A stretch of DNA of 64,000 nucleotides from the NCBI GenBank assembly GCA_020055645.1, contig CM034549.1:6138001-6202000 (forward strand), given 5' to 3'. Made by a program: the position numbers and the translations under genes. Of this stretch, positions 1-64,000 are shown one piece after another. The notes beneath the pieces were generated by a model. That model was not told the DNA's origin and searched no databases. It was given only the letters and a program-made list of their open reading frames with translations. Positions within the stretch are counted from its first letter, which is position 1, and every line of letters starts with the position of its first letter. Source of the DNA: Tomocerus qinae. Lineage: Eukaryota; Arthropoda; Collembola; Entomobryomorpha; Tomoceridae.

Positions 1-2601
1 CAAGCACCCTGTATTAAAATTACTTTAAATTACTCGCTATTAAGCAACCGTATTCGAGGCAGCCTTAAGCCCTACTACTACCGTAATAGTACCTATAAAT
101 TAGCACAAATCCCTGAAAGTGAAAAGTGATAAATCTATCCAACACCTGCGCAACTACCGAAGTCTTTTTTGGGACACTGTAAACGTAAAGTATTTTGGTG
201 TACATAATATACATATATATAAGGTGCACATTTATTTTTTACATAATTACATAATCAATCATAAACAATAGACAGACATATAATAGAGATTAAATAAACC
301 TATATATATATATTTACAAATAAGGTATTTTTAATATGCTATATATGCCATGCTTGTGATGTTCTGTACTCTGTATGTATGGATGGATGTAGTCTATGCA
401 TTTTGAATAGTATTATCTCCAAATCTCAACTTGCCTCATTTCCTGAGTTCCAGAGCCTGTGGAAGAAAGAAATAGTGCTGGCCAAAGAACTTATAATATA
501 ATACAATATAATATAATATGTAATGTATCAATGGTGCTGGCTGAAACAAATAATATTATTACTGAAGAAATCGGAATGATTGGTCCTTGGTCTCTACAAC
601 TTGTGGTTGGGACTTGGGACCTACGCCACGCCAACAACTAATTCATTTTTCGAAAGATGAACGGTTTAAATTATCCAAGGATCTTGGTAAGAAAACTATT
701 GTAATAGTAAAGCTTACATGAACATGCAGTTACATAATTCCACAGAAATTCTATGTTAGTTAGTTGATAATAATCCAGTATCCAGACTATACTCCGTTAT
801 TTTTTAATAATGAATCTCTATAGTTATTTTTTAAATTTTAGTTATTGCGTCTTATCTTGTGGCTTGTGGTAAAGGAAAATCCATGTAGTATTATTATGTT
901 GTAGCACCTATTGTAGTAAAAGTAATAATAAAATAAACCTAAATACAAATATTTTAAAATGAATTATAGTGCTTATTTTTTCAAGATAATAATGACAATA
1001 GTGATAGGAGTTGATTACTTTGATCAGTCAGAAAGGGAAGAAGGTAGCGGGTACATTTATGGCAAATATGAAATAGCAGCGAAACAACTTAATATAACAA
1101 TGTCAAAGTATCCACAATCCATATCACTCAACAAGTTTGCATTTTACAAGATGGACTCGTTTTTTAGATTACATTGAGTAGATATATAAACTGATTTTTA
1201 ATTAGAGGGACAAAAATACCGAAGAAGGGCAAAAAATAAATTTTTTTCTGCTAATTTGTCGTCGATCAAGTCAGGTTTTACATTTTACTGAGTTTGATTC
1301 GTATAATAAAATGAACTACTATAACGTGCAATCTACACAATTGTAGTCCAATCCAAACAAAAGAATAAGAAAGAAGATCAAAGAAGAAATACCTGTGCAA
1401 ATGCATTTAGAAAAATGTTAATGACGATGGACGGACGGACGACGGGGCGAGATTTCCATTTCCCCCCTCCTCTCCATCTCAGAGGCGTCATATTTCCCCT
1501 CCCACCGAAAATTCAAAGTAATATTGGATATAATTCCCCCCCCCCCTCTTCCTCGGTTACCGTCTTGAATATATTGAAACAATGCCGCAATTCTTGCAAA
1601 TTAACCCAATTGGATTAATTATTTTATTTTTGCATACCAAATGACTTTGCAGCTTTGCAACAATAATATTGACCCTGGTCAATTGAATCAGAGGATATTA
1701 CGGAACACCATAGTAGTGTTTCGGTGATTTGGATATTGTAGCAGGAAATGGCTACGCCGCTGCAAGATGTTCTTCCGTTGTTGGCTGGTTTGCTTTCTTG
1801 ACAAGTATTTTAGGTATGTAGATTTTTGCAGTAATAATAATAATGTATCGAGTGAGTATGTGTATTATATTTTTCAAAGGATGATAATAGGTTGCACTAT
1901 TGTTTTGATATGACTGTGTGTAATAAGTACCGGTTGGTGGTTAGTCGCTGCTGCATTGTGTGCAGTGCGAGAGGTGACCTTAAAATTTCTATCTGTGAAA
2001 CAGGAATCTGCTAATGACTGGTGAACTCTTACTTTTACTTTTTGAGTCTTTTGTTGTTTATTCCTATTGTCTTCTTTCGAATTGTGATGAGGATGGCCAA
2101 TAACGTGTTTGTGTCGCTCTTTCGCTTTTCCGAACGGAAGGGTTATCTTTTATTGGTTATATATTGGTCGTCGTATCGTCGTTGAACTGGTCCCACTTAC
2201 AATATTATGCTCTTCTTATCTTATTACCTTCTTGGCATCATCATTGCTTGACTCGTTCAGCCTTTGTCCTTGTCAGCTGATTGAGTTCAGTTCTTTGTCC
2301 CACTTTTTACTTTTGTAATTTTTAAGCCAGTCCTACATGAAAATCTCGCTCAGCTTGATTCATTTTCTTTTTATCGAGTTTTTCAGTTCACTTTTCTGTC
2401 CCTCTCATCTCCTTCCACTCCACGAGACAATCGACAATCGTTTTCAGGGGAACCTTTATAGTGCCCTACCTTTGTGAGAAATCGCGCAGTTTGGCTTCGA
2501 ACTTCGAAGCTCATCCATCATCATCTTCAGCAGTATCTCCTCTTCTCTCATTATCTATCTGTCTCTTCTTCCTCACACAGCGGTCTTCATTTTCCATAAC
2601 G
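1..2601. other. Non-coding flank, no gene recognised
   Basis: AT-rich sequence with short TA and TAA simple repeats (for example around 485-520) and a C-run-rich stretch at 1460-1550. The open frames here are short, lack splice-bounded continuation and show no protein-like composition. The last few hundred bases (about 2330-2601) are pyrimidine-rich and probably contain the promoter and 5' UTR of the gene starting at 2602, but I could not fix a TATA box or a start site. Confidence 0.5.
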
Positions 2602-5190
2602 ATGAGGATCTTTTGCCTCGTTCTCGGAGTGTCCCTAGCAGTCAGTGCCAGTCATGCTCGATTAACTCCCCAAATTGCTGTTCTAACTGCAGGAATCAAC
2701 ATTCTGCATACAATTGGTAATTTTATTTTATTTCACCCAAATTTTGAATTTTACGCTTTGAATTTTCTTTTATTCTTTTCCTTTGTTTTCGTTACAGCTC
2801 CATCCGCAGCTCTTCCTACTACTAACGATCTGAACAATGTTGTGTAAGTCAAAATAATTTTAATCCCATTCATACATGAAAAACAATTTTATCTCGGGAA
2901 AAGTTTTTACTCAAATCACACGAGTTTTTAACCTCGCAAAAATGTATTTTATCATGTTAGCGTGTCTAAACGATATTAGCACTTGTAATAATATTGTGGA
3001 AAAGGAAGCAAGTAGTATTAGACTTTCATTTTTTGTTCTCATTTTGTACATATGTTGCTATAATCTTAGTTCTATCACACTTATCTATCGTCAGTACCTT
3101 CTTGTGGTGACCACGAAGTATAGTTATACCTTGTTATACTGAGATAGTTTTTGGAGTTTCATCGTGTAAAAAATAATGTGAATTATTGTGACCATCTGCG
3201 ATTGCTGGCCGAGTGATCGAGTTCACTTTACGCTCTCAAGTAGTGAAAGTGATGTAGAGTAGCTAATGCAATTGTAATGTTGGCAGTGAGAGAATAAAAA
3301 CTCGTTTTGTGCGAAAATGAAGATGGGTTGACCGATATTGTAGTAGAGTGATAGTAAAACTACGGTAGAGCCAATTGACAGTTAGATTTAAGTTGAGGTA
3401 GTTTTGTATGTATTAAGATTATTAGAATCTTTCTTGTAGTTCACTCTGTCTTTATTATTTCGTGTAACGGTGCTAGTGTGTGACTGTGCGGTTTTTTATT
3501 GTAGTAATGCGTATCATAAATTATTATCTTGCATTTAGACTTGAGCAGAGCAACCGGATGGAAAAAAGTCTTCAGAAAAAACAACGAATGAACTATGAAG
3601 ACGATGAGTTTGAAGAAACTGCTCATGTGAGTAAATCATTTCCTTTAATTAATTGCATACATACATCATAAATGAAATGTTTAATCTAGTTTTAATTTTC
3701 CTTTTGTTACAATTTAATTGCCGACAATGTTTAATCGACCTTATAAATTATTAGGGTTTGATGTCAGACTCAGGAAGCAGTGTCAAGAGTTATGTCGTGC
3801 AGCGCCCCGAGGGCGAGGAAGAGGAGCAAGAAGTGAAACGAGTCAAAAAGTCAAAGAGGAAGCAGCATGAAGACTCGGAAGAAGTTGAGGAAGAGGAGGA
3901 ACAAGACGACCTGGAGAGGAAAGACACAAAGGCAGCTGATGTAAAGTACACTTACGATCCAGAGTACTTGGAACAAGGCTACTTACTCCCCGTGGCTGTC
4001 AAGAAGGGAAAGAAAGATAGAAAAGATGTAAAGAAGAAGAATAAGAAGAAGTTTGAAGAAGATTCTGAGGAGGAAGCTCATGACGATAAGAAACGCAAGA
4101 AGGACGAAGAATCGGAAGAGGAGGAGGAAGAGGCTGACGAGGAAGCTGAAGACGAAGAAGAGGCTGATGAACCACAAGGCGGAGGACAGGGAGGACAAAT
4201 TGGAAACAAAAAACAAGATCCTCCACCAAAAGAATTGCTTCAAACATTGTTGAACACTTACGGTAATCATCTTGGCTATTTTCGTATAATTAAAATCAGA
4301 AATGATTGAAAATAAATAAAATAATCCAAATGGAATTTTTAAGGGCTTGTTTTGATTGTCTGAATTTCATTTATATAGGATTCATTCCTGAACAACTACA
4401 GCAGGGAGCTCAACAAGGTCAACAAGGAGGAAGACCTCAACATGGAGGGTATTCCGGTGGCCCAGGAGGACCCCCAAGAGGACCAGGAGGACCACCAGGT
4501 GGACCTCATGGTGGACCCCATGGAGGACCCTATGACGGACCCGACGGACCTCATTATGATTTTCCTCCTTCAAGAACCCCCGGAGCTAAATACGAGAATT
4601 TCGGAACTCCCCCTCCAGAATCTGGAAACTACCCACACCCACCCCAGAATTTCGGTCCGAGTTCCCAAGAACAACCTCAACCCTCTCTTGTAGGATCCAT
4701 TCTCAGCCGTCTCAATCCCTTCGCCAAGCGTGACCAGGTAAACATTTGAAATAATTAACTTTCTTGTATTTAGCTAGGAAAAATTTAGCCTGTTAAATAC
4801 TATAAATATTTAGATATTGATCGAAATAAATAATAATAATAAAATTTTATTAACAATTAGGAATATGCTGGAGGTCCCAACGGGCCACCACAATACGGGC
4901 CTCCGAACGGACAAGGTTACAATGGTCCCCCACAAGGTTACAACGGACCTCCTCAAGGACAATATAATGGACCTCCACAAGGGCAATATAACGGACCCCC
5001 ACAAGGTCAATTTAACGGACCACCTCAAGGACATCGCCAAGAAAACCCACCCCGAGGTCCACCCAAGCGAAAGCACAAAAATAGAAAGCACGAAGAAGAG
5101 CCTCAGCACGATGAAAATTATGATCATCCCTACAATTACGAACCTGAGCCTAGTGCTTCAGAAATCAGAGTGCAACCAATCATGTCGTAA
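2602..5190 (+). CDS. Secreted charged and Gly/Pro-rich low-complexity protein
   Basis: Six coding exons join in frame: 2602-2716, 2798-2843, 3539-3626, 3755-4262, 4379-4737 and 4861-5190, giving 1,446 nt and 481 residues with no internal stop. All introns are GT-AG. The start is the ATG that opens a clear signal peptide (MRIFCLVLGVSLAVSASHA). Residues 54-83 are charged. Residues about 84-240 alternate Lys-rich and Glu/Asp-rich blocks around a short conserved-looking stretch (KYTYDPEYLEQGYLLPVAVK). Residues about 258-305 are Gln/Gly and GGP-rich. Residues about 373-425 hold five NGPPQG-type repeats, followed by a basic patch and an acidic tail. No Cys-rich or enzymatic domain is visible. The composition resembles structural, adhesive or mineral-binding secreted proteins, but I cannot name a family. 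The gene model is well supported; the function is unknown. Confidence 0.8.
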
Positions 5191-5700
5191 GATGAATTAA
5201 CAACCATTAAATCATTAACGAACATTATTATTAACAATAGGGATTAATATTATCAAATTATTATTAAAACAAGTCGACTTCAAAGCGTTTTCGGGATGGG
5301 CCAGAAAAGCCAGAATAAAGACCCCTTCATTTCCGTTCGCTACTAACTACCTACTCTGACTACTTAATCCTACTTATACAATTAGTCAACTAATTAACAA
5401 ACTATTTAATATCAGACTGTAATTTATCGAAACGGAATTTATAAAATCTCACTGCCTTATTGTGTGTAACTACAAAACCTTAAAGCTCAACGTACACACG
5501 CTTCACGAGATTTTTTGTTGATTTTTGTAGTTACTAGTTAATTCTTTTTTTGTTGTATTAATTTAACTTATGTTATTATACTATTGTTATTATAAACGTT
5601 GTTCAATTGTTAGCTAGCCAAGTGCTATTTCTATTTTTCAGTATTGCGAGTTTCATAGAGTGCAAATGAAACGTTATGTCCGTCCGCTAATTTATATGCT

Positions 5701-5714
5701 AATAAATAAATAAA
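5701..5714 (+). terminator. Candidate polyadenylation signals of the 2.6-5.2 kb gene
   Basis: Overlapping AATAAA hexamers lie about 510 bases after the stop codon at 5190. They are the clearest canonical signals in the downstream flank. Their use as the cleavage signal is inferred. Confidence 0.35.
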
Positions 5715-6830
5715 AGGCACATGTTCACATTGTCGTGTTTCTCTGTTTGACGTGAGACGGGAGTGACCTCCTCTCTTAATTCGTCTTTTCTTCATACAAT
5801 GTAATTTTAAGTACAGGTGAATCACAGTAAGGCATAATAAAACTGTACTAGTTGTGTCTGTCTACTACGGTGGCGGCTGCTTTTCAACAAAGGAGCTGTG
5901 GACATCATTATTATATAATACTAATCTTAACACGAAGAAGTGGCTATTAACATATTATGAGAAAATTCCTGCATTTGTATCTCTGCAGAGTGATTTATGA
6001 GGTTGTGTATGATGATATAAAGTTGGGAGTTGCAGGAGGATGGAATTAACGGAGCAGAACAGAATGCGTGTAAATATATCCGCCCATGCAACTAATTCAA
6101 CTCGTCTGGTTCTGGTTTTCAATTAAATGACTATTATGCTTCAAGCCCTCTGGCAGCATGTCATCATGTCAAAAATGTTATTGTAGAGGAGTTCACTAGA
6201 AAATAGAAAAATGTTGTACTAAGAAGAATTGGATTTATGATAGAAGATGAGGGCGATGAGCTCACAATCAGATCAGATGGATGGAGGAGATAAGAATGAG
6301 CATAATAATGTAAGTATGTATGAGAGTAAATGTAGTTTGGCTAGATAGGTTAGGTTAGTAGGTAATTTTTAGTTTTATTGAATCAAGCTCCTCTTCGTAG
6401 CACATTGGGGTCACATCATTTAATAATAGAAGTTATCTATTATGCACAAATGTACTTGATTCTAATTACTTTATACATCTACATGTAATATACCAACGTA
6501 AATAAAATATTATATTTATAGGAAAAACAGGCACATTTGAATCTCATAAGTTATTAAATACTTAGAAATAATATTTATGTATGTATTATTATGTATGTAA
6601 TATTATTAATAGGATCAATGAGTTTGATCGCTATTTACAATTTCATGTTTTGATTGCGAGATAGCTTTTAGCTGTCTTGTTTCGTAGTCGTTTGGTTTGT
6701 AGTAGTAGAGCAACAAACGGCTTTCACCGTTATATTTATTGCCTTTTTCACTTAACGAAACAATTAATAATATGGAACACGGACACAACTTAAACACCAA
6801 AAATAACTAGACTGGATTAAATGATAACTT

Positions 6831-6836
6831 TTTATT
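6831..6836 (-). terminator. Candidate polyadenylation signal of the 7.1-7.6 kb gene
   Basis: TTTATT on the + strand reads AATAAA on the - strand, about 220 bases beyond the stop at 7056. Spacing is typical for a short 3' UTR. Confidence 0.4.
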
Positions 6837-7055
6837 TTCTCATCCAGTCTTTCAATTAATTACTTTGTATAGCTCTCTTATCGTTTTCTTGTAGTTTCAT
6901 CCTGCCTGACTTAAAATAAATATACGAACTCCTAAGTCAGTGCACAGACAGATCTAGATTCCACAGACAATTAAACGAACTGATGACACGAAATACTACA
7001 CAAAATTCAAATTAAATCACAATTTTTGTTATTCCAACTTAACGCACAATCTTCG

Positions 7056-7601
7056 TCAATGAAAGAAATTCTTTAGCCTTTGAACCAAATTAAATCCAAA
7101 TAGCCGCTGAGTTACAGCACTGATTTTCGGAGCCAGCACCATAGGCAAATTACACAAAGGGTGCTTTGTGTCCACGTCGCAATAATCCGCATAGATGCCG
7201 TAGGCTGTCACCAGACCTGTTTAATTACATTAAAATTTGACAGTACTAATTTCTGTATCACGTCACGTACAATAATTTTCATCCATAGAGGTATTTGAAA
7301 AATTCTTACCAAGAGGAACTCCCACAGCCAGTTTCACTTGACCTTTGTCTGAATCACTTCGCTCCAATTTTCTCAAGGAATCCTTTAGAAATCTTAAAAA
7401 TGCTCGTCGTAATCCACTGTCCGGGTGTCCAGCTCCTACATCAATGTACTCTGGTTTTCGCCGTTTTGATTTGCTCTTTGATTTATTTCTGGAACGAGAG
7501 CGCTTTGCTTTTTTTGAGCGAATGCTCTTACACTCGATGCTTTCCAAAAGGAGGTCCATTATTATAAGGTAGAGCAACAAAACCACCAACCTTTTCTTCA
7601 T
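7056..7601 (-). CDS. Small secreted basic protein
   Basis: Two exons on the - strand, 7601-7310 and 7216-7056, join across a GT-AG intron of 93 bases to give 453 nt and 150 residues. The N-terminus is a strong signal peptide (MKKRLVVLLLYLIIMD, cleavage probably near residues 18-25). A very basic Arg/Ser/Lys block follows at about residues 25-50 (RSRSRNKSKSKSKRRK), which could act as a processing site or bind polyanions. Residues 50-80 look helical, and the exon-2 part contains two Cys residues about nine apart (DYCDVDTKHPLC). A consensus acceptor lies just upstream of the start codon, so a 5' UTR intron is likely. If intron 1 were read through, the frame would end quickly, which supports splicing. 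I recognise no family; a secreted peptide precursor or matrix-binding protein is possible. Confidence 0.7.
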
Positions 7602-9216
7602 CTTTCCTCTGAAAATATAAATTATTAAAATTAGTTTTTAGTTAAATTGTATTCTTTAGTAAGTATAAGAAAAGTAGAAAATTGTTGAATTATCATTTAC
7701 ATGAACAATCTAGTAAATACCAAAAATATTTCAAGACAATTGAATATTTAACAGGAAAATTCTAATTCAGGGGAGAATTTGTAATTTTCTTGTTTGAAAA
7801 TCTAAAATAAATGCGCCAAAAAGGTCAAAAAATTATTACAAGGATTTGAAATCCTATCTTCCGGCACTTCTGTATTTGTCCATCGAACGGATTCCTGGGG
7901 ATGTTAATGGAAATTGCAGAAATCGTGGTATTCTCAACAAATATCGTACCACACAGACGTCAAGCACAAAAACACGCGTACTCTGAGAAAGTCAGCCACA
8001 CACTATTGAGAAAATGAAGGCTATAAACAAAAATGCGGTGCGTGATGTTGCGTTTTAGAAAAAGGGACTATTGAAAATCCTGCAAAAATGGGAATAACAT
8101 TTGCAGAATGTCAGTGTAGTGTCAGTGTAGTTGGTAGTGGTGATCGTGTAGTCGAGGATTGTGGTGGATGTGATGCCAAGACGAGCAAAGTGTTCAGCTT
8201 GATCGTTGGAGCACGAGTGCAGCAATGTCCGTGCAAAACAGAAAGAATAACACACAGCATCATTTTACAGAGACCCATAACTCTAACCTGTAATTTCTGA
8301 TTAGTTAGTTGGTTAAAGGTAGGTAGGATGAGTATTTGATAACAAAATAATTTCCCTAAAGAACAGTACTCTTTTCTTGGCTACCCCTAAGACTCAACTC
8401 GCGCACAATTAATGTACAATAGCAGAAAATCGCTAATGAAAATTCTAAACATGTAATAAAAGAATGCAGTCTCTCGCTTCAACTTGCTTTACATCTTATC
8501 TTTATAGTCCTTGTTAATACTTATCACCAATTAATACCATTGGTTCGTGTCAGTTCAAGTAAACAGAAATCCTCAGTTTTTTTTGCAAAAAAATTCAGTG
8601 GTTTGGATAAACTTATGATACTATTACGACTTTACGACTAATAAAACGTCAAAGATAAGCCGAGGCTGATTGTAATGAATTGTTGATTATTATTACCCAA
8701 CAAAAATATTGATGGCCATAATAGGAGGCTCTCCCTTTCCTAAAATTTAAAAAACTCGGACATTTTTGTATTTAAAAACAAAAAAATTGGAAACTAAGAA
8801 ATTGTGATAAAATTTTTTAAAAGTAAAATATGGTCCCAATATTATTCCCAAACTTTCTGTCTAAATTTTTACCCAGACCTTTCTTGTATTTTTTGTCAAT
8901 AATATTATTTCGGATGAAAATGACGTTGTCACATTTAAAAGACGGCTTTTAATCAAGGTTTTCCTGAGACGATGGTCATTAGGACGACAACGAAGAAACG
9001 TGCAATTGTTTTGTGTGAATTGGCACGCGGGGCACGACAGACGAGGGACGACTACATGGCAAATAATTCCGTGTAACTGACAATAATTAATGAGAGAAGA
9101 TAAGCATTCGTACCGTATATACCGGAATAAAATACTCTTTTGAATATCTTTGGCATTTATTTCACATCCTAATGCATTAAAGTAAAGTTTAAAATCAAAC
9201 AATTTTGATTAAAATT
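7602..9216. other. Intergenic DNA with probable 5' UTR/promoter of the - strand gene
   Basis: The acceptor immediately upstream of the - strand start codon implies that an untranslated first exon and the promoter lie somewhere here, but I could not locate the donor. Short open frames on both strands near 8055-8300 and 8861-9202 lack signal peptides, recognisable motifs or splice-consistent partners. Confidence 0.4.
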
Positions 9217-9287
9217 ATTAGATTAATCGAGTCTTACCTGTAAGACGAAGATTGATCGTAATTAAACGATCTTTATGGAGTCCGAGG

Positions 9288-9451
9288 TATTACTGTTTAC
9301 TTAGTAGTAGAGCCATACTCACTACATGGAAGCCGTACGTTTAAAGGGGGAAAAGATTTGCGCCACACCCCTTTACCCCCTTTACCACCCTATGACGCTC
9401 TACCCACGTTCGTTCTCACCGTCCGTCGCGTTTCACCCTGTTCACTTCAAT
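9288..9451. repeat. DIRS 3' inverted terminal repeat (core)
   Basis: 164 bp that match the reverse complement of 14323-14486 with no mismatch that I could find by eye. The bases 9217-9287 outside it are unique to this end and recur in reverse at 9517-9591. Confidence 0.9.
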
Positions 9452-9516
9452 AAGTTCAAAGCGGTAAAGTCTCGAGTTGTTGCAATAAAAATATGGGGGT
9501 GGGATGGAGGGTTAGT

Positions 9517-9640
9517 AATACCTCGGACTCCATAAAGATCGTTTAATTACGATCAATCTTCGTCTTACAGGTAAGACTCGATTAATCTAATAATTAAACT
9601 TCTCTTTATTACGTCCTCAGTATTACTGTTTACTTAGTAG
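9517..9640. repeat. DIRS internal complementary region
   Basis: Bases 9517-9591 are the reverse complement of the left outer extension (about 9217-9290). Bases 9592-9640 are the reverse complement of the right outer extension (about 14467-14515). The two halves abut, so the segment reads as a circle junction of the element's two ends. In the DIRS1 replication model the ICR templates completion of the ends and circularisation. This fixes the element boundaries to within about three bases, the ambiguity coming from ATT shared at the junction. Confidence 0.88.
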
Positions 9641-9783
9641 TTGTTTAAAGACCAACAACGAGAGGAAAGCAAACATTCAAAGGTTCAAATTCAATAATTT
9701 TAAAGGAAACATTTTATTTCTAAATGGCAATAAAACCCAATAAATTTAGTAACATAGGTACTATAATATTCATGTAATTAACA

Positions 9784-10913
9784 TCAGGTTAACAAAGAAT
9801 TTGCAAAAATATTTCGATTTTCTATAGGCCTATTATAGAACTTTCCAAAAGTGGAAGAATTTTTTAGACCACCCTGCCATGGAATAAATCAAATTCGCAG
9901 AAACACCTTGGGCGGCGGCCTTAGATACTGCTGCATGACGGAAACTATGAGCCTTAAACTTATTTATGTCGATATTTGCATATACTAATGCGTCTTTTAG
10001 CCATCTACTCAAAGTTTCCTTACTGACATGTTTATATGGTTTTGAAATAGATATAAATAGAAATTCGCTACTTCTAATTGGAAGAGTACGACGTAAGTAG
10101 TCCTTTAAGACAGTAACAATACAAAGCTTTGAGTTTGTAGGGTAAGGAGGGAGGAATATACAGGGTTGTTCTCTTCCAGGCCGAGAGGTCTTTAAAAGTA
10201 AGGGTATGAATATTTCTAAGTTATTGTCCTTATCAAAAACGATATTTTGTATCCTAATAGCATGTAACGATTGAACTCTTTGAGCAGATAACAGTGCTAA
10301 GAGAGATACTAATTTTACAGAGAGCTTTTTTAAATCAATACTATTATTACAAGGCCAATTTTCAAAAGTGGCCAAAAGCTGCGAGACATCCCATGTCGTG
10401 CTATAACGAGCCTTCGGAGGTCTTAGTTTAGAAACTCCTTTGAGAAATCTGATTACAAGGGGATGTTGTCCAATATTAAAGTTGTCTATTGTTGGTAATA
10501 CTAATGAAAGGGCGGATCGAGCACAATTAATTGAACTGTATCCAACTCCAGATAGATACAAGTAATGCAAAAACTTGAGGATGTCTCCAATAGAAGGGTT
10601 GAAAAGACTGTTTATCAGCAGAGAATTGAATCCATCTTTTTATGTAGGATTGATACTGCGTCCAAGTAGACGAATTGCACGAGGATAGCAGTATGTTAAT
10701 TACTTCATCTGGAATAGCCTGTCTTCGTAACTGTCGTTGTATAAAATTGCCGCAGCAAGTTTCAGACTTTTGTGAAGTGGATGAGGACTGCAATAATAAG
10801 GAGAAGAAAGTATATCTATACTTGGTCCGAGCATTATAATTTCCGATTTGACCAATTTTAGGAATTCTGGATACCACGGCTGAGTAGGCCAATGTGGGAC
10901 AACAAAAATACAT
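9784..10913 (-). pseudogene. DIRS tyrosine recombinase, two frameshifts
   Basis: This ORF encodes the integrase-like tyrosine recombinase of the DIRS element. The N-terminal part (about 10913-10605) includes a SAM-like helix region. The catalytic part contains the first Arg in SAQRVQSL (near 10285) and the box II motif HSFRH (near 9945). The frame is broken twice, each time at a homopolymer: an A run on the + strand at 10602-10605, and six T at 9860-9865. Past the second break the expected TF-x-KFY motif with the catalytic Tyr (codon 9835-9837) is found in another frame, ending at a stop at 9784-9786. Without correction the ORF stops before the Tyr. The 5' end overlaps the upstream RT/methyltransferase ORF by about 200 bases. 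Both breaks are in homopolymers, so sequencing error cannot be excluded. Confidence 0.85.
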
Positions 10914-12718
10914 TTGGCGTTATCGGTACACAATTTCTTTAATGCCCTTGTAATTAGGGCAAAAGGGGGAAAACAGTAACAGTATTCCTTTGACCAATCT
11001 ACAGTGAAAGCATCAATGAAACTTGCACCCGGTTGGCTGTGCCAGGAAACAAAACGTAAACATTGTTTTGTATGTGGGGATGCGAACATGTCAATTGTGG
11101 GGTTTCCGAATTTAACCCGTATTATCTCAAATAAACAAGAGTTTAGTTTCCAATCCGACTCGTCGATTTTAAACCGAGATTGTTCATCAGCCACGGCGTT
11201 ATTTTGGGATGAAATGTAACTAGCAAATAAAATTATACATCTATCTTCACACCACTTCCATATTCTCTTTGCAATTGAATGAAGATCATCAGAGTGACAT
11301 CCTCCAAACTTATTAATATACGCTATTGCTGATGTGCTATCGATACGTAGGAGAATTTTGCAATTTCTTTCCGTTTCCACGAAAGCAGAGAGAGACATCT
11401 CTACTGCCAATAGTTCTAATGTATTTATATGGTAATTCCTTTGTGCTAAGGTCCAATAACCTCTTGTGGTCTTATTGTTACAATCTGCTCCCCATCCGGT
11501 AAGGGAAGCGTCGGTGTGAATAACAAATTTGTAAATATCCTGGTGTATGGTCATAAACCCATAAGGTAATTTCTTAAGCCACCACTTGATATCTTCCTTT
11601 AAGTGATTTGGGAAATCAATTATATTATCATAGTCTGAGTTGCATCTTTTTAATTCTGCAGCTAGAAAAATTGCAATTTCTCTAGTATACAATGGACCAT
11701 ATGGTATAGCGGGACAGACTGAAATAAGGTGTCCTTTTAACTCTGATATATTTCGAATAGGTATTTTCTTCCACAACAAAGCTTCCTTACATCTCTGAAT
11801 TAGTCTGCCACGTTTCTTTTCAGTGAGACTTAAAGTTTCTGCCGATGTATTGAATAAAAATCCAAGATATGTCAGTTCTCTTGTTGGTTTTAATATTGAT
11901 TTTTCATTGATAACAAATCCTAATGAATCGACTAACTTTAACGTATCCTGAACATTAAGAAAACATTTTTTCTCGTTTTCCGCCATTAGCAAGAGATCGT
12001 CCAAATAGATAGACGATAGGTATCCCTTTTCTCTTAAAAAGGCAACCACAGGTTTCATCACCTTTGTGAAAAGGTAAGGTGCAGTCGATAAACCAAATGG
12101 TACACAAGTGTATTCATATAGTTGGGAATTAAACCTAAATCGTAGGTACTTTCTATCCGATTTTTGTATTGGTACATGTAGGTACGCATCCTAAATATCT
12201 ATTTTGGCCAAAAAATAATCTTTTCTAATAAGATTACAGACTGTTCGATAATCTTCCATTTTAAAATGAATCGTTTCGATAAATTCATTTAATGGTTTTA
12301 AATTAATTATTAGTCTTCGGCTACCATCAGCTTTAGGAACTGTAAAAATGCTACTGATAAATTGACCTTCAATGTCGTTCACTAGCTCAACCGCCCCAAT
12401 ATCTATTAATCTCTTAATTTCATTTTCTACAGCCATTTCATCCACTTTAGGAAGTACTTTACATTTTGTTTTGAAATTCTGAACCGGTTGGGTGTGAAAA
12501 GGAATTTTATAACCTAAGATTGTCTGTAGCACAAATTGGTCAGCTGTTAATGTTTTCCATTGTTCTACATACAAAGACAGTCTGCCAGCTATTTTTACCA
12601 ATGGGGGAATCTTGCTATTGCAATTTTGTTGAATAGAGCTACTTACGGAAGAAGAAATTATTGGTGGTTCTGTTGGTTTGATCGGCTGAATGGTCGAAAT
12701 TGGGCCCGACGATTCCAA
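10700..12718 (-). pseudogene. DIRS reverse transcriptase, RNase H and methyltransferase ORF, one stop
   Basis: The polymerase ORF of the DIRS element. From the N-terminus: reverse transcriptase with SRRLIINLKPLN and KID-x2-DAYLHVPI motifs, then FGLSTAPYLFTK and the YLDD catalytic box (near 12000-12020). RNase H follows with HTDASLTGWGA, LELLAVEMS, RIDSTSAIAYIN and AVADEQSR, which contain the four acidic positions. Last comes a Dam-like N6-adenine methyltransferase domain typical of DIRS1 elements (IDMFASPH, FTVDWS, CFPPFALI, VVPHWPTQPWYP). A TAG at 12191-12193 interrupts the RT palm inside KID-x2-DAYL, where related elements usually have Gln, so one C-to-T transition would explain it. The rest of the frame is open from 12718 to 10700. 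The ATG at 12718 overlaps the end of ORF1 in another frame. Confidence 0.88.
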
Positions 12719-13977
12719 GGTCCGCCGCGTGACCGGAGAGGGCCCTGTAGTTTAAAGGACGAGTACCTTTGTTGTAGGGAGTAAAGCGAGGCGAGAATTT
12801 TTTTCAAAAAGTTTCCTCGTATAATTTTCGAAGTAGACGTCGCTGCGCGAGCATCCTTTTCAATGTCATCTCCAAATAAGAATTCGGTCACTTTAGTTTG
12901 GTTTGAACATAAACCAGCAGATTCTTTTGTCATCACCTCCTTGATGTTCTTTCTCCGTTGTAAGTTAATATCGCGAAAACTAATAGCTAGGTTCACCGTT
13001 GCATCGACGGTCATTTTGAGAATTTTTGTGGTGACCTCATGTGGTAGCGTAGCTGAGTTTTTTGATATTTCATCAGCGATGAGTGACTGAATAATCATAG
13101 CTTTACTAACTCCCTGCAGAGTGCATTGAAGCTTTGCATCCTTTGTCTTCTGCATTTGATTAAAATTGGGATGATTCCAAATTTCGGGATTTACTTTTGG
13201 CACTCCTAAATATCTGCAGTTAGCGGGAGTCTTGTATTTTGACTTCAAATTATCGAGAATTTGCTTAGAGATATTCTGCTGAGGTATTTTATTAAAGGCT
13301 TCTGCCACCACGTGTGATAAATCTTCACCATAGTCTTGATCAGGAATAAATTCATTCAGTATACTACTGATGAGGTTTTCAGACGTGTCATTTTCACCGT
13401 CTTTATTTTCTAAAAACAAATTTAAGATTTAGCCAACTTACTGCGTAAGTGCCATCAAATAAGTTTCAAATACAATATAACATGTTAGCTGCTTACTACG
13501 TAAGCGCTATATTAGGTTGTACTTATCACTACGTGAAAGTACGTTTCGGATATTATGAATTTAAGTTCTTATTAAGTTTAGCCAGACTACGACGTAGCTG
13601 CTCTTAATCGTAAAATATTTACCTTCATTATCCACTTTATTGGATTGAGTACAAATTCCCATTCCCTCTAAGAGGGTGTCCAGAGGGTCGTCATCGTCAT
13701 AAATTTCATCCACATCCTCAGAAACACTAGCTTCGGTGGTGAGGATATTTGTTAGATTTTCGACGGATGAATTCAAGGTAGATAAGAGTGCGGATTGGGT
13801 TTCAACGGCTGATTGGAGAACAGAAATCTTTTTAATTTCTTCAGCATTTTCTGACACTCTTGCGGATAAGGTTGAGATGTTTACAAGCATTTCTCCATCT
13901 ATATTCTCGTCTACCGTAACTGGAGTGGTCTGATTTGTCGCCCTACTACGTAGTGCTCTACCTGACATACTATACAA
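12658..13977 (-). CDS. DIRS ORF1 (gag-like), probably spliced
   Basis: The 5'-most ORF of the element, in the gag position. Exon 1 runs 13977-13623 (start at MYSMSGRALRSRA or the internal Met three codons on) and ends at a donor reading GAAG/GTAAAT. Exon 2 runs 13409-12658 after an acceptor with a T-rich tract and TAG. Removing bases 13622-13410 (213 nt) keeps frame; without splicing, exon 1 hits a stop inside the intron at about 13561. Exon 1 is acidic and Ser/Thr-rich with a probable helix. Exon 2 is helical and ends in an Arg/Gly/Ser-rich tail suited to RNA binding. No zinc knuckle is visible. The 3' end overlaps the RT ORF by 61 bases in a different frame, so the polymerase is reached by internal initiation or frameshifting. 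The intron is inferred from splice signals. Confidence 0.65.
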
Positions 13978-14322
13978 TAAAAAATGTTGATTAGCTAGGA
14001 AAAAACTCTTTTTCGAAAATTGTGACAGCTCGCTGCTTACTATTAAGGAAAATGCCGTTTTAATATAAGGAAAGATGTAATAAAAATAGTTTCTGGGTGA
14101 CGATACAGACTTTGTGAGACTGAACGCAATTAGAAAGATACATTACCTGACGTTGAGTGCTGATGTTGATGTTCCAGCTAGAGGAGAGTTAGCCATTTAG
14201 TCAGCTGTCCTGGATTACACCGAGTGAAGTTAAACTAAATAAATAATAACTTTAATTACGGGAAAAAATTAGTTAGCGCCATAGGATTCTTTGCGTCCGA
14301 CCACCATGAGCGTAAGAAGGCA
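13978..14322. other. DIRS 5' leader between ITR and ORF1
   Basis: Unique element sequence between the ORF1 start and the inner edge of the right ITR. It holds no ORF of note. By position it would carry the element's leader; no promoter motif was identified with confidence. Confidence 0.5.
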
Positions 14323-14486
14323 ATTGAAGTGAACAGGGTGAAACGCGACGGACGGTGAGAACGAACGTGGGTAGAGCGTCATAGGGTGGTAAAGGGGGTA
14401 AAGGGGTGTGGCGCAAATCTTTTCCCCCTTTAAACGTACGGCTTCCATGTAGTGAGTATGGCTCTACTACTAAGTAAACAGTAATA
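14323..14486. repeat. DIRS 5' inverted terminal repeat (core)
   Basis: Reverse complement of 9288-9451 over 164 bp. The outer extension 14487-14515 is unique to this end and recurs in reverse at 9592-9620 within the internal complementary region. Confidence 0.9.
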
Positions 14487-14515
14487 CTGAGGACGTAATA
14501 AAGAGAAGTTTAATT

Positions 14516-16990
14516 GGAAATCAATGCTAGGTCATTATTGGATATTTTTATCAATTTATTTTTCAGGGAATATCTGTGAAAACTATATTGACAAATTATT
14601 TAATAATTTTCAAGTAATAAGCCACACCCTATTATTAATGACCTTATGCCCATGCCGAAAGAAAATTATTAGGGTCTTGCTGGAAACAGCAATATCGCAA
14701 TTTAGATTCAACTTAACAAAAATAATTAATTAAGTAGACCTTTTGATTTTATTTAATTTCCAAAATTTCTCCTTATTTTTGAATGTTATTTAATTTCTCT
14801 TAGGATTTCATATAAATTTGTGGAAGAAAATGGAAAAATGGTTCAATAAAAGTGAGAAAATGGTTAGATAGCGGGACTACGATGTATAATCATTTAATGA
14901 GCAATAATTATTATTATTAGGGATATAAATGTGAATTGCATTATCATATCGTATAATCGTCGTAGGTACCTAGAAAAGGAAAAGAAAAGGAGCAAATGAA
15001 CTGTAGAAAGTGGAATGTTGTTTCTCTATGTTCTTGTACAGCATAGACTAACTATATTTATATACCTTGTCAGTCCTGATAATACATACACAACTACTTA
15101 CAAGTATAATAGTTAAAGCGTCAGCTCAACAATAATGATTAGCATCTTAAAAACTTGAGCAGTAAAATAAATGAAATATGCGAAGAAAAAATGTCAACAG
15201 AATATCTAAACCGGTTTCTCTGCTGCTGTGAGACACTCGACTAGCATTTTGGCGTTTTGTTGCTGTTTTCTTTTTAAATGAGAAGCTAATTACCAGACGG
15301 GCAGAATATTCTAACAGACGATACCTAAATAAATAACATTCCTCAATGTTGAAAGGTAAAGGCTTTAATTTCATAATAAATATTTATTTTTAAGGTAGGG
15401 ACGGATGTCTACTCTTCCTCCTGTCTTCAGCGAGAAAAGAATTTATTTCCACTTTGCATATCATTTGTGGTTCAATATTATGTCTTTTTTGCATGTGGTC
15501 TTCTATAACTATTAAGAGTTCCGTTGGGATTAACATAAAGTGAGCATAATATGGAAGCGTAACAAAAATAAGTAAATAGTGGACGTGAATGTTGGTTGAA
15601 GGATAGAGAGTGTACAGGCTGAAGGGAAGAAGAGAAGACACAAAGGTGCACTGACTTACAGACAGACATTAAGGTCTGCCAATACCTCTTGCAATTACAT
15701 GTATTTTCTTACCTCCTCACTAGTCCTCACTATCCGCGCCAATTTTGTGTCATTCTGAATATATGAGCCCTCAAAGTTTAGATTAACTACCCTGAAGGGA
15801 CAAAATGACTAGACTTGTTGTAATTTGAAGCTGGAAAGGTCACAGGGGTTAACTTAACGAAATATTGCAAAGTAACTAAAAGATTTTTTTGGAAAATTTG
15901 ACTCTTCTGCATGTGCATAAATAATAAATATCTAAGGTTTATAGGATTTCATTATTAACTAATAAATTTTTGATTTAAGCTTTGTCGCGAAATAAAGGAA
16001 AAAATAAGATTTTACGGGCATACTACTAATACTGCATGTCTATTAGTATTAGCTCGCAGACTCAAATATTTCTCTAAAATTGAATTTTGCATTACCGATC
16101 AAACCTGAAGCCAAAAATTAGTTTTTTAGAGTTGGAAAATAACTTCTGTCAAACATTTTGGGGGAAAACTTAAAGACATTGATTGGAGACAATCCCATAA
16201 AACAATTAATTTTTAATTTCAGATTCCACCAGTAACAGAATCTTTGTTAAAAGTTTAGTTTGATAGTAAGCATGGTCTGCAGAAGAAAATCTGCTGATAC
16301 ATTGGTTTTCCTACTTCTCATCTTGCCTCACAAAGAATATGCTGGCGCACCTTAAAAGAATGAATGTGAGTATGGAGTAGTGTATGAGTTGTAGTTTTAA
16401 GACGACTTGTATGTGGCTGTATGCTATGGTGCTTTATAGATGTGTGAGTTGGTAGGTATGTATGAGAAATGAGAATGGAGGTCAAGCGTGAGTACGTGAG
16501 GTGAAGGTGAGTCGGTGACTTGACTAACTCACTCAGTAGGACAACAACATAGACTAGCAATCCAACCCTTCTTAACTATTCTTATTAAACTTACAATAAT
16601 CATTACACTTCTACTTCATCTATAATCTATCTATACCTACGGTTTTTGAGAAATGGTTTGTAGCGCTTTTATTTAGACCTGCTTGCCTGCACACTCACAC
16701 TGCACAGCTATTCTAGGAAATTAATTAATCCTATTAAATAAGACAGATTTCAAATAGCTTTCCATTTAATTTTTTCAGTCAAACTGGACCATGAATAGTG
16801 GTCGTGTCTAGTATTTGACCAGGTACTACACTATAGTGGCTATAAAATGGCATAATGGCTGACTAAAACGGTTATTGACATGTGGTTAAAATGGTCTAAA
16901 ATGTAAAAGTAAAAAATTTACCTCAACTAACTTTAAAAATTTGATTTGATTTTCTGATTTTTTATTTATATTTTTCATTTTATTTCATTT
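14516..16990. other. Non-coding DNA, no gene recognised
   Basis: AT-rich sequence downstream of the DIRS insertion. Short ORFs (for example near 15147-15669 and 16318-16560 on the - strand) look like chance frames in simple sequence, with no splice-linked partners or motifs. No repeat longer than short simple tracts was seen. Confidence 0.45.
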
Positions 16991-17216
16991 TATTTCATCC
17001 GATTTCATCTGATTTCATCCGATTTCATCTGATTTCATCCGATTTCATCTGATTTCATCCGATTTCATCTGATTTCATCCGATTTCATCTGATTTCATCC
17101 GATTTCATCTGATTTCATCCGATTTCATCTGATTTCATCCGATTTCATCTGATTTCATCTGATTTCGTCTGATTTCATCTGATTTCATCTGATTTCATCT
17201 GATTTCATCCGATTTC
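16991..17216. repeat. Minisatellite with 10-bp basic unit in 20-bp alternation
   Basis: About 22 tandem copies of a decamer GATTTCATCY. Through most of the array the last base alternates C, T, C, T, so the true unit is a 20-mer; the 3' end (about 17150-17200) has lost the alternation and is all T until the last copy. The T-run recurs once every 10 bp, in phase with the DNA helix. Sequence upstream (16940-16990) contains degenerate forms of the decamer. Confidence 0.95.
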
Positions 17217-18474
17217 AACATATTTTCTCAGGATTATTCCTTTTATGAATAAGGATGGTTCGGATTTTTTGAAAAGAATTCATTTTTCGTAGTTCTGAAG
17301 AGGTTATCACTCTCGTCAGTCTCTTCCCATCTTTGAGACCAAATTAATTGATATTTTATTTCTATTCACTTACTGAGAACGTTTAACATTATTGACAGAT
17401 ATTGTCAAATCAAGTGTAGTAGGGAGGGTGCGATGTTGACTAAACGTGATAATGTATAATAATAACTGGTTTCTCTTTCTCCAGAGAAATGCTTTGCAAA
17501 GAGAATCCCTTTTAGTATTTCTCAGCCGAATTCTTTAATTGCCGACTTCTACTCCCTCCGGTCCGGATTATTGTACTACTATCTTAACTGATTTCCACGA
17601 ATATTCGTAATAGCTTGCCCCGGAATGAAATTCAAGAATGGGTTGTTAGATAAACGCTTCCTATCATATCATTGAGATATCTGGAGAATATTTAATTCGT
17701 AGTTATCATCATACTTAAAGGATGCAGTTGTAACAAGAAACGTTAATTGGTTTGAATATTGTGTGGGGTAAGTATACACTGTAGAGTAGAGTGGATGCAT
17801 TGAGGGTGAAGCGGGTATTGCCAGCAAGGTGCATACGCACCGGGTAGTTATACAGACGGACGAGTTAATGTAAACAGCGGCAGCGTGTAATCGGATTTGT
17901 TCGTGCGGGGATAATAATTTTCACAGAATTAAAGGATATTCTGACATTCTCTCTAATACTAAGCCAAACCTCATGCTGAGATGACATCCCTTTGTTCCCG
18001 AATCATCTCTCTCACTCCTCCACTCATTTCTACTCCATGTTAGCAGATCCATCCCCGGCTACCACAAAGGTAAGTATTACAAATTATTACATCGATTGTG
18101 GACTCTGGCGAAATCTACTTTTATTCCCGCCAACAATGACGAAAAATCCAACATTTTTGGGTCCCGTTCTAAAAAATCTTCCTTGAAAAATGAAGAAAAT
18201 GTTTCCAATTTGTTGAATGGAATGCTGGTGAAGTTGAGTAGAAAGAGTTAGCGACTGCATGGTGGAATAAATGTAAATATTTAATAGGAGTGGAGATTCA
18301 CTTGCTTGGTCTCCCAATCATTTGGTAGTAATAAAGTTATTTAAATTCTCTGGACTGAATATAACTCCCTTCATCATTTTCCCTCTTTTCCTAGTAATAG
18401 GATTATGGACACGCTTGTCCTTCTGCAATTGTTTTATCATTATTGCTATTTGGAAATTCTGTGGATTGCTAATT
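17217..18474. other. Non-coding DNA, no gene recognised
   Basis: No coding exon supported. A start codon at 18037 followed by eleven codons and a strong donor (AAAG/GTAAGT at about 18069-18075) could be a 5' exon of a downstream gene, but nothing identifies it. Confidence 0.35.
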
Positions 18475-18614
18475 TGTGGGAGTGCAGAGAAGATTGAGTC
18501 TCTCTTGGTCGCTGGCCTCTCAGTATTTAGACGACCAAGCTAGTGAACAATACCCTGTTATAATACTGAGAGGCTAGCGACCACGAGAGACTCAATCTTC
18601 TCTGCACACCCACA
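18475..18614. repeat. Hairpin inverted repeat, 53-bp arms
   Basis: Bases 18475-18527 and 18562-18614 are reverse complements with about three mismatches, separated by a 34-base loop. The structure suits a small foldback element or MITE remnant. No convincing target duplication was seen at its edges. Confidence 0.85.
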
Positions 18615-19412
18615 TTTCTACTTTTCTATTTACCTTCTACTAATAACAATTTTATGACCGTGGTGCCATTTTGGAATTTTGACTTTTTTTAAACATATTT
18701 ATTTTAACTTCGAAGTTCCAATTTCAATTGATTTCCATTTCACTTTTGGACTACAAAGAATGTTTTCCTTCTGGTTCTGTTCTGGTTTTGAATTGGAGTG
18801 TCTTGTAACTTTTAGTGTTGATAGGGGCAGAGGTAAGGTCTCCAAGTAGAGTTGGCACTTAATAGAGTCATTAGCCAAGTCAGTCACTGGAGTGGCTCCT
18901 CTATGTAGTCGGAGGAGAGGGCTGAGACTAGCTAATAGATGCTAAGACCGAGTTAAGCTATTTGCCGATGGAATTATGTTGTTGTCACCCCTCGGATGGA
19001 ACTCTCTCGACTCCACTCCAGCTTGTCCATTCATTTACATCTCTTGTTGTGGTTCCCTATTTATTAGCACAAATGCTCACAGCATGTCACTTATTTGCAT
19101 TACTCTCCTTCCTACTCCCATTTATCATTCATATCACCAGAAACGAAATCATTTTTCAAAAATACTCTTCACACTTCGTTTTTAATTCCCTCCCTCACCC
19201 ACTCCGAGAAAACGGATCATCCTTGTCTTCTCTGACTCTCTTGGGAATCACTATAAATGTTTTATTGTTACAATTTCTCAGTCGTGTCAAACTCAAATGC
19301 CACTACAGCTATTACAACATAGTGATATCTCAACTCTACAACTTTATCCATGGAATATGCTATTGCAAACTTGGAAAATATCCCCCGATGCATGCAGTAA
19401 TTTATTATTACT
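18615..19412. other. Non-coding DNA with chance ORF
   Basis: A 150-codon open frame at 18962-19414 is hydrophobic and His/Ser-rich, but lacks a recognisable motif, a sensible signal or topology, or splice partners. I do not call it a gene. Confidence 0.4.
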
Positions 19413-19975
19413 AGTCAACAGTCAACGGTGACACCCAAAATTTGTATATGTATTTAAAACTGCCAAAAAAATTCAACATGGTCAAGAAGAAAAATATTTT
19501 TCTGGATCTTAATCTTAATGAAGTAAATTACTAACTAAATTTTAAAAAACTAAAAAATTGAGCATTAGGGCTCAAAACGATTTACTATCGAATCTGGTAA
19601 AAAAATATTTATATAATATTAAAACTATTAAAAATATTCAATATTTGACCATATGGAATAATTTTTAACAATTTTAAAACTAATTTTTACATCGATATGA
19701 GTCTTTAACTAATTTTATCCAAAGTTATCGGATTTTAACCACTCTTATCCGATTTTATCCAATCTAATCCGATTTTATCCAATCTTATCCGATTTTAACC
19801 AATTGGTCTAAGTTTGTCTAAATTGGTCTAAGTTCGTCTAAATTGGTCTAAGTTCGTCTAAATTGGTCTAAGTTCGTCTAAATTGTCTAAGTTCGTCTAA
19901 ATTGTTCTAAGTTCGTCTAAATTGGTCCAGATTAGTCCAATATCATAAAATAATTAAGTCGCCAAGAGTTGACAT
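19413..19975. mobile_element. Probable non-autonomous element carrying a satellite core
   Basis: The left edge carries the motif GTCAACGGTGACA and then, 18 bases on, TATTTAAAACT, the same end found in the MITE at 58281-58587 and near 48089. The right edge near 19970 contains a partial inverse of it (GCCAAGAGTTGAC). Inside, 19720-19935 is a tandem array. The right boundary is uncertain. Confidence 0.45.
19720..19935. repeat. Second 10/20-bp periodic satellite array
   Basis: Decamers of the type GATTTTATCC alternating with AATCTTATCC (about 19740-19800) pass into decamers AATTGGTCTA alternating with AGTTCGTCTA (about 19801-19930). The basic period is 10 bp with a 20-bp higher-order unit, the same organisation as at 16991-17216 but a different sequence. 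A few single-base deletions break the phase near 19880 and 19905. Confidence 0.9.
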
Positions 19976-22900
19976 TAGAGCATATAGAAATTAAACCCTG
20001 TGTCCCTGTCTAAAGAAGCTTTTTAAAATTCGGTAGCTGTACCGGTGGAGATTTTCATGGTTGTTGTACGTTACATTGTACGCCGTGGATAGCATGCCAA
20101 TGACACACACGTATGCAAAATGCATATTACACAAGTTAACAAATTTGTAGTATTTTGAAATTCGAAAGCAATACTGGTGTCCTAGTAAAAATATAAAATT
20201 ATGCCATTTCTGCAGGGCCTGTTTTCCATATCATTGCTTCATTGTAATTGTACGGAGTTTTCCATTGGTGATGGCGTGGTGGGTGTTGGACATTGAAAAA
20301 GTAACTGCATGGTGTCTTTGCAGTTCAGACATTGTAATAAATGGGCAGTTTCAGAAAGAGAGTAATAAAGAGTCATCGCACCGGCCACCATATACGATAC
20401 TAATTTATCAGGAACGATCGTGGACAAGGACGACGACGGAAGAGTGGCTGGCGGAAATTGTCCGGTGGAAGAGTACTCAACTCTCCATTCTCCCTCCGTC
20501 GTCCATGCAGTTGATTGTGGTGGAAAAGTGGAAGTGCGTGGAAAAAGGAAAATTGCAGAGGCATAAAATGGGAGCTGTGGCGATTTTATAATTCTTAGGA
20601 GCATGGAGTGCGAGGGGCTGTTGTAATGTACACAGTAGTTTGGGACGAGGGTGGTATGGATCTTTTGCATGGAAATGATAAAAGGAATCCCCAAGGGGGG
20701 TCTCCGCACTCAATTCACTTCAATCCCCCCACATCGGCCACCGAAAAACTTCCCCTTCCCACGCTACTCTACTGCCTACTCTAAATATACATCTAACTAT
20801 ATAAACATATATTTGTATCTTCCTCTGCTAGCTTTACAGTCAACCTGATCCTCTCTCTTATTCCAACCTGATCCTCTTTTTTGTTTCTCTTTTACTTCAT
20901 CTTCTTTTTCTGCTTCTATTTAGAAGAGAGAGAGATGCGTCTCAATTCAGTTTTCACCAGTTGACTGTTGCCCCGAGTAGATAGAGCAGATAATGTTGTA
21001 CAGTGAGTAAGTGAGTGGCCATTAAGGTAAAGTTGACATGAGGGGAAACTGATGCTGCCCACCTACACGAAATATTATCTTTTCTTCCCCTCACCATCAT
21101 CTTCACTTTTCTTTCTTCTCCAAACAATAAGTAAACTCAACAAACAAAATTATTTGTGTCTCGAAATTTTTTTAATACAATTTGACATGAAAATGGCGAA
21201 TCAAGCTCAATAACTAAACCACCTAATTACTGAAAATTAGAACTATCTATAAAATTCAACAGGTAAAAATAATTAAACATTATGTCAGTCTTCTCGCATA
21301 AAAATTATGGATAATTTTTTATGAGCCCCTTTAAAGTAGACTACAAATTAAATGTCGCGTTTGATTGAAAATATCGAATCTTTCGATACTTGGAGAGTCC
21401 AGCTATTTCTGGGATCGGCAGATTGAGAGTCTGAACAGTAATAAAGTAGGTCATATTATCCGTCGCTTGTATTTATTTCCGACCTGTAATGACATGCCGC
21501 CCAATCCTACAAAATTACAATTTCCAGATAAATATACATAACAAATGTACTAACTAACATTTTGCAACTTTGCGGCTGCATTTTAAAAATCTGACTATGC
21601 CTGTATGTCCGGAAGGTGAGGACTGTCGTTGGATACTTCATGTGAGAATGTAGGAGCCCTTTGGTAATGAATTTAATAATAATAAAGCCGATTTCTGCTT
21701 CGTCTTTACTGAAATACTTGTCCTCTAGGAACTATATGTAATTCTCTGGTGGAGTAGATCGAGTTACCCGAGTCTGTACCTACCCGGTGTGTAGAATATA
21801 GTCACACAGAGGTTATAGAAGGTAGAATGAGTTTGTAGGGTCCTTGTTATTGGGAGGGATGGATGAGATGCGAAAGGGACGAAGAGGGTGCCTATTATCT
21901 CGAGTGCCACACTCTCATTCCCATTTCCCAAATGCCGAACTAAACTGAACAAACATTTCTCTATACACAATTCGACGACGTAAAAGTAAATGTCCCTCTA
22001 TTATTAACCAACAGTCTTAACATGCACAAAACTATGTAGTAGTAGATAAAAATAATGCCCGTCTCGTTTCCTATGACCTACCCTTGATATTTTCCGGATT
22101 ATTTTATATCTATCTAATATCTAATAAAGTACGGAGAAATAAAGTACCCCATCGGGCAATTCGACTCCTGCATCTCAATTCCTATTTAGAATCAGGGTTC
22201 ACTCTCCATTTACTCCTGGAAGAAATCCAAAAATTATGCTTTTGAAATTTTGTTTAATACTTTCTGAATTTTATACTCAAAGAAATTAACAAATAATAAC
22301 CAAACATCTTTCGATTCTTTCTGGCGAAAACATAAAAATAAGTATAAAGCAATTTGGCTCTATTTTGTCCAATTTTTCCGGAATTATTCCAATGGAATAA
22401 TATTATGTGTTCTTATTCCTTTCATTTCTATCTTATTTGTTGCAGTTAATATTGCAGTAATATCTACTGCATTTATTTATTGACTTATATACAGTTTGAG
22501 TACATAGTTGGCAATAATCCCACTTGCAGATGAACTCAGATACAATTTAAAACATAAATACTGTATTCCGTATGCATAAAATATTAAATCGCGTATACTT
22601 ATGCATAACTTATACGTAGTTGCTATAATAGATATATTATATACATTATATATTGTTTCTCTCCTGTATTATTTATATGAGAATGAATAACCGATCAACA
22701 AAATCTACCATCAGTACTATGTAATGAATAGCTCATCTTTATAGACATATGAATATAGTGGTTGGTGACGATAGTAGGGATAACTATATAGGTAGACCAT
22801 AATAATTTTAGAGATATATTTATGGTTTACGAACTGGAAGGAGGAGAATCGAAGGATAGTATACTTGTAACTTTTATACTTATAACTCCAATATTATGGA

Positions 22901-25900
22901 GTTGTTACAGATTTTTCCATCTGAAAGAGATGCTCTTTCGGGGATTCCCACCAGATAATTGAAGGTTCTTTCTTCTTATTATTATCCATCTCTTATTTCC
23001 TTCCCATTTCCACCCACTAAATATCTATTGGTACGAATGTCATATAAATTGAAGAAAACCCTGACCGTGTTCTGATACTATTATCTGCTTTTCCATATAA
23101 ATATCTGTATTCCTCTTCTCAGTATTTATCCAATTTCGTAGACTGACATTTCTATTTTCAGCAACAAACTACATGTAGCTAAAACTGTCATTACCGAACC
23201 GTCATCTTTAAATTCATAAAAGTTGCTATATTTACAGTACAAATTGATTACAAATTCACAAAATTAGTTCTGTACTGGAAAGCTCCTATATAATATTATG
23301 CTAATACATATTTTTATACCGATATATACTACAAATACAGCTACCTGTTGTCGCCTGTCGTCAAGTTAAGCGAATATAAGCTACAAGAGGAACTATATAC
23401 TTATAGTAAGAATTTAGATCAAAACAGGAACCGTTATTGTTAAATATTTAGCTAATTAGACATTCAGACATCAATAGGTTAGAATCAAAAGGAGCAGACG
23501 TGTAAAATTCTTGGACTAATTGATAGACTCGGTAATTTAAGCTAGAGTATGATAAAAGTAAAATATTTGCCAAGTGTTGTTATTTCCGAATGGATGGAGC
23601 TGATTAACTGTAAGAATTTATGAGTGGATAGACTGCATAGGGTGGATAATATTATGGATGGATTTTGGTGGATGGGAATTGGGAAAGTAAAGAAGTTTCG
23701 AATTCAAAGTGCAAGAAACAGTCCATTTACGCTGACACTTAAAATTCGTTTCTTTATCTACTTTTGGCTATAGCTGGATGCATTAGGGAGGAGGTGAATA
23801 GCGTAATACAGTTTCGTTGTTTAGAGAGAGGGTCTCAAAATAATGTCTGTCGCACGCACCCCATATTCATCTCCAGCACGCATAATAAGGATGAGACTGG
23901 ATACACGCAGAGAAAGTTGCCGAACAAATAAGGGGGATCTTATTCTTTCACTCTCTTCCCACCTTCTCCAAAAGTAAGGTCTGGCTGTGATGATGATGAT
24001 GATACTATGTTGGAGGAGGACGAAAAGATTTTCCCACTCTTCAATCTAAAGTAAACCGACCGAAGGATGAGCATCATCCCAAACTGGATGAAAAACGCCA
24101 TCGAAAATCCATGTAAATACTAGTCAAAGCTCAAGATTTTCGTAGAAGAGAGGAAACAGTAATACCCGTTTTACCTCGCCCCAGCAACTCTGTAGCTTAT
24201 AGAATCCCTACGTCGGTACGTCCATACACACGGTAATTACTGAATTAATTGGCAGAGGTTAATTAATGGGTAAAATCATAGACTAAATCATTTCATGGGT
24301 AGAAAATAACATAGTTTTTGTTTTGTCAACTCCGAATGGTTCTTTCGGAGTTTTATTTGTATATTGAGCATTCCTTTTTGCCTAAATCCGAAATATAAAT
24401 ACTATATTATATATTTATCGCTACTTTTCAAAATGCAAATTTCGGGACAAATATTTTATGGTCACAGTCACCCTTTGAGAGTTTCTATCAAGTTAACTTG
24501 ACGGAAAATATTTTTTAAATATTCCTATCAAAAATTGTCTAAATAAAATTAATTATAATTATTTTGAGATATTTTTTGTAGATTAGTGATGGAAAATGAC
24601 TACATAATATTCGGGCGAGCTTTCTGTTACGGCGTGCTATTCGTTTGGCTGTACTAAATTTTCATTCGCGATGCCCACCTAGTGCAATGCTAATGCCAAC
24701 ACGGACCAAATCTAAATCCAACCAGGAAATAAGGAAATCGTATGAAAACAGCCGAGCGGAGACTCTCATGCTGATTATTAGTTACACTTTTTACTTTAAC
24801 ACAACTTTCCCAGCTTTCTTCCAATCCGACATGATCAGTATGAAAGTGTCAAGGTCTACAACAAAAATCCATTGTGGGTGTCGTAATCTCTATTCATTCT
24901 CCATCCACACCGTTCAGATTTCATGCGAGTTGTTACGGATGCCAAGTCCAAGTCTTTCATTCAATAAAATTCTTCCAAGGCTTCATTTTTTTCATGGATT
25001 CTCTCTGCCTGATCGATGCTTCCAGTTCTACTGTCTCGTGGAGTCTAATGACATTATGGAGATTTCACACTCCACTGAACACTGACACAAAAGTCCTTCA
25101 AAAATTATGAATTTCAAATGCTAATCTCCCTTTACATTTCCCTCATGACTCCTCTATCTCACTCGCTATGGCAAGCATCAATAAATATGTTACAAATCTC
25201 CGTATTTACCCTTTGGCCATTTGATACCCACAAGATTGAAATTACCATCTCCCCCCTCAGATTAAATTTTTAAGGAGACTCTACAATTTACAATCGCAAG
25301 AATATGTCATTTACAAAGTAACAATCTGTAGGAAAAAATTAGGGAGATATACTGGCGAGGACAGGATCTATCTGAAGAAAAACTGAATATATTCACATGA
25401 AGTGAAGTTGGAGAAATGGACGAAGTCGGAGAAAACAAGAAAAAGTGAGTCATCCTGAATATTCATAATTCCTTCTACCTAGTAATTGTGGTTTCCTTTT
25501 GTCTAAACGTCTATTCTATGGCTTCACCCTTGTGGCTGTGGTCTACTGCACTTTGTCACCAATGAATGCAGAAAAGTACCTCTGACAAAGAACGTTCCCT
25601 ATGCTATTGTTTAGATCTTGTATAATATCATGTAACTAAATATGTATACTATAGGTAGAAATGTGCGAGTGTTTGTATGATTCACCTTTACTGGGTATCC
25701 CATTTCACTAGAATTGTTTCCCGAAATTAACCAACGCAAAAACGTATCTATATAGTTCCATTATCTAGAAAAAGTTCTTTATTATAATTTCTACCTGTCG
25801 TTAAAATGAAATAATTAAATAATTTCAAAACAATCGGAGAGGAAAGAATTTAGAATCATTTTTCTAAAAGTCGAGATTCAAATTGTATCAAAATTGTAAG

Positions 25901-28900
25901 AATAAATTTAAAGGTGGATGGACTACGTAATGTAGTTAGAAAAGGAAGCCTGTGTACCATTGTGTAGATGAAGTTGGAGGAGAAAGGGAAAGTGTAGGGT
26001 GGCTAATAAGTGGAGGAGAGGATGATGTGGATGCATGGAGACGATCTCGGTTTGAATGAAATGAATCCAATCGGATTTCGGCTAATATGAATCATAGGGA
26101 CGGGGAATGAGACTCTTGTTGAGTGACTGAGTCTGGGGAAGAAGATGATGCTGAATTCTGAATCCGATCCGACTCTCCCGTTTCACCCGACACGATTACT
26201 TTACCTTTCTTCTCAATTTCCCTTCATTCCCGATCCAGACTCCTGTCCGTGCACACCACAAACGAACCACCGACGAACCGCTGACTTGAACAGAAGCCAG
26301 ACGAGACACCGCAACAACCGTCTCTCCTTCCCCCTCCCATTCACACATAATACCCGTTTCCACATGAATTTCTCAAATAATTATTAATTCGTGCATCTTT
26401 TCAGTGTGAGCATAATCTCAAAACGAAATAATAAATTGGCTAATTGTAGAGTAGAGTGCAAGTTCCATTGGAGGTTCAGTGTCTGTACAGAGAGAGATTA
26501 GACGGGAAGAATCCGTGCGTCGTTCGTTCTCGAGTCCTTTTTCTATTGTTGGCACTTTATTGAATTCACATTGTGCCAAAACCCATTTGTTCCAGATGTT
26601 CCCCTCTGTTTCCATATCATGATATTTTGTTAGCGGAGCCAACCGGCCGGTGTGTGTGCTTCTGTTCCACAACAATAAATATTATTATTTTCTATTAAAC
26701 ATTCAAGAATAAACATTATTAGTTCGTTCGTGGTCGTGTTGTTCCTGTGTGAATAATTCAATAAGTGTATACGCAGCTTGGACGCATTCCACAAATCCCC
26801 CATTATTACAACTACGGTGTTTAATAAATTTGACCTTGACGTTCTGCCACTTCAAAATATTATCTACTATATTATTCATGCATTGTCCGCGTTGAGAGAA
26901 GATTATAAACCTGGAAAATGTGGAAAAGGATTTTACAAATCTCTTCTTTTTTCTTCTTTCTCCCTAGTAAGTCCATTTTCATCAGTCTTGCAATTTAAAA
27001 TATCATGACTTATTGTGCGCTTGTTGAGTTGATTGTAATAATACTTAAGTGTAGCAAAAACGACCTCGGGAAGATCACTAACTCCCATCCAGGTAATCCA
27101 AAATAAGATCTAGAAAACACGATATATATGCATTATCATTACTTAGGCATTACACAGAGACGATAGAAATTGGAAATAATAATACAGCTTCAGTAGAAGG
27201 TTGAGGACCTATTTAGGAACCGAGAATTTTCGGCACGATGACAATTGTTCTATAAATTGACCGTTTTTCCTCTATCTCATTGGAAATTACATTGAAAAAA
27301 CGGGAGCTCGCAGTGGAAAATTCTTAATGCCTGGAAAGCAATATTTTCTGGGATAAGATATACATAGATATACAGACTTTGGAACGAGAATGAGCGGGAC
27401 AAGAGACGGAGATTCTGCATAGAGAATGTCCAATTAGATGATTGCGTTTGAGAGGATTAGAGGAAAAGGGTGTCAAGGGACTCGTCACTTTTCTCCTGTA
27501 GTGCCACAATGACACTGCAATTGCAATGAGCGGAGACGAAACGGATTAGAAATATCCTTACCTTAACTCTGGAATCTGCATGGAGAACAAGGAAGTTGCC
27601 CTCAAGTGCCATTTCCAGATATGAAAACAGACATTAGCGTCAGTGCGGGAGAGAAGATAAGGAAGAGTTAAGACGCTGCTTTTCCAGCCAATGGGACAGA
27701 TTTACTCTAAGAATTCGAGATTTCCCTCCCTCCCTCCCTCCCTCCCTTCACACAAAGTCAAGATTAGCAAACCGTTTTCTCACTCGCTACGTGCACAGAC
27801 AACAAGAAAATCACAAAACAAAGGAAATTCCAAGATTAGATTTCACAGTCTAGGAAAATTACAACCGCGGGGAGCCCGAAATGGTTTCTTGCAATTTGAG
27901 TTGTGCCAGATGACTTTTTTGTTCCTTTGAAATAAATAAAAAGGAGTTTAAACAAAGAAGGCTAATCGTTAGAGAGAACTGGAGAAAGCGGATTCCTTTC
28001 GCGAGATTCCAGAGAGCAGTCATTCATCCATGATTCTATTGCATGCGTTTACTTTCCAGGGTAAGTGAGTGGAATGGGGCAGAAAAGAAGGGGAGGAATG
28101 GAATGAAAGGGAAATTAGTCGTTCATTGACAAAGGAATAGTGAAAACAGACACACAATACAATAGACAGAAAATAAATAAGATACAATACAAGATGAAAT
28201 ACATGATCCTGGAATTCTGCACGTCATGGCTATACTTTCTGGATAACGGGAATCTTATTCTTATATTCACTCGGTTTTATGTAGATAAATAGATCGGTCC
28301 CCTGCCCTTCACCCCGATGAGAGACTTGCTCCATAGCTGACCCCAGCAACAATTTCCTCCTCCACTTTCCGTTTTCTGACTCGTATCTCAATCAAGATCA
28401 CATTGCATATTAAACTGGATATTTGCAAGTTATCTGTGCAGTGTATCTTTCTGCTGGTCCAATACCATTATTCTTATTTTTATAACCGTACACCATTCCA
28501 AATCTTTTCATGATAATTATTCAAGTACTGAACAAATCACATTTTGATGTCATTTGTCCCTCCCGCCTCGCAGCATTTATAATCTATATTTCCTTGAATA
28601 ACTTTTAACTACCAAATTGGCAATTTCCTGCCAAAGTTAATTTAACTGATTCAATTTAATTACAACCGAGTTGAATAACGTTAATACAAAAATATTTTAC
28701 AACGACGATGGATGACTGGGAGTTCCTTTGTCTAAGATATGGACATTTATGAGTTTGTTGAGTGAGGGAGATGAGCAAAGGATAAAAAGGGAAGAAGTGA
28801 CAAGACAAAAAGAGATCATCATATTCTAATAATAAAAGCATGAAGGTAGGGATCTCTTCTGATGGAAACAAATCGTTCTATATTCTATTTATGCACAGCG

Positions 28901-30249
28901 TAGGAAGGAGTGGGAACATCATTCCATTTTGACAGATGATCCTACTACTCATCTTCCATCTCATAGTACACTTCCCTTGACATAAACAAAACATGAAGAT
29001 GGAATAAGATGGGCCACGATAGAAGAGTCAGTCAGTGCGTTGAAGCCTCAGGGAAAATCTCTCCCTTTATGAATGACAAACAGATCTAAATCTGCCTTCC
29101 GTTTCTAATCTTCTGCTTTGCTATGATATGAATCACAATTGCAAGACCCCGGAATATTTCTTTTCTGCTTTATTCCACACACGGATTTTTTTTGATCCCT
29201 GGACATTTTGGTAAAAACAATTGAAACCCAGTGACTGAACGTGCAAAAGATAAAAACACATTTGCGAAGATGCCAAAATGTAAAATGATATTAGTTAGGT
29301 AGAGGTCTATGTCTCTACGGATAGAAGGATCATAAATAAAATTGCACATTTATTGAAATAAGGAAGAGAGATGATGATTTGGAGTTTTGTAGTCTCGGTA
29401 GTTGGAGATAGAGAGAGAGGAGTGAGAGAGATTCATTTCATCTGGAGCATTGGGTCGCTGTGAGCGATGGAAGATAATAATTGAACACTTGCTCTTTCAC
29501 TCATTATTCCCAATACAAAAAGAAAATAAAGCGATTCCCCCAACCAACTAACCGAATAACACAAAACAGACTTGTATCATTATCTCTCCTACCCTGCCTC
29601 TATATTTATAATGTACAGACTGCAGAATAGAGTTTGTCCATGGAACGACAACCTCGCTTTTGCTTGGCACAGGGCAAACAACCACAAAACAACTCATCAT
29701 CTCATGTTATGAAAATAATAGTAAAATATTTCTAAAAGCGCATACACAGCCAGGAAGATAATGTCGATAGCTCTCTGTCTGTCCTACCTCGCCTCATTCA
29801 TTATATTACTCAATCCTCCAAAAGGAAAGCCGCAAATTGCCTAATTGCAAAAGTTATTCCTTGAGAAATCAATAGTGAAACTATTTCCAATTAAGTTAGG
29901 GTATATTACAATTGCCAAAGTCAAAACTGTTGCCCGAAGCGAACAATACATTTACAACCCATTCATTGTAATAATATAATGATAAACTCGTCTAATGAGC
30001 ATACCTAAGTAGATGCTCGCAGAAGTTAGTATTTGAGTTGTATTGTCGAAAGGAGGAAGCGAAGGAAGGTGTCGCTTCTTCTTTTCGTCCTCATTTTAAG
30101 GCCACCAATGTATTGTGGAATTAGCCATCAGATCCTCTACACGGGACAAATGTGTAGATTGTAGATGGATGATCCGAATATGTAAAGTTACGATTCAAAA
30201 TGGTATTCTGCAGAGGATATAGCTTGAGAAAAAGTAGAACTATCCAGAT
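19976..30249. other. Ten-kilobase non-coding stretch, possibly a long intron
   Basis: I found no coding exon with motif or phase support. Simple repeats include a CCCT tract near 27722-27748 and a GAT tract near 23990-24001. Several frames of 60-156 codons (for example 20239-20709 - and 24645-25085 +) lie in pyrimidine- or purine-rich sequence and look like composition artefacts. Because the Beat-like gene at 41.6 kb lacks its signal-peptide exon, this region may be part of its first intron. Confidence 0.4.
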
Positions 30250-30330
30250 ACAGGGTGTCTACGAAACATGTACAACTTTTTAGAATTAAAGTTTATCTGA
30301 AAAGTTGTGCATATTTCGTAGACACCCTGT
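30250..30330. repeat. Short palindromic element, about 33-bp arms
   Basis: CAGGGTGTCTACGAAA at the left (from 30251) is matched by its reverse complement ending near 30329, with arms of about 33 bp, a few mismatches and a loop under 20 bases. The size resembles a minimal MITE or a pre-miRNA hairpin; the near-identical ends favour a MITE. Confidence 0.8.
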
Positions 30331-32613
30331 TAGTTAAATTAGTTAACGCTAAATTTTATGCGAATTTGTAGTTGGTATTTTCTTCCATATAAATTAGGTC
30401 TTACACGTTACAATTCTAGGAGACGTGTATCTACTAATACAATGACACATCCTACTTATTCTATTGAAATATTTGCAGGACTGCAATTGTAAATAGTATA
30501 GGAACACATTTGAAGGAAGAAGGATGATTCCAGGAATGGATACCTCTCTCTCAGTTTCACTTCACGTGGTAAATAGAAGTTGTATGGCATATTTGGTGTT
30601 AGAATAATATGGCTCGTTACAATTTCATCTTTATTTTGTAACATAAATGACATATATATATGTATGAAGTGAGTATAGTCTGATGGAGGTCGTGTGCCGT
30701 GTAGTAGTATTGTGTACATACGTCAGTAAGGTTTGTATTGTGAGATGAGTGGCTGGGTTGGCAGACTGACTCTCGGGATGAAAAGAGTGGAGTAGCCCTA
30801 ATCGAAGTGCATTGTTTGATCTGCCTCTCCAAAAGAGTACCCTAGTCAGGCCTTCCTTATTTCCTTTTGACATGTAATATCCTATATCTCATACACTCAC
30901 TCACATGACATACATTATATGGAAATGCAAGTGACTCAGTTGCTTCCTTTGGAAGGACGTATGTATACAGATTACAGAGTGAATAAGGGTAGAAAAGATG
31001 CATGCAGCAACCCATTGACCATATGGCACTGTGTCATCTATCACTTCATTCATTCTACCTTGTCCTAGGACAAGATAAGTAACTACTCACTGTAACTACC
31101 TATATATGTACATACTACTAACTATTATATTTAACAGTGACACCTTACTCTTTCAACTTCCTTCCTCTGTATAAATCTGTACTTGTACTATCTTCAGTTT
31201 TGATGTACTTATATTATATGTTCTGTTGATAGCAGTGGGCAATACTATTTCTAATACATATAAATAGTTATACGATCACCAAAATAGTAAATAGATTATT
31301 GATTATAGCTATAGCATTACCCTTTGCTCCACTTAGCATTTAATCTTAGGTAGCAATCTGTGCGTGGAGTGCGCGTAGAGGCAACATATTCAATATATTA
31401 TGTAAAATGTATCAGATGTGTCTCTATCACCCCAAATTAGACTGTGAGACAATATAGGTGAAGCCACAACTGGACAGTATTCCACTTTGAGTAGAAGGAG
31501 GATTTGTACCCAGCTTCTAATATTTACGTTTTTGCAATTTCTCTTACATATTTGACAATATCCTGTACGTATATACATTCTGTATGAGATTTCCATCAAA
31601 ATCGCCATTTTCATTAAATGAATACATAATAACAGAAATGCAGGAGACAAAGTAGTAGAATAAGCAGTGACAAAATTGAGTAGGATTGAATAGTTCCATT
31701 TCTTCCTTTTGGGAATTGACATTCTCCGTCCAGGTCTATATGCAGTGTGGCCTATTGTATTTTAGAATACTCTTTGTAACTGAAAGAGGTAACAGATTTG
31801 ACTGAGCTAAGCAGTCTTTTAACTGAGCGTGGGAACTGACTATAAATTGACTGCTCTCAAGTTACATATGGGCCATTAACATTGATTCAATTACTCAATC
31901 TGGATGTCTCCCGAGTGAAAAGACAACGTATATACCTATACTACTTTATAGTAGAGCCTATTGTACTATTAGCAACTAATTGTCTCCACATTTTAGTGCA
32001 TCAAGACGAGGATACCTCAGGCTCATATTTAATTAGAAAACTTTTGTCAACTGAACTTCCCAGCTTATTATTAATGCTTTGGGTGCACAGTGCACATGGA
32101 ATTGACGAATTGAGTATTATGATGCTCGCTATGGGTGGAGGGATGGCCACGTTTGTATCATATTCACACATATTCAGTGTTTATTCTTTATTTATTTATT
32201 TATTTATGGACCCCAAAATACATTTAATAAGAAATATTAACCAATCCGTCATTAGCCTGGAGTCTTGAAATTGAAAATAAGTCAAGTAAAGTACGCAATA
32301 TTTTCATTTTGAAAATGAGAGAAAGTAGAATGTAGGAATAAGAATAACGACATCGCATCATCAGGAATAATAAATAAAGCTATGAAAAGCATGCCTCATT
32401 GGAAATTATACATCTATAATATTAGAGGGATAGTAAAAATCACGCGTTTATTATTAGTTACTTCCACCAAGTACCTTTCTTGAATATTTCTTCTTATCTA
32501 TTTGCATGTACTATGATGTACTATCTGTCGAATTGTGTATGTCATTGCCTGGACTCCGTGTAAATTAGTACACGTTGTGCTTGTTCAGAGATAGAACATT
32601 TAAATGCTTTCAA
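30331..32613. other. Non-coding DNA, no gene recognised
   Basis: Contains a 128-codon open frame at 31882-32268 on + and a 110-codon one at 31390-31722 on -. Both lack motifs and splice-linked neighbours. A TTTA simple repeat lies near 32185-32210. Confidence 0.4.
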
Positions 32614-34821
32614 AATAAACTGTTGGCAACAGGCGTATACGCAGGATCGAAGCGGGAGATTTAAAAAAAAATTCTGATGGTCTGGTTGCACGGAATTAGA
32701 CTACTACTAATAGGTTAATCTGGAAGGATAATGCTATAGGGCAAAAAGTGACAGCGTGTAGCTCTGAAACGGCAGTAGCGAAACTACACCTAAGGGAAAC
32801 CAATTACTTGCTAAAGCTTGTAGACTAGGTTGAAATGGTAGATGGTGCACGGCGCAGTGCACAACAATAACAATAATAAACTATATCCTGCTTGCATTGC
32901 ATTCACATGAAATTTCACGTTTGCAAGTTTGAGATCGCGCCACGACCATTTGCCTGCTTCGCAGCTTATGCCCAACCAACAATTGTTTATCAGTAAGTCT
33001 ATTGCTCTTAGCATGGTTTCCCAGTGGGTTGTCTGGTTGTCCTTCGATAATAAAATGCACGCATATTTTGGAACGACATAACTTGTTTAAAATCTGCTTT
33101 TTGCATATGGTAGCACATGTATTCAGCCACAATCAGTTATCATTAGAATCAAGGCAAATAGACAGATTCCCGCCTCTTCCTCCCTCCTTCCCCTGCCCGT
33201 ATCAGCTGGGTTCTGTAGAGAAAGTCCTATAAAATAGTTTGAAATTTTATATGGGACTTTCTTTTGAATTAGTCCCATTCCGGAATCCCATTCCTGTTCC
33301 AGATCAAACTGCTGGTAGTCATGAATATCCACCCTCCAGGAGTCAATTAACACCAAGCTAAATAGTGATATCTTGTCGATTTTGTAGATTCCACGATAAA
33401 ATGTTTATTCCAAATAGTGAACTTCAATTCTTCACCATGTGTCAACATGCAGAACTCAATTCCTAGTAGACTGTAAAGCTGGAAAGAATGGAATATGTCA
33501 TTTAATAATGAGTAGGGATGCATTCGGCAAGTCAGCTGGAAATACAAATTCAATATAGTAACGTGACTTAAACAATACCTAAATAGTAATATCTTGTTGA
33601 TTTTGTAGATTTCACTTACTACGCCATCTAAAATCTAGGGTTATAGTAGGAGAGTCTTTGGTCCAACAGTCTGGGCGGGGAGTTAATGGTATTGGTATTA
33701 GAGTATTCATATAAGTTCATATGAGTCAACATGCAGAACTCAATTATCCGCACCAAGTGACTGTAAAGTTGGAAAGAATCGAGTATCACGATTAGGATTA
33801 TACCAGATTAATATTTTTTTGGATTTCAATGCAAATTGAATATAGTATTGTGATTTAAACAATACCTAAATAATGATTTGTGACAACTGTAGTTAACTGC
33901 ACTCAGCACTGATGAATCCCACACGAGTATTTATAATGAAGTGACGATGGACGACCATTTCCATTATATTTTGACAATTTTTACTATAAAATGTTTCAAA
34001 ACTAATCACAACCCAATCAATTCCGCACCAGGTGACTGTAAAGCTAGAAAGAATCGAGTGTCACGATTAGGATTATACCCGATTAATAATTTTTTGGATT
34101 GCAATACAAATTGAATGTAGTATTGTGATTTAAACAATACCTAAATAGTGATTTGAGATAATTGTAGTTAACTGCACCTCACCCCTGATGAATCCCACAC
34201 ATGTATTCATAATGAAGTGAAGATTTCACTTGGACAACCATTTCCATTATATTTTGACAATTTTCACGTTAAAATGTTTCAAACTGTATTTAACTAATCA
34301 CAATGGACAAAAATCCTCTTCTTTAGCCAATTTTCACTTTTTGGTTACAATGCAGTGACAATATTGTTGCAATGAAACGAAAATTGTATTCAACTAATCC
34401 TTGCACTAAAGAGAAGCTATTTTATATTGCATTTGTCTCCCGCAGTTTCAGAGCATGTTAATACCAGCGCGGTGTGTAGTCTCTTAGATAGCTCAGCTCA
34501 TCTACAGTCCTCTATGCTACTACGCTGTCTGTCTCACCTGCCGTACTATTACTGTCTGCCTCACTTGCTGCATGTTTTAATTTCCACAAACCAGGGGATG
34601 CATCGAATTTGAATTTTAATGATAACTGGTTGATCCTGAATATATATGCTACCATATGCAAAAAACAGATTTGGAATAAGTTATGTCGTTGCAAAGATAT
34701 ACGTGCCAATAAAACACCCATAAAATTAGTGGACGACCAGACGACCAGACGACCAGACGATCGCCAGAGTGACAGCGACAAATTCATAAGGATACTAAGC
34801 AAAGCTTCGATCCTAATAAGT
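32614..34821. repeat. Two-kilobase repeat unit, copy A
   Basis: This segment is nearly identical in order to copy B (34921-38783) once later insertions are removed. Its two ends carry inverted-repeat sequence: about 33050-33150 matches the reverse complement of about 34618-34715, and AGGATCGAAGC near 32643 recurs in reverse near 34810-34820. The unit therefore looks like a non-autonomous DNA transposon with long imperfect inverted ends. Inside are two tandem diverged subunits of about 280 bp (33740-34010 and 34020-34290), each with the marker GACTGTAAAGCTGGAAAGAA or a close variant. No protein-coding capacity is seen. Confidence 0.75.
32689..33031. mobile_element. Unclassified 343-bp insertion in copy A
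   Basis: Copy B is continuous across this point (about 34991-34998), whereas copy A has 343 extra bases flanked on both sides by TCTGGTTG (32681-32688 and 33032-33039). An 8-bp duplication suggests a transposition event. The ends (CACGGAAT... and ...GTGGGTTG) do not form a clear terminal inverted repeat, so the class is open; a deletion in copy B by recombination between the octamers is the alternative. Confidence 0.5.
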
Positions 34822-35282
34822 ATTATGTATTATACCTTAATAAATAGTGTTGTTTGAAATAATGATAAAATATATAGTTGAATGTCGACATTAAAATGAC
34901 TCTGACACGGAAAAACAATAAATAAACTGTTGGCAAACAGGCGTATACGTAGGATCGAAGCGGGAGATTTAAAAAAAAATTCTGATGTTCTGGTTGTCCT
35001 TCGATAATAAAATGCACGCATATTTTGGAACGACATAACTTGTTTCAAATCTGCTTTTTGCATATTGTAGCACATGTATTCAGCCACAATCAGTTATCAT
35101 TAGAATCAAGGCAAATAGACAGATTCCTGTCTCTTCCTCCCCCCATCCCCTGCCCGTATCAGGTGGGTTCTGTAGAGAAAGTCCTATAAAATAGTTTGAA
35201 ATTTTATATGGGACTTTCTTTTGAATTAGTCCCATTCCGGAATCCCATTCCTGTCCCAGATCAAACTGCTGGTAGTCATGAA

Positions 35283-35530
35283 CAGGGAACAAAAAAGGAC
35301 CTTTTTTGCCTTTTACCTTTTTTGCCTTTTTTATAAAAAAGGTAGGAGGAAGATTTTTAAAAAGCAGTCCTTTTTTGCCTTTTTACCTTTTTTGATGTAG
35401 CAGAGTGCCCCATTTACTTCACTTTACATGTAAATAAGGTAAAAAGGTAAAAAGTAAAAAGGACTGATTTTTTAGAAAAAGTAGTGCTTTTTACCTTTTT
35501 TGTAAAAAAGGAGTACCTTTTAGTTCCCTG
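35283..35530. mobile_element. hAT-type MITE with 8-bp target duplication
   Basis: The insert starts CAGGGAAC and ends GTTCCCTG, giving an 8-bp perfect terminal inverted repeat of hAT type. It is flanked on each side by GTCATGAA (35275-35282 and 35531-35538). Copy A has a single GTCATGAA (33318-33325) at the same place, which is the empty site. The interior is built of AAAAAGG/CCTTTTT-type tracts in both orientations with no coding capacity. Confidence 0.93.
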
Positions 35531-37179
35531 GTCATGAATATCCACCCTTCAGGAGTCAATTAACACCAAGCTAAATAGTGATATCTTGTCGATTTTGTAG
35601 ATTCCACGATAAAATGTTTATTCCAAATAGTTAACTTCAATTCTTCACCATGTGTCAACATGCAGAACTAAATCAATTCCTAGTAGGCTGTAAAGCTGGA
35701 AAGAATGGAATATGTCATTTAATAATGAGTAGGGATGCATTCGGCAAGTCAGCTGGAAATACAAATTCAATATAGTAACGTGACTTAAACAATACCTAAA
35801 TAGTAATATCTTGTTGATTTTGTGATTCCACTTACTACGCCATCTAAAATGTAGGGTTATAGTTGGAGTCTTTGGTCCAACAGTCTGGGCGGGAGTTGAT
35901 GGTATTGGTATTAGAGTATTCATATAAGTTTGGAGTCAACATGCAGAACTCAATCAATTCCGCACCAGGTGACTGTAAAGCTGGAAAGAATCGAGTATCA
36001 CGATTAGGATTATACCCGATTAATAATTTTTTGGATTTCAATACAAATTGAATATAGTATTGTGATTTAAACAATACCTAAATAATGATTTGTGACAACT
36101 GTAGTTAACTGCACTCAGCACTGATGAATCCCACACGTGTATTTATAATGAAGTGACGATGGACGACCATTTCCATTATATTTTGACAATTTTTACGATA
36201 AAATGTTTCAAACTAATCCCAACCCAATCAATTCCGCACCAGGTGACTGTAAAGCTGGAAAGAATCGAGTGTCACGATTAGGATTATACCCGATTAATAA
36301 TTTTTTGGATTGCAATACAAATAGAATGTAGTATTGTGATTTAAACAATACCTAAATAGTGATTTGAGATAATTGTAGTTAACTGCACTCACCACTGATG
36401 AATCCCACACATGTATTCATAATGAAGTGAAGATGGACAACCATTTCCATTATATTTTGACAATTTTCACGTTAAAATCTTTCAAACTCTTATATTTTGA
36501 CAATTTTTACGATAAAATGTTTCAAACTGTATTTAACTAATCACAATGGACAAAAATCCTCTTCTTTAGCCAATTTTCACTTTTTGGTTACAATGCAGTG
36601 ACAATATTGTTGCAATGAAACGAAAATTGTATTCAACTAATCGTTGCTCTAGAGAAGCTATTTTATATTGCATTTGTCTCCCGCAGTTTCAGAGCATGTT
36701 AATACCAGCGCGGTGTGTAGTCTCTTAGATAGCTCAGCTCATTCACAGTCCTCTATGTTATACGCTGTCTGTCTCACCTGCCGTACTATTACTGTCTGCC
36801 TCACCTGCTGCACTTTTATAATTTCCACAAAGCAGGGGATGCGTCGAATTTGAATTTTAATGATAACTGGTTGATCCTGAATATATGTACATTTGCCTCG
36901 AAAAGGGGGACAAGTCGATTATGATATTTGCAAATTTTGAAAATGTTGCTATGTGTTAAGCATTTTGCAAAAAAATATTGATTTTCAAGGGTTTCTGACT
37001 TGGAAAAAATATCATTCTCACCTAGGATATTAATATTAAGAGCATAAAATTGGAAACACTAAACAACCGATTCTTTAATATCTATTTTGAGCAAATCTGT
37101 TGTTATCTAGTGCTACTTGTCAGGGACCTCTGTTCTGTTCCCGTTTCTCCGTAGATAGAAAATTTCAGAATTGCAAAAT

Positions 37180-38203
37180 ATTTAGCCTTACGGTCCTTGT
37201 CGTTTTATAGATTACGTATACGGAATAATAAACTAACGGCAAGTCCTAACAGAAAGCTCAAGTGAAAATGAAAATATAACAGGTAAAAACCTGGAAAAAT
37301 ATACGGTGAGAATGCCAGAAAAACTCGAAAACAAGGCATTATTTAGACACCAAGGTATAAATGAAACTCGTAATTTTACAATTTTCTTCAAAAAATCTCC
37401 CCTTGCGTTTACAGCTACTAATTCACTTGCAACTAGCTCTTTGAAAAACAAAGAAATTTATAGGACAAATACAATAGTAATTCCACTCCTGAAGCGGAGA
37501 TGGAAAATATTTTAAACAATGGGAACACAAGACAAAGCTGCTATTTAGTGTTGTAAATCTTTGCAATCGTAAATACAACATTGTATTCGCTCAGTAATTG
37601 AAACTACTCTAAGTTATTTTTTGAAAATCAAAACCAGGTTAAATTGTCGTACCCATTGTAAGTAAGTAACAATTAAGAGTATAAATCTTTCGGCATTAAC
37701 AACATTTAACGGTAAAATATATTTAGCTATGTCAGTGATTGTTGTGTGAAAAAATCGCCATAATGTACAAAGTAACTGTGAAATTAAAATTTTCTGCTAT
37801 TTATGCGGAAAAGTTTGTATCCCTTTAAATGTAGGATCATCTCATTTCAAAGTTTGAATTTCCAGGTATTTAATATCTGCGGTTATCAGCACTCAAAATC
37901 TAGTTGATATTGATACGAGTGTGTATCTAGTGTTTTAGGCAAGTTGTAGGGTTGTTGCAAGAAAATTAGCGGTAAACGCACGGGAAGATTTTTTGAAGAA
38001 AATTGTAAAATTACGAGTTTCATTTAGATCTGGTATCTAAATAATGCCTTGTTTTCGAGTTTTTCTGGCATTCTCACCGTATATTTTTCCAGGTTTTTAC
38101 CTGTTATATTTTCATTTTCACTTGAGCTTTCTGTTAGGACTTGCCGTTAGTTTATTATTCCGTATACGTAATCTATAAAACGACAAGGACCGTAAGGCTA
38201 AAT
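37180..38203. repeat. Long inner inverted repeat, about 230-bp arms
   Basis: Left arm 37180-37412 and right arm 37972-38203 are reverse complements with few mismatches and small indels; markers are GGTCCTTGTCGTTTTATAG and its inverse. The spacer is about 560 bp. It lies wholly inside the 1.7-kb element, as either a second nested insertion or a part of its structure. Confidence 0.85.
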
Positions 38204-38424
38204 TTTTTTCAATTTTTTTCACCCCTGAAATTTTCCTCATTATTTATTTTTTTAAATCTGTGTAAGTGCCCTGAAATCTAATATTTTCCATCCCTGGAGT
38301 TGTTCACAGTACTCCGTATTTGCATTGAGATGTGAATGTAACTGGGATTATTGGGAATGGGAATACTACGTAACAGGAGTAAATGCATTTTTAAATCCGA
38401 CATTATTATCATTATAAATACACA

Positions 38425-38448
38425 CTCGCCAATGACGTCATTGGCGAG
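38425..38448. other. Perfect 24-bp palindrome centred on TGACGTCA
   Basis: The 24 bases are fully self-complementary, with the CRE/ATF-type octamer at the centre. It lies inside the 1.7-kb mobile element, between the inner hairpin and the right terminus. Binding is inferred from the core only. Confidence 0.6.
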
Positions 38449-38783
38449 CTTTTCCCACCCACTTTTAATTTTTTCATTTTTCCATAGGGATCTGCCTCGG
38501 GTTGGTGAAAACCGAAACCCTGTGTTAATTTACTGTAAAAAATACCCTAGTTACGTAATTAAAAATATCATAATCGACTTGTCTCCCTTTTCGACGAATT
38601 CGTACATATATGCTACCATATGCAAAAAACAGATTTGGAATAAGTTATGTCGTTGCAAAGATATACGTGCTAATAAAGTACCAATAAAATTAGTGGACGA
38701 CCAGACGACCAGACGACCAGACGATCGCCAGAGTGACAGCGACAAATTCATAAGGATACTAAGCAAAGCTTCGATCCTAATAA

Positions 38784-41607
38784 TGGTAGCACGTTCTTCT
38801 AATTCTAAATGCAATTAAGTAGTACAAAATGAACAAGCATAAATAAAACTGTATCGACATGAATTTTCTGGTTGTCTTAAAAGTATATATAAGAATATGA
38901 AAAGAATGTACTGAGTGAGAGAGGAGGAGGGGAGTTGAGGGTTAAGTATAGAGACCGGAAGACATGAAATCCGCCAGCTCATTTCTCCGACTGTGCAAAC
39001 AGGAGCCGGTGGGCTATTAACATTTCCTCGGTCTTTTCCCTCTATATATAAGCTTTGATACTTAAGTATCTCTGTATCTACATTCTATAAAGATCTTTTC
39101 TGATCTGAATGTGCAGCAATAACAAATCAACTCACTTATGCCGTTATGCTTATCAACTTCCTTAATATTTATTGCTTATAATTACTCTTATTTATAGACG
39201 ACGATTGTCTTTCCAATTTTATTTTATGGATTCATATAAATAAAACGTCATAAATCTATTTCTTGTTGTAAGTTGTTATTCAAGGGGAACATTTTGGAAC
39301 TAGAAGTATTTGTAGGTATAATGATCATACACAAGAAATTTCAGTTTTACAGAGGTACCTAACCATATAGAATTATATAAATATACATAACATACACATT
39401 ATCTAGCTAGTAGATGTAAATAAATGACATCGTATTAATTTATATTTAGTAAGTGAATAATATGAGTCATCTGAAAATGATTTTTATTTGGTGGAAATGG
39501 TCACAAACACGTAATGCACATTGTGTGTTGTAATACGATATATTTATAGAAATTGGAATGTACTTTAGGCATTGTAACGTAACACTCACTCCCATTCTCA
39601 AACACATTGCAATTTCATTACTCATTGTATCGTATCACGAGTATAATGCTGGACGACAGGAGATAAGTGTTTACTGCAATGGAAGTGAATGAATTGTCGT
39701 ATAAAATCTAATCGAAACAAACTGTAGAACACAATGGGATAATAAAAATGGTATTAATTATATTCGACGAAACGAATTCTCTACATTTTAATGCTTTTCG
39801 ATAACTTGCCAGCTTTTGTTTTATAGTTCCATTGAAAATCTTCTACAGTTCTACGTTCTACGAATGGCTTGGGGATTGACAGTAGTTAAAAAGTAATTTT
39901 AGTGAAACTATTTTATGCAATACAAATATGCTTAATAAATATTGGGAATGAGTAGAAGAACCTTTATCTGTAGTAGTAAATATGGGATATGAAAGTCAAA
40001 TGGAGTCTCCAAGCGGTTTTCATATCTACATCGGTGGGATGGGGTACTTAGAATTTCTTCGGATGAAATTGTTTGATATGGACACAGGGTGGTACTGAGG
40101 CAATCGGAAATGAGGGATTCGGGTAATTACTACGATGGCTAGTGGCTATTTATTCCAGTCTTACTTTTAAATGATCGGCTGAATGAATGATCCGAATCTG
40201 TAGGCATCTCGTAGTAGCAAGTCCAGGGAGACGTGGAGGAGGAGGAGGATGAGTCATTTTCCAGAGTCATGTGCTTGACCTATGAGTTTCCAGTTTGTTA
40301 TTTTTTGCTTCCCTGCTGGTCTTTCGCTCTCGTCATTACTAAAGTTGGCTCTGTTATTGCATGACAGAGCCACCACCCTGGAAATGAGTTGGGAAACTAT
40401 CAATTTATGGTCATCTCGTCTCTGTCTATAAATATATACCTTTAATGTTGAGTTGGAAGATGTGAAGATTAAATAGTGGACTGGAGTGTAGAGTGGATGG
40501 GTTCTGGCGGCTCCTCTCTCAATTTACAGTTGTTTTCCGTTCATCCCTCTCTTCCTTCCGTCGTCCATCCTCCTCCAGACCCCAAGAAGATCACTATCTT
40601 TATATTAGACAACTCCACTTTACTGTTATGTTATGAGATGTCTGTTGATCTCTCAAATGGCAATGGTAACCCCCTATACGCTCCCGCTTTACCATTTCGT
40701 CCAGGGTTTCTAATTTTTTGAACACATCTTCTGTCCTCCTGGTCTGGATATAATAAATAATTAATAATTAACAAGAGGTAATTTCCCCCCAGCAGGGCAG
40801 CACCAAAACAAACCTAGGGAGTTGAAGGTGCACCATAAGAATTGTAGGGAAGAAGTCAAATTATCGGTATAATAGGCAATTTTATGGTGAAAATCTTGAT
40901 GATCTGCCTTTTTAAATAAAAACTTCTTTTTTCTTCGATTTCATAGAAAGCGGGACGGAGTTTATATTCTCCAAAGCTAGAGTTTCATAAAATAGAGTCG
41001 AATCAGTAGAAACAGTTATAAAATTTGCACAAAAATATTCTACATTTCAGAAAAAGTCTTCTTCCGAATTGGAATCCCTGTTGACACTGTATTATTGTGG
41101 TAGCTATTATATGTAGTGCTGGAAATACTAAAGTGGACTGAGTGGGGAAGGCAATTGGCAATGAATGGACTCCGTGGACGGCTGCCTCGAGGGTCGAAAA
41201 AGATAAAAACTCAAAGCGACAATTTCAGGATTATCTAGAAAAACATTTTCCTTTTTAGTCTATATGAGTTTCCTGTCCAATTCAGTCGTCCAGTTCAGAT
41301 CAGAGACTATTCATAATAACACCAAACCATCTTCTGTATTCTGTAGCTGGAAAGGCGGTAGAAAAACGGGATGCTATATTTTCTGAACATCTCAAGTAAA
41401 CAAGGGAGTAGGAGTACGTATAAAGTTATAGGGAATGGGAAGTTCCAGAAATGTTCTTCGGAGCTTAGCCAGCTAAACTGATGAAAGTAGAAGAAAGTAT
41501 TTTGAGTTTTTTAGTGTTTGTGCGTGTCGGAGAAATGCAATGACGAGAGAGCAATTCCTGGAGAGGAAGTGTCCGATGTTGATGTGAGTTGATTTTGTTT
41601 TTGTTAG
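38784..41607. other. Non-coding DNA upstream of the Beat-like exons
   Basis: No coding exon supported; the acceptor at 41601-41607 shows that this is intron at least at its 3' end. The 81-codon frame at 40476-40721 lacks a signal peptide and does not end in a matching donor. By the phase of the first visible Beat exon (it completes a split codon), an upstream coding exon must exist further 5'. Confidence 0.5.
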
Positions 41608-43150
41608 ATTTGATCGAGAGTCTGAAACTGAGTGGGACGGTCATCCCGTTCTACGGAGTTCTAAACGGAGCGGAAGTTCTCGAGTGCAATTTCAACCTGG
41701 AGAACGATTCTTTGTACGCCCTCAAATGGTACAAGGTAAGGTCATAAGAAATGCTAAAAACATTTCTCCAGGGAATACTCAAAAACTGGAAATGAAATAA
41801 CAGAGTATAAAATATTTTATAGGATGGTCACGAATTCTTCCGCTTCAAACCGACTGACAGCCCACCCATTACAGTCTTCCCGCTCACCGGTGTCACTGTC
41901 AACGTAATCAAACACACTACTCTCAACTTTTTATCTTTATTCGCCGAACTCTTTCTAATTTAATTTTTCATTTCTGCTGTTTACACTTCTCTGGTTCTCC
42001 ATCATTTAAATCGTTATTCATTTTTTACTTTTCCCGCTTAATTTACTGCTTGATTTATAGCTGTTTAAAATTATGCTACTGTTTGTTTTCAGGAAAACTC
42101 TTCGTCACTACACAGAGTGGAGTTGGCACCTATCAGTTTGCTGAGCAAAGGAGTTTATCGTTGTGAGATTTCTGCAGACGCCCCTTCCTTTCAAACCGTT
42201 TTCGAGGACCACTACATGAGCATCATGGGTAAAATCTCTATTAAAAGATTAAAAATCATAATGTTTATTAATATTAATGTAATATTAATGATAATAAAAT
42301 TATGATGACAATTGACAACAGCTCTGCCACACAAAGGACCAACGCTGACCAGAATTCATCCGTGGTACAATCTCGGAGACAATTTCACTGCGAATTGTTT
42401 AGTGGAGAAAAGCTTCCCAGCTCCACAACTCATCTGGCTTCTAAACAACGCTCAAGTAACTTTTTTAAATTTATTTAATTTCCCCTTTGAAATCAAAAAC
42501 CACATTTTGAAGACGTAACTGCATTCTGTTAATTTTTCTCATCAAAATACCTAAAACGCAATTATTTCAATTCATTTCCCCTCATTTTTGTTCCCCAATC
42601 GCAACCTGTGAATGTGAATGCAAGAGTTGTTGCTTTAGGGGTATTTTTACACAGCGGTTATATTTTTACCGCTGTTACTTTTTAAACATCCAATGACCCA
42701 ATTTCATAATATATTATTTATAAGAAATATATAAAAATTGTTAGAGTTGACAATGTTTTGAAAAGTTGGTGGATACGGAAGTGACTGCATGTAAAAGTTT
42801 CTTTGTGGTTGTTGCAGGTAGATCCTGAGGCATGTGAGTGTGTGACATCGGAAACGTCAGAATCGGGGAAAGCTATTGATGGGACAATGTTCTACTCTTC
42901 CAAAAGCCAACTTTACTTCCGTTTGGACAGCCACTACTTTCGAGACGGATCTCTCGTCGTCGAGTGCAAAGCCGTCTTCCCCAAATCAACTGTCGTCCTC
43001 AGAGATATTTACCAGTCCAATATTAAAGCTGGATTCGGCTACCAATACGCTGACACTTTGTCTATCGCTCCTACTCCTCCTCATCTACATTCCATGCCCA
43101 TCATGTCACTCCTCCCTATTACATACATCTTCACTAGTTTTCTGTCGTAG
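41608..43150 (+). CDS. beat-like: Beaten-path (Beat) family immunoglobulin protein, 5' exon missing
   Basis: Beat proteins are secreted or GPI-linked two-Ig-domain guidance molecules that bind Sidestep-family receptors. Five exons are visible: 41608-41735, 41823-41903, 42093-42228, 42322-42455 and 42818-43150, coding for about 269 residues. All joins keep phase. The first Ig domain has the family signature: a Cys followed by NFNLENDSLYALKWYK, then DGHEFFRF, a V-FPLTGVTVN strand, and GVYRCEISADAPSFQTV. The second Ig-like domain starts at GDNFTANCLVEKSFPAPQLIW and closes at SLVVECKAVFP. The C-terminus is hydrophobic (MSLLPITYIFTSFLS), consistent with a GPI signal. The first exon, with the signal peptide, was not found; exon 1 here begins mid-codon after an acceptor, so it lies upstream, possibly many kilobases away. 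I cannot say which Beat paralogue this is. Confidence 0.9.
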
Positions 43151-43273
43151 TATATTTATATGTTTATATATTTCTTTAGCTAACTGTTATTATATTGTAA
43201 AATTGTAATATTACCCCATGTGTCCACTCGGTCGACGGGATTTTGTACATCTGCACAATACTTACTGCATAAT

Positions 43274-43279
43274 AATAAA
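43274..43279 (+). terminator. Candidate polyadenylation signal of the Beat-like gene
   Basis: AATAAA about 125 bases after the stop at 43150; a second AATAAA lies at 43370-43375. Confidence 0.4.
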
Positions 43280-44170
43280 TTATGATATAATAATAATGAT
43301 TGAAAATTAAGGACACAATGAAGTAGGTTAATAATTGATACTATTAAATACTATTATTATGATGAATATAATAAATACTGTAAAGTAGATAGTAGATAAT
43401 AACTTAAAGTCACATTGAAACATTTAAGGTTGGCTTTACGAATTACGAGGCAATTTGAGAAGTAGGAAACCACAACTAACTAAAGCAGAATCTTGTACAA
43501 TATTTTCCCAATATGCTGCCAATTTTTCATCAAACATCGAATCTTCAAAAGAAACTGTTTTGGTTCTTCTACTTCTACTTCTCCTCCATTTTGTACTTTG
43601 TATTGTTTGTACTATAATACATGACAGTATCGTAAATGGTTTATAATATGTACTTATGATTTGAAACATAAAAATCTTGCTCGTTTCTTGACTTGGTGAT
43701 TTACAAATCTAACTTCTATAATATTACATTTATAAAATCTAGGACGGAGATGAGATGTTGATTTTCATTTAGTTCACGCACTCAATCAGGAATCGCCATC
43801 ATTTTTGTGGATTCAGCTTTGAAAGTATTTGTACATATATTAGAATCATTTAATTTAGTAAAAGTATATTATGTGCTATAATATAATTTATCGCATAAAC
43901 AATTAAGACTTAATCGTCTGAAACCTTGATTTTCTGTCAAAACAAATGATAAATTAAATAATTAATAGACTCCAGAGATTACAATATACCTATAAAAGTA
44001 TTAAATCAAATAATCAAATAACTTATTATAAAACATTATCGTATTATTACAATTTAGATAGAGCTGGACAAAACCAGGACAAAACGAACAGAAATTAGCA
44101 TTCGTTAGCATTTCACCAAAGTTAAATCGTCACCAAAATAAAAGTGATTCTTGAAAGTTTGGTCAAGGTA
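43280..44170. other. 3' flank of the Beat-like gene, no gene recognised
   Basis: AT-rich non-coding sequence. A 77-codon open frame on the - strand (43669-43436) has no motif and no splice-linked partner. Confidence 0.4.
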
Positions 44171-44490
44171 TTGTTGTCGTACTGAAACATCTACGTACAG
44201 GGCAGGACACGATCCATTATCGTCATGTTAACAGTAAGATTATTGACTTTTGTCGAAGTCAAACCAATTTAATCTGTTTTTCACACCCCTATGGAAACAG
44301 CCTACCTATATCCAAAATGACTTTCTCACAGGGCAGGAGGTTGTGACAGCCTCACATACGTTGTTTTTAATTTAGCATAGGCCTTATGGGGGACAGCTCT
44401 GACTTCGACAAAAGTCAATAATTTTACTGTTTACATGACGATAATGGATCGTGTCCTGCCCTGTACGTAGACCTTTCACTGGGACAACAA
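44171..44490. mobile_element. TA-flanked MITE with long terminal inverted repeats
   Basis: A 320-bp element flanked by TA on each side (44169-44170 and 44491-44492). The ends TTGTTGTC and GACAACAA begin inverted repeats that run about 95 bp (44171-44263 and 44399-44490), with a well conserved block TACGTACAGGGCAGGACACG. TA duplication and palindromic structure fit a Tc1/mariner-mobilised MITE. No coding capacity. Confidence 0.88.
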
Positions 44491-45590
44491 TAACATAAAT
44501 TCAACAAAATCCTTCTCTTAATTTTATGGCGGAGATAAGATCTATTCGTCATTATCATTAATCATACATATTATTATACGGGAAACTACTCCAAGAAAAT
44601 AATCTAATAGTATCTGTAGACAAAACATTAATTTTATTTTCATGACATTTTGGGGTGGGTAAAATAGTTTTAATTACAGGTAAACACTTTGAAGAAGGCA
44701 GTAACGGCGAATGTTCTTCTGAGGTACATTATCGTGCGTGCATTATGTGCAAAATTCATCCGCATCGTTATATGCAATATTGCTATTTAGCGGTGAAATA
44801 GGTTATTTGGTTATAATAATATTAGTATGATGAGTATGACTTTAAATAAAGTACGCTTTTTAACCACAAATAATCAAAATTAATTTTAAAAAATGGAAGA
44901 AAAGGATGGAATGAAAAGAATCGAGCATCGAGTGCTGCGTCAGGTACCATGCAGTCATACACATTGGACTCCAGCATTTTACTGATTTTATGTTCAGGTA
45001 GGTATCTATTTATAGTAGGTAGTTGTAGTTTGTAAGTTTGTTTTTATTAATGACCGTAATAAATGATATTTAATTGCGTATTGAATATCTTTTGCACCGT
45101 GTATGGGTGATTGGCCTTCTCATGGGGTACAAAATATCTTTGTGGTGGTTGTAAATGAATATATTATTTATCCATGATGCAACATCAAATATGAAATTTT
45201 ATGATTACCGAAAAAGATTGAATGAATTAGAAATTTGAAAGTCACATACTACTAACAACTAAAAAATTGTTGAATCATCATCACGTGATAGTATCAGTAA
45301 TTCGAGTGTTTATATTATATTTCATTTCCTGATATAACCATTTAAATAACCTGAATACCTACTATGTTACACTACTACTTACAACTACAATACAACGTTA
45401 CAAGCTACAACAACTCTACTCTCATCTGCTTATAAGCGTACAAATACTACAAAACAAAGTAGTAGTAGTAATTAAATGTTTTAGTGTATTGTGCACATTT
45501 CTAGTAGTATTTCATAGTTAATTTTTAGTACATCCATCCTTACGAAACGTCACACTGAGTACAAACGAGTATAGGTAAATTAAAGTTTTA
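44491..45590. other. Non-coding DNA, no gene recognised
   Basis: AT-rich sequence with TAG/CTA simple tracts. No exon, RNA gene or longer repeat supported. Confidence 0.4.
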
Positions 45591-45667
45591 AATAATGTAC
45601 CCCAACGCATACCTTAATGTGCTAACTTTAGTACATGGAGGTATGCATTGGGTTGGGGTACATTATT
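45591..45667. repeat. Short palindromic element
   Basis: AATAATGTACCCCAACGCAT at 45591-45610 is mirrored in reverse near 45645-45667, with arms of about 27 bp containing one small insertion and a loop of about 20 bases. It resembles the terminal pair of a very short MITE. Confidence 0.75.
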
Positions 45668-48088
45668 GAAAACATTAATAAGAAAAGCAATTAAAGCAGA
45701 CATCTCAAGTCCAACTGTCGAAGAAGTCAAAATTAAGTTTTTGAAAGAGCAGATATTGTACCCGCTACTACGAGCTACTTTAAATAATAGCTTCTTAAGA
45801 TTTTAATAACCACCAATCTAAAGAGCTAAGATTTATAAGGTAGTTTCACTTTCACTTAAGATCCTATAATCTATTAATAGTTTTAATAGTAAGTAATACA
45901 ATGTCCATTAAGGTAAAGGTAACCTTGTGTAAATGTAAGGTGTTTTGACTGTTTTGGTGTATAGTAATAGTTCTTCGGTCGGTTTGTACTTTATTATTAT
46001 GAGAAGATGATAGATAACATAAAAGACTCGTGAAAGACATTCAAAAGAGTTCCTAAGAGTAGCTTTATGAATACACATTATTTTATGAGATGAGAATTGA
46101 GAAACAGAAATAGAAAAGGGGGCGAGTTAATATTCTCAGCTTATTTCATCCGCCGCCCCTGAGTTAAAGCGGCAATTTAAATTTCTATTTGGGACACGTT
46201 CCTAAAACAAGTATTCAAACAACAGGGTAGGATTTCACATTCCCAAGGGTATATCCATATGAAATGTTGCAATTTGTGGGAGTGGGGGAGGGCATCATTT
46301 ATTTGACAATCCATTGATTCTGACATAGATTATGGAAGTGAAAAGGCTACAAACGTTACCCGCTGAGGACCTGTTAACATGGCTAGGATAAGACAATGTT
46401 GCAATTTCATTGGTTCTTCCTATACAATGTTTCGTAACAGAGTTTATGTAAGATCTTCACTTCTGAATGGCTTATAAGTTTTAATTAATTAAATTTTAAT
46501 CACTATTACATGTAATGTAATCGTAGACTTTTGTTACGTGTATGTATGTGTATCGCATGTATCTATACTAGGGCCTCAACACTTCCGTTAATTTCGAAAG
46601 ATTGTAATGTTAACCCAGAGCAGAGTGAAGTTCTTTAAAAAAATATCTAAGTTAAAGTCTTGAAGTCCTAGTTAAATGTGTATATGTTAAATATATAAGA
46701 ATAGTCTTAATTGATTGAACTGTGCACTACAATCATTTAAATCATTCAAAATTTTTAAACCACGATGATTGAAATTAATTGCAACTGAGTTTTATCTGAA
46801 TCTGAAAGTCAAATTGAATGAGTAGTTAACACATTACATAAATTAATGTCCAAGAAAGAAGGGGAGGAGCTTATAGTGTTGGGCACAACAGGTTCTTCCA
46901 GAAATTCCTGATGCCTGTGTCCGATGGAAAACAACAAATCAGAATATATTACACCGTCATTTCTGACTCTTCCTTTGTGCGAGTTTGATTTGTACTTCAT
47001 AGTTCTAACAGTATACACAGTAACAGACTATACAATTTGCGACAACACTTTAAAAGAGAATTGTTTGGGAAATCTCTCAACCCCTCTCCTGCAAAGGACG
47101 ATTTAGTTGGTATACTTACATTATACAGCGTACAACCTTTACTTTATTATACTGACATTAGTAGAACTTTACACCTATATAGCGCAGTAATAAATTCAAT
47201 GACATTAAACTTAAAGCCGGGCATATGGTAAAGGGAGGGATTCGTTTAGTTTTAGCCATTGATTATTAATAATTATTAAAATTTGTGACTTCCTCCCTAC
47301 TATGACTAGATTCGTGCCCAGGCACCTCTCTAATGATACATGTATTCAATTGTATTCAGCTATTCAGCTCAACAGCTTCGTTAAAGATTGTTTCTAATCA
47401 GAGTCCAACCAAACTCCACACCACACACACTACACAGTACACACAGAGCACTTTACAGATTATCACAGATGGACATGGAATGGACCATTGACTTCCAATA
47501 CCAACTACTAAAGATATCAGCTGAATATAATATCAACAGCTAAAGATATCAGGTGGGCTTATTCAGCATTTTAGTTACACTATAATAATCGCATTATTAA
47601 AACATATTATATTATAACAGAAACATATTTATACTAATTCAGATTGGTCGATCATTATATGTTATAATATTATTTATTATGCAAAGTACAAAGGGTCATG
47701 TTATGCTCATGTGAACACAAATATTTATTACGATAACTTGAGATAACATTCAATTCCCTCGGTCACGTAAATCAGCATTTATATATGATCAGTTAATATG
47801 CTTGATCAAAGGAAATACAATACCACAATTTATGACCAATAATACCAATATACCAAGGGCTATTTAAAATTTAAAAGCATACAATAATGTGTTGAGTTGA
47901 CTTAATTGAATGTTAAACTTCAAAGTTTGAAATTTTAGGATTTCTTTATCGGTAGATATTTTTAATTTTGTGTCTGCTGCCTGAAAAGATTGCTGTTTTG
48001 ATTTCGGGAATGTCTTTTTGTATAAAATATTGGTTTTGTATGTGCCGCAGTTGAAGATGACATGTCGGATGCTGGTACAATACTATTC
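45668..48088. other. Non-coding DNA, no gene recognised
   Basis: AT-rich, with no frame showing motifs or splice-bounded continuity. Frames at 46809-47231 of both strands are short and overlapping, and look like chance. Confidence 0.4.
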
Positions 48089-48160
48089 AACGGTGACAAC
48101 CAAAATTAAATGCATTTAAAACTATTGTTAAATAAGGCATTTTTATTCAATCCAGCCCCT
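48089..48160. repeat. Partial copy of the GTCAACGGTGACA repeat family
   Basis: TTCAACGGTGACAACCAAAA followed by GCATTTAAAACT matches one end of the elements at 19413 and 58281. The other end was not found, so this is probably a truncated copy. Confidence 0.5.
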
Positions 48161-48824
48161 ATTCAATCCAGCATCTTTGCTAAAATTTAGGAAAAGCAAA
48201 AAACAAGGGAAAATTAAATTTTTATTTGGTTCTTTTATAGGGATCTAATTATGTTGTGATATCCATAATCACAGCCGTTTAAAACCCGCATATTCAGCAT
48301 TTGCGCCACGGCAGACAAGCTAATTGATTTCAAAAATATCCTCGTCTAGAAATGTCCATCCGAAAAAGAAATAATATGAACTTATTTGTTCTTCCACACT
48401 TCAATTCAAACTTACTCAAACTGAAGTTAGTGAGTTAAACCAGAAGAATGAGCCAACTAAAGAATTAATTAATTGTATTCAAATTATCAATTCTGCAAAC
48501 AACAACCACATCACATCCATTTGAAAACCAGATCACAGGTAATAATCATTTGACTTATAATAATAATTAGTATTTCGTAATATTGAACACACTTCGACCG
48601 TAAGAATGAGTAATTCAAACTGAATATCATTCTATAGAGAATGAATAATTGGAAAAACTATTCGTTTTTAAGATTAAGATTTATTTGTTCGAAAATCATC
48701 CAACCAAGGTTTAAGTAACTGGAACTCTTATATTTCCATGTTAAAATCTTCTGCTGCTATAACATGACATGTAATGTAATATGTAGGTGTAATGTAGAAT
48801 GTAGGCATGTAGGTGCCTGTGGAC

Positions 48825-49058
48825 ATGGGCATAAAAAACTGTATTAATGGACTTCTAAAATTCGTACCTCGAGTGACGGTTCAAGGCCAATATGTTGGAT
48901 TTTCCATTGGAGAGGGAGGAAATTTGATGCAGTGCAGATTTAGTTCTTTGCTGTCAATAGACAATAACATTCCCATTGGAGTAAGTTGCAAGGAAAGTAT
49001 CGATGTTTCTAAGGTTCTAGAGTTTACGAATTTTAGAAAACAGTCAACATTTTCATAG
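48825..49058 (+). other. Weak open frame, 77 codons, status unclear
   Basis: An ATG frame beginning MGIKNCINGLLKFVPRV, with a protein-like composition including two Cys and several Gly. It ends 118 bases before the start of the Cys-rich secreted gene. No signal peptide, motif or clear splice sites link it to that gene. It could be a decayed exon or chance; I would not treat it as a gene without transcript support. Confidence 0.2.
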
Positions 49059-49176
49059 CCCCAAAGTCTTAGGTGTGGTTGATGGGGTGGACGAAAAAGA
49101 AATAAAAGAAAACGTCAACGATTAATTACCATTTTACGCCCATTTGGCTGCTAATTTAAGCAAAGAAACAGAAAGA

Positions 49177-50420
49177 ATGTTATCTGCGATGAAAGTTTTT
49201 GTTGTGATGTTTCTGGTAAGTATTCCTTCTTCGGTGTTCAGAAGGGGAGTGAAGGGGGTGCCCTCTGACGCGTTCAAATTTCGGAATCACCTTGACTCAT
49301 CTCCACAGCCTGGGAAGACTTGTGTATACGACCCAAGGCAAGAAAAAGATATCAATGATAGTGACTATATCGATTTCGAGGCAGCTTATTATGACGAGTT
49401 ATTAAAGGTTATGGACGAACGAGAGAAACTTGATGAAGTTGATCCAGTTAACTCTTCGGCTCTGACAACTGCACTAGGCAAAGAAAGTGACATTGGCCTT
49501 ATAACCAATAAGTGGTGCATGGACCCTTTTCTTTTTTGTGACAAAGCCACTAGCACCTGCAAGTGTGGGCTCATTGACACAGCGACACACACTCCAGGTT
49601 GACTCCAGGCTCATTTTAATTTCACTATTTTCACTGTAAGAATGAAATGGACAAGACGGAGATTGTTTGTATCACATGAAATTTTCACACATCATATCAG
49701 AACCAATCTTTGTTAAATATTTTCCCCTTCCTTTCAAAAAAACCTTTCAAGTTTTTCAAACTTTTCACGGTTGATTTTTTTTCTTTTCCTTTATGAAGCG
49801 TTTTTGAAAAGGTTTGAGTTTTATTGCTCATTTCAATGTAATACGGAATAATAATTGAAATTTTTCAAAAATATAGGATATGGGATCAGGGTTCTGGGGC
49901 CATAAATTTTTCCCACCGTTTCAATTATCTAATGACTAGTGACAAAAATTCAATTTTTCTATTTTTATTCTTTATTATTGCTGTTTCTTTTGACCTTGAC
50001 CGAATTGTAAATAATTATTTGATTAATTTGATTAACACATTTAACTAAAATAATCCCATTGTGAAACGTCGCACAGAGTGTGTTGGTGTTCCCTACAACG
50101 AGATTGGGTTCCCGGAACACATTCAGCTGGAAGAAGAAAGCGATGACTCGGGTTTTAAATATTGTGTGAGACCAAAAGATGTGCCATGTGGAATGAGAGA
50201 CACTGTTTTCGGTAACTGCATGAAGAATATGTACTGCGCACCGAAATATTTTCATGGAAAATCAGAGAATTTCTGTGGCCATTGTACTTTAAAACCCGAA
50301 TCCGGATCCATACCCAGCGACCCAGACTTGAACCATGCCACTCGGCTTGTTGGAAACTATCAGTGGACTCTATCTCATTTAATCTACTCTACTTTAGTAG
50401 TTGTGTTGTTATTTAATTGA
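49177..50420 (+). CDS. Cys-rich secreted protein with probable GPI anchor
   Basis: Two exons, 49177-49597 and 50077-50420, join in phase to give 765 nt and 254 residues (250 from the second ATG at 49189, which begins the better signal peptide MKVFVVMFLVSIPSSVF). After an acidic spacer (residues about 45-100) there are two Cys clusters. The first spans the splice: WCMDPFLFCDKATSTCKCG then ECVG. The second has five or more Cys between residues 170 and 215 (FKYCVRPKDVPC, NCMKNMYC, FCGHC). The spacing C-x6-C-x-C resembles EB-type or related disulfide modules of arthropod surface proteins, but I cannot assign it. The C-terminus ends in a hydrophobic run (STLVVVLLFN) directly at the stop, as expected for a GPI signal. 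The acceptor at 50071-50076 has a weak pyrimidine tract; the Cys pattern and phase support it. Confidence 0.72.
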
Positions 50421-50508
50421 CTGTTGAACAGGTTTGCCTCGTTCTACGCGTATATAATATTTAATATTGTGTTTACTGTTTTACGGCCAAAAATCGTTTG
50501 CAAGAGTA

Positions 50509-50526
50509 AATAAATTATCTAATAAA
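50509..50526 (+). terminator. Candidate polyadenylation signals of the Cys-rich gene
   Basis: Two AATAAA hexamers (50509-50514 and 50521-50526) lie about 90-100 bases after the stop at 50420, close enough for a compact 3' UTR and well before the next start at 50788. Confidence 0.5.
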
Positions 50527-50787
50527 TCCCAAATCAATAACGGTGTAAAATACATAAAAATCCACAATAAAATGTAATAATAATAAGTTTTGATAAACAA
50601 TAGATTGAAAAGTTAAAAATTTATTTTTTAAGACAAACATTTGAAGAAGTTGCCCTAATAATTATAACATACTTGGCACGGGAGACATTTTTTAAGTTTA
50701 AAGAAAATGTTTCAGGTTTGTGTCTGAGTTTGAAATATTTGTTTACTGATTTTTTGTTTTATTAATATTGTAGAACTGCTATTAAGA

Positions 50788-53700
50788 ATGAGTCGCCAAA
50801 GAAGGCTTTCCGGCTCACTGCTGGATCCGCAGGCCGAGGAGGAAATTGATCGTTTGGAGCAAGCACGGGGTGACGATACGGGAATCAGCAGGTAAATTAC
50901 AGACTTCGGCTTTTGTTTCGGGTTTCAATTCCAGATGTATTTAAATTTATATGTGTATCCAATTCCAGATGTGTATTTAAATGACATTTTTTAAAATTTA
51001 TAGCGAGCTTATCGGTGTCTTTTCGGAAACAAGTAAGATTTACTATATTAAAAGAATGTAGATCGAATTTTGAATCCAATATTTGAATTTCTTAAATGTC
51101 AGGAGGATTCTTGATGGTAGGTTGATATTTTTGCTAATTTTTTGTGTTTTGTTCAATCATTCACAGGGCAAAGGGAGAATTCTCAACGGTCGTTACAGTT
51201 AAATGGTACAAATGTCGTGTTGAAGGAAACAGAGAAATCAGTATATACTTCGATAGCATGTGTTGGGTGTCAAAAAGTTTACGCTGGAGAAGCTTGTAAG
51301 TTTCAAAGCTTTTAAATGACTTATTTTTTGAAATAGATTAATATTCCAATAATTTGTTATTGTACAGCCCTTCTGTCTCATTTGGAACAAGTAGAAGAAT
51401 GCGGGAGGGGAATTATAGATAATGCAGACATTGACAGAATGAGATGCAAAAAGTGTTGCAGAAACATTAATCAGCCGAATCCTAATGTCAATCATCTGTT
51501 TACCTTGCTGCAGCATATCAAGATGTGCCAGGCGAAAAGAAAAGAAAGATGGAATAGACAAGTATCTTCCAACAGCTGGGAGCGACCACGAAACAATGCC
51601 GCGGAAACTAGCGTCAGTAAGTCATCAATATTTAATACTACTTTCATTTTTCCATATGAAAGAAAATATTACCACAATTGAAATCAGTTTAAAATCTTAT
51701 TTTCATCACATTAATCATGTTCAAGTAACTGAAGACGATGTTTATCGTCCAAATTCCAAATGAAGGGGCAATTTTTTGTTACAAAGTTCCTCAAAATATC
51801 TATAATCTATTGAATTGCTCATTTTTGTTGGTCAAAGATATATTACATTTATTTTCTAATTTTCAAGAATCAGAGTATAAATATATATCCACAATACAAA
51901 ACTATTCTAATTGTGGTTATGCAATTCACGATGAATTAATCTAAACCCCGAGTCAAGAAAAGCTAATATAGTTAGTAGTCCTAGTCTAGTAGTCTTAAAT
52001 AGCATTATGTAAATGTATGTATTATTGAGGGATTAATATTATTCAGCACTAAATTATTTGTATAGAAAATGGTCCTAAAGAACGAAAGAAGGAGACGCAG
52101 GGGGAAGCAACATGTTCAAAATGCTTCACCTTTTTCATTGAAGAGGAAGGTAAGTAGTTATTAATATATTAATATCATACCATTTAGAGAATGTGCACAT
52201 TTATTATTGCAATGGTACAACTAACAACTGAAGAGAGAGGAATCACACCTAGTCATAAACTTTATGGAAATAGATATTATTTCGTTCGACAGCTTAGAAC
52301 AATATATATTTTGTACAATGAGTGCCATTCAAATTTCGTTTTTCAGGGATATTGATATTAAAATTTATACATAAAATTATAACTTTAATTGTTATTTGCA
52401 TCAAGTAGCTATATTGTATTAAATTACCTCACCTCACAGTCGTCGTGTTTTCCAATACTATCATCAAAGTCAATGTCAAAGTATGGCGAAAACATGATTT
52501 TTTATATTACTCATAATCTTTGGTGTGGAATTAGGAGGATCTGAAAGTTGCTCAAGTGTTACATAATGTGTGCACATTCCATCTTTATGCAAATTATTAT
52601 TTATTCGAGTCAAAAATGTGACCCTGGTGGGTGATAAGAATAAGTTGCATACATCCACAATGCTATTTCAATACAAAAAAGTTTACCCTAGGTTGTACTA
52701 AGGTCAAGTTCCAGTTTTAGAATATTTTTTGACTCCGAGTTTGAAGTAACATCTTTCTTCCATCTTCCTTGCAGAACTTGTCAAGCACATGGTGAAGAAT
52801 GAAAACAACTGCCGAACTAGTCAAGAGGGTGATTTCAAAGCAGGGTGTCCAAAATGTAAAAAGTCTTGGTCTTCAGAGGAAATTAGTTTTAATTCAAGGC
52901 TACTTCATTATACTAGATGTGACGGAGTTTCTTGCCCTCCAGTCCCATCCTCCTCCAATGCTCAAGCTCCTAATCCGGTTCTACCTCCGACTAGTTTTCC
53001 AGCACTGTCTCGTACAACTGGAAATGTGACCACGCTATCTGTGCACACTAACTCCGATTCTGACGATGATCTTCAGATTATAGACTGTGTTCAAAAAGAT
53101 GGATCGAAATGGTGCTTAGATACCACTCCAACACCTGACGAAGATATCAAGTATCCTGTTCAAAACGAAGATGGACTATTGGACAATCTAGTTAGATCAT
53201 CTCCCCAAGGAACTCCAAAACCTTGCACTTCAGACAATGTCGTTAGGCCATCTACCCAAGGGATCTCGAAAACTTTGCACTCGGAAAATGCTGCAAGATC
53301 AACTCCCCAAGGAACTTCAAAACATTCTTCAGAAAGTACTTCTACGTCAAATCCCAGTGGAACGTCAAAACATCATTCAGAAAGAACTTCTACGTCAAAT
53401 TCCCGTGGAACTCCAAACCAACACTCAGAAAGTATCTCTAGACCATCTCCTCAAGTAGTTCCAAAACCTTTAAATTCAGAAAATAGTTCAACTTCTAAAG
53501 GAGCTCAAAAACCTTCACATTCAGAAAGTTTCGTTAGACCATCTCCCCAGGTAGTGTCAAAACCTTCTCAAAGTATTCCGAAACCTGTCCAGTGTGTTCA
53601 GAGCAATAGTGATTCAACAGTTACACCCAGCAGGGAGCATATACCGGTTCAGAGAGTTGACAAAGAATATGTAGTGATCGAGTATAATCATGACAGTCCA

Positions 53701-56700
53701 TTGACTGATGCCAAGGTAAAAGTAATTGATTATGGTCACAAAGCGGATATTCCAGTTCAACCACCATCTCCCCCCATTCCCTCACTTCAAAATTCAGCAG
53801 AATCACACCGAACTCCGAATCGCCCGAGTTTATACCCAGTGAACCAAATGGGTCCCCCAGCCGCGAGGAGTTCTTTCATTTCGCTGCCCAAACAAAGCCC
53901 TCCTCCCCCATCTTTATCCATTCCGAAACATACTCCGTCACCGCCTTCAATTTCGAGTCGTGCTCCACCTGCCAATCAGCAAATCTCTCAATCAAGTCCA
54001 AGTCCCCCCAGCAATAGGGCAACATCCACACCGAATGCGAAAAATAGTTTGTCACTAACACCGGGCAATAAACGATTAGATCCTATTCCAGGATCTTCAA
54101 GATCGACTCCCCAGCCATCTCACAATTCAGCCAACAATAATAATCGATTAGATCCTATTCCAGGATCTTCAAGATCGACTCCCCAGCCATCTCCCAATTC
54201 TGCGAACAATAATAATCGTTTAGATCCTATTCCAGGATCTTCAAGACCAATTCCTCAGCCATCTCCAAATTCGGTGAACAATAATAAACGATTAGATCCT
54301 ATTGGACCTTCCAGACCGACTCCTCAGCCATCTCCAAATTCGGCGAACAGTAGATCGGACTCTGTTACAAGAACTTTCAATAGATTCGAGCAGAGTCCTT
54401 CACCATCTCCCACATCGGGGATTAATCAAAGAGATTCTACTCCAGTGCGTATTAATCAAAGTAGATTCGAAGTAACACCAATAACGGTGAACAGAGATGT
54501 ACAAAGCATCGATTGGGACGCCCAGTCGACATGTTCTTCCGTAGCGAGTACCGCGACAACTCCAAATTTTGAAATGAGGCCGCCACCTGTTCCAAATAGA
54601 AGGGAAACAACTCCAGTACGCTCTAGCAATTATGTTCAGCCCCCTCAGCCACCATTAGTGACGAATCAACGCCCAATTAACAACAATGGGCAAGGCATCG
54701 ATTGGGAAGCTCAGTCTGAGTATTCGTCTGTGGCAAGTGGACTTTCTACTCCAGAGCTTTCTATGTATAACCCATCAGAAGATGACTTTCAGCGAATGAA
54801 AATCAAAGGCGAAATGAATATCACATCACTTCAGAATTTGTACAAAAAGTGTAAATACTGCAACTTGAACTTCGAAAGATTTTTGGATGGCATGAAGCAC
54901 TTCAACGAAAGACATTGGCAGAAGAGATGTCCAGGTTGTCTCAATCTCGTGAATGCCAAAGACAACAATTACAAAGATCACTTGAAAGAAAAACATTTCC
55001 ATTATTCCAAGCGAACAGGAAAGTGCGATGAACATATTCGATGCAAATTTTGTAACGAACGATTTCACTACGAGTCAATATGGGATCACATAGCAAATGT
55101 CCATGTAGACCCTCCAGTTGCCACAATTCCTTCTCCACCTGAGACTGAACTGATAATGGAGCCTGTACCCCCTGGACTCATCCCACAATGTGAATTCTTT
55201 TTACTCAAATATTCTTTTTGTTCAATATTTAATATATTTTTATGTTGTATATGTGCTATATATTAAATTTATTTAACTTGTTCATTTGTTTTTATTTAAT
55301 CTGGTGTATAATTATTATTAATCTTTGAAGTAGGGATAAACCTGGACATCCCGGAGTGCTTAAATTCTTCAAACACATCTTTTGAGTCAACTGAGAATGT
55401 TGATGTCGTGGTTGGGGGTGGGAATCATTACTTTACTCCCCCAGAAAAAAAAGTGATGATCCAATATTTCCTGAAAGATTCCAATCCCACATGGAAAGAA
55501 AGTTGTAAGGAAGTTGCAGCTCTTCTCAAGATTGATACCAAACAGGCTTATGTAATAAGACTATTTTATTATATAGCCTAAGATGTTAGACTTGTTTTAA
55601 CTGATAATAACTAGTATAATTAGTTCATATACACATGGTTCAATTTGTACCTAGAGGATCCAGTTCTGGGAAATCAGCCCATTGTAAGGATCTTAAAAAC
55701 CGTTTTAAAACTTATGATTCTCTTTTCTTCTAGCGTTGGTTCCGCACTGTCTATAACACATTTAAGAAAGGGGAATATCCTACATGGGCAGTAACCACCA
55801 ACGGTGTCAAATGTAGGTCATTTACTCATTAACCCGTTATTTGTCTCTTTCTATTCATTTAAATTAAAATACGTGGAATTTTTTATTCAGTATATCAAGC
55901 GACCACACTACCAAATGGGAAATTACATGTCGTTTTCATTGGTCAGAAATCATCGGGCCGCAGAGGTCAGTTTTTTAAAATTGTGCACTAACATACGTTT
56001 ATTTATAATTGTTTAAATAATTTTATGCATTATTTCACATTATAGATATCAATAGTAGTTCTTCTGAAATAGAAGAAGGGGAGGTGGTTGATGATGACGA
56101 AGTGGAGCAAACTGAAGTAATATCCCCTGGAAATGGACAACGTTTGTCTCGATTAGATGATAGGTCTCGGAACCTCGAGAATGATACCAGGCGATGTTCA
56201 GATGATCGTCATATTCATAACAATCGTCACGGACACCGAAGGGAGTCAACTTCAGTCTCAGCGAGCGACAGAGGCAGCAACCACGATACCCGTCGTCATT
56301 CTGAGCCTGACCGAGTTGCTTCCAGTAGCAGTGGAAGACCATCAGCGGAAAAGTCAAGGAAGCCTAACAAAAGGAGGGTGATTGAAAGTGACGAGAGTGA
56401 AGAAGAGACTGAAGGGGCGAGAAAAAATATCCAGAAGACTCCTAATGAAGTAGAAGATGGAGGAAATGATAGCGATACGGAAAGTTGTATAACACAAATA
56501 ATCCCACGGACAACTCCAGCGAGAACACCAAATATAAAACCAGAACCCATTTCTAATAGGCTTAGCCAGCCAATCCCTCCGACATATAAAGTGTTTCCGA
56601 ATCCTCCACAACTACCACCTGGAATACAAAATCGACATAGGGAGACTGTTTCCCAAAGGGTGCCGCAGGGAAACTTACCCCAAGGAAACTCTAAAGTCAA

Positions 56701-59700
56701 TATGCATCCTCCAGCTCAACACCGGAAATCAGCAACAGAAAATATGCCTCAGACGAGTCCCAAAATAAATAAAGAACCTCCGCCCCCTCCACAACACCGG
56801 AATCAAAATTCTGCAACTATTCCCGAAAAAGTAAATACAGTTGGTCGCCAAAATCCTGAGACAGTTCGCGAAAGGATGGCAAGCTCTAAAGTAAACAATG
56901 TACCGCCTTCATCTCCAGCTCAACACCGGAGTCGAACAGAGACTTCATCGGAAAGACTACTTGCAGCTACTTCCAATAAAAATAAGGATACCCCGTTCCG
57001 GTCGCCTGCTCGAAGCCAGACTGTGGAAACCCCAGAGAAACAAAGTAAGGAAAGGAGCACACGTAGTCGGAGTAGAAAACGGTCGCGTAATCGTGCAGAT
57101 GATGGAGACAGTTCTTCTGACTACGAACCTTTAAAGAAAAAGAAGGAATCCTCTAAAAACAAAGAATCTGCGAAAAAGAGTAAATCGACAAACAATTCAA
57201 CTCCATCGCCATCAACTTCCAAAAATGTGGACAAGCGGGAGCACCGGAGAGACGAATCCTCCGAAAAGTCTAAACCTCCTGAGAAACGAGGCAATGAAAA
57301 GGATACACGCAGTCGGAGTCGAAGTAAAAAGCGATCGACTAACCCAGCAAATGACGAGGACAGTTCTTCTGACTACGAACCCTCGGGGAAGAAAAAGAAG
57401 GACTCTAGAAACAAAGACTCGGAGAGAAATAAAACACCGACAAACAATTCAACGCCATCGACATCAACTTCCAAAAATAGGGAAAAGCGGGAGCACCTGA
57501 GAGACAAATCATTCGAGGAGTCTGAACCCCCTGAGAAAAGGAAACGATGTTCGACGGAAAGCAATAGTCGACCGCCAGCAGAGTACACTGTGAAAACGTC
57601 TACACCTTCTAAAGTCATCTTGGAAAAGACTAGCAGCAGCTCCAGAGGACGTGTCAGTGAAGGTACTTCTCAGAATTCCAGTAAGTTTTAAATTCCTTAA
57701 TATTCAAAAGTATTGCAGACATTGAGAATTTTCTGCATCATAGCAAGCAGGTTGTTCTAACTGCTTCACCCTTCCTCCACATTGGAAATTTGGAAAATAC
57801 TTTCAAAATATTGGAACTTTATTTTAGAAATATCAGCTAGAGAAGTGGTTGTGGGAATCAGAGAATTCTTGACGCATGACTGGTTTATTGATGGTTATTA
57901 TTTAGTCTGAAAAGCTGCAGATAATTCTCATCCTAATTTTTTGGCAGTTGTATTATTTTGCATTGCAGTTGCACTATCATTAATAATAAATACTATTATC
58001 TGTGCTTGTGCCACCGCCACCCTTAATTGTCATTCGGCTTTTGAATTCAAGTGATAAAACGAAACGACTAAAAAGCATGAATAAAAATATCAAAAAGCTT
58101 AAGAGTAACGAATTTTGCTTGTTGACTAGACTAAATAACTGCCGCGCGATATTTCTGAAAAGTGTTTCAAAGTGCATGTTGTAAGTAATAACCCTTGAAA
58201 TTGACATTATTTTTCTGGACTCCGTTTTCAGTATATACAAGAATCTCAGGAGTTAAAGCTTTATAATGGCTAGTCAAAAACTAGTCAATGGTGACATCAA
58301 AATTTTTTTAATGTATTTAAAAATACTGTCCCAATATTTTTCAATATGGTCAAATAGGACATTTTTCTAACAGATTTAATGGTGCTAAATGCTGGGAAAA
58401 TATTTTCAATTCAATTTTTTAGTTTTTTAATTTAGTTTCGTAATTTAATACATTAAGATTTTATTTAGTAAAGTATTCGCGTTAAAATCTGTCAGAAATA
58501 TATCTTACTTTTCAATATTAATAATTTTTGACAGTTTTAAATACATTTAAAAGGTTTGGATGATGGATGTCACCACCGTTGACTAGTTTGTGTACACATC
58601 ACATGACATGTCATATTTAATTGCGACGAACAATTCTTTGCACATATTTGTATTGTAATAAAAAGATTATATGACTCCTGAACTACCAATTGAATGTATT
58701 GCGATGGAGGCTATTGTTTTTTGGCCAACATCAATAAATGCAAACGTACTTAATGCTTCTTGCAGATAAGGCTGTTGAACATCCAAGTGTTCAGTTGCTA
58801 GTCAATGTAACCGATACCTTGAAGGGCATCGATGAAGAGGTCGAGGCAAGTCATAATTACAATGCCAATCTGCTTGAAAAGAAAGTGGAGGAATGTAGAA
58901 AGGAAGTGGAGCGTCTTCAGAAGGAAGATGGGGATGCCGCGATGGCGAAAGTCATGCCTAAATTACTCCTCAAGTGTGAAGTCCTTCTCAAAAAAATTAA
59001 AAAGCGGAGTCTAGGTAGCTTTCTTTAATGTGCGTTGCTGTTAATTGCTTTTAATGCTTGAATTTATTTGTATTTATTGTAGTATGTTTGTATTTATTTA
59101 TTTTTAAATTAATTGCTCAGATTCAATTTAGAGGTACCACGAGTAGTTTGTAGTTCGAATTCGAACAATAATATTACCCAATAATATATTGTGCAAAAGT
59201 ATCAGTCTTTGTGCATCAAAGAGAAGTCATTCAGCCAAATATTATTAGATAGATATTTGACTTTCATTTCTAGTGTTTGGTGATGATCTTAATCAGTTGT
59301 AGGTATATGCTTCCTTTAATGCAATTAATTTTAAATACCCACCCAATTTTCGATTTTATTTGAGCACTGCACTGACACTGAGTATTCTACTAAGATTTGT
59401 AGTATTTTTGTATTCGGAACAGGTAACAATCGCGATTACTCGTGGCTTCTCAAATCAAATTGAATAGAATTATTTTCCATTTTCCATGTACTTAATTATA
59501 GTGACATAAATTAATTTTTAAATACACGAGGCATGGATTTTTAAATAATTTCACACCTAAAACCATATAAAAATTATCGCATTGATACCGATCATTAAAT
59601 TTTAAAAGAATATTATAATTAATTATCTTAAACATGGACATCGTGTATATTTTATTGTAGAATCTGCGAATTCTGAACTCCCATCCAGCTGTCCACCATC

Positions 59701-62307
59701 GCAAAACAAGTCTTCAAAATTGTCTTTTAAAAATATTGAAACTCAATTACCCGCAGCAGCCCCAAAAGGACCCCAGAAAAGTACTCCTAAACCTCACACA
59801 TCTCCACGAGCTGAAACTGCCAAAACTCCGAAATCAACTACAAATTCTTTGCCGAAAAGTTTACAGCTTGTACAAAAACTATGTCACAATGCGCAAAAAG
59901 GTGTAGATGCCCGTAAGAAATCTGTTTCATCTGATCCAGCTGATGCCAGTCTTTCCAAAGAATTTCCTACCGGTGAATATAATAGTTTCTCAGCTACTGC
60001 AGATTCAAATGTGTCTCCGTCTCAATTAGAGTCAGAAAATGTTCGTGAAAGATTTGGAATGGCATATTCTCCAAGAGAAGAAGCGACTCCACCAGGAAAT
60101 CCTCCAAGACGTCATTCAGGAAATAATTTTTCAAAAGGAGGAGCAAGTGACCCCGGGCCGTTTGGTGGGCCGTTTGGTGGGCCATCTCCCCCGCATATTG
60201 TAAATAATTTTACGGCATGTAGAAATCAACAGGAAAGTGTTGCGTTTAGAAAAGCATCTCCACCTCCGCCAGGAGAGCCAAATATTGTTCCGCCGTCACT
60301 TCCAACTGTCACAAATAATTTCAGAGGTCGAGGCGGGAGAGGAAACGATACCTGGAGGGGAAGAGGGTCTGGCCAGCGAGGACAGGGATTTAAACGCGGA
60401 AATAATAACAATCAATTTAACCGTGGACAGAAACAATCCTACAGAGGACATCCTAATAATTATCGGGGCGGTAATGCAAACTGGAACCCTCCCGCCAATA
60501 GTTACGGAGTTGGAAATACCAATTGGACCCCGCAAGCAAGCCCGGTAAATAGCTATGGAGGTGCAAATGCAAATTGGACCCCGCAACCAAGCCCCGCTAA
60601 TAATTATGGAGGTGGGAATGCAAATTGGACCCCACAAGCAAGCCCCGCCAATAGCTACGGGGGTGGACCTACAAATTGGACCCAGCAAGCTAGTCCCACC
60701 ACTAGCTATGGGGGTGGAAATGCATTTTGGAATTCACAATCAAGTCCTGTCAATACTTTTGAGGCAAGAAATTCAAATTGGGACGCTCAGGATTATCCCT
60801 CCAATAGTTATGAGCGGAGGAAGAAAGCCTGGTCAGGGCCAAGTCCAAGTTCTGAGCTTGCAAGTGATTGTGACTGGGACGGTCCTCCTAGTCCCCCAAC
60901 TGTAATTAATCATAACCACGGAAATGCTGTAGAAGAACTGGGAAACCCCAAATGTATTGCGGAGCAAGGAAATGACGATTGGGGATATGTAAGAGAACCT
61001 AACGAATTCGGAAACATTGCTCCAAATAGCAGCATTAACAGCTTCTGGGACAACCAAGCTGTTCCAGGCCCCTCCAACCAAAGTGTTCCGAATCAATTGC
61101 CTCCTAATCTGCAATATAGTCCCAGCCCCCCAGGAGAGAACGTAGCGATAAGCCCAAATGAGGGGAGTCCTAATAATGAAATGAGCCCAAGGGTTGGACC
61201 CTCAGGCTCTTACAGCCCACAAGAAAAGAGACACTTGCTAAAATCCCATCGGGGAAGCAATGGTAAGCCACTCCCTCACGATTTATTGTACTGCAACTGG
61301 AATAATACTTTTTTCATTTTATAATCAAAGATTTTTTATGATAAATAACCTTTCCTTTACATAGTTTGTTTGGGAACTACAAATAAGTTTGTGCGATTTT
61401 TAGTAATTATTTTTATGCCTTTTGGGTTTGTGTTGCCATAAAATATTCAAAACAAAAGTTCTGAAGGTTAAGCCACATATTATGGCTGATTATATTTATG
61501 CTTACTATATATTTTTAGACAATTTAATATTTACTAGGTCACGTGAACAATGGTTATAATTTTACCAAATATATTTTACTGTTTATTTTCAGGTGATAAT
61601 TACAAAGCCAGACATACCCAAATGCGGGGAGTGAAACGCAAATACTTAACTGACCTATTCAAAAAATCCAAACCACTTTTTGACACGCTGCATGAACAGT
61701 TCTTCCGTGAACAGCCTACTGACTATTTGTTCAACGTCCTCACACAAACAGATCAGCTGCAGCCACTGATAAATACCCAGCGGGCATTTGGTGGTGACGA
61801 ACGACAGTTTATTGATGAGCTATTGGACAAGGAGAAAGGCTACCGAAACGAATATGTTCGTGGTAAAAACTTCAAGAAAGATATCGCCAGAGTCTGGGTC
61901 CTCGTCTTCGTCTATGCACGCAATTTCAATATGTCTGTAGATGAGGCTGTCAAGGACTTCATTGATAACCGAAAATTCGCGGTAAGATTTTTTATTAGTA
62001 ATTATCTAAGTCTTTGTCTCTTTTTATCTCGTCACTTTCCAAATTCTTACAAAAATAAACAAACTATAGACAGTACTATATTGATTGCCATTTATTAACT
62101 AAAATGATTAACTATATTAATTAATTCTTGATGCAGTTAATACTTTAATACCACCTAATTATTTTGTTGTATACAATTTTTTTATTTAACAAATTCAATG
62201 GTCAATACGCAAATTATTAAATACGGTTGTTTTTTGAATTGCAGAAAACTCCGAATAAATTACCAGACATTGGAACTATCAGGAAAATGTTTTTGGGCGT
62301 CAGTTAG
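50788..62307 (+). CDS. Giant multidomain zinc-finger/homeodomain-like nuclear protein, unrecognised family
   Basis: Fourteen coding exons: 50788-50891, 51004-51032, 51167-51295, 51368-51616, 52066-52149, 52775-55189, 55334-55551, 55734-55812, 55891-55965, 56046-57680, 58766-59014, 59661-61262, 61593-61981, 62245-62307. They total 7,320 nt and 2,439 residues with every phase matching. Four C-x2-C...H...C modules occupy residues 76-99, 114-141, 187-211 and 223-247. A long Pro/Ser-rich region follows, then three C2H2-like fingers at 891-912, 917-939 and 955-975. A divergent homeodomain-like segment at about 1037-1090 ends in RWFRTVYNTFKK. Next come an acidic and SR/KS-rich region (1128-1672) with an 82-residue duplication, a coiled coil (1673-1755), an RGG tract (about 1975-2030), 17-residue repeats (2042-2144) and a compact C-terminal domain (about 2290-2419). 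A nuclear DNA- or RNA-binding scaffold is inferred. An acceptor at about 50773 suggests a 5' UTR intron. The donor after exon 6 (AAT/GTGAAT) is weak. Confidence 0.82.
54073..54357 (+). repeat. 72-bp coding tandem repeat (24 residues)
   Basis: Four units with exact 72-bp spacing (starts 54073, 54145, 54217, 54289) inside exon 6. Each encodes RLDPIPGSSRSTPQPSPNS plus an Asn-rich linker; the last unit lacks three residues. Nucleotide identity is high, so expansion is recent and copy number may vary. Confidence 0.93.
55325..55333 (+). promoter_or_regulatory. Tandem NAGNAG splice acceptor at exon 7
   Basis: Two consecutive AG acceptors (GAAGTAG, cut after 55330 or 55333) both keep reading frame. 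One gives Trp at the junction and the other gives Leu-Gly, so alternative use would change the protein by one residue just before the homeodomain-like region. Confidence 0.5.
57059..57545 (+). repeat. 82-residue coding duplication in the SR/KS-rich region
   Basis: Bases 57059-57304 and 57305-57545 encode two diverged copies of a unit that starts TRSRSR..KRS, contains DSSSDYEP followed by a Lys run, NNSTPS-STSKN and KREH-RD, and ends PPEKR. The offset of 246 bp is an exact multiple of three. Confidence 0.9.
58281..58587. mobile_element. MITE in intron of the giant gene, GTCAACGGTGACA family
   Basis: Both ends carry CTAGTCAA, then GGTGACATC, then a TGTATTTAAAA-type block in inverse orientation, giving imperfect arms of about 50 bp around an AT-rich centre. 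It lies in the intron between exons 10 and 11. Related ends occur at 19413 and 48089. Confidence 0.78.
60521..60826 (+). repeat. 51-bp coding tandem repeat (17 residues)
   Basis: Six units spaced exactly 51 bp apart (starts 60521, 60572, 60623, 60674, 60725, 60776) in exon 12, preceded by a shorter degenerate one at about 60479. The consensus is NWTPQASPANSYGGGNA; the last two units are diverged. Aromatic residues spaced in a Gly/Ser/Asn/Gln background resemble phase-separating low-complexity domains, which is an inference from composition. Confidence 0.95.
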
Positions 62308-64000
62308 TTAGTGGTAATTTTATGTTCAAATTTCCGAATAGGACTCGCCCGAAATTCAACCAAGCAGTAAAAACCGAACCAAAATGAAAACCTCGTCCGT
62401 ATTTCTGATTTATAAAAACTAAACAGCCAAGTAAAGCTAAAGAAAAAATTGACAGGGTTTTTCGTATCACTAAGTAGATTAGAATCTGATTGTGTGGTCT
62501 CTTATGTATTTACTCTTTCTTACTCTACTAAGTCTTAGTAATTTAATGACGGGTGATGTAATTTACATTAACTAACACCTATAAAAATGTAACAGCAATA
62601 GCCAACGATAAAAAGTATCTGTTTTAATATATTATTATTTTATAGTCGAGTCAACTTTAATAATGCCACTTTTACCGTAATTTAACTACATTATGTAGAT
62701 TATAGTAATTTTATAAGGAATATATAGTATTCCGTCTGTTTTCGTCTGCAAAGCATGATTTTAACTGATGTAGAGATAACTTGGATGTAGATTCATTTTT
62801 AACAGTTTTGCTCATTTTAAAATAGTTAAGTAATTATAATTAAATGCAAATGTATTACTAGTACAGTGTTCTCTTGTCACTTTGACAAGTATTTTATGAC
62901 TTAGACAATAATGGTTGTAATTGCTGAAATTAGTGTTCATAGTGTTTACAATAACCAAACATAAAGCAATATTTTAATATTTTAAAACTAGCTTTGTACT
63001 TAGTTACTATATGTAGAAGTATAAACATACAACCTAATAGATACTTATTTAAATGTTACCAAATTCTCAGACATTAATATACTTCTAATTTAAATAGTAT
63101 TAACAGTTTTACAAATAATACACGATTTTACAAATTAAAACAATGTAAAAATATTAAAGTCCGTCTTAAATAGAAATATTAATACATTTTTTAGAAATAA
63201 CTGAAGCTTTGCTATGTAAATAATAAATAATGATATAAAGAATATAAATAAAGGTTTTATTTAATCTACATTTGTACCTAGCACGCTTGTAATTACAAAT
63301 AGCTTGTATCTCTTTGTCTAAAAGATTTTCTAAATGTACCTTACAGCTGCTCTAGCAAAGACAAAGAAGTGGGTCACTAGAATATAAATGTTACTCTCAA
63401 TCTCAAAGCCATGTCAGTTCGCAAATACTTACTTAGTGTGTAAATGAACGAAACTCATAAATTCAATCTGTTCAGCATGTACGACTATTGATGCTAGCCA
63501 ACTTTAAGTACACTACTAAAATTATTCTTGGTGCTGATTGGATTTTCATTCATGCAATGCGTCACTGCATTTTCACTGACCTATCCTCTATACAACCAAC
63601 AAGAATTTTAGTGCAGTTTTTAAGTGCCCTTATTTTGTATGTATTCCTTAATTGGGAAATGATCAATTAATTGTTACTTATTTTATCAAAACGAAAATGA
63701 AATGACTGTAACTGATCTTTTTAGCATTGAATATTATTATTAATTTGATATAAAGCTTCATAATTGATGGCTTCCATAGGAAATATGTAAAGTAATTTTT
63801 ATTAATAAATTAAGCAAGAATGCAAATATTATTCGGCTTGGGGATGTCCCTTTGTGGAAATTACAATTACATATACGCATTAGCGTATGTGTGGAAACAT
63901 GTCTTTCAATATTTAGCTGACATTGTAAATAAAACATTGACTTGTACATTTTTATCCACACAATAAAACCTAGATCTTAAATACATTTATAAACCATAGT
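62308..64000. other. 3' UTR and downstream flank of the giant gene
   Basis: Very AT-rich, with no coding exon supported. The best canonical AATAAA followed by a T-rich region is at 63247-63252, about 940 bases after the stop, so a long 3' UTR is possible. The 60-codon frame at 63488-63670 has no motif. Confidence 0.45.

Follow-up and report, generated by a model that had tools for sequence, protein, structure and literature searches.

A candidate zinc finger-homeobox-type gene and its small paralogue family in Tomocerus qinae

A 64,000-nucleotide stretch of the 334-Mb genome of Tomocerus qinae (C4:6138001-6202000; hereafter the window) contains a locus that was initially annotated as a single gene for a protein of 2,439 residues, in which zinc modules, C2H2 fingers, a homeodomain-like fold and an unfamiliar C-terminal domain follow each other in an order known from no family. 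Is this combination one gene or several read as one, and if it is one, to which class does its product belong and what might it do? We addressed these questions by rebuilding the gene model and by comparing its parts with the rest of the genome and with domain, structure and contig collections.

Gene model and neighbouring features

Rebuilt from the DNA, the window gene consists of 14 phase-compatible exons at 50788-62307 on the plus strand, which encode 2,434 residues, rather than the 2,439 first reported, and end in a single stop codon (62305-62307). The fourteen phase-keeping exons of the initial annotation are thus recovered, with GT-AG boundaries in all 13 introns, 10 of which are in phase 1. 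Four of the exons (805, 545, 534 and 129 codons) have open lengths that were reached by none of 300 shuffles each.

The start of the model is its least certain part. The best splice sites of exon 1 and of the first finger exon are out of phase unless a microexon is added; the microexon, its intron of only 50 nt and, further on, the weak donor gtgaat at the end of exon 6 are all predicted. Alternative first exons (donor 50869 or AAG acceptor 51173) also give open models, of 2,422 and 2,427 aa, but were set aside in favour of the microexon model, whose sites we judged to be stronger. All features are collected in Table 1.

Table 1. Exons and features of the window gene (positions are those of the window; aa, residue numbers).
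Feature	Positions	Strand	Basis or remark
Exon 1	50788..50891	+	begins MSRQRRLSGSLLDPQAEEEI; by eye like first exon of the C1:134.26 paralogue (RRRRNSESLLHDYLEEV)
Exon 2 (microexon, 14 nt)	51103..51116	+	brings exon 1 into phase with the first zinc finger exon; most doubtful of the exons
Exon 3	51167..51295	+	
Exon 4	51368..51616	+	
Exon 5	52066..52149	+	
Exon 6	52775..55189	+	
Exon 7	55334..55551	+	
Exon 8	55734..55812	+	
Exon 9	55891..55965	+	
Exon 10	56046..57680	+	
Exon 11 (charged, probably helical)	58766..59014	+	heptad score no better than shuffles
Exon 12	59661..61262	+	
Exon 13, C-terminal domain, about 130 aa	61593..61981	+	predicted helical, low confidence
Exon 14	62245..62307	+	
Zinc finger A1 (C-x2-C-x12-H-x6-C, aa 71-94)	51259..51402	+	motif scan
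Zinc finger B1 (C-x2-C...H-x3-C, aa 109-136)	51445..51528	+	motif scan
Zinc finger A2 (C-x2-C-x12-H-x7-C, aa 182-206)	52113..52812	+	read from gene model
Zinc finger B2 (aa 218-242)	52846..52920	+	motif scan
72-bp tandem repeat, RLDPIPGSSRSTPQPSPNS-type units	54067..54349	+	inside disordered linker
DW[DE]AQS..SSVAS linear motif, two copies	54511..54804	+	just ahead of C2H2 fingers
Three C2H2 fingers (aa 886-970)	54850..55104	+	ligand spacing; ligands kept in paralogues
Degenerate homeodomain (aa about 1029-1083), then P-x-WA	55423..55769	+	Pfam, alignments, PDB profile search
Basic region with two short SR stretches (aa 1462-1550)	57062..57328	+	motif scan
RG-rich segment (aa 1971-2022)	60320..60475	+	motif scan
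51-bp tandem repeat, 17-residue units with one Trp each (SYGGGNANWTPQASPAN type)	60491..60781	+	

Elsewhere in the window, the minus strand carries at 9833-14142 a retroelement, presumably DIRS-like, with a reverse transcriptase (RVT_1, E 1.1e-14), a Dam-methyltransferase-like stretch (PF05869, E 1.1e-7) and, in a separate frame, a tyrosine recombinase (PF00589, E 5.4e-11). The plus strand contains a strongly acidic/lysine-rich frame followed by Gly/Pro-rich frames (3755-5200; no Pfam match at cut-off in the two frames scanned), two frames (34492-34857 and 38342-38818) with an almost identical segment in common (YATICKKQIWNKLCRCKDIRANK...), which is probably a dispersed repeat, and frames for a cysteine-rich, secreted-looking protein (49126-50420; no Pfam match at E<=0.1) that end about 370 bases upstream of the window gene.

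Paralogues and shared introns

None of the five pieces of the protein that were scanned, 889 of about 2,430 residues, passes a Pfam cut-off, and the same holds for NCBIfam in the pieces scanned. The window gene nevertheless belongs to a small family in its own genome, where we found paralogues at C1:134.26, C1:134.84, C1:75.07, C1:75.09 and C2:41.62 Mb as well as broken pieces at C1:75.82-75.83 Mb. This count is a lower bound, because the genome search scores just its best candidates. With the C-terminal domain as query, C1:134.84 and C1:75.07 were each matched at 38% (E 6.8e-17 and 4.1e-16, respectively); the match at C1:75.09 is broken into pieces and contains a stop, and that at C1:75.82 is a fragment. 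The query of fingers plus homeodomain matched C1:134.84 (43%, E 1.6e-20), C2:41.62 (42%, E 6.9e-14) and C1:134.26 (29%, E 1.8e-7), and the N-terminal zinc array matched C1:134.26 (35%, E 1.6e-5). Weaker matches of the fingers-plus-homeodomain query (E 0.03 to 5.4), at C4:7.27, C1:136.09, C1:134.98, C5:0.52 and C1:6.82 Mb, and one of the zinc array at C1:61.83 Mb (E 8) stand outside the family count. We left out C1:136.02 Mb (E 0.01 with fingers plus homeodomain), which scores weakly and whose 749-codon frame is a C2H2 array; a multi-finger C2H2 gene lies in this vicinity (minus strand, 3375-5498 of the stretch fetched), with fingers weakly like those of the family.

Different subsets of the domains are present in the different copies. 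C1:134.26 opens with a first exon and one A-B finger pair, followed by repeats, three C2H2 fingers and the homeodomain; C2:41.62 has a DWD motif, three C2H2 fingers and the homeodomain; the C-terminal domain was not found in the stretches fetched at these two loci. C1:134.84 combines three C2H2 fingers, the homeodomain, a basic exon and the C-terminal domain, and is listed without the zinc pair because the zinc array search matched nothing there. At C1:75.07 and C1:75.09, where we found no C2H2 fingers, the homeodomain is followed by an R/S/G-rich exon and the C-terminal domain, the latter in pieces at C1:75.09. The full set occurs in the window gene alone among the copies found, and each of the five paralogues arranges those domains that it has as the window gene does. 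The broken locus at C1:75.82-75.83 departs from this arrangement: its C-terminal pieces precede its homeodomain pieces by about 13 kb, both being on the same strand, and a stop and a deletion are present in the homeodomain piece (C1:75.83).

Some of the intron positions are shared as well. An intron in phase 0 splits the homeodomain one residue ahead of the helix-3 Trp in 6 of the 6 copies with both halves readable (the window gene, C1:134.84, C1:75.07, C1:75.09, C1:134.26 and C2:41.62, the broken C1:75.83 being left out), and in all six the homeodomain is followed by the P-x-WA motif. In both the window gene and C1:134.26, a phase 1 intron separates the C2H2 exon from the exon that begins the homeodomain. 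These common intron places support the reading of the window gene as one gene, and the occurrence of shorter relatives elsewhere in the genome indicates that the combination of zinc fingers, homeodomain and end domain is real and no error of reading. From the structure of the paralogues we infer a single transcript, and we are highly confident that the locus is one real gene of this family, in keeping with the initial annotation of one multidomain gene, most of whose domains recur in the same order.

Over the homeodomain plus 74 C-terminal-domain residues, the window gene and C1:134.84 differ with pN 0.354 and pS 0.784, the latter near saturation, which is a signal of purifying selection. For C1:75.07 vs. 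C1:75.09, dN is 0.091 and dS 0.174 (four of five pairs, the helix 3 pair being left out), and one of the four C-terminal/homeodomain pieces is unconstrained (pN 0.095, pS 0.097). Constraint at the protein level is present but loose. The region C1:75.06-75.10 Mb holds recent duplicates of a homeodomain/C-terminal-domain gene, with broken pieces at 75.82-75.835 Mb, and near C1 75.076 Mb there is a frame that looks MADF-like by eye.

Domains of the window gene product

The zinc modules of the initial annotation are present as four C2HC fingers in two pairs (A1-B1 and A2-B2), an array also matched at C1:134.26. Finger A2 went unlisted in the motif scan because its spacing falls outside the scan pattern. 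A1, A2 and the C1:134.26 finger are all interrupted by a phase 1 intron 12 residues past the first Cys, which suggests that the two pairs of the window gene were duplicated. An alignment of A1-B1 with A2-B2 is no better than shuffles (183 of 2000 reach its score); a tandem origin, with the A1/A2 intron place as its sole support, is considered likely. Against the PDB, a profile of the zinc pair (one row with a wrong junction) gave 24 matches at E<=1, to zinc finger proteins and over finger A only.

Low-complexity linkers separate the ordered ends, as first described. A linker of about 640 residues, rich in Ser, Pro and Asn, lies between the zinc pairs and the C2H2 fingers; its 24-residue repeats have a pN of 0.201 and a pS of 0.355, which are rough values since the last unit is one residue out of register. 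The second DW[DE] copy aligns with the pre-finger stretch of C2:41.62 at a score of 58 that none of 2000 shuffles reach, the pair having been picked post hoc. The C2H2 fingers annotated from the outset, three in number, also occur in C1:134.84, C2:41.62 and C1:134.26, and none of those in the window gene is above the Pfam cut-off.

In a homeodomain, Asn51 and Arg53 contact DNA. In helix 3, two copies of the family read WFSNQR and the others WLSNCR, WFSSTR and WFTSER, so that Asn and Arg are both kept in three copies and Arg alone in two; the window gene, with WFRTVY, has neither. Its homeodomain reaches 16.0 bits in Pfam, below the cut-off of 22.9 and slightly below its score for HTH_23 (16.8 bits, also under cut-off). 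Three of the six family members pass the Homeodomain cut-off, namely C1:75.07 (28.4 bits), C1:75.09 (27.9) and, just above it, C1:134.84 (23.1), while C2:41.62 stays under it (16.5) and C1:134.26 has no Pfam match at E<=1. The paralogue homeodomains are 26-38% identical to that of the window gene. When a five-member profile was run against the PDB, all 26 sequences at E<=0.05 were homeodomain proteins (best, POU6F1, 4.2e-5); with a four-row profile containing two wrong letters, the matches at E<=1 include a few non-homeodomain chains, from E 0.21 on. As judged from its sequence relatives, the segment is a homeodomain by descent: the lineage is genuine, and this copy has degenerated. What was first called a homeodomain-like fold is thus present, its ancestry being visible via the paralogues, and is better described as a degenerate homeodomain. 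Because the helix-3 Asn and Arg are replaced, it probably no longer reads DNA in the ordinary way.

The downstream half agrees less closely with the initial annotation. The SR-rich segment exists as two short stretches, RSRS at 1462 and RSRSRS at 1544; the RGG segment is RG-rich, with just two strict RGG; and the coiled coil of exon 11 is not supported, as 106 of 500 composition shuffles match its heptad score.

The C-terminal domain, by contrast with these, kept its description as a domain without a known family, no natural relative beyond the paralogues having appeared at a cut-off in Pfam or NCBIfam, in the single-sequence PDB search or among viral and prokaryote contigs. It occupies one frame in the window gene, C1:134.84 and C1:75.07, and is in pieces at C1:75.09 and C1:75.82. 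In Pfam, the window gene copy has no match at E<=10, and two paralogue copies have matches that are all under cut-off (best, Condensation, E 0.0018, 17.5 of 30.6 bits); the best NCBIfam match, at E 0.0075, is far under cut-off. A three-row profile gave 11 matches in the PDB, ten of them with whole-sequence E-values of 2.1e-8 to 1.6e-4. These ten are named as designed TIM-barrel proteins and TFD chains, the latter presumably also designs. The E-value of the best designed-protein match is the sum over four repeated stretches, which individually reach only 8.8 to 34, and we take these matches to be a probable repeat artefact. The single-sequence structure model is all helices, at low confidence (pLDDT 55), and a Foldseek search with it returned 42 matches at E<=10 and none at E<=0.001.

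Class, rival readings and possible function

The zinc finger (ZF) homeobox class, as described in passages of two papers, combines C2H2 or C2H2-like fingers with a homeodomain and may be polyphyletic (PMC4901127, PMC2211742). Its members (Adnp, Tshz, Zeb/zfh-1, Zfhx/zfh-2 and Zhx) have fingers and homeodomain in one protein, a build that the window gene would share, its fingers of the required type being recognized by ligand spacing and by the ligands kept in paralogues. The window gene differs in its single degenerate homeodomain, its N-terminal C2HC pairs, its unplaced C-terminal domain and its RG and Trp repeats. By its build it would fit this class, its own homeodomain being too divergent to certify the assignment alone. 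Given the family membership and the real homeodomain lineage behind the degenerate copy, this known, loosely defined class offers the best comparison.

We rejected an identity with Zfhx (zfh-2), a protein type that has several homeodomains. The homeodomain of PDB 2da2 matched C2:23036205 (78%, E 2.6e-22), in a 1945-aa frame with a second homeodomain match, and the window gene is absent from the four genome matches of this query at E<=0.001; the orthologue therefore most likely lies elsewhere, at C2:23.04 Mb. We take 2da2 to be ZFHX3, and likewise the 'alpha-fetoprotein enhancer binding protein' of 2da1-2da3. The region C2:23033001-23037344, with at least two homeodomain matches and a 1945-codon open frame, is a probable Zfhx/zfh-2 orthologue in its own right. 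The abstract of PMC12871285 places the Zfhx protein type at the base of bilaterians. The homeodomains of POU6F1 (PDB 3d1n) and 2da1-2da3 are among the nearest solved ones to the family profile. Unlike POU6F1, the window gene has no POU-specific domain in the pieces scanned with Pfam, and the likeness (best E 4.2e-5) does not go beyond a shared fold family.

On balance, we favour a nuclear protein of divergent ZF-homeobox type, with a probable role as an adaptor; at about 2,430 residues it is the largest found in a small duplicating family. The family plan would comprise one or more optional C2HC finger pairs, a long disordered linker and, in some members, three C2H2 fingers, followed by the homeodomain with P-x-WA, a basic disordered region and, again in some members, the helical C-terminal domain. 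The fingers may dock the protein on DNA or RNA, and the RG-rich part may add RNA contact. Partners may be held by the C-terminal domain, by the RG-rich tail and by the Trp and DW[DE] motifs, so that the protein, as an adaptor, would recruit a complex to chromatin or nascent RNA. We put forward this chromatin- or nascent-RNA adaptor role more tentatively, at somewhat under even chances; the product may similarly act as a chromatin/RNP scaffold, the idea of the initial annotation.

Four other readings were weighed. An ordinary ZF-homeobox transcription factor with a homeodomain that has kept its DNA binding is unlikely: three paralogue homeodomains do keep WFSNQR or WLSNCR and pass Pfam, and the C2H2 fingers adjoin the homeodomain, but the altered helix 3 and sub-threshold score of the window gene and its very long disordered, RG-rich and Trp-repeat regions argue otherwise. 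We consider somewhat less likely again a mainly RNA- or RNP-directed scaffold (splicing, small-RNA or condensate), with RNA-binding fingers and Trp repeats that hold a partner, for example by an Argonaute-type pocket. RGG- and GW-repeat RNP proteins have RG-rich stretches and Trp in low-complexity regions. The window gene shares with them the RG-rich stretch and regularly spaced Trp, nine in number at a spacing of 14-17 residues from 2025 to 2156, with pN below pS between adjacent units (0.257 vs. 0.55; 6 adjacent pairs, 7 units). It differs from them in that strict RGG and SR motifs are few and there is no GW/WG series, since none of the nine repeat Trp lies in GW or WG and one WG occurs at 2191.

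The remaining two readings question the gene itself. A decaying or newly domesticated copy with no settled function, possibly of mobile-element origin, would agree with the broken pieces in the family, the low identities among its members and the DIRS-like element in the same window; it is improbable in view of the three longest open exons, the excess of pS over pN, and the lack of any transposase, reverse transcriptase or integrase match in the five pieces scanned. That neighbouring genes (two or more) were joined by chance agreement of phase, as the introns of 1,085 and 646 bases flanking exon 11 might suggest, is highly improbable. A single open frame takes in half of finger A, all of finger B and the C2H2 block, both in the window gene (838 codons) and at C1:134.26 (699 codons). 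At C1:134.84, the C2H2 fingers, homeodomain and C-terminal domain succeed one another inside about 3 kb, and at C1:75.07 the homeodomain and C-terminal domain likewise lie in order.

Returning to the divergent ZF-homeobox-type protein, a broader and more speculative possibility is that the locus represents an undescribed animal ZF-homeobox-like family, with an orphan helical C-terminal domain and lineage duplications. In its largest member, the homeodomain would have been repurposed from DNA reading and zinc pairs, RG and Trp repeats added, so that a transcription factor may have turned into a giant chromatin/RNP adaptor. Such a further ZF-homeobox protein, with a C-terminal domain of its own and a fast gene turnover, would help to show how homeodomain proteins give up DNA reading and turn into adaptors, a change that is directly testable since, within a single genome, some sister copies retain the contact residues and others do not.
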